Part shown: one piece after another, positions 1 to 64,000 of the stretch
Layout of the letters: the number at the start of each line of letters is the position of its first letter
Numbering within the stretch: position 1 is the stretch's first letter
From: Candidatus Zixiibacteriota bacterium
Lineage (GTDB): Bacteria > Zixibacteria > MSB-5A5 > GN15 > FEB-12
Assembly (NCBI GenBank): GCA_019038695.1
Contig: JAHOYZ010000007.1
Location: forward strand, 124,001-188,000
Reading direction: 5' to 3'
DNA length: 64,000 bases
Made by a program: the position numbers and the translations under genes
The notes under the pieces: generated by a model
What the model was told of the DNA's origin: nothing
Databases searched by the model: none
What the model saw: only the letters and a program-made list of their open reading frames with translations

Positions 1-2144
1 AGGATCGGCCCAATGGCTTCCAGACCGCCCATACGCTGCGCCAGTTTGTAGGCGATATTTCCGGAGTTGAGATCGGGAAACACAAACACATTAGCCTTTT
101 CTTTCAACAGTGAGAAAGGAAAATGTTTCTCCATGAACTCGGGCATCAAGGCCGTATCAGCCTGCATCTCACCCTCAACAATCAGGTCCGGGTACTTTTC
201 TTTGAGCATTGCAGTCGCCCTGGCCACCTTCTTCGATTCGGGATAGGGGGCCGAACCAAAATTGGAGAACGAGAGCATTGCAATTCGCGGCTTAATATTG
301 AGGCCCTTACATACACGAACGGCGCCTTCGGCGATCTCTACCAGTTGCTCTGCCGTCGGGTTGATATTAACCGTCGTATCGGCAAACAGGTACACCTGAT
401 CCTTATCAAGCATGACAAACAGACCCGATACACGGGTGACGCCTGGTTTGAGATCGATTATTTCCAGTGCCGCTCGGATAGTCGTGGGGTAGTCGGTGAT
501 TACACCCGCAAGGACAGCATCGCAGTCACCGTTTTCAAGCATCATAACGCCGAACTTGGTCGGGCTATTCATGGCATTCTCAGCCTTGCTCCGGGTGACA
601 CCACGTCGTTTACGCTTCTCGTAGTACATTTCAGCGTACTCGTCTCGCTTGGACGATGCGGAGGGATCTATGATCTCAATGCCGTTCAATTTGATGTCAT
701 GCTCCGCCGCCAAAACCTTGATAGCCTTGGGATTCCCCAGCACAACCGGCTGAGCCAGTCCCCCCTCGACAACTTGGTGAGCAGCGCGGAGAATACGGCT
801 GGAATGACCTTCAGGATATACGACCTTGCGTGGAGTACGACGTGCTTTTTCGCTGACAACCCGCATGATTGTCCGGCCGTGTCCAATACGCTGGGCCAGC
901 TCTTCTTTGTACTGATCGATATCAACTGGATGTTTTGCAACGCCAGTATCCATTGCCGCCTGAGCGATAGCCGAAGCTTCCCACACAAGAATGCGAGGAT
1001 CAAACGGTTTAGGAATCAGATACTCTCTTCCAAATTTAAAATGGCTTCCACCATAAGCTTCTGCCACGACATCAGGGACCTCTTCCTTGGCCAATCCTGC
1101 CAGAGCTTTGACGGCTGCAATCTTCATCTCTTCGTTAATGGCGGTGGCAGCAACATCAAGTGCCCCACGGAAGATGAACGGGAACCCCAACACATTATTG
1201 ACCTGGTTGGGATAGTCGCTCCGACCGGTAGCCATAATTACATCTTTACGAGCCGCAAGGGCTTCGGGATAAGTAATCTCCGGATCAGGATTAGCCATTG
1301 CAAATACAATCGGATCCTTGGCCATGGATCGAACCATATCCTTAGTCACCAGATCCTTGATCGACACGCCGACAAACACATCAGAATCCTTCATGGCATC
1401 AGCCAGAGTACGGCAATCTGTCTTGCGAACGAACTCTTGTTTGTACTTGTTGAATGTGTCTCCACGCCCTTCGTACATGACACCCTTGGAATCGACCATC
1501 AGCAGGTTTTCTTTTTTCACTCCCAGGGACACATACAACTTGGCACACGCAATACCGGCCGCGCCGGCTCCAGAGTATACAACTCTGATTTTACTGATGT
1601 CCTTACCAACAATCTCGAGCGCATTCAGTAAAGCGGCCGCCGAAATAATCGCCGTTCCATGCTGGTCATCGTGGAAAACCGGGATGTTCATAGTCTTCTT
1701 GAGGGTCTCTTCAATGTAGAAGCACTCCGGACCTTTGATATCTTCGAGATTGATACCACCGAAGGTAGGCTCCAGCAATTGACAACACTTGATTATCTCG
1801 TCCGGATCCTGGGTATCCACCTCGATATCGAATACATCAATATCAGCGAATCTCTTGAACAGAATCCCTTTGCCCTCCATAACCGGCTTGCCTGCGGCAG
1901 GACCAATATTGCCCAGTCCCAGTACAGCGGAGCCGTTGGAAACAACTGCGACTAAGTTCCCCTTGGCTGTGTACTTGTACACATCTTCTGGATTTCGGTG
2001 AATCTCCATACACGGATCGGCTACACCGGGGGTGTAGGCCAATGACAGATCACGTTCCTTTCGACACGGCTTGGTCGAAACAACTTCTATCTTGCCTGGT
2101 CGACCATGACTGTGATAATCGAGGGCTTCCTGTTTGGTAACCAT
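1..2144 (-). CDS. maeB: NADP-dependent malic enzyme with phosphotransacetylase-like domain (3' end cut by window edge)
   Basis: Decarboxylates malate to pyruvate with reduction of NAD(P), feeding the pyruvate/PEP node in the cytoplasm. I translated the minus strand from the ATG at 2142-2144, which follows an AAGGAGTGGG ribosome binding site; 714 codons lie inside the window. The N-terminal half carries the malic-enzyme signatures [28 protein letters not shown] and the Rossmann motif [15 protein letters not shown]. The C-terminal half, beginning near [12 protein letters not shown], resembles phosphotransacetylase (for example [15 protein letters not shown] and [11 protein letters not shown]). 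MaeB proteins are usually about 760 residues, so roughly 45 are missing beyond base 1. In this family the PTA-like part is normally regulatory (acetyl-CoA sensing) rather than catalytic; that is family knowledge. Every long plus-strand frame across it is a shadow. Confidence 0.95.
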
Positions 2145-2376
2145 TGCGGTCCCACTCCTTAATATCGTCGGCCTGCGGCCAACGTTGGTTTTTAGCTGCC
2201 CGAATATATCGGCCGCGAAGAGGCGGTCAAGTAGTTTCTGAGATCAAATCGCACTGGGATTGACGGGAATAAAAGCCACTCCAGCAAGTGCTTGACATAC
2301 TGATCGTCGCAGCTTAGCATTGCTGCCACAAAGTTGACTTACCGCCATCCTTGATCCTTTGGCATTGAGAGGAATT

Positions 2377-4236
2377 ATGAGATTCTTTATCCAAATGGCC
2401 CGAAAATGGATCTGCACCTTGGCTTTAGGCATTACTATTACGACTATTTCTCCCTCAACTCAGTCGCAAGACATCAATCCCGTATATGAACTGAAGGATA
2501 TCATTGTAGTCACTGGTGCCATATCACCGGTGAAGTTCTCCGAGTTACCCCGCAGCATTGAAGTGATCGGGCCGGACCAGATAGCCCAGTCCCCCGCCAT
2601 TACCGTGGCAGAGTTGTTAGCCCAGGTTCCCGGGGTCGATGTCCGTCGGCGAGGGGCTAACGGGGTTCAGGCGGATATCAGTATCCGGGGAGGAACTTTC
2701 GAACAAACGCTGGTGATGATCGACGGCGTACCACTCAGTGATCCACAGACCGGGCACCACAATCTTGATCTACCCTTGAACCTCAATGACATCAAGCAAA
2801 TAGAGGTCCTTAAAGGACCCGGTTCCCGACTGTTCGGCCCCGGCGCCATGGGCGGAGCTATCAATATCATTACTCGCCAGCCTCAGGAGACAGCCGTCAG
2901 GCTCAAGACAATCGCTGGAAATCATGGTCTTTTTGATCACTCCCTGGCCGTTTCGATGATAAAGGGCAAGACGCAACATCGCCTGTCGCTGGGTCGTCGG
3001 GCTTGCGAGGGTCATGTAGAAGGTGCGGAGTTTGATGTCTCGATTTTTTCATACGGCATATCTTTTCCCGTGGGAGATGCAGCGGCTCGTTTTGACGCCC
3101 GGTATACTGACAAAGAGTTTGGAGCCTACCGATTCTACAGCGACCGCTTTCCCGACGAATGGGAAGCAACTTCATCGCTGCTTCTTTCTGGAGGAGTTAA
3201 TTATGAGTATGGTAAGGCCGTAGTATCCACCCGTGCCTTCTGGCGACGGCATGACGACGAGTTCATCCTCGACCGCAACCGTCCCCAATGGTATTGTAAC
3301 CAGCATACAACCGATGTCTTCGGAGGCGAAGCACGTTCTTATCTGACGACAGAATGGGGTGTAACATCCCTCGCCGTCGAAATATCAGCAGAAGAAATTG
3401 AGAGCTCCTCGCTTGGTGACCATCGTCGATCCCGCACCGGCCTGTTTCTCGAACACCGCTTCACTCCCATAACCAATGTTTCTGTGGTTCCCGGAGCTAC
3501 CGTCTATCACTATGAGGATTGGGGATGGAGAATGTGGCCCGGTGTTGACATCGGATACCGTCCCACTGAAACCACCAATTTGTTTTTCACCGTTGGGAAA
3601 TCCTTTCGTGTCCCCACCTATACCGACCTATACTATGAGAGCCCGGCCAATATGGGCAACCCCGATTTGGAGCCGGAGGAAGCATGGACGTACGAGATCG
3701 GGGGACGGTGGTCGCATCCGGGGTTACTGTTCAACGCTGCTGTTTTTGTCCGCAACGGACAGAACCTTATCGATTGGTCCCGCCTCAACTCTGAGGACGA
3801 CTGGCAAGCACATAACGTTTCCGAGGTCACTACCCGCGGGATGGAGATTGGCGTTGTTGCCGACCCAACGAAACTCTGGGGTGGTCGAGTCTTTTCCAAG
3901 CTGCACCTGAGCTATACCTATCTCGACGCCGATTATTCCAGCCGGGATTATGAATCCAAGTATGTCCATGATCATCTTCAGCATCAGCTGATCCTGAGGA
4001 CCCAATCGAACCTGACCAGCATTTTTCATTTGTCGTCAACCGTTCGCTATCTGCGCCGCTTTGAACATGACGGAAGCATTGTGGTCGATACTAGGCTCAG
4101 GTTGCGTATGGAAGATGTGGAATTTATGGCCGAGATTGATAATCTGTTCGATGCCGACTACACAGAGATTGGTACCGTACCCATGCCCGGCCGTTGGCTG
4201 CGAGTGGGGTTAAGCCTGAACACGGATGGGCTGTGA
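2377..4236 (+). CDS. TonB-dependent outer-membrane receptor, BtuB-like
   Basis: Predicted outer-membrane gated channel that imports a scarce ligand using TonB energy. The start is the ATG at 2377 behind AGAGGA rather than an upstream in-frame TTG at 2359. The 619-residue product begins with a signal peptide (hydrophobic stretch ending around STQSQ), followed by a TonB-box-like DIIVVTG, a plug domain (about residues 40-150 with VAELLAQVPGVDV, IRGGTFEQTLVMIDGVPL, IEVLKGPGSRLFG and AMGGAINIIT) and a beta-barrel. FRVPTYTDLYYESPANMGNPDLEPEEAW-type sequence (split here) is typical of the BtuB/cobalamin branch, and the length matches BtuB (about 600). Unusually the last residue is Leu, not the terminal Phe of many barrels. 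Cobalamin as ligand is inference; no B12 riboswitch is recognisable upstream. It faces the symporter gene tail to tail with a 14-base gap. Confidence 0.85.
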   Translation: MRFFIQMARKWICTLALGITITTISPSTQSQDINPVYELKDIIVVTGAISPVKFSELPRSIEVIGPDQIAQSPAITVAELLAQVPGVDVRRRGANGVQADISIRGGTFEQTLVMIDGVPLSDPQTGHHNLDLPLNLNDIKQIEVLKGPGSRLFGPGAMGGAINIITRQPQETAVRLKTIAGNHGLFDHSLAVSMIKGKTQHRLSLGRRACEGHVEGAEFDVSIFSYGISFPVGDAAARFDARYTDKEFGAYRFYSDRFPDEWEATSSLLLSGGVNYEYGKAVVSTRAFWRRHDDEFILDRNRPQWYCNQHTTDVFGGEARSYLTTEWGVTSLAVEISAEEIESSSLGDHRRSRTGLFLEHRFTPITNVSVVPGATVYHYEDWGWRMWPGVDIGYRPTETTNLFFTVGKSFRVPTYTDLYYESPANMGNPDLEPEEAWTYEIGGRWSHPGLLFNAAVFVRNGQNLIDWSRLNSEDDWQAHNVSEVTTRGMEIGVVADPTKLWGGRVFSKLHLSYTYLDADYSSRDYESKYVHDHLQHQLILRTQSNLTSIFHLSSTVRYLRRFEHDGSIVVDTRLRLRMEDVEFMAEIDNLFDADYTEIGTVPMPGRWLRVGLSLNTDGL

Positions 4237-4250
4237 CCGATACAGAGCGA

Positions 4251-5669
4251 TCAGTGGCGACGGGATAACCGACTGACTGTTATCAACACAAAAGCGGAAA
4301 GAAACAGCGGCAGGATACTCAACGCTTTCGGCCCCAGAATCGTAGCGAGAATCTCCATTCCACTTTCAGTCAGAAGTGCTTTAATGGCAATCCCGTCATT
4401 AACTTTGCCCAGAATTGCAGATGCTCCCCCTGCAGTTACGGCCCAGAAACCGGCCGAGCTGGTTATTCCGAGACGCTTCCGCCAGAAACTTGCCAGAGTG
4501 GGCACGGCCAGACCGCCTACAAAAATGGTGTAGCCAAGCAGCAGCGATGGAATGATACCGCGCTGCATCAGGGCGATCCCTCCAGCCACCAGTCCAAGCC
4601 CTATCACCGCGGCACGGGTGATGTACAACTGTCTCTCTGCTGACTTCTTCGAAGCCGGATCAACGACGTTTCGAGAGAATATCGTCGCGGCTGAGATCAG
4701 ACAACTATCAGCCGATGACATTATGGCCGCCAGAAATCCAGCCGCTACCAGCCCACGCAAACCGGATGGCATCAGGGTTTGCAGAGCATGTGGAAGCGCA
4801 TCCTCGGCAGGAAGCAACGGAAATCTGGTCGCGATGAGGACCCCAAGAAAGGCCAGCAACAGCGCCAGGGGCACCACCACCCCCGCTGCCAACAGGGTTG
4901 CTCGTCGTGCTGCCTTATCGCTGCGGGCGCTCAGAACCCGTGAGTAGATGTCGGGTCCGGTCAAATATGGAAGTCCTACGATTAGCGGGTAGAAAACCAA
5001 TAGCTCGTACCAACCGAATTTCTCCGACACCGGAAAGTCCAGCGCACCTGCGGGCAAGGAAGCCCACGATAGCGCCTGTTGGTCACCCCCGAACAGCAGA
5101 AACGAGAGCAACAGGAAAACACTGCCGATCAAGAGACCAAACTGCCACCGGTCAGTTTTGATAACCGACAACTGCCCCCCCAGAAAAGTATAACATATGC
5201 ACACAACCGCGACTGCTATCAGAGTCCATTGAAACTCGACACCGAACAGAACGGCGATGATCCGGCCTCCAGCGACAAACTGGGCCGCCACCACACCACA
5301 CCAGGCCACTGCGATCACAACTCCGCCGATGAGGGCAACTCGTGGACCATACGCATTGCGTAGAATGTCGGGTAGTGTGACGACCCTTTGTGTGCGGACT
5401 CGGGCCGCCAGAAACAGGCCAAGGGGTATCAAAGCCAGACCACCCATCATGGCCCACCAGGCACCGGTCAAACCCTGAGTGTAACCCAGACCAACAATAC
5501 CGATCGTTGATGAGGCACCAAAAATGGTAGCCACGAGTGAGGTAGTAATACGGTTCGTTCCGTATTTACGTCCAGCTAACCAATACGAGTCAGGCGTCTG
5601 CCTGCGAACACGCCAACCGACAAACAGCATAACCACGAAGTAAGCTGAGATTACTATCAGGTCAAACAT
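4251..5669 (-). CDS. Sodium:solute symporter family protein
   Basis: Inner-membrane secondary transporter of the SSS/SSF family that would couple Na+ entry to uptake of an organic solute. The 472 residues form about 13 hydrophobic helices. The N-terminus shows the family pattern: a first helix, then SYWLAGRKYGTN, then TTSLVATIFGASSTIGIVGL, the helix that in SSS proteins helps bind Na+. LTGPDIYSRVLSAR and AAIMSSADSCLISAATIFSR are characteristic of the family core. Substrate cannot be read from sequence; the gene sits 47 bases after the rhomboid gene in a peptidase-rhomboid-symporter operon and converges on the TonB receptor, so no metabolic neighbour names the cargo. Confidence 0.85.
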   Translation of the reverse strand: MFDLIVISAYFVVMLFVGWRVRRQTPDSYWLAGRKYGTNRITTSLVATIFGASSTIGIVGLGYTQGLTGAWWAMMGGLALIPLGLFLAARVRTQRVVTLPDILRNAYGPRVALIGGVVIAVAWCGVVAAQFVAGGRIIAVLFGVEFQWTLIAVAVVCICYTFLGGQLSVIKTDRWQFGLLIGSVFLLLSFLLFGGDQQALSWASLPAGALDFPVSEKFGWYELLVFYPLIVGLPYLTGPDIYSRVLSARSDKAARRATLLAAGVVVPLALLLAFLGVLIATRFPLLPAEDALPHALQTLMPSGLRGLVAAGFLAAIMSSADSCLISAATIFSRNVVDPASKKSAERQLYITRAAVIGLGLVAGGIALMQRGIIPSLLLGYTIFVGGLAVPTLASFWRKRLGITSSAGFWAVTAGGASAILGKVNDGIAIKALLTESGMEILATILGPKALSILPLFLSAFVLITVSRLSRRH

Positions 5670-5716
5670 AGAGGAACATAATCATATGTTGGAGAAGATG
5701 AAATGCGAAAAGCCAT

Positions 5717-6436
5717 CTACCGCCAACGCACCCGGTACGAACGTCGTCCTTTTGTGACCGAACGGACCCTTCTTTTGCCCCGCGTCAGGAGCCACAGCAG
5801 AATCAATCCGAACAGGAAACCACCGACATGGGCGAGATATGCTACCCCACCCCCTGTGCTCGACCCCGCTAGAGACATCAGTAGTTGATAGCCAAACCAG
5901 AACCCCAGAACGACTTTGGCCGGCAGGGTCATAAACTGAATGAAGAAGAACACTACCAAGCAGGTGATTCTGGCTCGTGGATGCAATACCATATATGCGC
6001 CCATCAAACCGGCTACTGCTCCCGAAGCTCCCACCAGAGGAATCTGTGAGTTCGGACCAAACAAAGTATAAAGGCCAATCGCGGCCAAGCCTGAAATAAG
6101 ATAGAAAAGAATGAACTTGATGCGGCCAAAATAGTCTTCGACGTTGTTCCCGTAGATCCACAGGAAGAGCATGTTACCAATCAGGTGCATCCATCCACCG
6201 TGCATGAACATCGACGAAAATGCTGTGAAGTAGGCCGAAGATGACAGCTCTGGCGTCAACTCGACCGCATGTACCAGTTCATACGGTATGTATCCATATT
6301 GATAAACAAAGAGGTTGAATCCCTTTGCTCCAAGCAATTGAGAGTACAGAAATATCGCGCTGTTGACCACGATCAGGGCTACTGTAAGATAGGGCTTTCG
6401 CACCGTGGGTATGTCATCGCGGATCGGGAAAAACAT
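5717..6436 (-). CDS. Rhomboid-family intramembrane serine protease
   Basis: Predicted intramembrane protease that cuts transmembrane helices of other proteins inside the inner membrane. The 239-residue protein has six or so hydrophobic segments. The Ser-His dyad is visible: Ser138 in GASGAVAGLMG and His203 in LAHVGGFLFG; the upstream HGGWMHLIGNMLFLWIYG (about residues 79-96) contains the conserved loop that follows the first helix of rhomboids. The C-terminus ends in a very basic tail (KRRVRSVTKGRRSYRVRWR), probably cytoplasmic. Its gene starts 9 bases after the stop of the M23 peptidase gene, so the two are surely cotranscribed. Natural substrates are unknown. Confidence 0.92.
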   Translation of the reverse strand: MFFPIRDDIPTVRKPYLTVALIVVNSAIFLYSQLLGAKGFNLFVYQYGYIPYELVHAVELTPELSSSAYFTAFSSMFMHGGWMHLIGNMLFLWIYGNNVEDYFGRIKFILFYLISGLAAIGLYTLFGPNSQIPLVGASGAVAGLMGAYMVLHPRARITCLVVFFFIQFMTLPAKVVLGFWFGYQLLMSLAGSSTGGGVAYLAHVGGFLFGLILLWLLTRGKRRVRSVTKGRRSYRVRWR

Positions 6437-6445
6437 GCCTCACTC

Positions 6446-8740
6446 CTACTTGCCGTGCGAACGCCCGGATTTCTTGATGTAAAAATTGAAGTACTTTTCA
6501 AACAGGTTACCAGCGCGATCAGTCACCATCAGTCCAAAATGGTGACGCCCCGGCTCCAGTGGTTCCAGCGGTCGGGCAGAGCAACGACCCGATTCGGGAT
6601 CATACTCGGGAATCAGCCATTGACCATCTATTTCGATCCTGATGTCACTATCGTCGCCTATGCCGGAGAGAGTATCCTCGATGAAAAAACTGACCGGTGG
6701 GCGGACATCGTGGTATTTCCCGCCATCCATAAGGGATAATCGTTTTATAGTCGGTGGATCGTAGTCAATAACGGACACAAACGAACCACCCCCCCTCGAG
6801 GCGGCGCTGAGAGTAGTTCCTTCGAGTACATTATCTAACCAGACCCAGCGATCTTCCTGTTCGTCCAGCCAGCATAGACCACTCTGTTGATTGGTCTTGC
6901 CTTTCCGGGGGATACGGTAACTGATTTCAAAATCCTTGCGACAGACGAATGCCTTCGGAAGAATCTGATAGTGATCGGAACTAACACGCATGGCGGTCTT
7001 ATTGAGCACCGGGGTCCACTTCAGTTCAACAAAGGTCGGCTTATAGAAATAGTCCACTCCAGCTCTAAGATGGAAGAGCTTATTGATGGCGACTTCTTCT
7101 TCCGGCTCAAGCCCCAGCACGACGATATTGAGCGAATCGGATGGTATCATAAAATAGGCAGAGTCGTGAGAGGTGGCCGCTTCGATCCGGTCAATCCGGG
7201 CATATTGTTTAATGGGTGGAATCAAACAAGCATGCTTGGTCATATCGATGTAATTCGGATACTCGGTGCCAAGCAGACTATCGCGCCAGTATAGGTCAAT
7301 GCGCGAATCGGCACCTTTGGCGTTGATAATACCAAGAGTCACCAGCAAACCATCCTCGATAATCTCATGTTTGATCCTGAGCTTCTTACTCCCATGTTTG
7401 CGCAGGCCGTTGAACAGATTGTCTTGAATAATCACTCCAGAAGAAGTGTAAAGAAACATCCGCAGCACTGCCCTCGCGAATTTGAAGCCGCGTACTTTAC
7501 AGATCAGTTTGCCGTCACCGATCTCTATCATCTCGACATCCGGCGACTGTCCCCACGCCTTACCACGATTAAGCAGAGCGATCGCAGAATCTATCGAAAA
7601 CGCCTCGAATCCGGCTATCGGAGACAAGTAGAACAGAGTTGTGTCTTTGGCTACGCTAACCGTCGAGTCGAGGTCATAGATATGTTCGTGTGGCCCCCAT
7701 AAGAACCGGAACTTTAGTTCGGATTGATTTCCTGAGGCATCTTCGGCTACTATTCGCCCCTCGTGTAACCCATAGCGTTCGCTGCCTTCCAATCCAAACC
7801 GCCCCTCGGAAGTACCCTTTCCCCGCCCTCCAGCAAAGACATTACCTGTCTTCTTGTAGAGGCTTCGAACATGTTTGCGCTTATCGACTGCCGCCAGATA
7901 ATCGTACTCAAGGCTGACAGTGTGATTGGTTTTAAAATCCACCGAATCGAACTTCACCTGATAGTGCAGATCATCGTCAATATATAATGACAGCTTATAA
8001 ACGGAGTGTTTCATTCCACCCGGTCGTCCGCGGTCAAAACACTCCACAAACAAGCCAAACGGTCGGTTCAGATAGAAAGGCATATCAACAAAATAGTGAT
8101 CCTCTTTCCCTGTCCGCACTACGTCAACCTGCAGTTTGCGCTCGCCATTCGGTAGAAGAGACCGGTCATCCACAAGGGCAACACCCAATCGTGTGAACGT
8201 CGGACCGATCTTGTCATGAACTTTGAAACCTGATTTCAGAGGATTGAGAGGCGTATCATCCTGCCGTTTCTCAAAGTGAAGATGTGGCGCCCCGCTACCA
8301 GTTTTCCCCGTAAACGCGATTAGCTCTCCCTTTTTCACGGGTAACGAATCCTCAGGGAAATACAGATCCTGGTAATACTTCTCCGACTCAATTTGAGCTG
8401 CTTTCAACTCCCTGTCCACCGGAGCGGAGAACTGCGACAGGTGTCCGAAAACATACGTGTAACCGTCGTCACAACGTATGTACAGCGCCTTCCCATAGCC
8501 CTCGTATGAGGTTCTGACACGCCATACATAGCCACTCTCCGGGGCAAAAACCTGCTTGCCGATCTTGCCGCCGGTGCGCAAATCCAACCCAAAATGAAAG
8601 TGCCCGTCTCGATAATCGCCGAAGCCGCTGGAAAGATCAATATCGCCCTTCAAAGGCCATTCTTGCACGGCCTTAGCGCCCCCAGTCAGGAAAAGTAGTA
8701 AAGCTAACAAACTCAGTAGTTTAGTCGATATACTCAGCAT
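6446..8740 (-). CDS. Secreted M23 (LytM) metallopeptidase with long C-terminal beta-rich region
   Basis: Predicted periplasmic peptidoglycan peptidase or peptidase-like regulator. The 764-residue product starts with a signal peptide (residues 1-24), and unusually for this class the LytM domain is N-terminal, at about residues 27-165. Zinc ligands are intact: His49 and Asp53 in HFHFGLDLRTGG, and His152/His154 in PHLHFEKR. About 600 further residues are beta-rich; the last 95, including MVTDRAGNLFEKYFNFYI, look like an Ig-like domain. It opens an operon with a rhomboid protease and a symporter. I see no transmembrane anchor besides the signal peptide. Whether the long C-terminal part binds a partner or wall material is not evident. 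Confidence 0.85.
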   Translation of the reverse strand: MLSISTKLLSLLALLLFLTGGAKAVQEWPLKGDIDLSSGFGDYRDGHFHFGLDLRTGGKIGKQVFAPESGYVWRVRTSYEGYGKALYIRCDDGYTYVFGHLSQFSAPVDRELKAAQIESEKYYQDLYFPEDSLPVKKGELIAFTGKTGSGAPHLHFEKRQDDTPLNPLKSGFKVHDKIGPTFTRLGVALVDDRSLLPNGERKLQVDVVRTGKEDHYFVDMPFYLNRPFGLFVECFDRGRPGGMKHSVYKLSLYIDDDLHYQVKFDSVDFKTNHTVSLEYDYLAAVDKRKHVRSLYKKTGNVFAGGRGKGTSEGRFGLEGSERYGLHEGRIVAEDASGNQSELKFRFLWGPHEHIYDLDSTVSVAKDTTLFYLSPIAGFEAFSIDSAIALLNRGKAWGQSPDVEMIEIGDGKLICKVRGFKFARAVLRMFLYTSSGVIIQDNLFNGLRKHGSKKLRIKHEIIEDGLLVTLGIINAKGADSRIDLYWRDSLLGTEYPNYIDMTKHACLIPPIKQYARIDRIEAATSHDSAYFMIPSDSLNIVVLGLEPEEEVAINKLFHLRAGVDYFYKPTFVELKWTPVLNKTAMRVSSDHYQILPKAFVCRKDFEISYRIPRKGKTNQQSGLCWLDEQEDRWVWLDNVLEGTTLSAASRGGGSFVSVIDYDPPTIKRLSLMDGGKYHDVRPPVSFFIEDTLSGIGDDSDIRIEIDGQWLIPEYDPESGRCSARPLEPLEPGRHHFGLMVTDRAGNLFEKYFNFYIKKSGRSHGK

Positions 8741-8841
8741 AACAGTGCAATCCTTCCTCAGTAGTGTTTGGCGGTCAAAGGCAATCTATTGTTCAGCGAA
8801 CACTAATGACAGTATTTTTGTACAAATATTGCCTGTGAAGG

Positions 8842-8869
8842 TTGCATATCGGCCTGTATGGCTTATATT
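8842..8869 (+). promoter_or_regulatory. Weak sigma-70-like promoter candidate for the PpiD-like gene
   Basis: TTGCAT at 8842-8847 and TATATT at 8864-8869 are separated by 16 bases. The -10 element matches well but the -35 only poorly. It lies 80 bases before the start of the foldase gene in the divergent region shared with the M23 peptidase gene. Confidence 0.25.
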
Positions 8870-8949
8870 CTTAGGCTTGATGAGAGTGCTTCGGTGTAGA
8901 TGCCGGCGCACAATTTACACTTTTGGGAACCGACAAGGAGTAGAATCGA

Positions 8950-10803
8950 ATGTTTGAAGCTCTTCGCAAGATGATCTTGCCGATAATTATCGTCGTCCTG
9001 TTTTTCTTCGTAGGTATGATCGTTCTCGAGTGGGGACTGGGGCTGTCCAGTCGCCAGGCTACAGTTGAACAAGACCTGGCAGCCATCATCAACGGTGAGA
9101 AAATTGACTGGCGATCCTACAATGCCATCTATAACAACTTATACCAGGCTGAAGCCAAGGACGCCGAAGACGAACTCCCCGAATCCAAAGTCAACGAGTT
9201 GCACCAGGAAGCCTGGAGACAAATACTGCATGAGACACTCGTAATGCAGGAAGTCGCCAAGAACAATCTGGTTGTCACCAACGAAGAGCTATATGCCTAC
9301 TTGCGGCTTTCACCCCCCCCCGAACTCCAGGGATTACCGTATTTCCAGACCGACGGGAAATTCGATTATCAGAAATATATCAACGCGATGGCCGATCCAC
9401 AGGCTACTCCCTTCTGGGCCCAGGTGGAGGTTTCAGCTCGTCGTGACGTTACTCGGGTTAAGCTACAGGAACTGATTCTACAGACCGCTCATGTCACTGA
9501 AGGTGAGATCAAGGAGTGGTTTCTTGCCTCCACTGAGAAAGTCAAAGTCGGCATGATTAACATAGGCTTTGACCGCTTCTCCCGTCCTCCTCCTCAAAGC
9601 ACCGAGGAAGAGAAACAGGTCTATTTCGAGTCAAACCGTGAGGACTACCCGATCAAGAAAAGGGCCTCTCTAAATATCGTAATACTGGAAAAGACTCCTG
9701 CTCCGTCCGATTGGGAAACCGCTTTTGGCAAAGCTACCGCTATCCGTGATTCCATCCTGGCGGGAGAGGATTTCGCTCTGATGGCCTCCCGGTATTCGGA
9801 AGACCCAAGTGCCAAAGATAACGACGGTGATCTGGGCTGGTTCCCGCGTGGCCAGATGGTTGATGAGTTTGACCGTCATGTGTTCCAGATGAATAAAGAC
9901 GAAGTGTCGGATCCGATTCGCACCCAATTCGGTTGGCACATTATCAAATTACACGGACTCAGAGAGGAAATGGCTAAACCGCGCGGCAAGTCCGAAGAAG
10001 AACTTCAGGAACAAGTACACGCTTCGCACATCCTCATTACTGCTCCAGCATCTCAGGAAACTCTCGACGACAATTACCGCCGCCTGGAACAATTCCAGAA
10101 TGCCGCTACCCGATCCGGATTTTTCAAGGCTGCTGAAGATTTGAAACTCATAGTTCGCCAAACAGGACTTTTCTTTCATGGCGGCAATATCCAATACTTG
10201 GGTAAAGATGGCCAGGCTGGTCAATTCGCCTTCGATCAGGAAGTTGATGCTATCTCGGAAGTAATGGAGAACAACTCTGCTTACTATGTAGTGCAGGCAT
10301 CTGAGCAACGACCAGAGGGACTGGCAACCTTTGAGGAAGCGACGGATAAGATCCAGATGGATTTGCAGCTGCACAAGGTTCTTCAGTTTTGCCAGGACAC
10401 TTCCGCAGCAATCTGGGCTGAAATCCAGAATGGTACTGATTTCAAGAAAGCAGCCACTATGTTTGGCGAGGAATACGAAACACCCGATGCATTCGATCGT
10501 GACGGTTATGTCAAAGGGCTGCGTCGTGACCCCACTGCCATAGGAACCGCGTTCTCGTTGACCAGCCCGGGACAGATGTCTGCACCGGTCGAGTTTGATC
10601 AGGGGGTAGTGATCTTCAAGCTCATCGAACGCACTTCGCCGGACCTCTCAGAACTTACGGCTAAGCGAGACTCGGTAGCCAATGTCATTCTCCAGAGTAA
10701 GCGCCAGGAACTGTATACGCGTTGGTTCGATCACCTGGTAAAAACATCGGAAATTGAGAACTTTGTCCAGGAGGCATTGGCTCAGAGGCAATCAACACTG
10801 TAA
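8950..10803 (+). CDS. PpiD/SurA-like peptidyl-prolyl isomerase, membrane-anchored
   Basis: Predicted envelope foldase that helps newly exported proteins fold. The 617 residues match PpiD (about 620) in size and plan: a short cytoplasmic N-terminus, one membrane helix at about residues 9-29 (ILPIIIVVLFFFVGMIVLEW), a SurA_N-like helical chaperone region (about 35-195) and a parvulin domain (about 235-335) with ASRYSEDPSAKDNDGDLGWF and FGWHIIKLHG. A second incomplete parvulin-like region follows (QVHASHILITAP onward, then SPGQMSAPVEFDQGVVIFKL). AAGGAG just before the ATG fixes the start. It is transcribed alone and ends in a strong shared terminator. Confidence 0.92.
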   Translation: MFEALRKMILPIIIVVLFFFVGMIVLEWGLGLSSRQATVEQDLAAIINGEKIDWRSYNAIYNNLYQAEAKDAEDELPESKVNELHQEAWRQILHETLVMQEVAKNNLVVTNEELYAYLRLSPPPELQGLPYFQTDGKFDYQKYINAMADPQATPFWAQVEVSARRDVTRVKLQELILQTAHVTEGEIKEWFLASTEKVKVGMINIGFDRFSRPPPQSTEEEKQVYFESNREDYPIKKRASLNIVILEKTPAPSDWETAFGKATAIRDSILAGEDFALMASRYSEDPSAKDNDGDLGWFPRGQMVDEFDRHVFQMNKDEVSDPIRTQFGWHIIKLHGLREEMAKPRGKSEEELQEQVHASHILITAPASQETLDDNYRRLEQFQNAATRSGFFKAAEDLKLIVRQTGLFFHGGNIQYLGKDGQAGQFAFDQEVDAISEVMENNSAYYVVQASEQRPEGLATFEEATDKIQMDLQLHKVLQFCQDTSAAIWAEIQNGTDFKKAATMFGEEYETPDAFDRDGYVKGLRRDPTAIGTAFSLTSPGQMSAPVEFDQGVVIFKLIERTSPDLSELTAKRDSVANVILQSKRQELYTRWFDHLVKTSEIENFVQEALAQRQSTL

Positions 10804-10847
10804 TCGATTCGGTCGATTAGACCAGGAATAACGATAAATTGGAAAAT

Positions 10848-10875
10848 GGGTCTTCCCTATTCGGGGAGACCCTTT
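10848..10875. terminator. Bidirectional terminator between convergent genes
   Basis: A 10-bp stem, GGGTCTTCCC (10848-10857) pairing with GGGGAGACCC (10863-10872) around a five-base loop, is followed by TTTCTTT on the plus strand and by an A/T-rich run on the minus strand. It can serve the PpiD-like gene (plus) and the small membrane protein gene (minus), whose stop codon lies inside the stem. Confidence 0.8.
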
Positions 10876-11102
10876 CTTTGTCCGGTTACCAATTTGACCA
10901 GAGCAACGCCAGCCCATATCAGTTCCAGGATAACAAAAGGAATCGACCCCGTCTGCCAGGCGTAAACGCCCGCCAGACCAGCGCCAAGAACATTCATTGC
11001 CAGATAAACTGGGCTGGTTTCTTTAACCCATTGTAGCAGGTTCAACACAAACGCAATCAGGAGTAACCCGACGCCTAACGAGCCTATCACAAGCGAAGAC
11101 AT
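10857..11102 (-). CDS. Small membrane protein, CBU_0592-like
   Basis: An 81-residue integral membrane protein with three hydrophobic stretches. Its sequence (LLIAFVLNLLQW near the start, MNVLGAGLAGVYAW and GSIPFVILELIWAGVAL) fits the small family I know as CBU_0592-like, found widely in bacteria without assigned function. It starts 27 bases after the ETF-quinone oxidoreductase gene ends, so it is probably read as the second gene of that transcript. No catalytic motif is visible. The stop codon is embedded in the transcription terminator, a tight arrangement but not a truncation. Confidence 0.7.
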   Translation of the reverse strand: MSSLVIGSLGVGLLLIAFVLNLLQWVKETSPVYLAMNVLGAGLAGVYAWQTGSIPFVILELIWAGVALVKLVTGQRKGLPE

Positions 11103-11129
11103 TGATCCCCGTTCCGGTATCGACCGTGT

Positions 11130-12806
11130 CTATAGATTTTCGAAATTCGGTCCCTCACCGCCTTGAGGAGTAACCCACCGAATCACCTGATAAGGATCAG
11201 CAATATCACACGTTTTGCAGTGGACACAATTGGACGGTGTCAACTGAAGCTTGAGATTCCCCTCCCGATCCGGGTCCTCGACCATCTCGTACACCTGGGC
11301 CGGACAGAAGTGTGTGCAGGGATTCCCGTACTCCTCCGTACAGCGATTGTTACAGATGTCATAATCGGAGATTACAAGGTGCGGCGGTTGTTCCTCATCA
11401 TGCATGGTCCCGGACTTGTATACATCGGTCAGCTTATCAAAAGTAAAATTGTTGTCGAGCTTGACTTCCTTTTTCTCCGGAAAATCTCCGGTGCGATCGC
11501 GATAATCGGCTCTGGTCAACACGTACGTATAATCTTCCCGGTTGGGGCGTCGTTCAAAGAGTCCCTTGCCCCCAGTAAATGTCTGTACCCCGGCGTGAAA
11601 CAACCCTGAGAGCAAACCATTCTTAAACGAGGCGTGGAAATTTCGTGAGCGATACAGCTCTTCGCACGCCCAACTGCTTTCAAAGCGCTGTTGATAATTG
11701 CCCAAAGCGGTGGCCGAAAAATCATCCGTCTTGAGACACTCGAAAACCGTTTCAGCCGCCATGATGCCTGACTTGATTGCCAGATGGATCCCCTTCAGAT
11801 GGGCCGGATCGAGGAATCCGCCACTGTCGCCGCACAGCAGAAGACCGTCACTATACAGACGGGGCATACAAAAGAAACCACCATCGGGCATAGTCTTGCC
11901 GCCATAATGCAGCATCGTTCCACCGTCAAGGATTCCTTTTATCAGGGGATGTGTCTTGTAACGTTGGAATTTCATATGGGGGTCATTGGTAGGATCGGGC
12001 GAGTTGAGTCCCACAGCAAACCCGACCGAAACCATTGTGTCGCTCATGGCATAGACCCAACCGCCACCGTACTCATCAGAAGGCTGAGGCCAGCCAATCG
12101 TATGAATCACCTGACCAGCTTTGATTCTCCCCGCAGGGACTTCCCAGACTTCCTTGATTCCGGTCAAATACATTTGCGGCAGACATTCACTGGTCAGTTC
12201 GGGTAAACTTTCAAGGGCTTGGCGCGTGAGAGAACCTCGCACACCTTCACACAGAATTGTGACCTTAGCCTTAACAATCGATCCCGGCTCGAAATTGGAT
12301 CTGGGGTTGCTTTCCTTGTCAAGACCCATATCAACTGTCCGAACACCGGTAACAACGCCTTCATCAAGCACTAGGTCGTAGCCTGCCAAACCCGCGAAGA
12401 CATCGATTCCCAATCCCTCAACCTGCTCACCGAGCCAGGCAGAAAGGCGATTGAGAGATACAATATAGTTACCGTGATTACCCATCGATTTAGGCAGGTA
12501 AGGAAACTTGGTGGCAGCTCCGTCACGTAGCCAATACATGGCATCAGCTGTAACCTCAGCCTCCAAAGGAGCTCCCAGCTCTTTGTAATCAGGGATCAGC
12601 TCAGCCAGACCACGCGGATTCATTACCGCCCCTGATAAACAATGCGCCCCTACATGTGAGCCCTTGTCCATCAGGAGTATTTCCGGCAACTCAACCGAGT
12701 CGTCGGCCGCAACCAGCTTGGCGAGTTTGTAGGCGAAGGCCAGTCCGGCCGGACCAGCCCCAACTACCGCTATATCTGTTTCGAGGATTTCACGTTCTAT
12801 CTCCAT
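11130..12806 (-). CDS. Electron transfer flavoprotein-ubiquinone oxidoreductase
   Basis: Passes electrons from reduced ETF to the quinone pool, linking fatty-acid and amino-acid oxidation to respiration at the inner membrane. The 558 residues are the usual length. The N-terminus carries the FAD Rossmann motif DIAVVGAGPAGLAFAYKLA; GGWVYAMSDTMVSVGFAVGL and LLCGDSGGFLDPAHLKGIHL are typical of ETF-QO. The C-terminus has the 4Fe-4S cysteines CTHFCPA and NCVHCKTCDI followed by PYQVIRWVTPQGGEGPNFENL-like ending (given in part). No etfA or etfB gene lies in this window, so its electron donor must be encoded elsewhere. An AAAGGACAG site precedes the ATG. Confidence 0.95.
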   Translation of the reverse strand: MEIEREILETDIAVVGAGPAGLAFAYKLAKLVAADDSVELPEILLMDKGSHVGAHCLSGAVMNPRGLAELIPDYKELGAPLEAEVTADAMYWLRDGAATKFPYLPKSMGNHGNYIVSLNRLSAWLGEQVEGLGIDVFAGLAGYDLVLDEGVVTGVRTVDMGLDKESNPRSNFEPGSIVKAKVTILCEGVRGSLTRQALESLPELTSECLPQMYLTGIKEVWEVPAGRIKAGQVIHTIGWPQPSDEYGGGWVYAMSDTMVSVGFAVGLNSPDPTNDPHMKFQRYKTHPLIKGILDGGTMLHYGGKTMPDGGFFCMPRLYSDGLLLCGDSGGFLDPAHLKGIHLAIKSGIMAAETVFECLKTDDFSATALGNYQQRFESSWACEELYRSRNFHASFKNGLLSGLFHAGVQTFTGGKGLFERRPNREDYTYVLTRADYRDRTGDFPEKKEVKLDNNFTFDKLTDVYKSGTMHDEEQPPHLVISDYDICNNRCTEEYGNPCTHFCPAQVYEMVEDPDREGNLKLQLTPSNCVHCKTCDIADPYQVIRWVTPQGGEGPNFENL

Positions 12807-12869
12807 ACATCTGTCCTTTCATGTTTCAGTCGCATAAAGTATAGACAGATCAGGAAAAGATAGAAAGGT

Positions 12870-13325
12870 TTAGTTGGAGACTGCCGACCTCTTTCTACTA
12901 CTGTGACGGCGCGCCGTTTGCCGATTACCAATGTCCTTAGGCAGTTCTTCAGCCTGACCATTGGCATCAATCTGAAGCATGTTGGCGATCTTGTCCTGGT
13001 CGCAACCGACCGTAATCAACCGCGTTGATTGCAGAATTGGATAGCGCAACAGGGAGTGATCATCCAGAATTAACTGGATCATCTCTTCACGCGACAGTTT
13101 TGCCTCATCCAGTTTGTGCTTGGTATAAGATTCAGACATCTTGTTTAAGAAATGACTGATATTTAAGAAGCCAATCAAGTTCATTAATTCCTGATGGTGA
13201 AAGGGGTCCTCTTTGGTGTCGCGCACCTCAAGCAGAATCCCTGCCCCTTCAATGAATTTCTGAACCTCCTGGCAACGAACATCGTCATTACCATACACAA
13301 ACATTTTTGCCCTTCTGGGGACCAT
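12870..13325 (-). CDS. ArsC/Spx-like thioredoxin-fold protein
   Basis: A 151-residue protein with the alpha/beta outline of the ArsC/Spx family: beta strand KMFVYGNDDVRCQEVQKF with one cysteine in the position of the ArsC catalytic Cys, a helical insert, then SLLRYPILQSTRLITVGCDQDKIANML, which corresponds to the conserved RPI region. I choose the ATG at 13325 because GGAGGAGGAAAT precedes it; the frame stays open upstream to 13385. The tail (RRHSSRKRSAVSN region) is basic and probably disordered. Whether it reduces arsenate, acts as a Spx-like RNA-polymerase partner, or neither, cannot be told. Confidence 0.65.
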   Translation of the reverse strand: MVPRRAKMFVYGNDDVRCQEVQKFIEGAGILLEVRDTKEDPFHHQELMNLIGFLNISHFLNKMSESYTKHKLDEAKLSREEMIQLILDDHSLLRYPILQSTRLITVGCDQDKIANMLQIDANGQAEELPKDIGNRQTARRHSSRKRSAVSN

Positions 13326-13854
13326 ATTTCCTCCTCCTGGAGTTCGTTGTTTCGGCACCCTTGTTCTTCGGATGACAGCGGCCAATGTTGTCTAATCTGC
13401 CGTTGTGCGTGAGCGAAAAAGCTTCCCGCTATCCCCGATTAAAACAGTGCTTACATATGATGATGCAAGAGCACCGGCTAAGAGAATAGATTAATCCTAA
13501 TAAATCAGACCTTTGTCAACAACTATCTTGATAAAAGAGCCTATCCTCTACCTTATTTATACAGGCTGTCTCGTCAATTTAGCAACTACCAATAATCCTC
13601 ATGCTCAATTTGATTCCATCTGGCACTCTGTACGAATCGAATTGAAAGAGATTTGGTGAATTGTTCAATATCACGTTCAGAATGATCGAACCAGATACTA
13701 TCTCTGTATCGTCAGAAGACCGCTCGGCCTTCACGATCACTACTACTATATTAAACGAAACAACGACTCTTATGTTCCAATAATGTAGTGCAATCGTTGC
13801 GTGTGTGAGCACTCTATCGCCTTGTTGAAGGGGTTATTTTCCGTCACAACCAGT
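13326..13854. other. 529-base intergenic stretch without a convincing gene
   Basis: Between the ArsC-like gene and ispH. A 77-codon minus-strand frame at 13579-13812 would need a GTG start without a ribosome binding site and has no family features, so I do not call it. The stretch is A/T-rich and carries no clear hairpin, RNA gene or repeat. Confidence 0.5.
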
Positions 13855-14751
13855 TCATAAGTCGGGTTTCGGACGGATAACCGTAGCCTTCCCTCCGGAT
13901 ATGTCTATCAGGCGCGTAATCACTTCCTCTACCAGAAACTCAGGGGTTGAGGCTCCTGCTGAAACCCCTACCACCTTTGCCCCATCACTACCCTCAAACC
14001 ACTCGCCCCGAATATCGGTCGCAGAGCCAATCAGGTAGCCACGACCGCAGGAAACATTGGCGATTCGCGCCAGTCGGTTGGAATTAGCAGAAGTCGATGA
14101 GCCAACGATCAGGATCAAATCAACGTCGGGCGCCAGATCCATTACCGCCGTCTGACGCTGGGTAGTAGCATTGCAAATTGTATTGAAGATTTCGATCTGT
14201 GGCCACTTCTGTCTGGCCAGCTTTTCGATTTCGGCGAGCTCACCGGTATGAGCTGTAGTCTGCACAGTCAAACCGAGCTTACGATCTTTCCACTCCGGTA
14301 GATCGGCCAGTTCTTTCGTGTGCGCCACAACGGTTATCTGATCGGGCGCATGGCCAACAATCCCGTGGGTTTCGTCATGATTGGGATCACCGATGTGGAT
14401 CACATGATAACCGTCAGCTATAACCTTTTCGATAATCTTGTAAATACGCTCCACTAGGGGACAAGTAGCATCAACAACAGTCAGTCCTGCTTCTTCTGCC
14501 TGGCGCTTGATATCCGGCGCTACACCATGAGCCGAAATAATCAGCGTACCGGTCGTCACATCATGGACCGAACCGACTTGCCCTACGCCCTCCTTCCGAA
14601 ACTTCTCCACCACCGCTTCGTTGTGTACTATTTCGTTTAGGATAGTCACCGGTCCGTCAGCTTTGGCTGCCGTTTCTTCAGCGATCTGAATGGCCCTCTT
14701 GACCCCCATACAGAAACCGCTGTGCTTGGCGATGTGAATCCTTCTCAACAC
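13855..14751 (-). CDS. ispH: 4-hydroxy-3-methylbut-2-enyl diphosphate reductase
   Basis: Last enzyme of the MEP isoprenoid pathway, a cytoplasmic 4Fe-4S reductase that makes IPP and DMAPP from HMBPP. The 298-residue protein keeps the three cluster cysteines: Cys14 (SGFCMGVKRA), Cys97 (VDATCPLV) and Cys193 (FNTICNATTQRQ). The proton-donor glutamate lies in HDETHG (Glu127), and SSTSANSNRLARIA supplies the substrate-binding Ser/Asn residues. It follows pdxT by 42 bases on the same strand, so the isoprenoid and vitamin B6 genes are likely cotranscribed by position rather than by pathway. Confidence 0.97.
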   Translation of the reverse strand: MLRRIHIAKHSGFCMGVKRAIQIAEETAAKADGPVTILNEIVHNEAVVEKFRKEGVGQVGSVHDVTTGTLIISAHGVAPDIKRQAEEAGLTVVDATCPLVERIYKIIEKVIADGYHVIHIGDPNHDETHGIVGHAPDQITVVAHTKELADLPEWKDRKLGLTVQTTAHTGELAEIEKLARQKWPQIEIFNTICNATTQRQTAVMDLAPDVDLILIVGSSTSANSNRLARIANVSCGRGYLIGSATDIRGEWFEGSDGAKVVGVSAGASTPEFLVEEVITRLIDISGGKATVIRPKPDL

Positions 14752-14793
14752 AATCTGTGTTTCCTCAGTATTATCGAAATGGTCCTGTTCTTT

Positions 14794-15396
14794 TCATAGA
14801 CGAGCCAGAACAAAGCGACGCAGGAAAAACTCCAGCAACGTGCAGTCATCATCCAATTCAGTGTGAAACGAACTCGCCATCAAATGTCCCTCGATAACCA
14901 GCACCGGATCGCCATCGTATGAGGCTAAAGTCTTCACGTTTTTCCCCGTCCGACAAATTCTGGGGGCTCGGATAAAGGTAGCCCGAAGCGTTACCTCATC
15001 ATCATTCAGTCTGGCTGTCAGCGGCACATCAAACGAATTAACCTGCCGCCCATACCCTGTTCGCACAACATCAACATCCATCAGACCAAGCGTTCTCACA
15101 TTGGCCTGATTGTCCTCTATTTTCATGGCTAACATAATCATCCCAGCACAGGTTCCCCAGACCGGCCTCGAGTGGCCATAATCGGTCAAAGGTTGGCGCA
15201 GATCGAAACGATCAAACAGGATGTTCATCGTTGTCGATTCACCACCGGGAATAATCAAACCATCAATCTCGTTCAGTTGGGTGGCGGTTCGTACTTCTGT
15301 CATACCCGCCCCGAGAAGCGATAGCTGGTGAATGTGTCGCTCAAAGTCTCCCTGAAGCGCCAGCACTCCGATATTCAATTTTATGTAATCGGTCAT
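14794..15396 (-). CDS. pdxT: Pyridoxal 5'-phosphate synthase glutaminase subunit
   Basis: Hydrolyses glutamine and channels ammonia to PdxS for de novo vitamin B6 synthesis. The 200-residue class I glutaminase shows the oxyanion/substrate motif PGGESTTMN (residues 50-58), the nucleophile Cys83 in VWGTCAGMIML, and the His178/Glu180 pair in SSFHTELDDD. Length is normal for PdxT. Unlike the usual adjacent pdxS-pdxT pair, its gene is separated from pdxS by a DUF5131 gene and a terminator. Confidence 0.96.
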   Translation of the reverse strand: MTDYIKLNIGVLALQGDFERHIHQLSLLGAGMTEVRTATQLNEIDGLIIPGGESTTMNILFDRFDLRQPLTDYGHSRPVWGTCAGMIMLAMKIEDNQANVRTLGLMDVDVVRTGYGRQVNSFDVPLTARLNDDEVTLRATFIRAPRICRTGKNVKTLASYDGDPVLVIEGHLMASSFHTELDDDCTLLEFFLRRFVLARL

Positions 15397-15495
15397 ATCA
15401 TTATCTCAGTTGCACTGTCCATCATCCGCAGGACAATAAACAACGAAACCGGCATGGTTTCAAGGAAGGATAGATGTTTCCCAAAAAGACTTTGC

Positions 15496-16245
15496 TTAGA
15501 GAAGACTCGCCAGAGACAATTGGCGGTCAGGGTCCGGAAGCTCAGGCATCTCGCTGTAGAGACGTCCCCGAAGGAGTCGACCGGTTTTCCGTCGGTTGAA
15601 TCCGCCCCATTGCTTGAAGAAAAAGGCACTGCCCTGCGCCCGGCATTGCTTCTGGATATCGAGCACCCATTTTTCTTCCATAGGTCGCGCCCCCGGACCG
15701 GACTCGCCACCGACTACAACCCAGTCAATCCCATCGAGGTCCAAGGTCTCCACCGGACCGAGAAGCGGCTCCATCGACAGCCACCTGACTGCCGCATCAA
15801 CTTGTCTCAAGTCATCAATGCGATCCCGAAAACGAGCATTCTCAACCGTTACACCAGCCCACACATTCGATGGCCAGGGGAGCTTGGGTGCAAATTTGGC
15901 GAGTCGTTTGGATCGTTTGGTGAGCAACTGGAAAATATGCTGATCAGCTTGTTGCATCGTCTCAAAGATGGACCTAATGAATTTCAACGGCACCTTCTCG
16001 TGAAACAGGTCGGACATTGAGGCCGTGAACACCAGATGCGGCTTGCGCCATCTGAGCGGTTCCTTGATCTGGTCGGGGTGCAACGTGACTTCGAAACTAT
16101 TGCGATACTTGGCTACGCCCATGCCGTGCAGGCGCTTAGCCATCCGCTCGGCATAGCAGTGGCGACACCCTTCCGAGACGGCGCTACACCCGGTGACGGG
16201 ATTCCAGGTAGAGTGCGCATATGCAATTTTTGTCTTCACTGTCAT
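15496..16245 (-). CDS. DUF5131 (phage Gp37/Gp68-like) radical-SAM-type protein
   Basis: A 249-residue protein of the DUF5131/Gp37-Gp68 family, first noted in phages but common in bacterial chromosomes. The N-terminus has STWNPVTGCSAVSEGCRHC, a Cys20-x6-Cys27-x2-Cys30 cluster like a variant radical SAM site, followed by YAERMAKRL. DLFHEKVPL, LTKRSKRL, VWAGVTVEN, WLSMEPLL, DWVVVGGESGPGARPM and FFFKQWGG are hallmarks I associate with the family. Reaction and substrate are unknown. It lies 99 bases upstream of pdxT and 253 bases downstream of pdxS, an odd position inside the B6 locus. No phage genes surround it. Confidence 0.8.
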   Translation of the reverse strand: MTVKTKIAYAHSTWNPVTGCSAVSEGCRHCYAERMAKRLHGMGVAKYRNSFEVTLHPDQIKEPLRWRKPHLVFTASMSDLFHEKVPLKFIRSIFETMQQADQHIFQLLTKRSKRLAKFAPKLPWPSNVWAGVTVENARFRDRIDDLRQVDAAVRWLSMEPLLGPVETLDLDGIDWVVVGGESGPGARPMEEKWVLDIQKQCRAQGSAFFFKQWGGFNRRKTGRLLRGRLYSEMPELPDPDRQLSLASLL

Positions 16246-16483
16246 AGCAATAATATCGCTTCAGTAGTGCAAGAGCTAGCTGTTCCTACCAGAGAACAGG
16301 CGATGCCTGTCGAAACTGAGAACAGTTTCAACCTACTCGGCTACCTCTTCCTATTATCCAGCCTATCTCACATACCTAATGATAACTGTATAACACAAGG
16401 AATCCAAATCACAACCCTTCGTCTCTACTCACAAAAAAACAGGCCGCCACTTGACGACCTGTCGGGATTCGAATCATAAGAAA

Positions 16484-16498
16484 GGCCACAATGTGGCC
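16484..16498 (-). terminator. Hairpin directly after pdxS
   Basis: GGCCACA and TGTGGCC (16484-16498) form a perfect short hairpin immediately after the pdxS stop codon; on the minus strand it is followed by TTTCTT. The T-tract is short, so termination may be partial. The adjoining CCCTAC links it to the palindrome family described among the repeats. Confidence 0.5.
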
Positions 16499-17383
16499 CT
16501 ACCGTGTCTGGAGCAACTCCTCCTCGGGAATGTCTTCCGCCTGGATGCCCTTCATGGCGTCGCCGAGTCCGCGTGAGGCATCAGCTATCTTCGATGCATC
16601 CTGGTAATGAGTCGTGGCCGACACGATAGCCTTGCCGCGTTTCTCGGGATTGTCGGATTTGAAAATACCCGAACCGACAAACACCGCCTCGGCTCCCAGC
16701 TGCATACAGAGCGCCGCATCGGCTGGAGTAGCAATTCCACCAGCTGCGAAATTCGGTACTGGCAACTTGCCGGTTTTGGCTACCAGATGTACCAGATCAA
16801 TCGAGACCTGATATTCTTTGGCCACGGCATAAAGCTCTTCTTCCGACATGACCGTCAATGACTTCATAATCGAGTAGATTTCCCTGAGATGCTTGACGGC
16901 ATGTGAAACGTCACCTGTGCCAGCTTCTCCCTTAGTGCGGATCATGGCCGCTCCTTCGGAGATACGCCGTAGCGCCTCGCCCAGATTGCGGCAGCCACAA
17001 ACAAACGGCACCTTAAACGGCCATTTGTTGACGTGGTGTTTGTAGTCAGCCGGGGTGAGGACTTCGGATTCGTCGATGAAATCAACTTCCAATGATTCCA
17101 AAACGCGAGCTTCGGTAAAATGTCCAATCCGACATTTGGCCATCACGGGAATAGTAACCACGTGCTTGATGGCGTCGATCACATCCAGATCAGCCATCCG
17201 GGCCACTCCTCCATCAGCCCTGATATCAGAGGGGACTCGTTCGAGAGCCATGACAGCTACCGCGCCGGAGTTTTCGGCGATCTTGGCCTGCTCGGCGGTC
17301 GTAACATCCATGATGACACCACCCTTGAGCATCTCAGCCAGCCCGATTTTAACTTTATGCTGTTTATCCTCGAATCTCTCCAT
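16499..17383 (-). CDS. pdxS: Pyridoxal 5'-phosphate synthase lyase subunit
   Basis: Builds PLP from ribose 5-phosphate, glyceraldehyde 3-phosphate and ammonia supplied by PdxT; a cytoplasmic dodecameric TIM barrel. The 294-residue product keeps both catalytic lysines, Lys83 in [10 protein letters not shown] and Lys151 in [10 protein letters not shown], and Asp26 in [11 protein letters not shown]. The start chosen, ATG at 17383, follows AGGAGAGG; an extension to 17404 would add seven residues unlike the family. The end [21 protein letters not shown] onward is standard. It is followed by a hairpin terminator and a DUF5131 gene. Confidence 0.97.
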
Positions 17384-17607
17384 AACTACCTCTCCTTGAC
17401 ACAACTCATGGCGACAGACCGGTTAAACTCCGTAAATCCGTCACATAACACGCCGCCGCGACAACAAACAGATATTGCCGCACCTACCTTACCAGATTAG
17501 TAATATAGTGGATAGATAGACCCTAAGACAAGCCCAATGGTAGGGATCCCTGCAAATGATAATCGTCCAGCCGCATCCCCCGCCGGCACGGGGGCGTTCA
17601 AACAAAT

Positions 17608-18018
17608 CTACTTTTTGCTGCGATTGCGATACTTAGCGAAATGCTGTTTGCCAAGAGCTTTTTTGAAAGTAACTTCCTGAGCCTCCCAGAAGCTGCGGAA
17701 TTCACAGATATTGTAACGCTCGCAACTACAATTTTCCTCAGTACAAAGATTCAGATGGATGGGGCCATCAATAGCTTCGATAACATCAAGGAAGGTGATT
17801 TCTCGGGGAGTCCTCGCCAGACGATAGCCACCCCGTACACCCTGAAAGGAAACCAGTATCTCGGCCCTTGTAAGGTCTTTGAGAATCTTTGCCAGGAACT
17901 CACGCGGGACCACCTCGCCTTCCGCAATGGCATTGATCGAAGCTAAACTACCAGTCGGGAGCTTGGCCAGGTGCCAAACTGCCCGGAGCGCATAATCAGA
18001 TTTCCTTGACAGTTTCAT
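17608..18018 (-). CDS. Rrf2-family transcriptional regulator with Fe-S-type cysteines
   Basis: A 136-residue winged-helix regulator. The N-terminus MKLSRKSDYALRAVWHLA and the recognition region SINAIAEGEVVPREFLAKIL, KGVRGGYRLAR-like (here QGVRGGYRLARTP) are diagnostic of Rrf2 proteins such as IscR and NsrR. The cysteines LCTEENCSCERYNIC (Cys-x5-Cys-x-Cys-x5-Cys, residues about 92-106) could hold an Fe-S cluster, so it may sense iron, redox state or nitric oxide. Its targets are not shown; no iron-sulfur assembly genes lie nearby. It is transcribed away from the pseudopilin genes, with about 230 bases between them. Confidence 0.9.
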   Translation of the reverse strand: MKLSRKSDYALRAVWHLAKLPTGSLASINAIAEGEVVPREFLAKILKDLTRAEILVSFQGVRGGYRLARTPREITFLDVIEAIDGPIHLNLCTEENCSCERYNICEFRSFWEAQEVTFKKALGKQHFAKYRNRSKK

Positions 18019-18245
18019 AGAATTACATCCTCACAGCGATAGTGTAGTTACATTTTCCAGAGTACCGCAAACAGCACTACATGTTTCCCGGCTCTTCCAG
18101 ATTGAATTATACAAAAGAAGATATACTTAGTCCACAACAAAGTCATCTAAGCAGTCCATTATTCCTTCGTCTCACCAACATGATCTAAAGCACCGCAGAC
18201 CAGCTATAAACAGTGGCTATGATTACGCCGATAATCAGAGAGAAC

Positions 18246-19034
18246 ATGTGTATCCAGGCCAAAATAGCAGATTCGGGCCAAAAGGCTCCTTTGACCGGAA
18301 GCAACACCGGCTACTCTCTGGTCGAGATGATAGTTGTAATCATCATTGTAGCCGTGCTGGCTTCGGTCACGATGCGCTCCATGCGCGGAGCTACCGATGT
18401 TGCCCGAACCGAGGAAACCCGACAGGAGCTTGACCGGCTGGCGTGGGCAATTACCGGCAATCCGGCGATGATCTCCGGCGGAACTCAAATAAGCTATGGA
18501 TATATTGGCGATGTAGGCGCGCTCCCAGACTCATTGGGTGCACTCATTGTCAATCCGGGCGGCTATTCAACATGGAACGGACCATATATCCAGGATAAGT
18601 TTACCGACGGTACCGGCAACACCGAGTACAGAATTGACGCCTGGGGTCAAACCTATACTTACTCTGGTGGAATTACAATTTCGTCCGCCGGAGGTGGCTC
18701 GACAATCACGCGAGAGTTGGCCAACTCAGTAGCCAACCTGCTCTACAACAGCGTTGTTGTGACTATCGCTGATCTCAATCATACGCCACCCGGAGAGGAC
18801 TTTAGCGACTCGGTCAGGTTCGTGTTGACATTCCCGGATGGGATCGGTTCGACGACTTCGACTGCCAAGTCGCCCGGTTCGGATGGCTTGGTCCAGTTCG
18901 ATTCCATACCGATAGGCAACCACCAACTCAGAATGATCTACATTCCCGACAACGATACATCCGTCAACTTCGTACGCGTCAATCCCGGCAGTTTGTATTA
19001 CAAGGAGCTCTATTTTGCCACTGATCTCTGGTAA
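18246..19034 (+). CDS. GspG-like pseudopilin 1
   Basis: Prepilin-type protein, 262 residues from the ATG at 18246 (GAGAG upstream; an extended start at 18213 is possible). The type III signal SNTGYSLVEMIVVIIIVAVL has the G/Y cleavage site, Glu+5 and hydrophobic helix required for prepilin peptidase and pilus assembly. The core has GYIGDVGALP, TWNGPYI and DAWGQTYTYSG, resembling the calcium-loop part of GspG-type major pseudopilins. About 90 further residues form a beta-rich module (VRFVLTFPDGIGST, FDSIPIGNHQLRMIYIP) like a carboxypeptidase-regulatory fold, ending at FATDLW. First of four tandem paralogues; its last 20 bases overlap gene 2. Confidence 0.85.
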   Translation: MCIQAKIADSGQKAPLTGSNTGYSLVEMIVVIIIVAVLASVTMRSMRGATDVARTEETRQELDRLAWAITGNPAMISGGTQISYGYIGDVGALPDSLGALIVNPGGYSTWNGPYIQDKFTDGTGNTEYRIDAWGQTYTYSGGITISSAGGGSTITRELANSVANLLYNSVVVTIADLNHTPPGEDFSDSVRFVLTFPDGIGSTTSTAKSPGSDGLVQFDSIPIGNHQLRMIYIPDNDTSVNFVRVNPGSLYYKELYFATDLW

Positions 19035-20274
19035 ATATCAAGCTTCGGGAAGACATCTCGTCGCCGAAAACGGCTTCAGCCTGATCGAGCTGGTTATAGT
19101 CATTGTCGTGCTGGGGATTCTGTTGAGTATGGCGATGCAATCGATGGAGGGATTGGTCAAGGACGCTCGCTACACGAAAAATGAGCGAGAGATGGAAATG
19201 CTGGCTCACGCTATCGTAGGTGATCCCGGCATGGCTAGTGGTGCCGGACGGACCGATTTTGGTTATGTCGGCGATGTCGGGGCGTTTCCTGCCAACCTTC
19301 AGGCACTCTATCAGGACCCCGGACTGGGAACCTGGGACGGACCTTACCTGCCGCCCGGAATGACTGAAGATTCAACCGGATTCAAGTTAGACGAATGGGG
19401 TACTGCTTATACGTATTCCGGGGGAATAACCATAACCTCGACCGGGAGTGGAACCACAATATCCAAGAAGATCGCTGACGCTACTGATGACTATCTACTA
19501 AACACGGTCAACGGGACTATCAAAGATGCCAATGACTCCGTACCAGGAACGATCTACGCAGATTCTGTAAATATTGAGATAACCATCCCCAACGGTGCGG
19601 GCGGAGCAACTCTTAAAACATATCACCCCGACTCAGCAGGCGCATTTACGCTTGATTCTCTGCCGGCCGGAACTCATTCGCTTGAGATCATCTATGTGCC
19701 AAGCGTAGACACTCTCCATCGGTATCTGACCGTGTTACCACGGCATCAAGGACAGAAATCATATGTATTCGCCTCGGCCCATTTTGGTGGCGGCGGAGGT
19801 GGGGGTGGTGGCTCGGGTGTGGAAACTCTTCGCCCAACAGGAAATGGAAGCTTAACTAATCTACTTGATGAGAGCTGCTCCAATAATTGGCAGTGTGTGG
19901 ATGAAGTAACATCGGATGGGGACGGCACCTATGTGAAGGGAGAAGGCAGTGGTTGGAATGTGGACACCTATGAAACCGCCAATCATTCGGTTGGCACCGG
20001 CACTGTAGATTCTATCGTTGTTTATGTCAAAGCTAAAGGTAACGGCGGGGGCAAAAAAGCCAGAACCGCAATACGCATTGGGGGGAGCACTTACACCGGT
20101 TCCCAGAATAACACAACCGGTAGTTATGTGGATTATTCTACAACTTATCAAACAAACCCGTCAACATCTGCAGCATGGACCTGGACCGATATTGACAATC
20201 TCGAAATTGGTGTTGATCTGAAAAAAGTAACAATTTGTACTCAGGTATGGGTTGAGGTCTACTATACCTATTAG
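19015..20274 (+). CDS. GspG-like pseudopilin 2 with glycine linker and extra C-terminal domain
   Basis: A 419-residue prepilin-type protein starting at TTG 19015, supported by AAGGAG seven bases upstream and by overlap with gene 1. The prepilin signal is AENGFSLIELVIVIVVLGIL. The GspG-like core (FGYVGDVGAFP, TWDGPYLP, DEWGTAYTYSG) and the beta module (VNIEITIPNGAGG, LDSLPAGTHSLEIIYVP) repeat the layout of gene 1. Then, after FASAHF, comes a run of nine glycines and Ser, and a separate domain of about 150 residues (ETLRPTGNGSLTNLLDES to VWVEVYYTY) that looks like a beta-sandwich. Such a tip domain could present a binding surface outside the filament; that is inference. Confidence 0.85.
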   Translation: MPLISGKYQASGRHLVAENGFSLIELVIVIVVLGILLSMAMQSMEGLVKDARYTKNEREMEMLAHAIVGDPGMASGAGRTDFGYVGDVGAFPANLQALYQDPGLGTWDGPYLPPGMTEDSTGFKLDEWGTAYTYSGGITITSTGSGTTISKKIADATDDYLLNTVNGTIKDANDSVPGTIYADSVNIEITIPNGAGGATLKTYHPDSAGAFTLDSLPAGTHSLEIIYVPSVDTLHRYLTVLPRHQGQKSYVFASAHFGGGGGGGGGSGVETLRPTGNGSLTNLLDESCSNNWQCVDEVTSDGDGTYVKGEGSGWNVDTYETANHSVGTGTVDSIVVYVKAKGNGGGKKARTAIRIGGSTYTGSQNNTTGSYVDYSTTYQTNPSTSAAWTWTDIDNLEIGVDLKKVTICTQVWVEVYYTY

Positions 20275-20286
20275 CACACACATCTT

Positions 20287-21453
20287 ATGTGGTTTCTTAT
20301 GAAAGATCAGACTCCAAAACCAAGTAACGGTTTCACGCTCGTTGAAGTAATCCTGGTGGTAGTAATCATGGGCATTCTGGCCTCGGTGGCTATGCGCTCA
20401 ATCGGGTACATTGGCGAGTCTGCGCGTATCGAGGAAACCAAACAGGAGATGAGTGCTCTTCATCAAGCTGCAGTCGGTAATCCCGACCTTGAGAACAACG
20501 GCACTCGAACCGATTTTGGATATATCGGTGACGTCGGGGGCTTGCCCCCTGATTTGAACGCGCTCGTAACCAATCCTGGTAGCTATACCACCTGGAACGG
20601 TCCCTATATCGAAAATCGATTCACTCAGATTACCAATGACTACAAAACAGACGCGTGGGGCATGACCTATTCCTATAGCGGCGTCACAATCACTTCGACT
20701 GGCTCGGATGGCGACATTGAATGTCAACTAGCCGGATCGGCCGACCATCTCCTGCGCAATGCGGTTGCTGGCAACGTCTTCGATCTCGACGGAACCCCGC
20801 CGGGCACTACCTACGACGACTCAGTAACTATCAGACTGACTATTCCGAACGGCACAGGCGGCACAACGATCAAAAGCGCCACCCCGGATTTTGGAGGATA
20901 TTTCTCGTTTGATTCTATCCCTATCGGTAACCACAATCTGGACGTAATTTACCTGCCTGATGATGACACTCTAAGGCGGTTCGTGAGCGTGGTGCCCAAT
21001 TCATCGATGTATAGCGAGTACCGTCTTGCGTCCAACGTCTGGTATGCGGCTGGCGGGGGTGGTTCCTCAGAAATCGAGTTTGTGACTGATTCCGATACAC
21101 TGTGGACCGGCAACTGCGCTATGTTGAAGTTCTGGATCGTCAATAACACTGGCGCATCTATTGCCGTAAGCTCTATCCGACTCACATGGTCGAGCCCGAC
21201 AGCCTACTACAAGACAGTAACCTGGAATGGCACTACAGTGCGCGACTCGAATCCGAGTGCCGCTTCCGGGGAATTGTCCACCTTTTCGGCCAGTCAGACT
21301 ATCAATGATTCCCAACAGATCAAGATCACGGTGGAGAATTTCAAACCGAACTCCGGAGGAAGCGGACCACCTGTGGACATGACCGGCGCTTCGTTCACGA
21401 TCGAGCTATCCGATGGATCATCTTTCACTTTTACGGCGGACCTATGCAACTAA
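20287..21453 (+). CDS. GspG-like pseudopilin 3 with different C-terminal domain
   Basis: A 388-residue prepilin-type protein. The signal SNGFTLVEVILVVVIMGIL is followed by the same core as its neighbours (FGYIGDVGGLP, LNALVTNPGSYTTWNGPYI, DAWGMTYSYSG) and the beta module ending LASNVW. After AAGGGGSS a distinct domain of about 125 residues follows (FVTDSDTLWTGNCAMLKFWI, ITVENFKPNSGGSGPPVD, SFTIELSDGSSFTFTADLCN); it is unrelated by eye to the extension of gene 2 and contains two cysteines, one close to the C-terminus. It starts 12 bases after gene 2 and overlaps gene 4 by 10 bases. Confidence 0.85.
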   Translation: MWFLMKDQTPKPSNGFTLVEVILVVVIMGILASVAMRSIGYIGESARIEETKQEMSALHQAAVGNPDLENNGTRTDFGYIGDVGGLPPDLNALVTNPGSYTTWNGPYIENRFTQITNDYKTDAWGMTYSYSGVTITSTGSDGDIECQLAGSADHLLRNAVAGNVFDLDGTPPGTTYDDSVTIRLTIPNGTGGTTIKSATPDFGGYFSFDSIPIGNHNLDVIYLPDDDTLRRFVSVVPNSSMYSEYRLASNVWYAAGGGGSSEIEFVTDSDTLWTGNCAMLKFWIVNNTGASIAVSSIRLTWSSPTAYYKTVTWNGTTVRDSNPSAASGELSTFSASQTINDSQQIKITVENFKPNSGGSGPPVDMTGASFTIELSDGSSFTFTADLCN

Positions 21454-22187
21454 GCCTGGTAAGAAGAGAATATCGCGGTTTCACTCTCGTCGAACTGGTG
21501 ATAATGATTGTTGTCATCGGTATCCTGGCGACTATCGCTACCCGCGAGATGTCGGGGACTATTGAAGACGCGCATTGGGAAAATACCAAAAAGGAACTAG
21601 ACCAACTGGCGTTTGCCATTGTTGGTAACCCTGATATCTACGTCGGAGGGGCGCGGTCAGATTTTGGTTACGTGGGTGATGTCGGAGGTTTGCCCTCTGA
21701 TTTGAACGCGCTTGTTACCAATCCTGGTAGCTATGCCACCTGGGATGGCCCGTATGCAGATTCCGGGACCTCCGGGACAGAACATCTGAGCGACGCCTGG
21801 GGAACTGCCTATACCTACACTGATACGCTTCTAAGATCAACGGGGTCGGGGTCCAATATCGATAAACTCCTGGCCAACTCATCATCGGATTTGCTATCCA
21901 ACACGATCTCCGGAACTATCGTTGACGCCGGTCGCGATATCCCCGGCAGTGTCTATCGCGACTCACTTCAAGTGCGTCTCACCTACCCTAATGGCTCTGG
22001 AGGTTCAACAACAGCAATAGTTAATCCGAGTTCCGACGGGTGGTTTTCTATCTCGAGTATTCCTGTCGGCAACCGGACCTTGCAGGTCATTTATATCCCC
22101 AACTCTGACACTGCGACTTACGCTATTGGCGTGCTACCGGGACGGACGGCCCGGTTGGACATCGTTTTCCCGGCCGATCTATGGTAG
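21444..22187 (+). CDS. GspG-like pseudopilin 4
   Basis: A 247-residue prepilin-type protein with the signal REYRGFTLVELVIMIVVIG, the GspG-like core (FGYVGDVGGLPSDLNALV, TWDGPYADSG, DAWGTAYTYTD) and the shared beta module ending VFPADLW, without an added domain. Its DNA over bases 21681-21755 is almost the same as bases 20545-20619 of gene 3, so the two copies have duplicated or exchanged sequence recently. No assembly ATPase, platform protein, secretin or prepilin peptidase gene is in this window, so these subunits must use a machine encoded elsewhere. Confidence 0.85.
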   Translation: MQLSLVRREYRGFTLVELVIMIVVIGILATIATREMSGTIEDAHWENTKKELDQLAFAIVGNPDIYVGGARSDFGYVGDVGGLPSDLNALVTNPGSYATWDGPYADSGTSGTEHLSDAWGTAYTYTDTLLRSTGSGSNIDKLLANSSSDLLSNTISGTIVDAGRDIPGSVYRDSLQVRLTYPNGSGGSTTAIVNPSSDGWFSISSIPVGNRTLQVIYIPNSDTATYAIGVLPGRTARLDIVFPADLW

Positions 22188-22263
22188 GTATAAGCGGAGG
22201 AGACCGCCACACATTAAAATATGTGATGCACCTTTTTCTCAAACCGGAGTTATAATACAGTAG

Positions 22264-22289
22264 GGCAGGAGCCCTGCGCTTCTGCCATG
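22264..22289. repeat. REP-like palindrome, degenerate copy
   Basis: GGCAGGAG (22264-22271) pairs with CTTCTGCC (22279-22286) with one G-T wobble, in the gap before nrdJ. The left flank GTAGGGCAGGAGC-like sequence (here AGTAGGGCAGGAGC) equals that of the copies near 28.0 and 60.0 kb. Confidence 0.5.
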
Positions 22290-22322
22290 AAGACTTGACT
22301 GGTGATATTGGAATGATGACCA

Positions 22323-24563
22323 ATGAAAATCCGTGATGTAAACATATCGGCCAACGGTCTGACCGTGCTTGAGAAACGCTACCTGATGAAGGACAAACAC
22401 GGTCGCGTGATCGAAACGCCGACCCAGTTGTTTGTCCGGGTGGCACGGTTTGTGGCTGAAGCTGATCGCAACTATGACGCTACTGATGAACAGATCGCAA
22501 ACTCAACGCAGAAATTCTTTGACATCATGGCTGATATGGATTTCCTGCCCAACTCTCCCACCTTGATGAATGCCGGCCGACCGCTGGGGCAACTATCAGC
22601 CTGTTTCGTATTACCCGTAGGCGACTCTATGGAGGAGATATTCGACAGTATCAAAAATGCCGCCCTGATTCACAAGTCTGGTGGCGGAACGGGCTTCTCC
22701 TTCTCGCGTTTGCGACCACGCAATTCGGTTGTAGCATCGACTTCCGGCGTCGCATCCGGTCCGGTATCTTTCATGGCTGCCTTCGACGCCACAACCGAGA
22801 CCGTTCGACAAGGAGGCACGCGTCGTGGAGCCAATATGGGAGTCCTTCGGGTAGATCATCCCGACATCATGGAGTTTATCGCCTGTAAGGATGACACCAG
22901 CCGAATCACCAATTTTAACATCTCGGTTGGCATTACTGATGTCTTCATGAAAGCCCTGACCGCCGACAGTGATTTCCTTCTGTTCAATCCCCACACTGGC
23001 ACCACGCATCTCGTAGACCATAAAGAGGTTCGCCTTTCGGCTCGTGATGTTTTTAACTCTATTGTCGAGCACGCCTGGCAAACCGGCGAACCGGGGATTG
23101 TCTTCCTTGACAGGATGAACCAAACCAATCCAACTTATCCACACGAGACTATTGAAGCAACCAACCCATGCGGTGAACAGCCATTACCGCCATATGATTC
23201 CTGCAACCTCGGTTCGATTAACTTATCCCGATTCGCTGTTGATCCCTTGCCGGATGATTACACAATTGATGATCCATCCCAGGGCGTTAACTGGGAACGA
23301 TTGGCATCGGTGGTGCGCGTCGGAGTTCATTTTCTTGACAACGTGATTGATCAGAACAAATATCCACTGGAACAGATCAAGGTCCAGACATTCAAGAACC
23401 GTCGCATCGGCCTGGGGATCATGGGCTGGGCGGATCTGTTGGTCAGGCTTGGCCTTCCCTACGATAGCCAACAGGCTCAGGAGTTAGGTGGCAAACTGAT
23501 GGCGTTTATCAGTACGGAGGGGCGCAATCATTCCTCGGAACTGGCCAAGACACGTGGCAAGTTCCCCAATTGGGACCAGTCGGTATTCGCCCGGGACAAT
23601 GTAGCCATGCGCAACGCCACCGTTACGACCATCGCTCCCACCGGTACGATCTCAATCATTGCGGGTTGTTCCTCCGGCATTGAACCCTACTACGCTATCG
23701 CCTTCGACCGAAATGTACTGGACGGAACGCATCTAACAGAGTTGAATTCACTGTTTGAGACTATCGCAAGGAAGAATGGGTTTTACAGTGATCAGCTTGT
23801 GGCAGAGGTATCCTCCCACCGTTCTCTTTCCAATGTTGACGGCATCCCGGAGGGTGTAAAAGCTGTCTTTCTTACCGCTACCGATGTCTCCCCTGGCGAC
23901 CATATTCTGATGCAGGCGAGATTCCAAAAACACTGCGATTCGTCAGTATCTAAAACTATTAACTTCCCTGAAAGCGCCACCCGTGATGACGTCGCCCAGA
24001 CCTTCACCCTGGCCTATGAACAGGGATGCAAGGGCGTTACCGTCTACCGTGACAACTCCCGCCCCTACCAGGTTCTTTCCACCCGTTCTGAATCCGGCAA
24101 AGAACAGACAGGAACTGTTAGTGTGGAAAAACGACCTGACATCCTGCAGGGCATCACCGAGAAGATTCGCACTGGTTTCGGCAATTTGTATGTGACCATC
24201 AATCTCCGCGACGGAATCCCCTTTGAAGTGTTCGCCCATATCGGCAAATCGGGCTATACAACCATGGCCGACACAGAAGCTATATGTCGCCTTATCTCGC
24301 TGGCCCTGCGATCACGGGTACCTGTGGAGAAAGTAATTCGGCAGCTTCGGGGGATTGGTGGCTCCAATCCAACTTTTTCGGGAGGGTCCAAAGTTTTCTC
24401 AATCCCTGATGCAATTGCGCAGATTCTGCACAGACATTTTGGATCCGATGGATCTTCTCCAGCAAGCAAGATCGGAGAAGATGTTTGCCCGGAGTGTAGT
24501 TGCGCGATGATATTTTCCTCTGGTTGTTTTTCGTGCCCCTCCTGCGGTTATTCTAACTGCTGA
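22323..24563 (+). CDS. nrdJ: Adenosylcobalamin-dependent (class II) ribonucleoside-diphosphate reductase
   Basis: Makes deoxyribonucleotides using a B12-generated thiyl radical, so it works with or without oxygen. The 746 residues contain the catalytic set Asn281-Cys283-Glu285 in [20 protein letters not shown], and the substrate-reducing pair Cys94 ([12 protein letters not shown]) and Cys294. [45 protein letters not shown] and [20 protein letters not shown] are class II hallmarks. The C-terminus, [20 protein letters not shown], is a cysteine-rich tail that re-reduces the active site. There is no N-terminal ATP cone. The upstream spacing carries no strong ribosome binding site. It pairs functionally with the BtuB-like receptor at 2.4 kb if that imports cobalamin. 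Confidence 0.95.
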
Positions 24564-24677
24564 ATCTACCGATACTTATGTAGATAAGAGAAGTGTGCCG
24601 GTAGCCACAATTGTAAGGTACTGGAAAGGGCGTCAACTCCGATCAGTCATCTCGGCAAGCGATTTTGAGTATTGGCC

Positions 24678-24707
24678 TTGACCGGCATGAGTTATGTATT
24701 CTATACT
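24678..24707 (+). promoter_or_regulatory. Sigma-70-like promoter for the Roadblock-like gene
   Basis: TTGACC (24678-24683) and TATACT (24702-24707) with an 18-base spacer, each one mismatch from consensus. The expected start of transcription leaves about 65 bases of leader before the ATG at 24781. Confidence 0.5.
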
Positions 24708-24780
24708 TGTTCTGGTAGTGTGGCAAAAAGCCATGCGGTCGCGGAATTCTAAGTTCTAAAGGAACAACGGGACGGTAGAG

Positions 24781-25515
24781 ATGTCATCATTTATTCCTGC
24801 CGGAAAGACGTCATCGATACGACGAGGTGATTCTTCACTTCAAATACAAACCGAATATGCCTGCCGTCCATCCCCACGGATTACAACCACTGTTCTGCAC
24901 GATGGGCGCGTACTGCATAAGTTCGAACGAAAACTCGAGAGTATAATCGAGAGTCTTCAGGAACAGAATCAAATTGAAGAGATCATCAAGCGACAGCACA
25001 TCGATATTTTATCAACGATTCGCTCCACACCAGAATCCAAACCCCTAACCATTGAGACTCCCGGAGAGCCATCTGAAGAGCCTTCCACTCATTCTGTTCC
25101 GACTCCTCCAATTGACGGAGAGCTGTCAATTGACTCGTCGGTATCCGATTCGCTCTCGATAGACCCACAGCTATCACTCCACGAACGATTTGCCCAAATA
25201 CCCGGATTTGAACATTGTTTCCAAATGGACAATGACGGCCAATTCAAGAGCAGCGCCACTGAGAGCCAATTTCGCAAGCGCTTTCGCAAGGCATTCAAAT
25301 CGCGACTGGACTTGCTGGAGGTCTTCCCCACTTACGAAAGTGATCCCACTCGCAGAGAATCCGGAGTCTACGAAATCGAGCGAGATCGACTGTTCCTGAT
25401 CTCTACTGGTGACAGTTGCCTGGTTATCTCGATCAACCCTGTTGGTAGCCAAACAAACTACGAGCAAATCATTAAAGAAGCTTCCCTGCCATCCGGAGCT
25501 CTTGATAAGAGATAA
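24781..25515 (+). CDS. Hypothetical protein with possible Roadblock/LC7-like C-terminal domain
   Basis: A 244-residue cytoplasmic protein I cannot assign firmly. The N-terminal 80 residues (PAGKTSSIRRGDSSLQIQTE, TTTVLHDGRVLHKFERKL, EEIIKRQH) form a charged, partly beta then helical segment. A Ser/Pro/Glu-rich linker of about 40 residues follows. The last 105 residues (LHERFAQIPGFEHCFQMDND to TNYEQIIKEASL) have an alpha-beta pattern; YEIERDRLFLISTGDSCLVI is like the two closing strands of Roadblock/LC7 domains, which act as partners of small GTPases. That match is by eye only. It stands alone between a sigma-70-like promoter and a terminator. Confidence 0.6.
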   Translation: MSSFIPAGKTSSIRRGDSSLQIQTEYACRPSPRITTTVLHDGRVLHKFERKLESIIESLQEQNQIEEIIKRQHIDILSTIRSTPESKPLTIETPGEPSEEPSTHSVPTPPIDGELSIDSSVSDSLSIDPQLSLHERFAQIPGFEHCFQMDNDGQFKSSATESQFRKRFRKAFKSRLDLLEVFPTYESDPTRRESGVYEIERDRLFLISTGDSCLVISINPVGSQTNYEQIIKEASLPSGALDKR

Positions 25516-25550
25516 TACTACCGCCACAGAAAATTCTGACTGCCACAATA

Positions 25551-25580
25551 AAACCCGCCCCTTTCGGAGCGGGTTTCATA
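25551..25580 (+). terminator. Rho-independent terminator after the Roadblock-like gene
   Basis: AAACCCGC (25551-25558) pairs with GCGGGTTT (25569-25576), with further pairing in the CCCTTTCGG interior, 35 bases after the stop codon. The trailing T-run is short. Confidence 0.75.
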
Positions 25581-25891
25581 TTTAGTAGGAGAAAGATTTG
25601 CAATTTTTGAAAAGCTCAGCACCGTTATATACGGTAAAGGGTTTTTACAGCCACTCATCGCGTTTTGTATTCGCTACCGCCAGTGAGGTGGGTCACGGCG
25701 TCTACTCAGCGTTCAAGAGACGACCTTCATGAGCTAAGTGTTAGAGTTTTCAAAAAGACATATCTTTCTCCTTACACTATAATTATACCACCCATTGCAA
25801 ATCTGGCAAGATAAATCTCGGTGAGCCGGTTGCCTCCGCCTTCCGATTTGAGTATTCTTGTCGGCAACGATAACTCATGGGAGGTTGATCA
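25581..25891. other. 311-base gap before acpS
   Basis: No open frame with a ribosome binding site, RNA gene or clear hairpin was seen. The region from 25740 to 25800 is A/T-rich and may hold the acpS promoter (TATAATTATACC around 25780-25792), which I cannot place precisely. Confidence 0.4.
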
Positions 25892-26266
25892 GTGATACAC
25901 GGCGTCGGGATGGACATCGTCGAAATCGAGCGCATTAGAGAGGACATAAAACGATACGGCGATAGTTTCATGAAAAGAATCCTGGGCGAGACAGAGCAGA
26001 AAGTCTTTGCCGCGCGAGCCAACCGCGAGCAGTTTCTGGCGGGGCGCTTTGCCTGCAAAGAGGCGGTCATCAAAGCTCTGGGGTATCGTCTCAAAAACCG
26101 TCCGCCATACACCGATCTTGAGATCGTCAATGACGACACCGGGCAGCCGGTGCTGCAGCTTCCCGAGAATATCCAACAGCAACTCGGATCGGCCAAAGTG
26201 TTGATCTCCATTTCCCATGAAAATAACTACGCGGCGGCAGTCGCCATCATTACGGAGGATAGATGA
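25892..26266 (+). CDS. acpS: Holo-[acyl-carrier-protein] synthase
   Basis: Transfers the 4'-phosphopantetheine arm of CoA to acyl carrier protein, switching on fatty acid synthesis. The 124-residue product has the Mg-binding Asp8 in GMDIVEIERI and Glu57 in GRFACKEAVIKAL, plus LISISHENNYAAAVAI near the end; length is standard. The start is GTG at 25892, positioned by GGGAGG nine bases upstream. Its stop overlaps the start of pyrE by four bases (ATGA), so the two are translationally coupled. Confidence 0.95.
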   Translation: MIHGVGMDIVEIERIREDIKRYGDSFMKRILGETEQKVFAARANREQFLAGRFACKEAVIKALGYRLKNRPPYTDLEIVNDDTGQPVLQLPENIQQQLGSAKVLISISHENNYAAAVAIITEDR

Positions 26267-26835
26267 ACCAGGAAGAAGTCATCCAACTATTCAAGGATTC
26301 AAACGCACTACTAACGGGACACTTTAAACTCACCTCAGGGCGACACTCGGATGTTTACTACGAGAAGTTCACGCTCCTGAAACAGCCACAAACATGCACC
26401 AAGTTATGTGAGCAGATGGCAACGCTTCTCAAAGACAGCGGAGCGCAAACGGTCGTAGGACCAACTACGGGTGGGATAATTCTGGCTTATGACACAGCTC
26501 GGTATCTTGGCCTGGAATCGATCTATGCCGAGCCGGGCGAGACAGGTCGGGTCTTCAAACGTGGTTTCTCGCTGGACAAGGGTCAGAAAGTGGCTATCGT
26601 GGATGATGTCCTTACTACCGGTCGCTCGATCCGCGAGGTCATTGATCTGGTCAATTCTTACGAAGCGGAGATTGTAGGAATCGTGCTGATGCTGGATCGT
26701 TCGGGCGGAACGGTTAAATTCGATTATCCGACTCACGCGCTGGCTTCGGTCTCGGCCAAATCATGGGAGCCCGACGAGTGCCCTCTGTGCGCCAAGGGCG
26801 ATTCGATCACCCAACGCGGCAGCCGGAAGATGTAA
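26263..26835 (+). CDS. pyrE: Orotate phosphoribosyltransferase
   Basis: Joins orotate to PRPP to form OMP in pyrimidine synthesis, in the cytoplasm. The 190 residues show the type I PRT signature VAIVDDVLTTGRSIREV (about residues 111-127), the N-terminal hood (LTSGRHSDVYYEKFTLL) and TTGGIILAYDTARYLG. The C-terminal ECPLCAKGD adds a CxxC-type pair seen in the clostridial/archaeal-type short PyrE group. It overlaps acpS by four bases. No other pyr gene is nearby. Confidence 0.93.
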   Translation: MNQEEVIQLFKDSNALLTGHFKLTSGRHSDVYYEKFTLLKQPQTCTKLCEQMATLLKDSGAQTVVGPTTGGIILAYDTARYLGLESIYAEPGETGRVFKRGFSLDKGQKVAIVDDVLTTGRSIREVIDLVNSYEAEIVGIVLMLDRSGGTVKFDYPTHALASVSAKSWEPDECPLCAKGDSITQRGSRKM

Positions 26836-27185
26836 GTGTTGGGTGGCCCATGTCACCCTCCCTCGGGTGCCCGGCTCAAACTTGTTTGGGCCGGATTCGA
26901 TTCGAAAATGGCTTTGTTTGGTAATACGCGTTTTGCGTTTTTTGCGTAATCCTCTGGCATTTAGAGCGTAAGGCGAATTCGATTATAATTTCAACCACTG
27001 AAATCGTAGTGATTTTGGCGCATTTATTCCGTTCCTTCTGGATATGAGTTGGGGTTAGTCCGTTTTGTTCCTGTCTCATACAGAAGGGTCAGGGGAGGAG
27101 AATCAAGGGTAGTGTTGTTGGGAAAATGTTGCCAACCCACCCGACGCCTTCAGCTCTGTGGGGAGTACCTAAGTTGATGTTCTGC
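26836..27185. other. 350-base gap after pyrE
   Basis: Begins with GGGTGGCCCATG, like the start of the palindrome near 59.99 kb, and contains short G/C-rich inverted pieces (GTGCCCGGC, TTTGGGCCGG). A 67-codon minus-strand frame (26876-27079) lacks a ribosome binding site and family character and is not called. I read it as decayed intergenic repeat. Confidence 0.35.
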
Positions 27186-27887
27186 TCACTTAGTAAGGCG
27201 AGGAGTACTGACCGCGGTGGTCGTATCAACTAGTGTTTCTCTAATGCGTAGGAAATTCGTGGAAACTGCTCGCGCAAATCTGATCGGGCGTTTCCCCTTG
27301 GCATCAGTCATGTCATAAGCATGTACTATGATTGCCACAACCTCTGCGCGTCTATTGAACACCGGTCCGCCCGAGAAACCCGGCTCTGCATCGCTCTGAA
27401 ATTCGATGAACTGGCCAACGGCACCGTCGTTCAGCATCTGTCCTTGAGAATACACGGTGCTATAACGGACTTTGAGAGTATCCCTTATGAAACCAAAGTA
27501 GAGAATCGAATCACCTGGACCTATTCTATCAAAGTCGCCTAGTTTAAGACAGTATTGCAGTGTTTGATCTATCGGAGAAAGAATCGCAAGGTCAAGACCC
27601 CGCACTTTGTACCCTAGAGCTATTCTGACCGGTTCGTTATCCTTGCCAAAGGGATCGAATAGTAACGTGTCACCTACGGCCACGTGGCCAGCAGTGATTA
27701 CCTTACCCCCGGCAACAGCGAAGCCAGTGCCTAAGTTCGTCCCATCAAGTTTGAGAATCTCTCCAAGCACCGACTTGTGTTTGGAGACTGCACGTGCAAT
27801 ATCGCGGAGTGACGTTTCATCCCCTGATACGAATTGAGGGCAGGATACTAGGGCTGCTATGAGCCCTATCAGGCAGATTCGGATCAT
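27186..27887 (-). CDS. Exported trypsin-like (HtrA-type) serine protease without PDZ
   Basis: Predicted periplasmic or membrane-anchored protease. From the ATG at 27887 (GGAGAGAG upstream) the 233-residue product has a signal sequence whose end, ALVSC, could be a lipobox (Cys16). The chymotrypsin-fold triad is complete: His68 in ITAGHVA, Asp99 in RGLDLAIL and Ser172 in AEPGFSGGPVF. There is no PDZ domain, so it is shorter than DegP/DegS. It stands alone; no stress-regulator gene neighbours it. Confidence 0.8.
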   Translation of the reverse strand: MIRICLIGLIAALVSCPQFVSGDETSLRDIARAVSKHKSVLGEILKLDGTNLGTGFAVAGGKVITAGHVAVGDTLLFDPFGKDNEPVRIALGYKVRGLDLAILSPIDQTLQYCLKLGDFDRIGPGDSILYFGFIRDTLKVRYSTVYSQGQMLNDGAVGQFIEFQSDAEPGFSGGPVFNRRAEVVAIIVHAYDMTDAKGKRPIRFARAVSTNFLRIRETLVDTTTAVSTPRLTK

Positions 27888-28025
27888 CGTCTCTCTCCAT
27901 TGCATTGGGCGGCCTGCAACTTGGCGACACAGCAGATTCGACCCACATTAACAACTTCTTCATGACTAGCCTCAAGATAGAGTTAGCAGTCTATGGGATC
28001 AAGTTGGAAATGTGCTGTAGCTGAT

Positions 28026-28055
28026 GGCAGGAGCGCGAGGCGGCTCCTGCCCTAC
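28026..28055. repeat. REP-like palindrome
   Basis: GGCAGGAGC (28026-28034) pairs perfectly with GCTCCTGCC (28043-28051), followed by CTAC. Located just beyond the stop of the acyl-CoA synthetase gene; it is nearly identical in arms to the copy at 60042-60074. Confidence 0.65.
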
Positions 28056-28077
28056 TAATGACTCGGCCCGATGGGTC

Positions 28078-30186
28078 TTACTCGCGGATCAGGAAACGGG
28101 CATCGACCGCTTTGCAGTTCTCCTTGTCCGGTGAAGCCATGAAGGGATTGATATCAACCTCACTGAAACAATCGAAATCTTTCACCAATTGCGACAACCG
28201 CAACAACGTCTCCTCCACCGTAGCGATATGCACCGGAGGAGCACCCCGATAGCCCTCAAGAAGTGGATACGAGCGCAGAGATTTTATCATCTCCGAAGCA
28301 TGAGCCGTTCTCAAGGGATTAATACGGAACGCCACGTCTTTCATAATCTCGACGTAGATACCACCAAGACCGAACATGATGAGCGGACCAAACGACGGAT
28401 CATCAACCATCCCCATGACAGTTTCGATTCCACCGGAGATCATTTTTTGCATGGCAACTGAGAATTTCTCGCCCGATTTCAGTTCTTCCTCGACACGTTC
28501 CTTTAGATCAGCAAAGGACGATTTGACTTCTTTGTCAGTGCGAAGGTCGACCATGACGGCATGCTTCTCGGTCTTGTGAAGAATAGCCGGCGTATTGATT
28601 TTCATCACCACCGGGTAGCCCATATCCTGAGCAATTTCCACCGCTTCCTTGCGGCTGGAGGCATAACGGTAGCCAGCGGCCTGGATGCCATATGCGGCGA
28701 GGATGTCAATCGCTTCATCACCAACAATCGCGCTCTTGCCAGCCGCTTTTGCTTCGCTGACAATCTTCTCCACCCGATCGGAATCAACCTTGAAGGTTTT
28801 GAGCTTACCCCGTGGGGCATTTATCCGCTGGCGATAGTGCTCGATTGTCTGCAAAGTCTTAGCCACCGCCTCGGGAAAGATATAGACCGGAATGCTGTTG
28901 CTTTTCAGATACTCGATTCCGGGCGAATTGAACCCGGCTCCCATGAAACAGGCCAGAACTGTTTTGCTGGTGTCTTTGACGGAATCGTAGATATTCCTGG
29001 CCACATCGAGTTCGTCAATAGTGATCGGCGGTACAAAAATCGGAACGATAGTGTCGTAGCGTTTGTCCTTCTTGACAGCATCCAGGGTCAGTTTGAATTC
29101 TTTCGGGCCAGCTCCAGCCACCATGTCCATCGGGTTGGAGAAAGAAGCATCGGCCGAGATGAATGTCTTGAGCTTTTTGACGGTCGGTGCCGACAACGGG
29201 GGCATTTCCAGACCATTGTTGATCAGAGCATCGGTAGCCAGGATTCCGGGGCCACCGGCATTCGTAACCACAACGACTCCCTTGCCTTTGGGAACTGGCT
29301 GCATTGACAGCGCTCTTGCCACGTCAAAGAGTTCCTCGACAGTATCAACGCGCATAACACCCGCTTGATCAAACAGGGCATCCACACCCACATCAAGCCC
29401 GGCCAGTGCTCCCGTGTGTGATGAGGCCGCTTTGGCGCCCAGAGATGTCCGTCCTGACTTCACTGCCACAATTGGTTTGATCCTCGACACTTCACGGGCA
29501 ATCTCCGTGAAGTTACGGGGATTACCAAAGTTCTCCAGATAGAGCAGGATTATCTCGGTACGGGGGTCGTTTTTCATGTACTCGAGGATGTCATTGGACG
29601 AGATATCAGCTTTGTTGCCAATCGAGGCAACGACCGAGAACCCGATACCCAACAAACGAGCGGTATTCATGATGGCCTCACCCATCGCCCCTGACTGAGT
29701 GATGAAACCAACATGCCCTTCATGCGGGAAGATCTTCCCGAAAGTGGCATTCAGGCTGACGCTGGGATCGGTGTTGACTACGCCAAAGCAATTGGGACCG
29801 ATCATCCGCATCCCATATTCTCTCACCACCTGAAGAACTTCAGCCTCACGTTTTATCCCCTCGGAACCTACTTCGGAGAAACCAGCCGAGATAACAACCA
29901 GACCCTTAACACCCTTCTCGCCGCACTGCCGGACAACCTCCGCGACACCCTGCTTGGGTACTATGACGATAGCTAAATCGACAGCATCGGGAACATCCAG
30001 GATAGTTGAATACGATTTGATGGAGTGGATGACGGAGGCTGATGGATTCACCGGGAAGACCTTGCCGTTATACTCAGCCAACAGAATATTGTGCAGGGTT
30101 TCCCGTCCGATACTGCCTTTGCGGGTCGAGGCGCCAATAACCGCCACCGATTTAGGTCTGAATATGCCGTCCAACGAGTGCTTCAT
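28078..30186 (-). CDS. ADP-forming acetate/acyl-CoA synthetase (fused alpha-beta)
   Basis: Interconverts acyl-CoA + ADP + Pi with free acid + CoA + ATP, an energy-saving step in fermentation. Starting from ATG 30186 it has 702 residues: an N-terminal CoA-binding Rossmann domain (RPKSVAVIGASTRKGSIG, residues about 10-27), a ligase-like middle (GFITQSGAMGEAIM, NKADISSNDILEYM) with the phospho-His in SSHTGALAG, and a C-terminal ATP-grasp domain (AAGYRYASSRKEAVEIAQ, GYPVVMKINTPAILHKTE, LGGIYVEIMKDVAFR). This is the fused arrangement of AcdA/AcdB. Acetate as substrate is only the commonest possibility. An in-frame extension to 30243 exists but does not fit the family. Confidence 0.9.
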   Translation of the reverse strand: MKHSLDGIFRPKSVAVIGASTRKGSIGRETLHNILLAEYNGKVFPVNPSASVIHSIKSYSTILDVPDAVDLAIVIVPKQGVAEVVRQCGEKGVKGLVVISAGFSEVGSEGIKREAEVLQVVREYGMRMIGPNCFGVVNTDPSVSLNATFGKIFPHEGHVGFITQSGAMGEAIMNTARLLGIGFSVVASIGNKADISSNDILEYMKNDPRTEIILLYLENFGNPRNFTEIAREVSRIKPIVAVKSGRTSLGAKAASSHTGALAGLDVGVDALFDQAGVMRVDTVEELFDVARALSMQPVPKGKGVVVVTNAGGPGILATDALINNGLEMPPLSAPTVKKLKTFISADASFSNPMDMVAGAGPKEFKLTLDAVKKDKRYDTIVPIFVPPITIDELDVARNIYDSVKDTSKTVLACFMGAGFNSPGIEYLKSNSIPVYIFPEAVAKTLQTIEHYRQRINAPRGKLKTFKVDSDRVEKIVSEAKAAGKSAIVGDEAIDILAAYGIQAAGYRYASSRKEAVEIAQDMGYPVVMKINTPAILHKTEKHAVMVDLRTDKEVKSSFADLKERVEEELKSGEKFSVAMQKMISGGIETVMGMVDDPSFGPLIMFGLGGIYVEIMKDVAFRINPLRTAHASEMIKSLRSYPLLEGYRGAPPVHIATVEETLLRLSQLVKDFDCFSEVDINPFMASPDKENCKAVDARFLIRE

Positions 30187-30312
30187 ACTGATTCGATCTC
30201 CAAGAGATGGTCGGGTCAACCTTGATCCAACCGATTCTATCATCTCAAATTCGCGGTCTCATTAAGGCGTTCGATGTTCCTCTTGTCAATGGAAATGAGA
30301 GTCCGCAAGGAA

Positions 30313-30344
30313 AGGCCCGGCAGAAATCTGCCGAGCCTTTTTTT
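30313..30344 (-). terminator. Hairpin terminator after the PPDK gene (possibly bidirectional)
   Basis: AGGCCCGGCAG and CTGCCGAGCCT pair with one mismatch between 30313 and 30338. It follows the PPDK stop by 26 bases on the minus strand (TTTCC after the stem), while the plus strand has a stronger run of seven T. Confidence 0.65.
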
Positions 30345-30369
30345 CACCAGTTCATCTATGGAGCCGGCT

Positions 30370-33267
30370 CTATTTGGTGCCAGTGCGGCCCTTACCTCCG
30401 CCCTTTTTTCGTAATGTCGCCTGAGCAGCAGCCAAACGAGCAATCGGCACCCGGTATGGCGAACAGGACACATAGTCCAATCCGGTTTTATCACAGAAGG
30501 AAATGGACTCCGGATCGCCACCATGCTCACCACAGATGCCGATCTTAAGGTCAGGCTTGACTGAGCGTCCTTTTTCCGTGCCCATTTTCACCAATTGACC
30601 CACGCCAGTCTGATCGATTGACACGAACGGATCCTTAGGAAGGATGCCTTGTTCGACATAACGCGGCAGGAACTTGCCCACATCGTCGCGAGAGAAACCC
30701 ATTGTCATCTGAGTCAGATCATTGGTTCCAAAACTGAAGAACTCAGCTTCTTCTCCAATCTCATCAGCCGTAAGGGCTGCTCTCGGTATCTCAATCATGG
30801 TGCCGATCATGTAATCCAGTTTCTTGGATTTGTGCTTGGCAATCACCTCGTTGGCCACCCGCTGGACGACTTCTTTTTGGTTTATGTACTCGTTGACATG
30901 ACCCACCAGCGGAATCATAATCTCAGGTTTGATGACCTTCTTGTCCTTGGTCAGATCACAGGCCGCCTGAATAATGGCTCGGACTTGCATCTCGGTAATC
31001 TCCGGGTATACGATTCCCAGACGACAGCCACGATGTCCCAGCATTGGATTGAGTTCGTGGAGTTCATCCAGACGCTGGGTTACTTTCTGAAGCTTAGCCA
31101 GATTCGCCTCGTAGTCGTCATCGGCCTTGTCCAGAGCCTCAATCTTTGCCTCGACCTCTTCCTTTCGGGGCAGGAATTCGTGCAACGGTGGATCCAGGGT
31201 TCGAATCGTGACCGGCTTTCCTTCCATTGCATTGAAGATGGCCTTGAAGTCCTTTTTCTGGAACTTGAGCAACTTGTCGAGAGCAACCTGTCTTTCCTCA
31301 GCCGAGTCAGCCAGAATCATATCCTGGACGATGGGAATGCGATCCTCGGCAAAGAACATATGCTCGGTACGACAGAGTCCGATCCCCTCCGCACCGAACT
31401 TGAGCGCCTGTTGGCAGTCACGGGGAGTGTCGGCATTGGTGCGAATCTTGAGCCTGCGCACCTCGTCGGCCCAGCTCATGAATTCGGAGAATTCGCCTGA
31501 CAATTCCGGTTCGACCGTAGGGACTTTGCCCAGAATAACTTCTCCGGTAGAACCGTTGAGAGTAATTACCTCGCCTTCCTTGATAATCAGCTTGCCCACC
31601 TGAAGTCGTTTCTTGGTGGGTGTGACACGGATAGACTCGGCACCGGAAACACAGCACTTACCCATACCTCGGGCTACAACCGCAGCATGGGAAGTCATTC
31701 CACCGCGAGCGGTGAGGATTCCTGCCGCTGCATTCATACCCTCGATGTCATCAGGATTCGTCTCCTCGCGAACAAGAATAACAGACTGTTTGGCGGAACG
31801 TTTGACAGCTTCCTCGGCGGTGAAGTAAACCTTACCTGAGGCCGCTCCCGGCGAAGCAGGCAGACCCTTAGCCAGGACGTCATACTTGGTTTTGGCATCA
31901 ATACTGGGATGGAGCAGCCGATCCAATTCCTCAGGCTCGACTCGCAGTAGTGCTTCTTCCTTATCGATCAGCTTCTCGCGGACCATATCCACAGCGATCT
32001 TAATGGCCGCCTGTACGGTCCGCTTGCCAGCCCGAGTCTGAAGCATGAACAGCTGGTTCTCCTGAACTGTAAACTCGAAATCCTGTACATCCTGGTAGTG
32101 CTTCTCAAGTTGAGTCGTAATTGACTTGAGCTGTTTGAAAACCTGCGGCATCTCTTTCTTGAGCTTGATGATTGGCTGCGGCGTGCGAATGCCGGCGACC
32201 ACATCTTCACCCTGGGCATTGACGAGATACTCGCCATAGAATTCATTTTCCCCGGTAGCAGGATTTCGTGTAAATCCAACCCCGGTGGCACTGGTGTTAC
32301 CCATATTGCCGTATACCATAGCCTGAACATTGACCGCCGTACCCAGGTTGGACGGAATATCATTCATGCGCCGATATGAAATAGCACGGGGGTTATTCCA
32401 ACTGCGGAAAACAGCATCCCGAGACATGCGTAATTGTACGAATGGATCGTCAGGAAATGCCTCGCCGGACTTTCTCTTACAAATTCCCTTGAATTTTTTA
32501 ATGATATCCTTGAGGTCAATTTCCTGAAGCGAGCTGTCTTGTTTGATACGTTTGTCGGCTTTTTTCTTAGTGATAACCTTCTCGAAAAGCTCCTTGTCGA
32601 TGCCAAGCACAACGCTGCCGAACATAGAGACGAAGCGTCGATAGTTATCAAGGGCAAAACGCATATTACCACTCTTGGCAGCCAGACCTTCCATAGACTC
32701 CTGATTCAATCCCAGGTTAAGCACAGTGTCCATCATACCCGGCATTGAGAACTTCGCTCCGGAACGAACCGATACCAACAACGGATCGGTCGGATCACCG
32801 AACTTCTTACCCACCGACTTCTCGATTTTCGCTATCTGTTTCTCAAGGTCCTTGTCGATGGCCTTGGGGATCTCCATTCCGTTTTCATAATAAAGATGGC
32901 AGACATCGGTGGTGATCGTGAATCCGGGAGGTACCGGAATTCCAGCCCGACTCATTTCCGCCAGACCAGCCCCTTTGCCGCCCAGCAGGTCCTTCATGGT
33001 ACCGTTGCCGTCAGCTTTCTTATCGCCAAAGTAATAATAGTACTTGCCCTTGGATGAGACCTTCATAGATCCTATGTTTCCTTTCTTGGGTGCAGCCGTC
33101 GCCTTCGATTTGGCAACTGGCTTCGTAGCTGCTTTCTTCGTAGCAATTTTCATCGTTGTTGCTTTTGTTACTTTCTTTGTGGTCTTCTTGGGTGTCGATT
33201 TTGCGGTCTTTTTTGCGACCTTCTTGACCGCGCTTTTTTTCTGCGGACCTGCTTTCCTGGCAGACAT
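30370..33267 (-). CDS. ppdK: Pyruvate, phosphate dikinase with lysine-rich N-terminal extension
   Basis: Interconverts pyruvate + ATP + Pi and PEP + AMP + PPi. The ATP-grasp domain runs from about residue 75 (GGKGAGLAEMSRAGIPVPPG) to 420, the phosphohistidine domain contains GGMTSHAAVVARGMGKCC, and the C-terminal PEP barrel ends with the catalytic Cys in IGICGEHGGDPESI. Without the first 67 residues it would be about 898, the normal length. Those residues are Lys/Ala/Thr-rich repeats (KKVAKKTAKSTPKKTTKKV) like a histone H1 or AlgP-type tail. The upstream ATG at 33267 has GAGGGA as ribosome binding site, so the tail is probably translated; an internal start at MKVSSKGK (AGGA upstream) is possible as well. 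Confidence 0.93.
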   Translation of the reverse strand: MSARKAGPQKKSAVKKVAKKTAKSTPKKTTKKVTKATTMKIATKKAATKPVAKSKATAAPKKGNIGSMKVSSKGKYYYYFGDKKADGNGTMKDLLGGKGAGLAEMSRAGIPVPPGFTITTDVCHLYYENGMEIPKAIDKDLEKQIAKIEKSVGKKFGDPTDPLLVSVRSGAKFSMPGMMDTVLNLGLNQESMEGLAAKSGNMRFALDNYRRFVSMFGSVVLGIDKELFEKVITKKKADKRIKQDSSLQEIDLKDIIKKFKGICKRKSGEAFPDDPFVQLRMSRDAVFRSWNNPRAISYRRMNDIPSNLGTAVNVQAMVYGNMGNTSATGVGFTRNPATGENEFYGEYLVNAQGEDVVAGIRTPQPIIKLKKEMPQVFKQLKSITTQLEKHYQDVQDFEFTVQENQLFMLQTRAGKRTVQAAIKIAVDMVREKLIDKEEALLRVEPEELDRLLHPSIDAKTKYDVLAKGLPASPGAASGKVYFTAEEAVKRSAKQSVILVREETNPDDIEGMNAAAGILTARGGMTSHAAVVARGMGKCCVSGAESIRVTPTKKRLQVGKLIIKEGEVITLNGSTGEVILGKVPTVEPELSGEFSEFMSWADEVRRLKIRTNADTPRDCQQALKFGAEGIGLCRTEHMFFAEDRIPIVQDMILADSAEERQVALDKLLKFQKKDFKAIFNAMEGKPVTIRTLDPPLHEFLPRKEEVEAKIEALDKADDDYEANLAKLQKVTQRLDELHELNPMLGHRGCRLGIVYPEITEMQVRAIIQAACDLTKDKKVIKPEIMIPLVGHVNEYINQKEVVQRVANEVIAKHKSKKLDYMIGTMIEIPRAALTADEIGEEAEFFSFGTNDLTQMTMGFSRDDVGKFLPRYVEQGILPKDPFVSIDQTGVGQLVKMGTEKGRSVKPDLKIGICGEHGGDPESISFCDKTGLDYVSCSPYRVPIARLAAAQATLRKKGGGKGRTGTK

Positions 33268-33401
33268 ACCATTCCCTCAAGTCATATGGTTAAGATTACT
33301 TATGTCCCTAGTATATATATATCGACACCCGCAGGCAACACCAAGAGCAGCCGGACACATAATCTATGTCTCGACTACCCACATACGACCGGTCGCTGGA
33401 A

Positions 33402-33749
33402 CTACATCGTGAAGAAGCGCTCACCCTTGATGATCTTCTCCAGCATTTGGAGGGTTTTTTCAACGGGAGCATGCATAATGTCTGTGCTATTGAAGGTGGA
33501 CCGAACAACCTCACGAGGACAATCAAAACTGGATCTGCCACGTCCTCCGCGAGCTTTCTTCTTGTGCGCCAGATTATACTGCCGTTGATATTCCTTCGCC
33601 TTTTCCTTGTGCATCTGATAGTACCGGCGCTGATACTCCCGACGCGCCTCTGCAGTAGAGAGACTACCTTGCTTCTTCTCCGGATTGTCGGCCTTGGATG
33701 GAGATTCAGTGTTGGTTTTGGATTGGTCGGTCTTCCTTGCCCGAGCCAT
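33402..33749 (-). CDS. Small basic hypothetical protein
   Basis: A 115-residue, strongly basic protein, start ATG 33749 with GAGGTAGGAC upstream. The middle holds an imperfect repeat (EYQRRYYQMHKEKAKEYQRQ and YNLAHKKKAR) that predicts an amphipathic helix of tyrosine, arginine and lysine. The first 30 residues are polar and disordered; the last 35 (STDIMHAPVEKTLQMLEKII) may form another helix. I know no family. The basic helix suggests binding to nucleic acid, but this is composition only. It lies 134 bases upstream of the PPDK gene on the same strand, which also begins with a lysine-rich tail. Confidence 0.6.
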   Translation of the reverse strand: MARARKTDQSKTNTESPSKADNPEKKQGSLSTAEARREYQRRYYQMHKEKAKEYQRQYNLAHKKKARGGRGRSSFDCPREVVRSTFNSTDIMHAPVEKTLQMLEKIIKGERFFTM

Positions 33750-34203
33750 TGTCCTACCTCACTTTCCCTGTGCTTACACGGTGGCTACCCTTGCCTACCA
33801 AAGCAGACGACAACTATTAATAACTGTCGCCTCGGTTCCTCCAGAGAAAATAACGGGAAATCCTTGCCGTATGTCAAGCCTTATCTTCCAATTGGGTAAA
33901 AAAACTTCGCCTAATTGGTATATTGATAATGACTTACTCGTGCGCCATTTTTGCCAGCGGCTATCCTCCTGTATTGCAGTCCCTTACGCGCACATCTCCG
34001 TAACCATGTAACTCTGGGACTGCCAACAGGAAACAGAGATTTCCGATTTTCGTCCACATACACCGGTTCCGAAATCCGGGATTGGTCATGAAAAATGTGA
34101 TCATAAGTAGTCATTTGTATCTCATATTCATTGGTGTATAGCCAACACTATCGGTGACATCACCCATAATACTATAGTGATTAGAAGGCTTGGAATCAAC
34201 ATA
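33750..34203. other. About 450 bases without a gene
   Basis: Lies upstream of the small basic gene and downstream of the 12-gene operon's terminator. Frames here lack ribosome binding sites. No RNA gene, repeat or hairpin was recognised. Confidence 0.45.
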
Positions 34204-34244
34204 AAAAATCAGCCGCCCGGCAGTTGACCGGGCGGCTGATTTTT
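34204..34244 (-). terminator. Strong terminator of the 12-gene cassette operon
   Basis: AAAAATCAGCCGCCCGG (34204-34220) and CCGGGCGGCTGATTTTT (34228-34244) pair perfectly over 17 bp around a 7-base loop. It begins 17 bases after the last stop codon of the operon, and on the minus strand ends in five T within the stem. Confidence 0.95.
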
Positions 34245-34261
34245 GTCTAAGTCTGTTTCGA

Positions 34262-35101
34262 CTATGGTGTCTGTATTTTGGCCTTCTTGGATTTGACGTG
34301 CTGGACAATCTCCTTAAGAATATATCCAAAAACGAGAGCCATCATTAGCCAGAATACAAGCAGATATCCGATATGGTAATCAGAAATATCATTATTAACA
34401 TTCCAAGCCAAATTACCCCAGTGGTCAACATCCTGAATACGCTGAATAAACAGGGATATACGAGCCATCACTGTAAATCCAAAGGATGCTCCGAAGCCGA
34501 TCATCAACGTCCAAATGCCTACTTTGGCCATCCTCCCGAACCAGCCCGTGTGAGCTTTGGAGAAGAAGAAGTATACCAGGCCAGTCATAACACCAACAAA
34601 GATGATTGCTTTTGAAATTCCAGTGGAGATGTCTATAAGGTTGAAACCTCCATATCCAAATATGTAGCCATAGAGATCAGTCGTATCGACTTGAATCAAC
34701 TGCATAGTCGCATATAGTTGTTTGTTTATCCTGTTGGCCATCTCGAGGGGGATAGCAATACCGGTGGCAATACCGATATACATGGCCATCGGATAACGCG
34801 AGACCCAGGAATAGTCCTTCGAAAACCGTGTCCACATCAGGGCACCAAGTATAGCTGGAATCAGATACCAGGGCTGAGTAGAATTCAACCAGAGGAAAAA
34901 CCAGTCACCATCGGCCAGTCGAGCAAACAGGTTTGGTTTCAGGCCATTGTGCCATAGGATAATGACAAAGTAACCGGCTGAAACACCAACCACAAGATGC
35001 TCGGCGAACTTGTAGAACGGATTGTCTTTGTAGAGGAACGAAAAGATAGACAGCGTCACAAAGACACCGAATGTTGTCCATAAGAAGGTTGCGAAATCCA
35101 T
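34262..35101 (-). CDS. Cassette 1, A subunit: polytopic membrane protein of unknown family
   Basis: A 279-residue protein with about seven hydrophobic helices and basic C-terminus (VKSKKAKIQTP). It shares with the A proteins of cassettes 2 and 3 the segments SFLYKDNPFYKFAEH, VVGVSAGYF, SRYPMAMYIGIATG, GLVYFFFSKAHTGWFGRMAK and GFGASFGFTVMARISL. Unlike them it has an extra C-terminal helix (GYLLVFWLMMALVFGYIL). The conserved charged loop SKxHxG-FGxxxKxGIW lies at a membrane boundary and may contact partners. I do not recognise the family. It overlaps the stop of the B gene by one base and is the last gene of the operon. Confidence 0.85.
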   Translation of the reverse strand: MDFATFLWTTFGVFVTLSIFSFLYKDNPFYKFAEHLVVGVSAGYFVIILWHNGLKPNLFARLADGDWFFLWLNSTQPWYLIPAILGALMWTRFSKDYSWVSRYPMAMYIGIATGIAIPLEMANRINKQLYATMQLIQVDTTDLYGYIFGYGGFNLIDISTGISKAIIFVGVMTGLVYFFFSKAHTGWFGRMAKVGIWTLMIGFGASFGFTVMARISLFIQRIQDVDHWGNLAWNVNNDISDYHIGYLLVFWLMMALVFGYILKEIVQHVKSKKAKIQTP

Positions 35102-35979
35102 CAGCTCACCTCCCCGCGTTTCCTCTTTGACCTACTGGCAAAGAAACCAATATTACCCATTATAATAAACAGGATAATAACCAAATGAGCCGGCAACTGT
35201 ACCTTCATAGCCTCCATAGCTCGTCCGGGATTATCAGCATAGGATTCGTATTGGGCAGCACCAAGCATTCCACCCATCATACCCCTAACCTGACCTGAAC
35301 CATAGAAAGGATAATACTGAGCGGTCATAACTCCCGTAAGACCGAAGAAGAGTGGAAAACCGAATCTACCCTGCCCATATGATATCCAGGCGTCAGAAAT
35401 AGTTCCACTGGAAAGAGAGAGCACACAGGCTACCTGATCATAATTAATCACGCCCTGCATCATCGGTAGAGAATCAATCGCAGTACCGTAATAGTCAGCC
35501 GGAAACGGCAGGCGGAAATCCTGCCCCATCCCCAGTATTACAAGAGCATAGTATGGTTTATAGCCAAGGAAGGCATAATCAACACCATTTACGATCTCTC
35601 TTCCCTTGTATTCCACACTGTGGTAGGATCTGTCAAGGACCATCGAATCGCTAAGATCACGAATCACCTGATCAGCCATTCCAGGACCCTGTTGTGAGAG
35701 AGCCGTAAATATGATCTTCAGATCCTTACGCCAGCAGTGTTCGACAATGGCATATGTCATAGGGTGTAGCTCTGCCATGGAGTTCGGATCATAGTCAATT
35801 GCAATAAAGACAATCTCTCCAGGAGGAAGACTATCGATAAAATCATAGACCTTACGTGACTCGTCCTCCGGCAGTATGGGCACTTTGTAATCGATATAGT
35901 ATGATGCAACACATACTACGATCAGAAACAGGAAGACCCATCGACGATCCAACTTCATTAGTTTTTCAAATACGTCCAT
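35101..35979 (-). CDS. Cassette 1, B subunit: bitopic protein with large extracytoplasmic alpha/beta domain
   Basis: A 292-residue protein. DRRWVFLFLIVVCVASYYID is the first membrane helix, followed by about 225 residues of alpha/beta sequence and a final helix (AHLVIILFIIMGNIGFFASR) with basic tail RSKRKRG. By the positive-inside rule the central domain is outside the cytoplasm. Conserved with B2 and B3: LPPGEIVFIAIDYDP, ELHPMTYAIVEHC, VDYAFLGYKPYYALVILGMG and a glycine-rich GMMGGMLGAAQYES before the last helix. It lacks the two additional N-terminal helices of B2 and B3. Function unknown. Confidence 0.85.
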   Translation of the reverse strand: MDVFEKLMKLDRRWVFLFLIVVCVASYYIDYKVPILPEDESRKVYDFIDSLPPGEIVFIAIDYDPNSMAELHPMTYAIVEHCWRKDLKIIFTALSQQGPGMADQVIRDLSDSMVLDRSYHSVEYKGREIVNGVDYAFLGYKPYYALVILGMGQDFRLPFPADYYGTAIDSLPMMQGVINYDQVACVLSLSSGTISDAWISYGQGRFGFPLFFGLTGVMTAQYYPFYGSGQVRGMMGGMLGAAQYESYADNPGRAMEAMKVQLPAHLVIILFIIMGNIGFFASRSKRKRGEVS

Positions 35980-35991
35980 AGTATGCCCTCC

Positions 35992-36819
35992 TTATCCTTT
36001 CCCCATATAGCTGCGCTCGATACCCAGGACCACCTTCAAAGCTGTGGCTACCATTCCTAGGCCGACACCAATTACAATGGCTCTTTGAGCGGCCAGGTTG
36101 GGTACGTTCATCAACCAGTTAGAGAGTTCGGCCATCCGGTAGGAGTAGTCTCCCAGAATCCAGGGATTGAAGCGAAGCATAACAATCAAAGCAGCTATCA
36201 GAAGAAGTGATGCCAGAACATTGCGAGCACGGAAAGCTCTATAAGCCGCTGAGGCAATAAAGAACGCCAACAGAGAGAACATACTGGCCAGAATAGGCAT
36301 CAGGACATGATCAAAAAACGTCCTGAACATGCTGTTCTCAAGCCCTTCGGCTGTATAGAAATAGAAGTTCCAGGCATTATCAAACACCGCCACCAATATT
36401 GCTATAACCAAGGTGACAAGTGCCGCTATAGAAAACAGTTTCTTCTGACCAGAAGATGCCGCGACTCTTGCCTGCATGATTGAGCCGAGACACATCAAAG
36501 AAAGAAGCAGCCAGACAAAGTACATCCCCCAGGAGTCACCTGTCCTTTGCGTAAAACCGAAAGCAACCATCAAAAAGAGACCGGCCAGTGTAACATAAGA
36601 GTACTGCCAGCCTTCTTTTCTGGAACTAATCTTGTTTACTGAGACTCTGAACAATGACCATATACCAAGCGCCAGGGCGAATATCCCGATAATATAGATC
36701 CAGTCCAGAAGAAACTCGTATATCCACTCTGATTTTTCATGCGGAACAAAATACTGCAGAACCATAAAGAGTCCAAACATGAAAACCAAAGCAAATGGAA
36801 TTTGTCTTTTCATATTCAA
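35992..36819 (-). CDS. Cassette 1, C subunit: polytopic membrane protein
   Basis: A 275-residue, mostly hydrophobic protein of six to seven helices. Shared with C2 and C3 are the start MKRQIPFALVFMFGLFMVLQ, the segment MFSLLAFFIASAAYRAFRAR followed by a helix, and the end AAQRAIVIGVGLGMVATALK plus VVLGIERSYMG. Arg-Ala-Phe-Arg in a cytoplasmic loop is strongly kept. It is about 50 residues longer than the other two C proteins, mainly in the middle (SSGQKKLFSIAALVTLVIAI). The gene lies 6 bases after D1 and 12 before B1. No known family or catalytic motif is seen. Confidence 0.85.
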   Translation of the reverse strand: MNMKRQIPFALVFMFGLFMVLQYFVPHEKSEWIYEFLLDWIYIIGIFALALGIWSLFRVSVNKISSRKEGWQYSYVTLAGLFLMVAFGFTQRTGDSWGMYFVWLLLSLMCLGSIMQARVAASSGQKKLFSIAALVTLVIAILVAVFDNAWNFYFYTAEGLENSMFRTFFDHVLMPILASMFSLLAFFIASAAYRAFRARNVLASLLLIAALIVMLRFNPWILGDYSYRMAELSNWLMNVPNLAAQRAIVIGVGLGMVATALKVVLGIERSYMGKG

Positions 36820-36825
36820 CTCCTC

Positions 36826-38229
36826 CTAATCCGTCACATGAAAAAGTTCAATGAAAGCATCAAAGCCAAAATTGCCGGCAAGCAAACCGAGACAGGCAAT
36901 TACTAGAACCGCTGCCTTAGCATAATCCTGAGCCTTGAGGGAACCTAGCAGGACAGGTTCTTTCCCCAGATAGGCCGATGCCGCATAAAGCTCTTCACCA
37001 ATCAACGTATAGTCACAGGCAACAATGAAGAACGGCAATTGCGCAATCTGGTCGGTTCCCGCAATCTGAATCGACCCGGCTTCAGTTCCGGTCTCAGCTA
37101 ACAATAAGGATTCAGCGTGGAACATCCCCATATATACATTAGTAGCTGGATACTGGCGAAGCATGATCCCATTGACGGCCGCCACATACGCAAACTGTGA
37201 CTGCGTCACAAAGAATACAATATCTTCATTGTAGTTGTCAGCTCTTCCGGCATCCAGATAAGCTGACTTGACAACTTCCTGTGCCACCGACATAACAATA
37301 GGATCATAAGTCGGGACGATCAGTTCGGTCTGGTATTCAGCCACTCTTTTGGCAACGCGGCTGAGAATTGTAAACGATGCAATTGTAGCTACATCGGCTG
37401 CCGTTCCCAATCCGAGTACATAAAGAATCGGACGACCCATTTCTGTGGCGCGGCCAATAGCATCATCTACTGCCTCGATTCCACTAATGGGACGAACATA
37501 CAGATCGGCTCCTTTTCTTGCTCTTTGGACGAAGAAGATTGTCAAAGAACAGAAGAAAAGCACGGCCACAAAAACAGGAATCCGGCCAGTGTTAAACCAT
37601 TGTCCATAACATTGAACCGGCCCAATGACTTCTGAACTTGACCTGATTTCCGGATAAATGGTTACAGCATCTATCCGATAATATAAATCAGAATAATCAG
37701 GGATATAATCCTGTGACATCTTATCCTTGGTGCCGGCATTTGTGTAAGATGAAGTACCCATTGGGACATCTTTAATTGAAACCCAATCACCACCATTGGG
37801 ATATTGGGTATGGGCCTCCGGAAGACGGTCAGCAATACCAGCATATCCAGATCTTAATTCTTTGATGAGCTCCTTATAATCGACATTTGGATCATCTACG
37901 ATTTCAGCAGCTTCAATCAGACTGTCAATCTGCTGCCTCATCATCCTCAACGTGTCAACCAACGATGGAATCCACCTGAAAATTTCATAACTCAATACTG
38001 AGTTCTGCCCGTCGCCATCATCGGCCGAAATTTCCCAAGTGAGATCAATCGCATGACCATGATCGTTCGGTACATCACAGCCCTCAACCATCGACGGCGG
38101 CGCCGGTGGCGGCATAGCCAGCGAATCAGTCACCGCAGCAGTATCAGGCGGTTCGACCTCCTGAGCCAGAGCGGTAACCCCTGCCAACGTGATTAACAGA
38201 CACAGAATCAGTAGTACTTTATGCTTCAT
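36826..38229 (-). CDS. Cassette 1, D subunit: FN3-like/DUF6754-type membrane protein
   Basis: A 467-residue protein with a signal peptide (1-22), an extracytoplasmic region (23-215), a membrane helix (217-235, then basic RARKG), a cytoplasmic alpha/beta domain (240-435) and a last helix (437-455). The outer part starts like a fibronectin type III domain (HAIDLTWEIS, SYEIFRW) but is interrupted by a helical insert at about 88-145. The inner domain (ISGIEAVDDAIGRATEMGRP, HAESLLLAETG, LPFFIVACDYTLIGEELYAA, LLGSLKAQD) matches what I remember as DUF6754. First gene of cassette 1 in reading order, 28 bases after A2. Confidence 0.85.
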   Translation of the reverse strand: MKHKVLLILCLLITLAGVTALAQEVEPPDTAAVTDSLAMPPPAPPSMVEGCDVPNDHGHAIDLTWEISADDGDGQNSVLSYEIFRWIPSLVDTLRMMRQQIDSLIEAAEIVDDPNVDYKELIKELRSGYAGIADRLPEAHTQYPNGGDWVSIKDVPMGTSSYTNAGTKDKMSQDYIPDYSDLYYRIDAVTIYPEIRSSSEVIGPVQCYGQWFNTGRIPVFVAVLFFCSLTIFFVQRARKGADLYVRPISGIEAVDDAIGRATEMGRPILYVLGLGTAADVATIASFTILSRVAKRVAEYQTELIVPTYDPIVMSVAQEVVKSAYLDAGRADNYNEDIVFFVTQSQFAYVAAVNGIMLRQYPATNVYMGMFHAESLLLAETGTEAGSIQIAGTDQIAQLPFFIVACDYTLIGEELYAASAYLGKEPVLLGSLKAQDYAKAAVLVIACLGLLAGNFGFDAFIELFHVTD

Positions 38230-38257
38230 ACTGTTCTCCCATTTTGTCAGAGAACCG

Positions 38258-39070
38258 TTAACTTATTAGCTCTAGCCAATCCCTAAAAAGGAATGTGAGA
38301 CGGCCGACCAGGAGCGAGATACGCCCCATGACCGTGTATCCGAACGAAGCGCCAAAAGTGATCATTAGAATCCAGATGCCCATTTTCGAGGCTCCACCGA
38401 AAGCGCCTTTGTGTTCTTTGGAAAAGTAGAAATAAATCAGACCACAGAAAACCCCAAGGAAAATAACCCAGTTGGCCAACATTGTTACCAACTGCCCTGA
38501 TGCGTTCAGCGAGAGATTCGAGAAGAAATGGCCTATACCCTGCCATTCAACCAACAGTGGCACAAACGTAGACGACACCTGATTGATGAAATCGGAGCGC
38601 AGGTAGCGCACAAAATTGAACCCGGCCGTGGTTCCGACAATGAACGCCAGCGGCCAGCGAGAAATCCATCCGTACTTGCTCGACAGACGCATCAACAACA
38701 GAATGCCAAGGACAACCGGGATAAAGTAGAACAGGTTCTGGTTGTCCGCCTCATACGGAACCTCGAAGAAACCTGAGAGTGATTCAGAGATTCGTGGTAC
38801 GAGATTGCCCACAATAGTCGTCCAGAAACCCATGCACATCCAGAAAGCAGCCGATACGCCGACGAAAAGATGCTCGGCGAACTTATAGAACGGGTTGTCC
38901 TTGTACATGAACGAGAAAATGGCCAGAGTCAGAAAGGCGGCAAAGGTATACTTGAAACCGTCGATGATATAGTGTCCACCATCATCCGCCAGAGAACCGG
39001 ATTTCAAAATCCAACTCAGCACAAAAAGTGCGCCTACGACCGTCGCAACAATGATCGGACCGCGTCTCAT
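38258..39070 (-). CDS. Cassette 2, A subunit: polytopic membrane protein
   Basis: A 270-residue protein of about seven helices. It begins with one additional helix (GPIIVATVVGALFVLSWIL) absent from A1 and A3. Conserved pieces are IFSFMYKDNPFYKFAEHLFV, SRWPLAFIVGTTAG, GLIYFYFSKEHKGAFGGASK and TFGASFGYTVMGRISLLVGR. It ends at DWLELIS, nearly the same as A3 (DWLGLIN), whereas A1 runs on. The start overlaps the B2 stop by four bases, indicating translational coupling. Family unknown. Confidence 0.85.
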   Translation of the reverse strand: MRRGPIIVATVVGALFVLSWILKSGSLADDGGHYIIDGFKYTFAAFLTLAIFSFMYKDNPFYKFAEHLFVGVSAAFWMCMGFWTTIVGNLVPRISESLSGFFEVPYEADNQNLFYFIPVVLGILLLMRLSSKYGWISRWPLAFIVGTTAGFNFVRYLRSDFINQVSSTFVPLLVEWQGIGHFFSNLSLNASGQLVTMLANWVIFLGVFCGLIYFYFSKEHKGAFGGASKMGIWILMITFGASFGYTVMGRISLLVGRLTFLFRDWLELIS

Positions 39071-40023
39071 TCACGCCTCCTTCTGCGTTTGGCCACAAAG
39101 AAGGATAGATTACCAATCACGATGAAGATCATGATAACCATATGAGCCAGAGTCTGCGGTCCCATCATACGGAGACCGGGAGTATCCATATCAGCGAAGC
39201 GAGGATAGTGCTTGATCAGTTCGGATTCATACTCGGCCGCCCCTTTGATCCCGCCGAGAATCCCCAATATCTGTTTGGGGTAATAGGGATACATCTGCGG
39301 GGCAACTACGGCGGCCACACCGGCGGCAATCGGCACCTGACCCGGGTCGCCTACAAACAACACCCATTCCTTAACTCCGGGCTTACCGCCACCGATAGAC
39401 ACGACCAAGTCGAGGTCTTTGCAGGACCTAATGCCACGGAGAGCTTCAATGCTGTCGTAGGGGATGTTGTTGACATCGGTCGGGAACATCTTTTTGAAAT
39501 TAGTAATAATGACGTTGAGCACGCCTTCATTGCCGGCCTTGTAGCCCAGGTTAACATAGTCCTGGCCCTCTACAAGCTCCGGGAAGCCTTCAACAACCAC
39601 TTCCTGAAGACTCTGCGTCAACAATGCCTGGCCGGTGGCAAAGAGAGACATGAAAACAACTTTGTGGCCACGAGACAACGCATGACGGGTGATGGCATTG
39701 GCCATCGGCTGTACTTCCGGCGCCATAGCCGGATCAAAATCAAACGAGATCAATACGCTAGAGCCTTCGGGCAGTGATTCAACTTTGTCGTAGACCGCCT
39801 TAACCACCGCAGTGGCTTTCTCGGAGAATGTCATTGGGAACAGGATCGGCGCTGCGACAGACAGGGCAATGAACAGGAAGATGATCCGACGATCGACCTC
39901 TCTGCCCTTGAGCGCACTGATAAGCAACCACACCAGGCCACCGCCGATGAATATCAGCGAGATCGTTCGGCCGACATCAACCAAAGCAACGAGCGGAATC
40001 GACAACCACAGATCAGGCATCAA
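39067..40023 (-). CDS. Cassette 2, B subunit: membrane protein with extracytoplasmic alpha/beta domain
   Basis: A 318-residue protein. Three N-terminal helices (up to about residue 65; the third is DRRIIFLFIALSVAAPILF) precede a 220-residue alpha/beta domain and a C-terminal helix (AHMVIMIFIVIGNLSFFVAK) with tail RRRRRE. Conserved motifs are LPEGSSVLISFDFDP, EVQPMANAITRHA, QDYVNLGYKAGNEG, SIGGGKPGVKEWVL, APQMYPYYPKQILG and GGIKGAAEYES. The Asp-rich FDFDP sits at the end of a predicted strand, where it could be a metal or ligand site (inference). Start and stop both overlap the neighbouring genes by four bases. Confidence 0.85.
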   Translation of the reverse strand: MMPDLWLSIPLVALVDVGRTISLIFIGGGLVWLLISALKGREVDRRIIFLFIALSVAAPILFPMTFSEKATAVVKAVYDKVESLPEGSSVLISFDFDPAMAPEVQPMANAITRHALSRGHKVVFMSLFATGQALLTQSLQEVVVEGFPELVEGQDYVNLGYKAGNEGVLNVIITNFKKMFPTDVNNIPYDSIEALRGIRSCKDLDLVVSIGGGKPGVKEWVLFVGDPGQVPIAAGVAAVVAPQMYPYYPKQILGILGGIKGAAEYESELIKHYPRFADMDTPGLRMMGPQTLAHMVIMIFIVIGNLSFFVAKRRRRRE

Positions 40024-40694
40024 TCGTCCCCCCCGAGATACGTGCGTTCGATGCCGAGAATAATACGCAGCGACATCGAAACCACGCCCAGTCCGATACC
40101 GATCAGGATCGCACGTTGTCCGGCAAGATTGGGTGAGTTCATGATCCAGACTGCCATATTGGGAACCTGTAAAATGTCAAAAGACTCCGGTATCCACCCG
40201 GTGGCCATCATTCCAAACGGCGTGCGCCCCAGCAGGATTATAAACGCGGAAATCAGGAGGATCGTAGCCTCGCGATTCTTGGCCCGGAAAGCACGATACG
40301 AAGCAGAGGCCACAAAGAAGGCCAGCAACGAATACATCGTCGCCCCCAGCGGTACAAGAACATAATCAAAAATTTCCTGGAAAAGCGATCCCGCTGCGGT
40401 AGGCTGAGCGGCGATACCGCCGGGATTACCAAGCTTGAACATCCCTATAGCCAGCACAACCACGAACCCCACCAATGTGACAATGGAGAATGGCCAATCG
40501 GTCTTGCGGTTCTGAAGCTTGTTGACGTGGACTCTCAGGAGATTACCGCCACCGAGGAAAAAAGCGAACACGGCAATGATGTCAAAGAAGACCGTGAAAT
40601 CCTCACCCAACGTTTCCATCGGTGGAATAAACACCGACAGAATCAGCAGGGTGCCGATTCCAAACGTGATAAGGAGTGGTATTTCTCTCTTCAT
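40020..40694 (-). CDS. Cassette 2, C subunit: polytopic membrane protein
   Basis: A 224-residue membrane protein of about six helices. MKREIPLLITFGIGTLLIL opens it; HVNKLQNRKTDWPFSIVTLV is a cytoplasmic loop shared with C3 (SGQKVIGKKSDWGFAVVI); MYSLLAFFVASASYRAFRAK and GQRAILIGIGLGVVSMSLRI with ILGIERTYLGG are the strongest conserved segments. The final acidic GGDD occurs also in C3. It lies 6 bases after D2 and overlaps B2 by four bases. Confidence 0.85.
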   Translation of the reverse strand: MKREIPLLITFGIGTLLILSVFIPPMETLGEDFTVFFDIIAVFAFFLGGGNLLRVHVNKLQNRKTDWPFSIVTLVGFVVVLAIGMFKLGNPGGIAAQPTAAGSLFQEIFDYVLVPLGATMYSLLAFFVASASYRAFRAKNREATILLISAFIILLGRTPFGMMATGWIPESFDILQVPNMAVWIMNSPNLAGQRAILIGIGLGVVSMSLRIILGIERTYLGGDD

Positions 40695-40700
40695 AAACTC

Positions 40701-41960
40701 TTACTGCGCCGTAAACAGCACTGTCAGCCAGCGCACGACGTCGTTACAAATTTTCACATCCCAGGCGGTGCCAATAGTCACGGCCACCACTCCGACAATA
40801 ATAGCGGTCATGGCAATCGCCTTGCCCACATCCTGCCCTTTGAGTGATCCCAACTGTTTTGGTTCACCGGACAAATAAGCGGAAGCCGCAAAAAGCTCTT
40901 CGCCAATCAAAGTAAAATCACAGGCAGCGATAAAGAACGGCAGCTGGGCCGGACGGGCTGTGCCTGCAATCTGAATCGCCCCCACCGAATTGCCGGTCTC
41001 GGCTAGAATCAAAGACTCGGCAAAGAATGCACCAAGGAGGAACACTGTCGCCGGTTTCTCACGCACCATAATACCGTCAACAGCGGCCACATAGCCAAAC
41101 TGCTCATCGGTAACATAGTTAACCATGTCGTCATTGTATTTATCCGGTCGGCCAGCCGCCTGATAGGCGGTCTTGATTGTTTCGCGGGCGGCGGTCATAA
41201 CCAGCGACCGCGATACCGGCATCCGTATTTTCGTATCATAGTCGGCAATCTGCTGGGAAACCCGCCCCAGGATTGTAATTGCCGCCAGAGTCTGGACATC
41301 ATCCATATCGAGAATGCCCGGAATAAACAGGATCGGCCGTCCCATCTCGGTCGCCCGACCAATGGCTTCGTCAACCGCCTCCAGTCCGGCGATTTTACGC
41401 ACAAACAGTTTTTTGCCGCGACGGGCCGACTCAATAAAGAAGAAGACCGCTCCGGCAATGATGAGCGCCATCAGGAAAAGGTACCCACGGTCGAAATCTA
41501 TCCACTCTTGTTCCGGCGACACAGGCGCACTTGAGATAGACTTAGCTATATAGTTCTCAGAAAACGCCTCTACGAAATAGCAGTACGATTGCTCGCGCTC
41601 AAGATTTTCGTCCGCATATGAGTTCGCTTGCGGTAGAAGCTTGGCGGCCAGTTCAGGAGTATTATCGTTTACGATGCGATAGAGTCGATAGCCCAGTACC
41701 TTGCTGTCAACAAGTTGATCGTCAATGGACGGCACCCAGGAAAGCAGGAGCTTATGACCATTGTCGTATTTGTAATCTTCGACGAGTAAAGAGGTAATCG
41801 GGGCCACTACTACCAGTTCGGAGTCCGGCACGATGGCTATCGAATCCTCAGAAACAAGCGTAGAGTCACTCTCCTGAGCAGTTGCCAGTGATATCAAAAG
41901 GAAAACACAGATCAGGACCGGAAGCAATAAACGCAGAGATGGCGGCACATAAATTCGCAC
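40701..41960 (-). CDS. Cassette 2, D subunit: FN3-like/DUF6754-type membrane protein
   Basis: A 419-residue protein: signal peptide (1-29), short acidic segment, a fibronectin-type-III-like domain (about 50-150; KYDNGHKLLLSWVPSIDDQL, YCYFVEAFSEN), membrane helix (about 165-183, then ARRGKK), cytoplasmic alpha/beta domain (IAGLEAVDEAIGRATEMGRP, MVREKPATVFLLGAFFAESL, AGTARPAQLPFFIAACDFTL, LLGSLKGQD) and a C-terminal helix (AMTAIIVGVVAVTIGTAW). It lacks the helical insert of D1. Its start codon overlaps the A3 stop by one base, tying cassettes 2 and 3 together. Confidence 0.85.
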   Translation of the reverse strand: MRIYVPPSLRLLLPVLICVFLLISLATAQESDSTLVSEDSIAIVPDSELVVVAPITSLLVEDYKYDNGHKLLLSWVPSIDDQLVDSKVLGYRLYRIVNDNTPELAAKLLPQANSYADENLEREQSYCYFVEAFSENYIAKSISSAPVSPEQEWIDFDRGYLFLMALIIAGAVFFFIESARRGKKLFVRKIAGLEAVDEAIGRATEMGRPILFIPGILDMDDVQTLAAITILGRVSQQIADYDTKIRMPVSRSLVMTAARETIKTAYQAAGRPDKYNDDMVNYVTDEQFGYVAAVDGIMVREKPATVFLLGAFFAESLILAETGNSVGAIQIAGTARPAQLPFFIAACDFTLIGEELFAASAYLSGEPKQLGSLKGQDVGKAIAMTAIIVGVVAVTIGTAWDVKICNDVVRWLTVLFTAQ

Positions 41961-42631
41961 TAGTTAATCAACCCCAGCCAGTCGCCAAACAAGAAATCAA
42001 CGCGGCCGATCAAGAGTGACATACGGCTCATAACGGTGTAGCCGAACGAAGCGCCGAAGGTGACCATAATAGTCCAAATACCGATCTTGGCCGCCCCACC
42101 AAAAACACCTTTGTGCTCTTTAGAGAAGAAGAAATAAACCAGACCAGTGAAGGTACCAACGACGATAACCAGATTGCCAATTATATAGTAGGCCGACAGA
42201 TCGTAGTTTGCGCCAAAGAGTGGCATGATGGTTCCCTGCACCTGGCGCATCAAGTTGGACGAAAAATAGTTAATGAGATACAGACCCGATGTGCAACCGA
42301 CGATAAATGCCAGCGGCCAGCGCGAAATCCAGCCGATTTTCGGAACAAGCCGCATCAGCATCAAGATACCCAGAACCGCTCCAACGATTAGCCAGTAGTC
42401 CGGCTTGGCGCCTCCGATAACCTCTCCGGCTTCATTGAGTTCCTCACGTGGAAACACGCCAATCCAGAATTTGCCGTAGATGTTATCCCAGAACAGAACC
42501 ACAAACCAGTAGCCCGCCGAGATACCGACAAAGATCGCTTCGCACAGCTTGTACCAGGCATTGTCCTTATATAGAAAGGAGATTATGCCCAGAGTAAGAA
42601 AAGCGGCTACCCAGACTGCTATATGTTCCAT
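41960..42631 (-). CDS. Cassette 3, A subunit: polytopic membrane protein
   Basis: A 223-residue protein, the shortest A, with about six helices. IISFLYKDNAWYKLCEAIFV, SRWPLAFIVGCTSG, GLVYFFFSKEHKGVFGGAAK and TFGASFGYTVMSRMSLLIGR are shared with A2 and A1. An outer loop includes PREELNEAGEVIGGAKPDYW. The hydrophobic helices and conserved SKEHKG loop are kept while outer loops differ, the pattern expected when paralogous complexes keep an assembly core and change an exposed part. The gene starts 26 bases after B3. Confidence 0.85.
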   Translation of the reverse strand: MEHIAVWVAAFLTLGIISFLYKDNAWYKLCEAIFVGISAGYWFVVLFWDNIYGKFWIGVFPREELNEAGEVIGGAKPDYWLIVGAVLGILMLMRLVPKIGWISRWPLAFIVGCTSGLYLINYFSSNLMRQVQGTIMPLFGANYDLSAYYIIGNLVIVVGTFTGLVYFFFSKEHKGVFGGAAKIGIWTIMVTFGASFGYTVMSRMSLLIGRVDFLFGDWLGLIN

Positions 42632-42657
42632 TTTCTAACGCTTCTCGTTCGTATCCG

Positions 42658-43662
42658 TTAGAGTTTCTTTTTCCGGCCACCTACAAAGAAGGCGACATTA
42701 CCGATGATGATAAAGGCGATCACTATCATATGAGCAAACGACTGCGACAACATGAACTTGGTCGCATTGCCGGTGTACTCAGTCAGTTTTTCAAACTCGG
42801 CCGCGCCGTTCATTCCACCCAGCAATCCAATCAATTGACCAGCATTTAGATAGGTGTACATCATTGGCGCCTGCACCGCGGTGTTGCCAGCTCCCATCCT
42901 CAGGCCATAACGATCAACGGCAACCTGTACCCATTCCTGGGTGCCGGGGTAACCGGCCGAAAGATTTAATGAATAATCGATATTTGAAAAATTCTTGACA
43001 TTCTTTACAAGCTCAAGTTCCTCGTATGGCCTACCCGAATAGTCGGTCCGGAACATCGAACTAAAATCAGAGCCCATGCGCTGTACAACAAATTCATTCC
43101 CGGCCTGATAGCCAAGGTTAACGTAATCGATGCCATACTGCAGGTTTTTCGCTGCGATTTCCTCTGAAACCAGAAGTTCCTCGAGCGCCAGATTAGCCTG
43201 CTGGGGACCCTGTGGCCAGAGGCCGATGATGATAACCTTGAGGTCATTTAGGAGACAATATCTAAGGAAGGTATGAGCCATCGGCTGCAATTCGGGTGCA
43301 GAGGGTGGATCATAATCAAATGATATGAGCACCTTCGATCCGGCTGGAAGCTCGGAAACAGCATTATAGAGCTGCTGAACTTCATCGGAGATGCGAATTT
43401 TCTGTGACATCGTCATAAAGAACGGCGCCACCACCGCTATACCCACAAACAGAAAGACCGTCCGCCGGTCAATCAGGTGACCTTTCACCGTCCGTACCAG
43501 GACGTAGCCCAGGAACAGAACTATAATACCAACCACGATCATAGACACAGTCGGTGAAAACCGCACGGCATCAATCCATCCGAATACTTTGCCCAGATAA
43601 ACGACAACGCTGAACAGCAGCACGATCCCGATAGTCAGAAGTTCCTTGGTGCGAGTAGACAT
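42658..43662 (-). CDS. Cassette 3, B subunit: membrane protein with extracytoplasmic alpha/beta domain
   Basis: A 334-residue protein with three N-terminal helices (about 8-30, 38-60 and 67-85), an alpha/beta domain outside the cytoplasm (about 90-300) and a C-terminal helix (AHMIVIAFIIIGNVAFFVGG) ending in RKKKL. Shared motifs: LPAGSKVLISFDYDP, ELQPMAHTFLRYC, IDYVNLGYQAGNEFV, YPGTQEWVQVAVDRYG, APMMYTYLNAGQLIG and GGMNGAAEFEK. Compared with B1 it has two extra N-terminal helices. The gene follows C3 by three bases. Confidence 0.85.
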   Translation of the reverse strand: MSTRTKELLTIGIVLLFSVVVYLGKVFGWIDAVRFSPTVSMIVVGIIVLFLGYVLVRTVKGHLIDRRTVFLFVGIAVVAPFFMTMSQKIRISDEVQQLYNAVSELPAGSKVLISFDYDPPSAPELQPMAHTFLRYCLLNDLKVIIIGLWPQGPQQANLALEELLVSEEIAAKNLQYGIDYVNLGYQAGNEFVVQRMGSDFSSMFRTDYSGRPYEELELVKNVKNFSNIDYSLNLSAGYPGTQEWVQVAVDRYGLRMGAGNTAVQAPMMYTYLNAGQLIGLLGGMNGAAEFEKLTEYTGNATKFMLSQSFAHMIVIAFIIIGNVAFFVGGRKKKL

Positions 43663-43665
43663 ATC

Positions 43666-44316
43666 TTAGTCTCCCCCTCCCAGATGCGCTCGCTCGATAC
43701 CGAGAATAATGCGCAGTGAGGTCGAAACAAGGCCAAGGGCAATGCCAATCATGATTGCGCGTTGACCGGCGGTGTTCGCCCAGGTCATAATCCAACTGGC
43801 TACCTGGGAAAGCTGATAGTTCTCAGGCAGGAAAAAAGTGAGGTTATCACCCACCGGTACGCGGCCAATCATAACCAGAAATCCAGCCGCGAGGAGTAAG
43901 GTTGCTTCGAGATTTCGAGCGCGGAAGGCGCGATATGAGGCCGAGGCGACAAAGAAAGCCAGGATGGCAAACATCGTAGCCGACAACGGCGAATAGACGT
44001 AGTCGTACAACCACGAGAATCCGGTGCCTGGCTCGCGGAACCCTTCTCCTTCAAAAAAGCCGATACCTACCATGAGTAGAAATGACAAGATGATCACAAC
44101 CGCAAAACCCCAGTCGGATTTTTTGCCGATCACCTTCTGACCGGATATTTTCAGAAGATTAAGAGCACCGAGCCAAATCGCAAAAGCTTGAACGATGGAA
44201 AACCAGTCGGAGAACCAGCTGTTCATCTGGCTGAACGGCCAGTGCGGGATAAAGTACTGCAGGACGAAAGCCACGCCCACAATACCGGTAATCATCAGAG
44301 GTATTTCTCTACGCAT
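43666..44316 (-). CDS. Cassette 3, C subunit: polytopic membrane protein
   Basis: A 216-residue, six-helix protein. It shares with C1 and C2 the opening MRREIPLMITGIVGVAFVLQ, the segment MFAILAFFVASASYRAFRAR, and GQRAIMIGIALGLVSTSLRI with ILGIERAHLGGGD. The arrangement Tyr-Arg-Ala-Phe-Arg-Ala followed by a helix is identical in all three cassettes. It lies two bases after D3 and three before B3. No similarity to a named transporter or secretion family was recognised. Confidence 0.85.
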   Translation of the reverse strand: MRREIPLMITGIVGVAFVLQYFIPHWPFSQMNSWFSDWFSIVQAFAIWLGALNLLKISGQKVIGKKSDWGFAVVIILSFLLMVGIGFFEGEGFREPGTGFSWLYDYVYSPLSATMFAILAFFVASASYRAFRARNLEATLLLAAGFLVMIGRVPVGDNLTFFLPENYQLSQVASWIMTWANTAGQRAIMIGIALGLVSTSLRIILGIERAHLGGGD

Positions 44317-44318
44317 AC

Positions 44319-45575
44319 CTAATCAATCACTCCGAACAAGGTTGAGACCGACCAAATGTTGAACGTCTCGAGTAAAACACCAAGCACAATTGCGACCAAA
44401 ATGATCGCTTTGCCGACATCCTGACCCTTGAGACTGCCAAGCAACTTGGGTTCTTTAGCAAGGTAGGCCGACGCCGCAAACAGCTCTTCACCAATCAGTG
44501 TGAAATCACACGAGGCAATAAAAAACGGCAATTGTGAAGGCATCGCCGTGCCAGCTATTTGAATGGCACCAATTGAGTTACCAGTTTCGGCCAGAATCAA
44601 TGACTCGGCGTAGAAGGCTCCCATGAAGAAAATCGTAGCCGGTTTCTCGCGCACCACCATGCCATCAATACCGGCCGCATAGCCAAACTGGTCATCGGTC
44701 AGGTAGTGAACCTGGTCTTCATTATAAGCATCAGGCCTGCCAACCTTGGAGTATGCCTCTTTGACGATCTCCTTAGCCGTCACCAGCACCAGTGAACGCG
44801 ACACCGGGACTTCCAGATAAGTATCATAGGTAGCAGCCACTTCGGCCACTCGACCCAAAATCGTAACCCCGGCAATTGTCTGGACATTATCCATGTCCTG
44901 TGTGCCGGGGATGAAATATATCTTTTTACCCATCTCGGTTGCGCGGCCAACCGCTTCATCAACCGCTTCGAGACCGGCTATCTTGCGAATAAACAGCTTC
45001 TTACCCTTCTTGGCCTGCGAAATATAGAAGAGGATAAAGCCACAGAGCACGATCACGCCTACAAAGACGTTGATCCGTCGCCAGTCAAACCACTGCGCCG
45101 ACGAACCCACCGGACCGCTGGAGCCTGATTCGGTAAGCGACTCTATTTCGATACCATCTACGCCGATCGCGCTATAGATCACGGCAACTCGGTAGAAATA
45201 ATCCAGGGAATCAGCAACGTGACCATCCAGGAACTCGGTGCTACCCGCAGTGTTTCCGCCGACCGGTTCATATTGTCCCGGCTCGCCATTGATCGCTTCA
45301 GCTCGTAAGACACGATATAGCTTGATAGCAATCCCTTCGGGCGGAGTGGGCTCGGTCCAACGGATAGTAATAGAACCGCCAGCATCGTTGGGCGTATCTT
45401 TCACTGAGATGTCAGTGGGGGGCTTGAGCGGGTTAGAATCGACAACGGGAGTCGACACCGATTCATCCTGAGCAAAAATCAGAGAGGCACAGAAAATCAA
45501 AAGAAAAAACAGCAGACAAGTATGCGCGAAGCTACCAAAAGTGCGACGACTTCGAAAGACCGGGTGCAACTTCAA
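44319..45575 (-). CDS. Cassette 3, D subunit: FN3-like/DUF6754-type membrane protein (first gene of the operon)
   Basis: About 418 residues from a TTG at 45575, chosen because ACGAGGAAG lies upstream and the product then begins as a normal signal peptide (MKLHPVFRSRRTFG, then CLLFFLLIFCASLIFAQ). The frame is open to a GTG at 45659, which would add 28 residues but has no ribosome binding site. A fibronectin-type-III-like domain (GGSITIRWTEPTPPEG, KLYRVLRAEA, YFYRVAVIYS) precedes a membrane helix (VFVGVIVLCGFILFYIS, then QAKKGKK), the cytoplasmic domain (IAGLEAVDEAVGRATEMGKK, MVVREKPATIFFMGAFYAES, ASCDFTLIGEELFAA, LLGSLKGQD) and a last helix. Confidence 0.85.
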   Translation of the reverse strand: MKLHPVFRSRRTFGSFAHTCLLFFLLIFCASLIFAQDESVSTPVVDSNPLKPPTDISVKDTPNDAGGSITIRWTEPTPPEGIAIKLYRVLRAEAINGEPGQYEPVGGNTAGSTEFLDGHVADSLDYFYRVAVIYSAIGVDGIEIESLTESGSSGPVGSSAQWFDWRRINVFVGVIVLCGFILFYISQAKKGKKLFIRKIAGLEAVDEAVGRATEMGKKIYFIPGTQDMDNVQTIAGVTILGRVAEVAATYDTYLEVPVSRSLVLVTAKEIVKEAYSKVGRPDAYNEDQVHYLTDDQFGYAAGIDGMVVREKPATIFFMGAFYAESLILAETGNSIGAIQIAGTAMPSQLPFFIASCDFTLIGEELFAASAYLAKEPKLLGSLKGQDVGKAIILVAIVLGVLLETFNIWSVSTLFGVID

Positions 45576-45721
45576 ACTAATCTTCCTCGTGCAGGAGTCA
45601 GTTACAGAACGTTCGCTATCGTAATCATAATAGACGAACCGACCAGCTAACTTGTCCACTTAAATCGACTTAGTTCCGACAGCCTGATACAACGTGAGCA
45701 TCAACTCCCGGAACAAGCGAC

Positions 45722-45750
45722 AATGTAGACCGGTGCTGATTTCAAGTCAA
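45722..45750 (-). promoter_or_regulatory. Sigma-70-like promoter of the 12-gene operon
   Basis: On the minus strand TTGACT (45745-45750) and TACATT (45722-45727) are separated by exactly 17 bases. The site precedes the first cassette gene and leaves a leader of about 140 bases to the TTG start. Confidence 0.55.
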
Positions 45751-45767
45751 GAGAAAAAAGGATGGGA

Positions 45768-45800
45768 GGGCGGAGGAACGGCTATGAAGGGCTCCGCCCT
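45768..45800. repeat. REP-like palindrome, GGCGGA type
   Basis: GGGCGGAG (45768-45775) pairs with CTCCGCCC (45792-45799) in the gap between the operon promoter and the ankyrin gene. It has the same outline as the pair at 60.1 kb. Confidence 0.5.
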
Positions 45801-45863
45801 TCTGTTATTCCCCCACCACTGTAGGCAGCGCCTGCTGACCAACGAATATCAGTCCCTCAATTT

Positions 45864-45893
45864 CATGGGCCGGGGATATTTCCCCGGCCCATG
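45864..45893 (-). terminator. Perfect 13-bp hairpin after the ankyrin/MBL gene
   Basis: CATGGGCCGGGGA (45864-45876) and TCCCCGGCCCATG (45881-45893) pair perfectly around four bases, 7 bases after the stop codon. There is no real T-tract on either side, so it may be a processing or pause hairpin instead of a classical terminator. Confidence 0.5.
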
Positions 45894-45900
45894 CAATGTT

Positions 45901-47838
45901 TTAGAATACGATCTTGCCGTTTCGATAGAAGAAGCGGTCACCCTTATTGAAGGCGCACATATACTCACAGTCAGTGTGCCCATCGGCCACAGCTCTATCT
46001 GCAAATTCCTGATACCGATATTCGTTGTCCAGAGCGTGCTCTGGGAAGAAAACCTTTGGCTTCAGTTTATCCAGAGCATAGTAAACGCCCAGTTTGACTG
46101 CCTCAAGGTCACCAAAACCACAACCGGAAATCGGCATAAAGGCAATATCAATATCGAGGTTCATGTCGGCCAGATAGTCAATTTCCGCTGTGTACGGACC
46201 GGAAAAATCACGTAGTCGGTTGGCATGATCGGCCGCCTGAAAGATTGTCAGACCGTCCACTTTGATGAGGAATCCAACGCCGCTATCGTTGGAGGTGATC
46301 GTTGATACTTCCATGTTACCCACAGTTTCAGTCTGTCTCGGCCCGATAAACCGATAGCCACTGACACCGTCATTCTCAAAACCCATTATATAGGTGATGT
46401 TGGGGATTGTCTCACGCCATTTGAAGATATTCGTATCAAAATGGTCGCCGTGTTCATGACTGACGAAAACGGTGACATTGAGGTTCTTGACTTCCTCCGC
46501 AGAAATGTGACCATTGGAGATGAGGGCTTCAGTAGGCGGCTGGTTCCGCTCCCAGTAGTCAAAGACTAACAGGTTATTCTGCGTCTTGATCGCCCAACCT
46601 GAATGACCAATGTACCAGACGATTCCCTCGCCGTCGCTTAACGATTTTTCCAACAATGGGCAACGTCCAAAGTTCTTCTCCATATCAGGTGCGGTTACGC
46701 CTTTGGCCAACAGAAGGTCAGCTACAGTACGATGACCATATTTGCCGGCATAGTGCAATGGAGTGAGACCTTTGTTGTCTTTGACGGTCAGGTCAGCTCC
46801 TGAGGACACTAGCAGTTCAACGATATTTAAGTATCCCTTGGTGCAGGCATAATGCAGTGGTGTGCCACCTGTTTTCAGATTGGGAAGACTTGCGTTTGCC
46901 CCATTGGTCAGCAGCACCTGACACATCTCTACCGAGCCTTCTTTGACAGAGTTGTGCAGAGCCGTCATTCCGTTGGTGTTTATTATGTCCGGATTAGCAC
47001 CCTTCTCAAGTAGTGTGCGGGCGACATCGACATGACTTCTCCACGATGAGAAGATCAGTGGCGTGGCTCCAAAATCGTTGGTCAGGTCAGGATCAGCACC
47101 GGCGTCAAGAAGATAGTCGACTGTCACGACACTACCGCTAATGGCAGCTTCATGAAGAATCGTTCCTCCAGAACTATCGCTAACGAGAAGATCTGCTCCG
47201 TTGTCCACGAGCAGGCGGAGCATATCAGTATGACCACGCGCGGCAACACCAAAAGCAATCGTTTGTCCCTGATTATTGCGGATGGTGGCATCTGCTCCTT
47301 TGGCTAGCAAGAGACGGACAGCGTCGGTACGCCCTCGACCTGCCGCGAAAGTCAACGGTGTAGCCCCCTCGCCATTTATAACATGAATATCGGCACCTTC
47401 CTCGATTAGTAGCTCGATCATTTCCGTGCTACCACCTATGGCCGCAAAGGTAATTGCGGTATTTCCGAAATTATCTTGATACCCGACATCGGCGCCTTTG
47501 CTAATCAGCAAACGAGCCATATCCAAATAACCCCGCATAGCAGCCGTAATGAGAGCGGGACTGCCCTCGTTGTCGCCGGCATCAACCTCGGCTCCAGCAG
47601 TAAGAAGCATCTTGGCAATCGCAGTGTTGTTTTCAAGAACAGCTACATGCAAAGGTGTGTTATTGTTACTGTCCCTGCTCTCAAGCTGATCCGGAGCTTC
47701 CAAGATAAGACTCTGGACCATAGTTGTGTCGTTGTTCTGAATGGCTTCGTGCAGCGGGTCGGCGCCAGAGATAAGGGGGAGTGAAAGCAACACACCCGTT
47801 ATGAGTAGAATTACCATTGGTCTCATCGCTTTGTTCAT
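45901..47838 (-). CDS. Exported ankyrin-repeat protein fused to a metallo-beta-lactamase-fold domain
   Basis: A 645-residue protein with a signal peptide (about 1-26), eleven consecutive ankyrin repeats (about 28-393; repeat type TPLHxAxxxGxxxxVxLLLxxGAD) and a C-terminal metallo-beta-lactamase-fold domain (about 405-645). That domain has the metal motif VSHEHGDHFD (His-x-His-x-Asp-His), IVWYIGHSGWAIKT at its start, DGLTIFQAADHANR and FMPISGCGF, resembling the UlaG/YtnP-like group that cleaves phosphoesters or lactones. I read it as a secreted hydrolase with a protein-binding arm. Periplasmic ankyrin-hydrolase fusions of this type are unfamiliar to me. Convergent with no gene; alone on its transcript. 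Confidence 0.85.
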   Translation of the reverse strand: MNKAMRPMVILLITGVLLSLPLISGADPLHEAIQNNDTTMVQSLILEAPDQLESRDSNNNTPLHVAVLENNTAIAKMLLTAGAEVDAGDNEGSPALITAAMRGYLDMARLLISKGADVGYQDNFGNTAITFAAIGGSTEMIELLIEEGADIHVINGEGATPLTFAAGRGRTDAVRLLLAKGADATIRNNQGQTIAFGVAARGHTDMLRLLVDNGADLLVSDSSGGTILHEAAISGSVVTVDYLLDAGADPDLTNDFGATPLIFSSWRSHVDVARTLLEKGANPDIINTNGMTALHNSVKEGSVEMCQVLLTNGANASLPNLKTGGTPLHYACTKGYLNIVELLVSSGADLTVKDNKGLTPLHYAGKYGHRTVADLLLAKGVTAPDMEKNFGRCPLLEKSLSDGEGIVWYIGHSGWAIKTQNNLLVFDYWERNQPPTEALISNGHISAEEVKNLNVTVFVSHEHGDHFDTNIFKWRETIPNITYIMGFENDGVSGYRFIGPRQTETVGNMEVSTITSNDSGVGFLIKVDGLTIFQAADHANRLRDFSGPYTAEIDYLADMNLDIDIAFMPISGCGFGDLEAVKLGVYYALDKLKPKVFFPEHALDNEYRYQEFADRAVADGHTDCEYMCAFNKGDRFFYRNGKIVF

Positions 47839-47966
47839 GATTTGTCCTTTCTACATTGTTTCCTCAGATCTAACGCAAGCCTTCTCGTAATTAGGACGTA
47901 GATTTAGACAAATTGTTTGGTTATGACCTGGGATATTGACACAGGGCTAGTAGATCAGAGATCAGT

Positions 47967-48401
47967 CTATGTATCTTCGGATTTCCGTTTCGAGAAATAG
48001 TGAATATCCTCGCCATAGAGGTAGCCATGTTTCCGGAAGAGTGCCATTGAAGGAGTGTTGTATTCCTCGATCAGGCAGGCCATGATCTCCACCCCAAGCC
48101 CCTCCAGAAAATCTTCGCATTCAGTGATGATCTTTGACGCCAGACCCCGATGCCGATGATCGGGATCAACCGCAACCCGATTAATCCATCCCTTGCGGCC
48201 ATCAAAGGTTGCCAATCCGAGCGCTATCAATCTATCATCCTCGAATAACCCGATAAACGTCGTGTCCTTCCGCGCCATTTCGATCTCAATCCGTTCGCGG
48301 GAATCACGCCCAAACGGACGGAACGGCAACCCGGCATCCCCCCAGACACGGATGAGGTCATCATAATCATCAATCGTAAGCTCACGAATGAGATGAACCA
48401 T
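47967..48401 (-). CDS. GNAT-family N-acetyltransferase
   Basis: A 144-residue acetyl-CoA-dependent acyltransferase from ATG 48401 (GAGGAAA upstream). The GNAT core shows a beta strand RLIALGLATFDGRKGWINRV, the CoA pyrophosphate loop VDPDHRHRGLASKIITEC (Arg/Gln-x-x-Gly-x-Gly/Ala type) and the closing TPSMALFRKHGYLYG. The substrate cannot be told. Its start lies 20 bases inside the 3' end of the DUF116 gene, so the two are coupled. Confidence 0.85.
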   Translation of the reverse strand: MVHLIRELTIDDYDDLIRVWGDAGLPFRPFGRDSRERIEIEMARKDTTFIGLFEDDRLIALGLATFDGRKGWINRVAVDPDHRHRGLASKIITECEDFLEGLGVEIMACLIEEYNTPSMALFRKHGYLYGEDIHYFSKRKSEDT

Positions 48402-49062
48402 ACTTTTCCTCAAGTATTGCTCGTAACCGGCTCGTAGGGAAACGGGATGCAAAGGACTCGTCGTTCCAATGATCACAACCGGTAAAACTCAGGAGCACTC
48501 CACGGGTCGGCACCCCGGCATCATCAGCCGCCCTCATTCCCGAGGCCAGCATGAGTAAACAAGCGATACCGATAACCCCAACGTCACCCATCGTCTCCGA
48601 GTAATGCTCAATCTGTTCGGCTAATTTACGTTTCGAGAATACAACTTTCGCTCCGAACGATTCGCAGAGCTTCATAATGTGATTCACCTGACAACTCTCG
48701 GAGCACAAGCGACATTCGTCGCCGTAAGGTAGGTCTTCTTTTTCACAATCCGGGTCATGCCCCGACAGACAATCCGGCAAAACGATCAATGTTTCCTTAG
48801 TGCGGTTGAATGCTTCCCGGTTCAGTTCGTCATAAATCTTGAACGCCACTGCCTCCAGCAGATATTTCTCTTTGGGTGTGCAGCGCAGGTTTTTCTCGCC
48901 GGAAGAATGATCATCTCGGGCAGCCCGCTCAATGAACTCGTCGACATTTGCAAATTCGTCGATGAACTCACTGAATCCCTTCTTAACAAATGACTCTGTG
49001 AAATTCTTGAGTTTTTTGTCAAAATCGGGACCGAGATGATAAGTGGGGTATTGCCGTTTCAT
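48382..49062 (-). CDS. DUF116-family protein
   Basis: A 226-residue cytoplasmic protein matching the DUF116 pattern: IVLPDCLSGHDPDCEKED, then the cysteines YGDECRLCSESCQVNHIMKL, CESFGAKVVFSKRKL and a later GVIGIACLLMLASGMRAADD, with GVLLSFTGCDHW near the end. The cysteine cluster suggests a metal or Fe-S site; function of DUF116 is not established as far as I know. The N-terminal 100 residues (KNFTESFVKKGFSEFIDEF) are helical. Overlaps the downstream acetyltransferase gene by 20 bases. Confidence 0.75.
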   Translation of the reverse strand: MKRQYPTYHLGPDFDKKLKNFTESFVKKGFSEFIDEFANVDEFIERAARDDHSSGEKNLRCTPKEKYLLEAVAFKIYDELNREAFNRTKETLIVLPDCLSGHDPDCEKEDLPYGDECRLCSESCQVNHIMKLCESFGAKVVFSKRKLAEQIEHYSETMGDVGVIGIACLLMLASGMRAADDAGVPTRGVLLSFTGCDHWNDESFASRFPTSRLRAILEEKYGSSHS

Positions 49063-49108
49063 TTTGGCAATATATGTTAACTTTGTCGCTCTATGAAGAA
49101 AAAAGCTA

Positions 49109-49651
49109 CTACGGAGATGGCCGACGAACCGACTGCATGCGTGACAATCCTTCCCGAGCCGGAGTTGATTCCGGGAATAGATTCAACGCCGTACGGTAAT
49201 GCAGTTCTGCTTTGGTAAACTGCCCCTGAAGTTCCAGACACTCTGCGAGGGAACGATAGATGTTACTGCGAGTGCGGGGTTCATCGGGGACCAGATCAAG
49301 AGCGAAATACAATTGCTCAATGGCTACGGCATAATTTTCCTGTCGAATCATCAAGCGGGCCAGGTAGTAATACCCGGACCAATCATCCGGCTCAACTGCA
49401 ATCGCCTGCTCGAACAATCCTTGAGCCTCAGTATAACGCCCCTCGCGGAAAAGAATGAGTCCCTCGTGCAACTGTTCATCGGTCGTTGATGGAACCCGGT
49501 CAGGATCGTACTGCGTTCGGTCTTGCTGATTGACCTGAGCTTTCGGCTGAGCTTTCACTACGGTGAAGTTACGGCTACAACCGCCGGCTATCAGCATGGT
49601 AGTCAGTATAATCGCAATTGCCGTGAGCCATGAATGTTGAAATCGGTGCAT
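49109..49651 (-). CDS. TPR lipoprotein
   Basis: A 180-residue exported lipoprotein: hydrophobic signal (AIAIILTTMLIAGG) and lipobox IAGGC with Cys25. A disordered Gln/Asp-rich segment is followed by three tetratricopeptide repeats at about residues 58-165 (EGLILFREGRYTEAQGLFEQ, YYLARLMIRQENYAVAIEQL, ECLELQGQFTKAELHYRTAL). Similar small TPR lipoproteins act as scaffolds, for example PilF in pilus assembly; such a link to the pseudopilins at 18 kb is speculative. It lies 46 bases upstream of the DUF116 gene on the same strand. Confidence 0.8.
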   Translation of the reverse strand: MHRFQHSWLTAIAIILTTMLIAGGCSRNFTVVKAQPKAQVNQQDRTQYDPDRVPSTTDEQLHEGLILFREGRYTEAQGLFEQAIAVEPDDWSGYYYLARLMIRQENYAVAIEQLYFALDLVPDEPRTRSNIYRSLAECLELQGQFTKAELHYRTALNLFPESTPAREGLSRMQSVRRPSP

Positions 49652-49893
49652 AATACTCTATTATCGGAAACGGCGACCAACCCGTGAACATCACCCTCTG
49701 TGCAAAAGTTGCACACAAAACATGTGATATTGTTAAGACGTTGTTGAGTAGGTCGAAACTGTCTTCAGTTTCGACAAGAATGTCAGGACTACGCATACAT
49801 ACAACCGTGGAAAGTTCTTGTTTCCATCGAACTTATACGGGGGCTATTCTTTGGCAGATAAGACGGACGCGATCAACTACGGGAGCTTCGGTC

Positions 49894-50835
49894 ATGACAC
49901 ACAAGTCAGTATTACTTTTGTTAGTCATTCTCTGTGTTGCCGGAAGAAGTACGTTCTGTCAATCTCTGCCAAATCCTCTTCTCGAGACCGATCACCCCAC
50001 GGCTGTCTCAATCGACCACATCAAGGCACTCGGAATTGTTACTAACGGTGGGCGGAGTTGCGACAGTACCACACCTATTGATGTCTTTGCCGACCCGGAC
50101 TCAACCACGAAGATAGGTACAATCGCCAATCATAGTTTTGTCAGATACGACCGGCGTTCGGAGCTTGTTGGCAAACCCTACTCTGCATCTCGGCGCGAAT
50201 ATGCCCTTCTTGGCGGTGAGAAATTCAGGATATATCATAATGGCATCACCGGTTGGATCGGTATCAACAATCTGATGACCTTCTCGTCTGCCTGGAGGGA
50301 AAGGCAGACAAACAGGTTTTTCGCAGTGGGGGGGAGAACCGCAGCCTGTTTGTATTCGAGCGGCCAACATGAGACCACCGTGTGTGTGGCTCTGACCATC
50401 TGGAAACATGGCAGCTATGACAACCTCTGGTGGCTAGAAGCAGTCGAATACGCCCCGGGCCCCCTATCGCTGTACGCCTGTCCCGTGATTGACGCCTTGG
50501 TCGAATTTGACAAAGACAAAATAGCTTTGCAGGTAAGCGTCAGAGGTGAGGACATGGAAGACGGTTGGGGATCGTTTGCGTTCTATCTGTATCAGGACAG
50601 CCTGCTCGTCAAGTCATTAGTGAAGGATTATAACTATAGGCGCGACCGCGACTACACCAAGCTGGATTGCGAGTTGGTCCTTGATGAGGCGGGTGAACCG
50701 GTGGTGCTGATGATTCAGCAGCACTTTATTGTCGTTATCATCGATTCGAATGTTTCCGATACCGACTACCATTCAACCCTCACCGCCACCGATACTACGG
50801 TAGTGAAACTGCTGGAGCAAACGGAGGAGCAGTAA
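49894..50835 (+). CDS. Exported protein with SH3-like segment, unknown function
   Basis: A 313-residue secreted protein; I choose ATG 49894 (GGGAG upstream), giving signal peptide THKSVLLLLVILCVAGRSTF. The frame is open back to 49684, but that part does not look coding. After the signal, PIDVFADPDSTTKIGTIANH and FRIYHNGITGWIGINNLM form an SH3-type barrel seen in periplasmic proteins. The rest is beta-rich with a late hydrophobic strand (EPVVLMIQQHFIVVIIDSN). No family beyond SH3-like is recognised. Confidence 0.65.
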   Translation: MTHKSVLLLLVILCVAGRSTFCQSLPNPLLETDHPTAVSIDHIKALGIVTNGGRSCDSTTPIDVFADPDSTTKIGTIANHSFVRYDRRSELVGKPYSASRREYALLGGEKFRIYHNGITGWIGINNLMTFSSAWRERQTNRFFAVGGRTAACLYSSGQHETTVCVALTIWKHGSYDNLWWLEAVEYAPGPLSLYACPVIDALVEFDKDKIALQVSVRGEDMEDGWGSFAFYLYQDSLLVKSLVKDYNYRRDRDYTKLDCELVLDEAGEPVVLMIQQHFIVVIIDSNVSDTDYHSTLTATDTTVVKLLEQTEEQ

Positions 50836-50949
50836 GGGAATCCTAGGCGATAGTTTTGCTGGAAAATGATTGAATTGGACGGGCAAAATTTGGTATCTTA
50901 GATAAAAGAGACAGCTTGCACAACGAGTCACTATATAAAGGAGCGCACG

Positions 50950-51228
50950 ATGACTAATGGTACGAGTCCGACCTTCTACAAAAATCCCGGGTTGGCTGCT
51001 ATTCTGTCGTTTTTCTACATGGGATTGGGACAGATATACAACGGTCAGATCGGCAAGGGTGTGGCATTCATCGTCATGTACACAATCTCAGCATTCCTGA
51101 TCATCATCCTCATAGGGCTGATCACGACCCCGATCATGTGGATATACGGGATGTATGATGCTTACCGTTCGGCAGAGAAAATCAACCAGGATATCTCCCG
51201 CCGCCACGCACCCGGCGGACCGATGTAG
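50950..51228 (+). CDS. TM2-domain small membrane protein
   Basis: A 92-residue protein with two hydrophobic helices and the TM2 signature KNPGLAAILSFFYMGLGQIY with NGQIGKGVAFIVMY, ending WIYGMYDAYRSAEKIN. AAAGGAGCG before the ATG fixes the start. TM2 proteins are common in bacteria with no settled role. Transcribed alone. Confidence 0.85.
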   Translation: MTNGTSPTFYKNPGLAAILSFFYMGLGQIYNGQIGKGVAFIVMYTISAFLIIILIGLITTPIMWIYGMYDAYRSAEKINQDISRRHAPGGPM

Positions 51229-51272
51229 GGAGAAGGAATTAAGCGGAGTCCCCAGCCAGCCGACGATAAAGA

Positions 51273-52604
51273 TTATTTTGTAATGACATTAACCAACTCG
51301 TCCCAATTACCGGTATAGCATGGGCTGCGATTACCGCATTTTCCCTTCCACGGTTGCGTTGAACCCTGGGTAGCGTACCTTAGCGTTCCCGAACCCATTT
51401 TTTTATTCACCGAGTCAATGGTCTCCATCAGCTTTCTATTGCGCTTAATATTATTATCATCGAATAGAGTTGCCTGTGCCTGATCGGCCGGTATAAGATT
51501 ATCGAGCATCACTCCGGCTTTCTTATATCGGAAACCTTTCCTGAAAATACTTTCCGTTCCCCGCGTAGCATGGTGAAGCAATTGGGCAGTGTCATTGATC
51601 GCCCCTGGCAAACGAATCACTATCGAGTTATTATACTGTTTATCATTTTTACTGTAAGGATTGGTTGTTAAAAAGACGGTTAACAACCGCGCCGCCAGAT
51701 TTTGTTTTCTAAGCTTGGCTGCTGCGTTGGTAATAAAAGCCGCTACGGATTCTTTCAAATCATCAAGGGATTCAACTCTACGTCCAAAAGAACGCGACGA
51801 TATAATCCCTTTACGTGGTGACGAACAGGTTTCAAGTAACAAGCATGATATCCCTCTTAGTTCATAGACCAGACGTAAACCAACTACCCCCATCCGCTTG
51901 CTAATTACTTTATCATCAATATCCCGCAACTGTCTGGCATTGTTGATATTCATACCAACCAACCACTTTGTTGATTGCCGGCCTATCCCCCAGACATCTC
52001 CAACATGAACTTTTTCCAACGCTTGATCCATGTATGGTGAATCAATCAGGTTAAGCACACCGTTCACTTTGGTTGATTTCTTGGCCAGTCGATTAGCTAT
52101 TTTGGCCAGCGTTTTTGTACGGGCAATACCGATTGATACCGGGATACCGGTCCATTGTTTTACTGTAGCACGAAGTGTATGAGCATATTCGACCAGGTCG
52201 TTATACCCGTGAAAACGGTCGCTGCCGCACAAGTCGAGAAACGCTTCGTCAATTGAGTAAATCTCCATTTTCGGCGTAAATTGCGCCAATGTGGCCATTA
52301 CCCGTCCGGACATGTTGCCATACAGTGCATAATTGGAAGAAAATACATGGACGTTATGCTTCTCTATAACATTACGATACTTGAAAAACGGTTGTCCCAT
52401 ACCGATCTCCAGCGCCTTGGCTTCATTAGAGCGCGCCACAATACAACCATCATTGTTGGATAGAACCACAATAGGCTTGTTTTGCAGTTTTGGATTAAAT
52501 ACCCGTTCACAAGAAGCATAAAAATTGTTGCAATCCACCAGGGCAATACAATCGTTGAGAACTCTTGACGAACAAGTTATTTCCTGAGGTGCTACCTTCT
52601 CCAT
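51273..52604 (-). CDS. umuC: Y-family translesion DNA polymerase, UmuC type
   Basis: Catalytic subunit of an SOS-type error-prone polymerase. The 443-residue product has the palm-domain acidic residues in [17 protein letters not shown] and the second in [12 protein letters not shown], with [16 protein letters not shown] and [19 protein letters not shown] typical of UmuC. Helix-hairpin-helix sequence [14 protein letters not shown] and the little-finger domain follow. The ATG at 52604 is chosen; a GTG two codons upstream is possible. umuD ends 36 bases upstream. Confidence 0.93.
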
Positions 52605-52640
52605 AATCACTTACCTGCATACCCTTGATACCTGCCATCA

Positions 52641-53078
52641 TCACAATGAATGAATAACAACCGTTACTACTCCCCAGACTTCGAAGTCCGTTTCATCTTC
52701 AATAGGAATCGGTTTGCAATTATCGTTTTCCGGCATCAATACCAGCTGGTTGTTTCGTTTGCACAATCGCTTAACCGTCAACTCTCCGTTGACCACTGCT
52801 ATGATCACCTTGTTGTCTGCCGGTTCCAAAGCGCGATCGACAATTAACATATCCCCCGAATGGATGCCGGCGCCAATCATTGAGTCCCCGGTTACTCGGA
52901 CAAAAAACGTCGCTGCCGGATGCTGAATGAGATGCTTATTCAGGTCAAGCGGCCCCTCGAGATAATCATCCGCCGGCGACGGAAACCCGGCAGCTACCCG
53001 TCCGGTAAACAAGGGTACATACTTAGACGACAACCTGTCTTCAAACGGTACTTTTGAAAGTACTGTTGCTTTGGCCAT
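52641..53078 (-). CDS. umuD: UmuD-type S24 self-processing protein
   Basis: Accessory subunit of the UmuC polymerase, activated by RecA-stimulated self-cleavage. The 145 residues keep the cleavage site Ala30-Gly31 in RVAAGFPSPADDY, the nucleophile Ser66 in RVTGDSMIGAGI and Lys103 in GELTVKRLCKR; the N-terminal arm is short as in UmuD rather than LexA. AGGATAAAG precedes the ATG. A perfect palindrome lies 18 bases upstream of the start and could be the SOS operator. Confidence 0.93.
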   Translation of the reverse strand: MAKATVLSKVPFEDRLSSKYVPLFTGRVAAGFPSPADDYLEGPLDLNKHLIQHPAATFFVRVTGDSMIGAGIHSGDMLIVDRALEPADNKVIIAVVNGELTVKRLCKRNNQLVLMPENDNCKPIPIEDETDFEVWGVVTVVIHSL

Positions 53079-53095
53079 TTGCTTTATCCTATGCT

Positions 53096-53107
53096 TTTCT
53101 ATAGAAA
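53096..53107. promoter_or_regulatory. Palindrome TTTCTATAGAAA, candidate SOS operator of umuDC
   Basis: A perfect 12-base palindrome immediately upstream of umuD. A related TTTCTGAGAAA stands at 53240-53250 in the same divergent gap. The LexA box of this lineage is unknown to me, so assignment is inference. Confidence 0.35.
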
Positions 53108-53357
53108 GAAATCGTTTCCCGATTTAAATCAATCACATTTGTATTAAAAGTTGGCGACGGGCACAGCCTGTTCTTTGTAGAGTAGATTCGGTCATAAGAG
53201 CAAACGAGAATCAAAGGTTATTAGCGAAATTCTCCCCGGTTTCTGAGAAATTCGATTCTCACATTACCCAACTTTCCACTTGAACCCGTATATCAGAATG
53301 GCGTATATTCCGTGAAAATCAGTAGTATCTGAAAGCGGTTTCACAATCTTGAGAATT

Positions 53358-54848
53358 ATGAACAGACCTTATTGCATTCCAACCTTCGCACTATTGCTTA
53401 TGGTAGTGCTCACCATCGGCTGCGCTGACAACAGTGCGGTCAGCCTGCGATACTCAGTTGAAAAGAAACTTCACCGGGCCGAAAGAGCGCTCGAAAAATC
53501 CAACATCAAACCGGAGCTTGTCACCCCCGAAGCCAGCGCTGAAATCCGGCAACTTTATGCCGAAGCGGCTGATCTTGGCGTAATTGCCCTGGATTCGATT
53601 GATCAGAAACGATTCCCTGTCGAGTACCGTGAGCTACAACACCTGGCCTTCCAGGCCACCGGCCAGCTGGCTCGGATGTACTATTATGACCGGCAGTTTA
53701 CCAAGGCAATCACGGCTCTGGAGCGCCTTCTGAGCATCACCGATCTTCAACCACTATACATTCTTGCCACTCAGATCAATCTTGGTCGTTCGCTGCAGGC
53801 TTCGAGACAATGGGATTCGGCGCTGGCGGTCTATGATATGGCACTTGAGGGACACTACCCTCCCATCGATGAAACCGGTGATGTTCTTTTGACCCTGCTA
53901 AACCTTCCGACTCATATCCATCGCATCGAACATCTCGCCGGTGACTCGGTCGCAGCAGCCGAACGACTCGCATGGGCGCTTGAGTACTATGGCAACCTGG
54001 TAGAAACTTTCCCGGAAGCCAATCTGAAGGCAGCCGCGCATGGCAATCTGGCTCGTCTCTATGACCAAACCGGTCAGTGGCAGAAGGAAATCGATCAGCT
54101 GTACCTTCTGCTCGACTCTACCTCTTCCGCATATGCTACCATACGGATCAAGATTGCGGACCTGTACGGCATCAGGCTCAGGCAATTCTCGCAAGCTACT
54201 GAACTGTACAATGAACTTGCAACCGAACTGGAGGGAACTGATTCCGTCCTCTATGCCATAGTACAGCATAAGATAGCGGCGGTGAAGATGGAGCAGGGCA
54301 GATATTCCGAGGCTCGTCAGATTGGCACTAAGTTGAAAAGGAACTATCGCTGGTATTTCGACACTAGTCCGTTGACTCAATACCTCATAGCCCGATCGTT
54401 CGAATTAGAGGACAACTGGAATCGGGCCGAAATCGAGTACAATTATCTTATCGAAAACTATCGCGGCTCAGATGAAGCTCTAGCCGCTTTCCTGTATGTG
54501 GCTGAATACCTTGAGAATGCGGGTCGAAAAGCTGAGGCGGAGCGCAAGTTTGAGGATGCCGAAAAATACTATCAGCAAGTTGCCGCCACCTCTTCGGGAA
54601 CAATTGTCGAGGCCAAGGCACTGGCCTATCAGGCTGATCTGTTTGCCAGACAGGAAGACTGGCCTAAGACCGCCAAGCTATTTTTGCATCTGTTCGAGCG
54701 TTTCCCCGAGACCGAGACCGGACGGCGGGCTTTGCTACGAGCGTCAGGTATTTACAAGCACAAACTGGGTGATGTTGTCACTGCCGATTCGCTCATAGAT
54801 ATCTTCCGAGCGTCCATCGCCGAGATCACCGGTACTCAGGAAAAGTAG
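53358..54848 (+). CDS. Large TPR lipoprotein
   Basis: A 496-residue exported lipoprotein, start ATG 53358 (an in-frame TTG lies three codons upstream). Signal FALLLMVVLTIGC gives lipobox Cys22. About ten tetratricopeptide-type helix pairs follow, for example QLARMYYYDRQFTKAITALE, LGRSLQASRQWDSALAVYDM, LARLYDQTGQWQKEIDQLYL and RSFELEDNWNRAEIEYNYLI. It is close in style to YfgC/BamD-like envelope TPR proteins. It lies divergent from umuDC and just before the small secreted protein gene. Confidence 0.8.
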   Translation: MNRPYCIPTFALLLMVVLTIGCADNSAVSLRYSVEKKLHRAERALEKSNIKPELVTPEASAEIRQLYAEAADLGVIALDSIDQKRFPVEYRELQHLAFQATGQLARMYYYDRQFTKAITALERLLSITDLQPLYILATQINLGRSLQASRQWDSALAVYDMALEGHYPPIDETGDVLLTLLNLPTHIHRIEHLAGDSVAAAERLAWALEYYGNLVETFPEANLKAAAHGNLARLYDQTGQWQKEIDQLYLLLDSTSSAYATIRIKIADLYGIRLRQFSQATELYNELATELEGTDSVLYAIVQHKIAAVKMEQGRYSEARQIGTKLKRNYRWYFDTSPLTQYLIARSFELEDNWNRAEIEYNYLIENYRGSDEALAAFLYVAEYLENAGRKAEAERKFEDAEKYYQQVAATSSGTIVEAKALAYQADLFARQEDWPKTAKLFLHLFERFPETETGRRALLRASGIYKHKLGDVVTADSLIDIFRASIAEITGTQEK

Positions 54849-54911
54849 AACCTTCACCGACACAAACTGTAGAAGCAATAGAGAAACTAAGAACAATCGC
54901 CAGGAGGAAAC

Positions 54912-55484
54912 ATGAAGCGATTTCTATGGATACTTGGAGTTCTAACCATCTTAATCCTGCCATCAATATCTTCGGCCCAGGTTGATCATTTTGGTGTCGT
55001 GGATACAATCTATGCCGATGTTGCCAAAATCAACGACGCTAATTGGTCAATAACGATCAATTACACAAACGATGAAGCCATATTGGGTTTGTCCGTGCCG
55101 CTGAAACTAACGGCCGGTGCAGTGAAGATTGTGGCCGACTCAGCAGTGTACGTGGGCGGCCGAGTGGAGCACTTCGCATATAAGAGCTTTCGCCCCGACA
55201 CCGTCATTCAATGTGTCACGCTTGGCATGATTGCCAATCTGGGACCAACTAAGAACGTGTTGGCCGCCGGACGAGGGCGACTGGCAACAATCTTTGTATC
55301 TTCCCTTGGTGGCAAGACTATTGAGAAGCTTGGTGTTGATACAACCACTACCTCGCCGAACAATTCATTGATGGTGATCGCTGACCGCAAAGAGCTGGAA
55401 GCACTCGGAAACGACTCGATCCCGGCTCATTTGGATCAGCGCGGCAGCATCTACCCAGCGTTTAAGGTTCTGTACGCTAAGTAA
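54912..55484 (+). CDS. Secreted beta-sandwich protein (cohesin-like)
   Basis: A 190-residue exported protein: signal peptide (about 1-22, ending SISSAQ) then a beta-rich domain. VDTIYADVAKINDANWSITI, NYTNDEAILGLSVPLKLTAG and GRLATIFVSSLG recall cohesin-type Ig-like modules that I associate with secreted proteins in this kind of bacterium. No dockerin or cell-wall anchor follows. CAGGAGGAAAC precedes the ATG. A strong terminator is 40 bases downstream. Binding partner unknown. Confidence 0.65.
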   Translation: MKRFLWILGVLTILILPSISSAQVDHFGVVDTIYADVAKINDANWSITINYTNDEAILGLSVPLKLTAGAVKIVADSAVYVGGRVEHFAYKSFRPDTVIQCVTLGMIANLGPTKNVLAAGRGRLATIFVSSLGGKTIEKLGVDTTTTSPNNSLMVIADRKELEALGNDSIPAHLDQRGSIYPAFKVLYAK

Positions 55485-55523
55485 TAATACTTAAAGATTC
55501 CGAACAGACCTGTATTTCAAGAG

Positions 55524-55554
55524 AAGGCCCGGCTGTTAGCCGGGCCTTGTTTTT
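55524..55554 (+). terminator. Rho-independent terminator
   Basis: AAGGCCCGGCT (55524-55534) and AGCCGGGCCTT (55538-55548) pair perfectly over 11 bp with a three-base loop, then GTTTTTG. It ends the TPR-lipoprotein/secreted-protein unit. Confidence 0.92.
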
Positions 55555-55592
55555 GTTCATTCAATACCGGGAACAATCTTGGTCAACTATAG

Positions 55593-55618
55593 AAAATGCC
55601 GACCTTTCGGCCGGCATT
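55593..55618 (-). terminator. Terminator of the CheV/histidine kinase operon
   Basis: AATGCCGGCC and GGTCGGCATT pair on the minus strand between 55595 and 55618, with one G-T/A mismatch position and a TTTTC tail, 39 bases after the CheV-like stop. Confidence 0.75.
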
Positions 55619-55656
55619 CCCCGCATTCACACGACTGTTAACGTGTAACAACAATT

Positions 55657-56616
55657 CTATTCAATAGGAACCGTCTCCTGGGATACCGGCACTCTCACCT
55701 TATCAAAGCCCGCCTCGGTGCGGTCGAGCTTTTCGCCTCGAATCAGTTTGTCAGCCGTCTGCAGAAGCAGATCGAGATTAAGTTTGGTTATGTGTGCATC
55801 GGCCTCAAGAAACTCAGCCCGCGCTTTCATGCCAATATCACCGATTGACGAATAGACTATTACGGGCGTTTCGGGTCTGTCCGACTGACGAATTCTCAAG
55901 GTCATGGCCAGCCCGTCCATCTGGGGCATCTCAACATCACAGACAACCAGATCGAACTTTGCTTGCTGAAAGACTTCCCAGCCCCGAGCTCCATCGGGTG
56001 CAGTCTGCACTTCGCACTCCAGATCGGTAAACTCGGTTACCAACATCGTACGAACGGCAGGAGAATCCTCAGCTATGAGAATGCGCTTGCCGCGCAAATC
56101 GACTTCCACGCTGCGAGCAGCTATATCCTGAACGCCCAGATGCGGACAGAGGTCCATCAGAATCGTCTCGTAGTCCAGCAATTGAATCATCTGGCGTTCA
56201 GTAGGGCGGACAATACCGATCGTGTAGCGTTGTTTAATGCCACTGAAAACATCATTAGCGTCAATGACATCTTCCCACTTGAAGTGATGTAGCCAATCGA
56301 TGCCATCGACCCAAAAACCGGTCTGGATTCCAAAAAACTCGGTCACGATGACCTTGCTATGCTTGGTGTTTTCGTTGGTTATCCCCAGGAAGGCGGACAG
56401 ATCGACTACCGGAATCAACTGGTCCATGTCTTTGAACACACCTTGTACGGCCGGATGAGACTCAGGCATTTGCGTAAATTCATTCAAATGCGAAACGATC
56501 TTACTGACCTTGAGAATGTTGATCCCGAAAGCTAACCCGCTGGCGTTATATTCCAGGACTCGCAGTTCATTTGATCCCGATTTCAGATATGATTCGGCAT
56601 CCATTTTCTCGGTCAT
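55657..56616 (-). CDS. CheV-like chemotaxis scaffold (CheW domain + receiver)
   Basis: A 319-residue protein joining a CheW-type coupling domain (about residues 15-165; LEYNASGLAFGINILKVSKI, QLIPVVDLSAFLGI, GFWVDGIDWLH) to a receiver domain (178-300; RILIAEDSPAVRTMLV with acidic pair Glu183/Asp184, phospho-acceptor Asp227 in LVVCDVEMPQMDG, conserved Lys in HITKLN). This is the CheV layout, an adaptor linking receptors to CheA. Start ATG 56616 follows GAGGAGAAATAAG. Its gene begins one base after the histidine kinase stop, so the two are a unit. No cheA or receptor gene is in the window. Confidence 0.88.
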   Translation of the reverse strand: MTEKMDAESYLKSGSNELRVLEYNASGLAFGINILKVSKIVSHLNEFTQMPESHPAVQGVFKDMDQLIPVVDLSAFLGITNENTKHSKVIVTEFFGIQTGFWVDGIDWLHHFKWEDVIDANDVFSGIKQRYTIGIVRPTERQMIQLLDYETILMDLCPHLGVQDIAARSVEVDLRGKRILIAEDSPAVRTMLVTEFTDLECEVQTAPDGARGWEVFQQAKFDLVVCDVEMPQMDGLAMTLRIRQSDRPETPVIVYSSIGDIGMKARAEFLEADAHITKLNLDLLLQTADKLIRGEKLDRTEAGFDKVRVPVSQETVPIE

Positions 56617-56617
56617 C

Positions 56618-57370
56618 TTATTTCTCCTCAACCATTTGTAATTTCACTGAAAAGACTGCACCGCCATCCGGGTGATTGTCAGCCATCACTGTACCCTTCA
56701 TACCGGTTGCGGCCAGCATACAAAAATATAGACCCAGACCAACTCCTCGGTGTTTTCCGGCCGCTCTCATGTTGATCTGGCCAAATTTCTCAAACAGAAC
56801 ACCAGGCTCGATATCATCAAACCCTGGACCAGAATCTTTAACGTGAATGTAGAAAGATGCCTTTCCCACCGATGTGTAGATCGTGATCTCACCGCCGGTG
56901 GGCGTGTGACGTAGACCATTATAAATGAAATTATCAAGAGTCCTTGCGAGCAAACCGGCATCGGCCTTTATCAGGGGACTGTCACCATCTCGGTTGACAC
57001 TGACGCTAACATCATTTTCGGCCGCCGCTCCTTGCGCCAGACTAGCTACTTCATCAATGATTACATCCGGATCCAATTCGGTCATATTGACCGGCAAACC
57101 AACACTTCCAGACCTGGCTACGGCAAGAATATCGTAGACAATCGTCTCTGCCCGGTGCATTGCCACCTTGCTGGAAGAGACCAATTCACGATGTGTCGCC
57201 TTCTCAGGATTGTACTTCCCCTCATCAAGGAGCTTCAGGATGTACTTCATGGAGGCCAACGGAGGTTCAAGATCGTGAATAAACAACGAAAATACTTCAA
57301 GCCATTTATCAGCCTCGTGGCCTTCGGTTACTAGACCCGGTGCGTCCTTATCATCTATTAATACTCCCAT
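56618..57370 (-). CDS. Minimal soluble histidine kinase
   Basis: A 250-residue cytoplasmic kinase without membrane or sensor domains. The dimerization/phosphoacceptor part has His32 in FSLFIHDLEPPLASMKYI, and the ATPase has the N-box LDNFIYNGLRHTP, G1 box DSGPGFDD, F box LFEKFGQIN and G2 box GVGLGLYFCM. Its first 20 residues are short and polar, so the input signal must come from a partner, most simply the CheV-like protein encoded just downstream, which carries a receiver. That pairing is inferred from gene order. Confidence 0.85.
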   Translation of the reverse strand: MGVLIDDKDAPGLVTEGHEADKWLEVFSLFIHDLEPPLASMKYILKLLDEGKYNPEKATHRELVSSSKVAMHRAETIVYDILAVARSGSVGLPVNMTELDPDVIIDEVASLAQGAAAENDVSVSVNRDGDSPLIKADAGLLARTLDNFIYNGLRHTPTGGEITIYTSVGKASFYIHVKDSGPGFDDIEPGVLFEKFGQINMRAAGKHRGVGLGLYFCMLAATGMKGTVMADNHPDGGAVFSVKLQMVEEK

Positions 57371-57518
57371 CGATCTCCTCTAATGGTCCCCTATCCTGCG
57401 CATGGCAGAAGGCGCCCTTCCTTTCATATTAGTATCGTCAGACGGTCACGATTTGGTTAGCCACTATGAGGGCAGATATTTGGTCAAACACAGCTTGATT
57501 GGTATTGGGATCGGGGAT

Positions 57519-57547
57519 CAAAAAAACCGCCCTGAAATAGGGCGGTT
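57519..57547 (-). terminator. Terminator after the M23 peptidase gene
   Basis: On the minus strand AACCGCCCT and AGGGCGGTT pair perfectly over nine bases (57525-57547), followed by seven T. It lies 27 bases beyond the stop codon. Confidence 0.9.
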
Positions 57548-57574
57548 ATCTTTTTCGGCCAAGCAATAAGATAC

Positions 57575-58477
57575 TTACATGTCGTTCAGGATATGTCGGT
57601 AGGGATTGATGGACTTGCCGTTGCGAATAACCTCGTAATGCAGATGAGGACCAGTGGAGTAACCAGTCGAACCCATCAATCCAATGACATCGCCACGCTT
57701 GACTTGTTGCCCGCGTTTGACCTTATATTCAGACAAGTGAGCATAACGGGATACAAACCCGTAGCCATGGTCAATCACAATTGTCTTGCCCATACCGCCG
57801 TTCTTCCGCACCGATGATACTCTCCCGTCAGCGGATGCCACTATCGGCGTACCGGTGTGGTTGGCGATATCCAGACCTCTATGCATCTGCTTAATACCTG
57901 TGAACGGGTCCGCCTTCATACCGTAGCTGCGAGATATCCAGCCCCTGGAGGGCCAGATGGAAGGCGTATGATCGAGGCGATCTTTGACCGATAACATCGA
58001 AGATTCTACTTCGGCATACTTCTCAAGCTCAAACTGCGATAACCGTAGAAGATGATCAACTTCCACTTCGGTTTCGAGAGCCTCTACCTCCACTTCCGAA
58101 CGTGTCACCAATTCCGGCGAGGTAGGACCACCTATTCCCAGTTGTCTCTGCTGCAAATCAATTTCGGGAAGATCGAACAGGGAACGGATACGGATCTCTT
58201 TCTGGACTAACTCCTCGTAGCGCTTCTCAACCTCGGCCATATGCCAGCGCATCTGCTCGAACCCCTCCTGCAGCGATCGGTTCTCAGCCTGCAACGCTTC
58301 CAGCTCCTTGCTATCCACACGGTTTGAGAAATAACCGGATGAAGCAAAGAAACTGCCCAGCACAAGCAGGACAACCACCAGAGCACAACCATAAATCAAA
58401 ACGACAGGGAGACGCACCTGTTTTAGTGCCCCCTCCGAGCCGGGGATAAGCATTACTGTCAATTTCTTCTTTAACAA
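57575..58477 (-). CDS. Membrane-anchored M23 peptidase with coiled coil
   Basis: A 300-residue protein: N-terminal cytoplasmic basic segment, one membrane helix (about 23-45, VVLIYGCALVVVLLVLGS), a coiled coil (about 55-100, ELEALQAENRSLQEGFEQMR), then a LytM domain (about 185-300) with GIKQMHRGLDIANHTGTPIV, VIDHGYGFVSRYAHLS and GPHLHYEVIRNG. All zinc ligands (His, Asp, His-x-His) are present, so it is likely a true peptidoglycan endopeptidase; MepM and the Bacillus SpoIIQ-type proteins share the plan. It starts at a TTG at 58477, the only reasonable start before the helix. Confidence 0.88.
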   Translation of the reverse strand: MLKKKLTVMLIPGSEGALKQVRLPVVLIYGCALVVVLLVLGSFFASSGYFSNRVDSKELEALQAENRSLQEGFEQMRWHMAEVEKRYEELVQKEIRIRSLFDLPEIDLQQRQLGIGGPTSPELVTRSEVEVEALETEVEVDHLLRLSQFELEKYAEVESSMLSVKDRLDHTPSIWPSRGWISRSYGMKADPFTGIKQMHRGLDIANHTGTPIVASADGRVSSVRKNGGMGKTIVIDHGYGFVSRYAHLSEYKVKRGQQVKRGDVIGLMGSTGYSTGPHLHYEVIRNGKSINPYRHILNDM

Positions 58478-58600
58478 ACCAAATACTCTTTCAAAATACG
58501 TTCAAATCAGTAAAACAACTTCGGGCAGCCAACATGACCACCACATTGGGGCCTAACGTATTCCTCGGCCTGCCCCTTGTCAAGTTTTATCGCAGTCATC

Positions 58601-58747
58601 TCACTTAATGAGCACGTACTCTCTTTTCAGTACCTTATCAACAATCCTGGCCAGCTTGTCGGACTGTAACATCTGCAAACTATACAGATGCCAGTACATC
58701 TTCTTAGGTAACCCCGGACGGGGGCGGTTAATCTTTTTACTACTCAT
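58601..58747 (-). CDS. 48-residue small basic protein
   Basis: A small open frame (48 codons) with ATG at 58745-58747 and an excellent ribosome binding site, TGGAGGTAGC, nine bases upstream. It reads MSSKKINRPRPGLPKKMYWH, then LYSLQMLQSDKLARIVDKVL and KREYVLIK. The Leu/Ile-rich second half should form an amphipathic helix, with a basic Pro-containing N-terminus. No family is recognised; small proteins of this composition often bind nucleic acid or membranes, but nothing here decides. It stands between the M23 peptidase and the SDR genes. Confidence 0.6.
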   Translation of the reverse strand: MSSKKINRPRPGLPKKMYWHLYSLQMLQSDKLARIVDKVLKREYVLIK

Positions 58748-59129
58748 CAGTTGCTACCTCCAGGCGGTCTCTGTCCACCCGTAAGAGGCCTCAACTATTG
58801 CTCCCATTATCGGGTGGATCGGCGTAAAAATTAAGGCTATTTCACTGGAACAGCTCAATGCACGTCCTATGCCGGATATCAGCAGGATTATATGAGCTTT
58901 TCTCGTCCCGTATGCTATTGTATAACAACAACATAACATCACCCTTCCGCAAGTTGTCGGGTAACTAAGGGTAACATTATGACCAATTCTGCAGGGTCAA
59001 TCCATCATTTGCCCTGCTAACTCCAATTGTCGTACCCTCTTCCTTGTTCCCTCAGGATTGTTCGAGAACTATGCAGGTGTGCACGATTCCTGCTGTTACC
59101 ATCCCCCCGCAAGTTGACAGCCCCGCCAG
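58748..59129. other. About 380 bases without a gene
   Basis: Lies between the small protein and the SDR promoter. A 62-codon minus-strand frame (58754-58942) has no ribosome binding site and is not called. The phrase CCGCAAGTTG occurs twice (58949 and 59107 regions). No RNA gene was recognised. Confidence 0.4.
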
Positions 59130-59158
59130 TTGACGATCACACTGTGATTGTTTAGATT
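59130..59158 (+). promoter_or_regulatory. Sigma-70-like promoter with embedded operator-like palindrome before the SDR gene
   Basis: TTGACG (59130-59135) and TAGATT (59153-59158) have a 17-base spacer. The spacer contains ATCACACTGTGAT (59136-59148), a perfect odd palindrome placed where a repressor would block polymerase. Confidence 0.45.
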
Positions 59159-59200
59159 TGTCAAAAGAAACAATACTCGCTCATTGACAACAGGAGGCCT

Positions 59201-59962
59201 ATGTCAACTCTGAAAGATAAAGTAGTAATGATCACCGGCGCTTCGGCCGGTATCGGTAAAGCGTGCGCCCGGAAATTCGCCGAGCAGGGAGCTAAGCTTG
59301 TTCTGGTAGCACGTCGTCTGGATCGTCTGGAGCAATTGCAGAAGAAACTCGACACAGACTGCTGTCTGCTCGAATTGGATATCCGCGACCATCAGGCGGT
59401 CGAGTTGGCGATTAGTGGGCTGGCTGATCCTTGGAACGAAATCGACGTGCTTGTCAATAATGCCGGTCTCGGACGTGGACTGGACAAAATACAGGATGGC
59501 GATATTGGCGGTTGGAATGAGATGATCGACACCAACGTCAAAGGTCTGCTTCATGTTTCCCGGGCGGTGCTGCCGGGGATGGTCGTTCGTGAACGGGGGC
59601 ATGTTATCAATATCGGGTCCATCGCCGGCCATCAGGTGTACCCCGGGGGGAATGTTTATTGCGCGACTAAACATGCCGTCGATGCGATCACGAAGGGGAT
59701 GCGGATTGATCTGGTTGACACGCCGATCAGGGTTTCGACGGTTGATCCCGGTTTAGTGGAAACAGAGTTTGCGACGGTTCGCTTTGACGGAGACAAGGAA
59801 CGAGCCGCGCAGACGTACCAGGGTTATCAGCCGTTGACCGGAGACGACATTGCGGAGGCGGTGGTATGGACAGCCGACCGACCTGCTCATGTTCAGATTG
59901 GCGAGATTGTCATCTATCCTACTGCCCAGGCTTCGGCGATGGTGCTGAATAAGAAGGGGTGA
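59201..59962 (+). CDS. Short-chain dehydrogenase/reductase, YdfG-like
   Basis: NAD(P)-dependent oxidoreductase. The 253 residues show the cofactor motif TGASAGIG (12-19), NNAG (86-89), and the catalytic Ser140 (IGSIAGHQ), Tyr153 and Lys157 (VYCATK). The pattern VDPGLVETEF and the end QIGEIVIYPTAQ place it near the 3-hydroxy-acid dehydrogenase YdfG group; exact substrate is unknown. CAGGAGGCCT precedes the ATG, and a palindrome-bearing promoter lies 40 bases further upstream. Transcribed alone. Confidence 0.9.
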   Translation: MSTLKDKVVMITGASAGIGKACARKFAEQGAKLVLVARRLDRLEQLQKKLDTDCCLLELDIRDHQAVELAISGLADPWNEIDVLVNNAGLGRGLDKIQDGDIGGWNEMIDTNVKGLLHVSRAVLPGMVVRERGHVINIGSIAGHQVYPGGNVYCATKHAVDAITKGMRIDLVDTPIRVSTVDPGLVETEFATVRFDGDKERAAQTYQGYQPLTGDDIAEAVVWTADRPAHVQIGEIVIYPTAQASAMVLNKKG

Positions 59963-59999
59963 GGGGAGGGCGATGGGTGCCATGCTAACTTCTTGGTGG

Positions 60000-60017
60000 C
60001 CCACAGCTTGCTGTGGG
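60000..60017. repeat. REP-like hairpin, GGCCCACAGC type
   Basis: CCCACAGC (60000-60007) pairs with GCTGTGGG (60010-60017). It adjoins two further palindromes, forming a cluster of three in 140 bases between the SDR and acetyltransferase genes. Confidence 0.55.
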
Positions 60018-60041
60018 ATCCATGGCTCTGTTGAGTCTTCA

Positions 60042-60074
60042 GTAGGGCAGGAGCGCTAAGGGCTCCTGCCCTAC
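60042..60074. repeat. REP-like palindrome, perfect 13-bp arms
   Basis: GTAGGGCAGGAGC (60042-60054) and GCTCCTGCCCTAC (60062-60074) are perfect inverted copies around seven bases. Best-preserved member of the family. Confidence 0.75.
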
Positions 60075-60108
60075 CAAAGACTGGGGACATATTTCGAACT
60101 ATCGAAGT

Positions 60109-60137
60109 GGCGGAACCACCAAGGGGTTCCGCCCTAC
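60109..60137. repeat. REP-like palindrome, GGCGGAACC type
   Basis: GGCGGAACC (60109-60117) pairs with GGTTCCGCC (60125-60133), followed by CTAC as in the other members. It lies 18 bases before the stop of the acetyltransferase gene. Confidence 0.65.
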
Positions 60138-60154
60138 AAGACGGTTGGACAGGC

Positions 60155-60619
60155 TCAGTCCTTCACCTTGCATATCCATTCGATTTCGCCGTCATAGACA
60201 ATGCCCGTATCGACGAAACCCAGGCTTGCATAAAGACCAGAAGCTGGATCGTTGCCGGGGACAATCGTTACGCCGATCTGGATGCATTGCGGAAAGGTTG
60301 TCTTGATATAAGTCATCGCGGCGATCATAGTCGCCCGGCCATACCCTTTGCCCTGACACGATTTGTCGATCACAAGACCGTTGATCCAGTAGTCACGATC
60401 ACTGGACGCCGAACAGGTGATAGATAAGAAACCAACTAGTTGGTCTCCATCATATGCAGCAAGGGGGTAATACCCCCGACGGGGAGCTTCCGGTTTGATA
60501 TACGCCTCGGCCAGCGACCACGCCGTCGATGGCACCAGTTCCTCCTGCTCGGGATGAACACTCAGAGCGATAACATCAAGCCAGTTGTCGGCGTCGACCG
60601 GTCGTAGATCAATCGTCAT
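60155..60619 (-). CDS. GNAT-family acetyltransferase
   Basis: A 154-residue acetyl-CoA-dependent transferase, start ATG 60619 behind GGGGAGAAATC. Motifs: MTIDLRPVDADNWLDVIALS at the N-terminus, GYYPLAAYDGDQLVGFLSIT, the CoA loop VIDKSCQGKGYGRATMIAAM and the closing GNDPASGLYASLGFVDTG. The pattern EAERLY-free substrate part is closest to SpeG/BltD-like diamine acetyltransferases (family memory, not proven). Its start overlaps the stop of the methyltransferase gene by four bases. Confidence 0.85.
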   Translation of the reverse strand: MTIDLRPVDADNWLDVIALSVHPEQEELVPSTAWSLAEAYIKPEAPRRGYYPLAAYDGDQLVGFLSITCSASSDRDYWINGLVIDKSCQGKGYGRATMIAAMTYIKTTFPQCIQIGVTIVPGNDPASGLYASLGFVDTGIVYDGEIEWICKVKD

Positions 60620-61422
60620 GATTTCTCCCCTATGAGCATGTAGCACAATGGTACTTTCTTTTCTTTCTCAATCGGTCCGAACGTCCCGTCGATGTCGTGT
60701 TCGTATTCAAGAAGTTCCTTGATAGCGATTCCACTGCGGATGATCGGATTGATGATATCCGACACCTTTTGGGTGTAACAGTAAGAAGTTTTGGCATCAT
60801 ACCTTGTGCCACCGACATAGTCGATACCGTCATTGGTGACCCACGGGTCGGTACGAAAATAGGAATAGGCGACCTGAAGCGGATTGTTCAGATCAAACTC
60901 AGGTTCATCTTCGGCAGGAAAACAATAGAGGAACGGATGAGTTTCGTAGATCAACAATTTGCCACCCGGTTTGAGTATTCGTGCTACGGCCATGAAAAAC
61001 AGATCCAGATCAGGCAACCAGACCAACGCCCCGATGGAAATGTAGACCAGATCGAAAGAACCGTTGTATACCTCTCCTATGTCATAAACATCTGTGCGAA
61101 CAAATGAACAATCTACTCTCGCAATCTCACCAAGTTCCTTCGCCTCTTCGATGGCATTATCGGAAATGTCGAATCCCACGCCCGATTTCGCCCCGAGATT
61201 CACCATTGAGATGACCTCGCGACCGTTGTTGCACGAAGTTTGAGCGACAGCTTTGCCCTCCAGATTCAGCTCGCGCAATTTGGTGATTATGTGTTCATCA
61301 AGAGTAGAGAACCCCGATTTGCCAAAAGCCTTTTTCAGTTCGTCTTTGCGAGCTTCCCGATGCTTGACCGTAGCTTCGTTCCAGGCCAGGCGGTTGGCCT
61401 GTGCGATTTCTTGTCGATCCAC
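60616..61422 (-). CDS. Class I SAM-dependent methyltransferase
   Basis: A 268-residue cytoplasmic methyltransferase starting at GTG 61422, chosen for AAGGAG five bases upstream; the open frame continues to 61593 but would add cysteine-rich, non-coding-looking sequence. Motif I is GKAVAQTSCNNGREVISMVN followed by the acidic VGFDISDNAIEEA; motif II region is FDLVYISIGALVWLPDL, then ARILKPGGKLLIYETHPFLY. Substrate unknown. It forms a two-gene unit with the downstream acetyltransferase. Confidence 0.85.
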   Translation of the reverse strand: MDRQEIAQANRLAWNEATVKHREARKDELKKAFGKSGFSTLDEHIITKLRELNLEGKAVAQTSCNNGREVISMVNLGAKSGVGFDISDNAIEEAKELGEIARVDCSFVRTDVYDIGEVYNGSFDLVYISIGALVWLPDLDLFFMAVARILKPGGKLLIYETHPFLYCFPAEDEPEFDLNNPLQVAYSYFRTDPWVTNDGIDYVGGTRYDAKTSYCYTQKVSDIINPIIRSGIAIKELLEYEHDIDGTFGPIEKEKKVPLCYMLIGEKS

Positions 61423-61521
61423 AGCGTCTCCTTGAATAACTAATTTATTCTGTCTTTCGTATACGTCAAGTTCGGGTTCTTTGCAATCGTTTTGTTGACA
61501 GAAGCCTGGAACTCTGAAGGT

Positions 61522-61555
61522 AAAAGAAAAACCGCCGGGTAGGGAGACCCGACGG
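61522..61555 (-). terminator. Terminator after the flagellin gene
   Basis: On the minus strand CCGTCGGGT and ACCCGGCGG pair (one G-T wobble) around six bases, followed by TTTTTCTTTT. It lies about 55 bases past the flagellin stop. Confidence 0.85.
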
Positions 61556-61610
61556 CATTCACAAGGAGCTCGGCAATCCATGCCATTGTACAAGGAGGTT
61601 GAGGTGGAGA

Positions 61611-62378
61611 CTATTGTCCGAACAGCTTCAGAACCGAACTGGCGCCGATATTAGAATGGGCCAGAAGCATAACACTCGCTTTGAGTTTGAATGACTCCGC
61701 TATGAAATTGGTATACTCAGCGGCATAGTCAGCATCACGCAAATTGCTTTCGGCTGAGATCAGGTTTGACTTCGTTACTTCAAGCGAGGCTCGCCGGGAT
61801 TCGAGATCGTTGGCCTGGATAGCACCGAGACTGACCTGGACCTGGTCAACTTCGGCAATGGCCGCATCTATCATTGCAATCGAATCTTCAGCAGCTTCGG
61901 CTGTTGACAGATCAATGTCATCAAGTGTGCTTACAGCCGCCAATGAACCTTCAGATCCGTCTAATATGTTTTTGCCATTGTACTCGGCTGTATTGATAGC
62001 GTGATTGTAACCGGCCGTTGTCGCTACCGCAGCGGCCTCGTAGGCCGCCTGTGCTGCATCGCTGTTGCCGCCTTCATTGGCTGCCCCGATCGCCAGGGTG
62101 CGCAACTCGGTCAATTTGGATCGAAGTTGCCCGACACTCGATGACGCGTACTGGTAACGATTGATATTGGCTGAGACGTTCTCTATCTCCTGATTGAGAC
62201 CAGCAATCTGCGAACGTAACTGTTCCGAAATAACCAAATCTGCCGGTCCGTCTGAAGCTCGATTGATCCTTATACCCGAAGACAGGCGTTCCAGTGACTG
62301 AAACATCTTTGAGCGACTCTTGCTAATACCTTGAAAGAGACTCATCGCGCCCAGGTTTGTATTGATACTAAAAGCCAT
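61611..62378 (-). CDS. fliC: Short flagellin
   Basis: Filament subunit of a flagellum. The 255-residue product from ATG 62378 (GGGAGAG upstream) has the D0/D1 N-terminus MAFSINTNLGAMSLFQ, SLERLSSGIRINRASDGPAD and LVISEQLRSQIAGLNQEIEN, a brief middle, and the C-terminal ESRRASLEVTKSNLISAESN, LRDADYAAEYTNF and ASVMLLAHSNIGASSVLKLF. There is hardly any D2/D3 surface domain, so the filament would be thin-walled. The C-terminus differs from the common ANQxxxxVLxLL ending. No other flagellar gene is in the window. Confidence 0.93.
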   Translation of the reverse strand: MAFSINTNLGAMSLFQGISKSRSKMFQSLERLSSGIRINRASDGPADLVISEQLRSQIAGLNQEIENVSANINRYQYASSSVGQLRSKLTELRTLAIGAANEGGNSDAAQAAYEAAAVATTAGYNHAINTAEYNGKNILDGSEGSLAAVSTLDDIDLSTAEAAEDSIAMIDAAIAEVDQVQVSLGAIQANDLESRRASLEVTKSNLISAESNLRDADYAAEYTNFIAESFKLKASVMLLAHSNIGASSVLKLFGQ

Positions 62379-62426
62379 AGAACTCTCCCGCCCCAGCCAG
62401 GGGCTATTTAGGTCAGGCATGAGTAG

Positions 62427-62443
62427 AGCATCGTTGGTGCCAA
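62427..62443 (-). promoter_or_regulatory. Sigma-54-type promoter before the flagellin gene
   Basis: On the minus strand TTGGCACCAACGATGCT has GG and GC separated by exactly ten bases, and TTGGCAC in the -24 element is a strong match; the -12 element is ATGC instead of TTGC. It leaves about 40 bases to the flagellin start. Confidence 0.55.
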
Positions 62444-62587
62444 TCGAGCAAGAAACATAACTCCGGCATTGATAATGCATTACGCTGCGTGATAAATTGA
62501 GCCCACGACTACTACTTGTCAATTCTATGGTATGATCCCCACACCCTGTTGCACTTGGCGGACAGTTCACCAAATAGATCCAGAACA

Positions 62588-62633
62588 TAAAAAATGCCGC
62601 CGGTAGGGTAGTTTACCCGGCGACACTGTGGAG
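62588..62633 (-). terminator. Terminator after ftsZ
   Basis: On the minus strand GTCGCCGGGTA and TACCGGCGGC pair with one bulge, followed by TTTTTT, about 70 bases beyond the ftsZ stop. Confidence 0.8.
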
Positions 62634-62700
62634 GAACCAAACAGCAGATTTCGTCTGCTTTATGGGTATTTGTATCTATTCATCAACTTCCAATTGGCTA

Positions 62701-63960
62701 TCAGGAATCCCCCAATCTACGGATGTAGGCTGGAATAGTCCGGTCGGTTTCGGTGAACAATGGAACTCGGCTGGGTCCGTTACCGTGGTTGCCATTACCG
62801 TTGCCCGGTACTGTTTCCTCGGCTCCGACGAGAGCCACTTCCGGCTCGGCCTCGACGGGAGGTTGATCGACCGTAGTCTTTTGTTCCTGCCACACCTCGC
62901 GTTCAGGGAAAAGCGACATCGGTTTGTTATTAACGGGCCGGGGAGTCTCTTCCTTTTTCGTTTCTTCGATACCAGCCTTTGCTCCGGTTTTTCCAAATCC
63001 GGTAGCGATTACAGTCACTCGCATCTGGTCATCCATTTCAGGATCGATAACCGCTCCGAAGATAATGTTTGCATCGTTGCCGGCAGCTTCATAAACCAGC
63101 GAAGTAGCTGTGTTAACATCAAAGAGCGTCATGTCCTCGCCACCGGTGACATTAATGAGCACACCCCTGGCCCCACTGATGGAAACATCGCCCAATAGCG
63201 GTGACGAGATTGCCTCCTGGGCAGCATCAATTGCTTTCTCTTCGCCCTGGCCATAACCGGTGCCCATGAGCGCATCGCCGCGCTCCAGCATAACGGTGCG
63301 GACATCGGCAAAGTCACAGTTAATCAACCCGGGGATGGTTATCAGGTCGGAGATGCCCTTGGTTGCCTGGTGCAGAATTTCATCGGCTGTGGCAAAGGCC
63401 TGAGTAAGCGTAGTCTTCTTGTCGACGATCTTGAGTAACCGCTCATTGGGAATGGTGATGAGAGTATCCACATGGACACGAAGCTCTTCGAGCCCTTGCT
63501 CGGCCCGCTTGATACGCTGGGCTCCCTCGAAACGGAACGGCGTCGTCACGATGGCAACAGTTAGCGCACCAGCCTTCCGTGCGTATTCCGCCATCACCGG
63601 GGCGGCACCGGTACCGGTTCCGCCACCCATGCCAGCGGTGATAAATACTAAATTGGGATTGCCGAGCACTTCGATGACCTGCTCACGGCTCTCCGTAAGA
63701 GCCGCCTTGCCAACCTCAGGATTGGCACCAGCCCCCAGTCCGCCTGTCAGACTGCTGCCAATCTGGACTTTCTTGTCAGCCCGGTTCTGGTCCAGCACCT
63801 GTGCATCGGTATTGACGACAATGAACTCGACGCCTTTAAGGCTGGCATCAATCATTCGGTTGATGGCGTTACCGCCACCTCCCCCAACTCCAACAACCTT
63901 GATGTTGGCGTAGCCGATGTAGTCATCGGAAAAGCTGAAAGAGTGCTTTTGATCAGTCAT
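62701..63960 (-). CDS. ftsZ: Cell division GTPase FtsZ
   Basis: Tubulin-like GTPase that forms the division ring. The 419 residues contain IKVVGVGGGGGNAINRMID, the GTP signature GGGTGTG (112-118), and the T7 loop NCDFADVRTVM. The GTPase domain is followed by a variable Pro/Gln/Glu-rich linker with a Gly/Asn run (GNGNGNHGNG) and a C-terminal tail DRTIPAYIRRLGDS, the peptide that binds FtsA and ZipA-like partners. GGAGGGACCAAG precedes the ATG. Upstream division genes (ftsA, ftsQ) would lie beyond the window edge at 64000. Confidence 0.97.
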   Translation of the reverse strand: MTDQKHSFSFSDDYIGYANIKVVGVGGGGGNAINRMIDASLKGVEFIVVNTDAQVLDQNRADKKVQIGSSLTGGLGAGANPEVGKAALTESREQVIEVLGNPNLVFITAGMGGGTGTGAAPVMAEYARKAGALTVAIVTTPFRFEGAQRIKRAEQGLEELRVHVDTLITIPNERLLKIVDKKTTLTQAFATADEILHQATKGISDLITIPGLINCDFADVRTVMLERGDALMGTGYGQGEEKAIDAAQEAISSPLLGDVSISGARGVLINVTGGEDMTLFDVNTATSLVYEAAGNDANIIFGAVIDPEMDDQMRVTVIATGFGKTGAKAGIEETKKEETPRPVNNKPMSLFPEREVWQEQKTTVDQPPVEAEPEVALVGAEETVPGNGNGNHGNGPSRVPLFTETDRTIPAYIRRLGDS

Positions 63961-64000
63961 CTTGGTCCCTCCTTGGACATCTTATCTCAAATCAAAATTT

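Follow-up and report, generated by a model that had tools for sequence, protein, structure and literature searches.

A triplicated four-gene membrane cassette in Zixiibacteriota and its possible place in a conserved, ATPase-coupled envelope system

What kind of machinery is encoded by twelve membrane-protein genes that repeat the same four-gene order three times? In the window analysed here, the whole stretch of 64,000 nucleotides, twelve genes of the same direction occupy positions 34262-45659 on the minus strand and form three D-C-B-A cassettes. The initial annotation had described this arrangement, and an ORF check of the window recovered all genes in that place and order. Read 5' to 3' on the minus strand, cassette 1 comprises D (44319-45659), C (43666-44316), B (42658-43662) and A (41960-42631), cassette 2 comprises D (40701-41960), C (40020-40694), B (39067-40023) and A (38258-39070), and cassette 3 comprises D (36826-38229), C (35992-36819), B (35101-35979) and A (34262-35101). 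The successive intergenic gaps measure 2, 3, 26, -1, 6, -4, -4, 28, 6, 12 and -1 bases, in agreement with the earlier description of gaps of at most 28 bases and overlaps of 1 and 4 bases. A strong intrinsic terminator with an 18-pair stem (34204-34244, minus strand) lies directly past the last gene, A of cassette 3. Upstream of the first D there is a weak promoter-like site (45722-45750, minus strand, 9/12), and such sites occur in the region in a chance number. The first D ORF begins with a GTG at 45659, about 40 codons upstream of a signal-peptide-like helix, and therefore its true start probably lies further downstream; the feature end at 45575 in the initial annotation may reflect this later start.

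The four letters had been proposed to stand for paralogue families, and the alignments bear this out: compared with the first copy, the other two paralogues are 51 and 44% identical for D, 50 and 40% for C, 38 and 35% for B and 55 and 39% for A, and these identities (35-55%) are far above chance. The A, B and C genes of cassettes 2 and 3 were assigned by paralogue alignment, in the case of both B genes together with a tree, and the D genes of the same cassettes by their Pfam domain and a tree. At the DNA level, the direct repeats between cassettes are merely ~61-76% identical, so that the tandem copies do not represent an assembly duplicate, and the same cassette spacing of 3.5-3.7 kb is found in another, single-contig genome. 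In trees of D and B, the three tandem copies form position-orthologous classes; the middle copy (cassette 2) clusters with the cassettes that occur singly in Planctomycetota, Acidobacteriota, Gemmatimonadota and Calditrichota. By these trees the triplication is ancient, each position representing an orthologous class of its own. Besides, the window's genome carries two more single D-C-B-A cassettes, which gives five modules in all.

Concerning the proteins themselves, D is the only one of the four with a Pfam-assigned family. All three D proteins of the window match DUF6754 (PF20539) with 382-420 bits against a gathering score of 27 and E-values of 1e-114 to 3e-126 (2.8e-126, 3.8e-123 and 1.1e-114 in cassettes 1, 2 and 3). 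Following the positive-inside rule and the predicted structure, D consists of a signal or transmembrane helix, a periplasmic FN3 domain, a transmembrane helix, the cytoplasmic DUF6754 domain and a C-terminal transmembrane helix; the FN3 domain is backed by both a PDB profile search and the predicted structure, and the layout suggested initially, with FN3 outside and DUF6754 inside, holds. The same is true for the outside alpha/beta domain of B and the polytopic nature of A and C. B shows N-terminal transmembrane helices, a periplasmic alpha/beta domain and a C-terminal transmembrane helix (positive-inside rule, predicted structure), with an invariant H311 and N322 in the last membrane helix, and A and C are polytopic by hydropathy and the positive-inside rule. 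A of cassette 1 contains the conserved motifs SFLYKDNPFYKFAEH and FGASFGYTVMARISLL, and conserved polar residues are present within the membrane helices. A, B and C, which in cassette 1 were assigned by alignment and hydropathy and for B also by its structure, have no match in Pfam or NCBIfam.

The predicted structures of D and B are confident (AF2 pLDDT 91.7 for D of cassette 1), and apart from FN3 in D they retrieved nothing significant among solved structures: Foldseek gave no match for B under E 1e-3 in the PDB or the viral library, and for D FN3-type matches alone, which mask the DUF6754 part. In both B and D, the strands and helices enclosed by two membrane helices follow one another in a similar order, a comparison of predicted structures by order only. 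Homology of A with C, or of the B domain with the D domain, was rejected, since profile comparison returned nothing for either pair. PHROGs and PADLOC models, which served as a test for phage and anti-phage defence, did not match D, C, B or A, nor the E and F proteins introduced below. The D proteins clearly belong to DUF6754, but this is one domain of one subunit, for which Pfam records no function or system, and our literature search found no mention of it. A composition not described before had been suggested, and indeed the libraries and literature searched gave no description; three of the four membrane families (A, B and C) are still nameless.

Is this arrangement a peculiarity of one genome? 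This was rejected, since DUF6754 is found in 132/132 Zixiibacteriota genomes searched. The gene-neighbourhood check that had been set beforehand revealed a very strong linkage: the D-C-B-A order is kept across ~14 phyla and in nearly all of 79 loci from many phyla, with median gaps of 10, 0.5 and -0.5 bases. Clustering of the neighbours identified two further proteins, E and F, which are accompanied by the small proteins G, which is conserved, and H, which has a bacterial PH domain. The order H-G-E-F-D-C-B-A, or most of it, is contiguous in at least six phyla, among them Zixiibacteriota, Fermentibacterota, Acidobacteriota, Planctomycetota, Gemmatimonadota and Fidelibacterota. E-F, G-H and D-C-B-A are sometimes separate in Zixiibacteriota genomes, and in the window's genome E, F, G and H, present once each versus five D-C-B-A modules, are encoded away from the 12-gene cluster. 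Gene fusions occur as well, joining E with F at one locus (L113) and B with A at another (L102); further E-F fusions in several Planctomycetota were rejected, as the long open frames around F turned out to be overlapping frames on inspection.

Co-occurrence follows the same pattern. D is present in 76/294 sampled Planctomycetota genomes, some of them single-contig assemblies; 68 contain D and F, eight are D-bearing without a detected F, two have F alone and 216 neither (Fisher p=7e-55, uncorrected for phylogeny). In Acidobacteriota, F occurs in 3/4 D-bearing genomes versus 0/293 others, and D-bearing genomes from other lineages have F in 22/22 cases. The initial proposal of one multi-subunit envelope complex built from the cassettes is therefore supported by the linkage but has to be modified in its extent: as E, F, G and H are contiguous with D-C-B-A in other genomes, the functional unit appears to be the eight-gene system and not D-C-B-A alone. 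Genes beyond this set vary by phylum, and therefore the context does not fix the process served. For this reason ExbD (present in Gimesia), the Tol genes (close to E-F in Zixiibacteriota), glycine cleavage genes, CdsA and YegS were not counted as parts of the system; lipid genes and, in WOR-3 and Fermentibacterota, TonB-type genes are further variable neighbours.

E is a cytoplasmic ATPase of the GlmL/MutL type, matching the full Pfam model MutL (PF13941) with 428-432 bits (432 in the window's genome), with 63-85% identity across phyla and intact ASKHA motifs (DCGSTTTK, GVDIGGATTD, GSGGVLSHAP). It shares the ASKHA core with GlmL of glutamate mutase and Or-4 of ornithine aminomutase, and this relationship would fit a GlmL-type reactivase, the membrane proteins being either bystanders or helpers of a B12-dependent mutase. 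However, E is larger (~620 versus ~450 residues) and has an additional C-terminal part, and an orthologue scores below all three GlmL-family NCBIfam cut-offs (229.2 versus 475 for NF040745, 173.4 versus 204.05 for TIGR01319 and 219 versus 600 for the remaining model). In addition, clustering of the neighbours of E, of which F, G, H and D-C-B-A are the recurrent ones, brought up no recognisable mutase, and the membrane genes and F co-occur almost one to one, so that we give little credence to a cobalamin-enzyme accessory.

F is a cytoplasmic barrel-sandwich protein whose N-terminal part matches RnfC_N just above the Pfam cut-off (28.9 versus 25.6 bits) and NQRA_N weakly, with a C-terminal part weakly resembling a KOW domain. 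An ion- or redox-coupled complex of the Rnf/Nqr style, with F as RnfC/NqrA-like subunit, could draw on this match, on the invariant His and Asn in the final membrane helix of B and on the ExbB/ExbD genes close by in several lineages. We nevertheless regard it as very unlikely, because F falls far under the full RnfC model (14.4 versus 245.95 bits), the remainder of F has no RnfC match, its invariant positions include no cysteine, the recurrent neighbours showed no RnfD/E, NqrB or flavin subunit, and the barrel-sandwich fold is common to many non-redox proteins.

The ASKHA fold and very high conservation of E, together with the PH-type protein H, the small conserved G and a DUF4388 gene following the cassette in WOR-3, would also be compatible with a scaffold, with E forming FtsA- or MreB-like polymers at the membrane and D-C-B-A acting as their anchor. 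Polymerisation, however, is a property that sequence cannot show, and the DUF4388 link is confined to one lineage; we consider such a positioning role quite improbable. An unlikely alternative, too, is a transporter or export family, in which each D-C-B-A handles a different substrate and E/F is the shared regulatory or energising subunit. The polytopic A and C, the conserved polar residues in membrane helices and the expansion of paralogues alongside one E/F agree with transport, as does an apparent sugar ABC transporter operon (judged from sequence) divergent to an extra cassette. Family and profile searches, in contrast, relate A and C to no transporter family, the three tandem classes lack substrate-specific neighbours, and the classes are position-conserved across the phylum, unlike substrate-diversified transporters.

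We tentatively favour, at somewhat less than an even chance, that the twelve genes encode three paralogous inner-membrane D-C-B-A modules of a conserved, ATPase-coupled multi-subunit envelope complex, where the physical complex, the ATP coupling and the envelope role are inferred. One cytoplasmic ASKHA-fold ATPase (E) and its adaptor F would dock on the cytoplasmic DUF6754 alpha/beta domain of D, and ATP binding and hydrolysis by E would bring the A/C/B/D membrane bundle into a different state and in this way drive or gate what the periplasmic parts do, namely FN3 in D and the alpha/beta domain in B. The small proteins G and H may have an accessory role. Zixiibacteriota would have multiplied the membrane module into three tandem position-specific classes and extra singles and kept one ATPase. 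Given this multiplication next to a single ATPase, the modules probably represent either distinct subunits within a single larger assembly or alternative versions, each specific for a client, that share one E/F hub.

PilM-PilN-PilO-PilP of type IV pili, GspL-M of type II secretion and FtsA likewise combine a cytoplasmic actin-like ATPase fold with inner-membrane proteins bearing periplasmic domains, and the proposed complex might work in a similar manner. It would be distinct from these platforms, however, as no sequence relation was found and they contain nothing equivalent to the polytopic A and C, to DUF6754 or to the paralogous cassettes.

Our literature search found no paper naming or describing the system. 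More guardedly still, H-G-E-F-D-C-B-A may constitute an undescribed, ASKHA-driven core envelope machine of several diderm phyla, which in Zixiibacteriota would take the form of a three-module hetero-assembly with one ATPase. A GlmL-type ATPase is here tied to membrane genes in place of a mutase. The order conserved in ~14 phyla and the presence of DUF6754 in every sampled Zixiibacteriota genome make a basic role likely, and its occurrence in Planctomycetota, a phylum with cultured members, makes a knock-out feasible.

The array in the window comprises 12 open reading frames on the minus strand, running from 45659 to 34262 as three D-C-B-A cassettes in the order given by the initial annotation, and its close packing was reproduced: no intergenic gap exceeds 28 bases, and where genes overlap they do so by 1 or 4 bases. 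Protein alignment confirmed the four paralogue families, the other two copies sharing 51 and 44% identity with the first D, 50 and 40% with the first C, 38 and 35% with the first B and 55 and 39% with the first A. Compared as DNA, the cassettes are just ~61-76% alike in their best blocks, which rules out an assembly artefact as the source of the array and indicates that it is old. A strong terminator (34204-34244) directly past the last gene and a weak promoter-like site ahead of the first are in keeping with a single 12-gene transcription unit. Directly upstream on the same strand lies the gene for a 645-aa protein (45901-47838) with ankyrin-like repeats and then, judged by eye, an apparent metallo-beta-lactamase-fold domain. 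Beyond the terminator, a minus-strand gene (30370-33267) codes for a protein resembling pyruvate phosphate dikinase but extended at the N-terminus by ~75 residues that are histone-like and rich in Lys and Ala; the gene is retained in the related loci L050, L052, L054 and L102. A basic protein of 115-118 residues (33402-33749 in the window) is encoded between this gene and the array, also in relatives.

Among the array proteins, DUF6754 (PF20539) is the sole Pfam family matched, in all three D copies, and the N-terminal part of D was identified as FN3 by profile search of the PDB. A, B and C had no match above cut-off in Pfam or NCBIfam and nothing significant in the PDB profile search, and none of the PHROGs and PADLOC models matched. 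Confident AlphaFold2 models were obtained for D (pLDDT 91.7; 86 aligned sequences) and B (pLDDT 94.2; 90 sequences). D is laid out as i) an outside FN3 part, ii) a membrane helix, iii) the inside alpha/beta DUF6754 domain and iv) a terminal membrane helix, and B has an outside alpha/beta domain flanked by membrane helices, with His311 and Asn322 invariant within the last one. In Foldseek, the D model returned FN3-type matches only and the B model no match below E 1e-3.

In Zixiibacteriota, the phylum of the window's genome, DUF6754 occurs in all 132 genomes searched, mostly in 3-6 copies each. The window's genome has five, three in the array and one each on contigs C37 and C9, both followed by C, B and A. 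The D proteins of these extra cassettes (loci L006, 2181-5243, and L007, 7344-10505) are shorter than the array D (302 and 370 aa) and appear to be without the FN3 domain. A GTDB contig scan found relatives, mostly MAGs, labelled in their records as Latescibacterota, Stahlbacteria/WOR-3, Coatesbacteria, Eisenbacteria, Fermentibacteria/Aegiribacteria, Gemmatimonadota, Cloacimonadota, Calditrichota, Planctomycetota, Acidobacteriota, Neomarinimicrobiota, Deltaproteobacteria/Myxococcota and TA06; the scan retained only the 80 best among 566 confirmed matches, so the real distribution may extend further. Nearly all keep the D-C-B-A order, and none of 14 well-known control genomes contains the system. 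In WOR-3/Stahlbacteria (L071, L072, L079, L083, L085, L115), A is followed in conserved order by a DUF4388 protein, small membrane proteins and ExbB/ExbD/TonB-type genes. Fermentibacterota and one other lineage have apparent glycine cleavage genes immediately upstream of the operon (L123, 1612-5952; L088-L091), and L123 has a lipoyl ligase gene past A.

In quick trees of D and B, with SH-aLRT as the sole support measure, copies cluster by array position, to a degree never equalled with shuffled labels. Apart from a few exceptions, there is a separate class for each of the three positions, and the second-cassette class joins, with support of 99 and 100, the cassettes that occur singly in Planctomycetota, Acidobacteriota, Gemmatimonadota and Calditrichota. 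Duplication thus took place early, by whole cassettes, which have since stayed distinct.

Clustering of neighbour proteins revealed two recurrent partners. E has ~620 residues and is an ASKHA ATPase of the GlmL/MutL family (PF13941, 428 bits); F, of ~375 residues, contains a barrel-sandwich domain that matches RnfC_N barely above cut-off. E scores below the NCBIfam cut-offs for GlmL, no mutase was recognised among its clustered neighbours, and F is not RnfC. The ASKHA motifs of E are intact, and its identity of 63-85% between phyla is unusually high. Ahead of E-F lie the small genes G and H; of nine H members, two match a bacterial PH domain (bPH_6, best E 1.8e-6). The order H-G-E-F-D-C-B-A is found, entire or mostly, in Zixiibacteriota, Fermentibacterota, Acidobacteriota, Planctomycetota, Gemmatimonadota and Fidelibacterota, and gene fusions (E-F in locus L113, B-A in L102) further link genes of the system. 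The functional unit is bigger than the four genes D-C-B-A.

While the cassettes multiplied, each of the four genes E to H has stayed single in the window's genome; contig C34 carries E and F, adjoining a TolQ/TolR/TolA/TolB-like set, and G-H are on the window's own contig, ~97 kb ahead of the window's start. In Zixiibacteriota (L117, 9910-10668), this genome included, a secreted, membrane-anchored protein of 252 aa is encoded between E and F; it has relatives in ten loci, one giving only a sub-threshold PsbP match in Pfam, and is possibly a lineage-specific subunit.

F also tracks D across genomes. It was present in 22/22 D-bearing genomes tested of other lineages, in some as fragments, and in Acidobacteriota in three of four D-bearing genomes and 0/293 others. 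The distribution of D in Planctomycetota is patchy: both genes occur in 68 genomes, D alone in 8, F alone in 2 and neither in 216 (Fisher p 7e-55, uncorrected for shared ancestry).

To our knowledge, no described system has this gene composition, and the open-access papers searched include none that names DUF6754 or PF20539. The multi-subunit envelope complex proposed initially is well supported by gene linkage, but A-D alone proved too small a unit, to which E, F, G and H should be added. The most economical reading is that the cytoplasmic ATPase E and the adaptor F would act on an inner-membrane complex of A, B, C and D, which would reach the periplasm via the FN3 part of D and the B domain. 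This ATPase-coupled reading, in which a physical complex, ATP coupling and a role in the envelope are all inferred, is the best supported, short of demonstrated. ExbB/ExbD, Tol or TonB-type genes, varying between lineages, lie near the system in several of them and hint at a function in envelope energetics.
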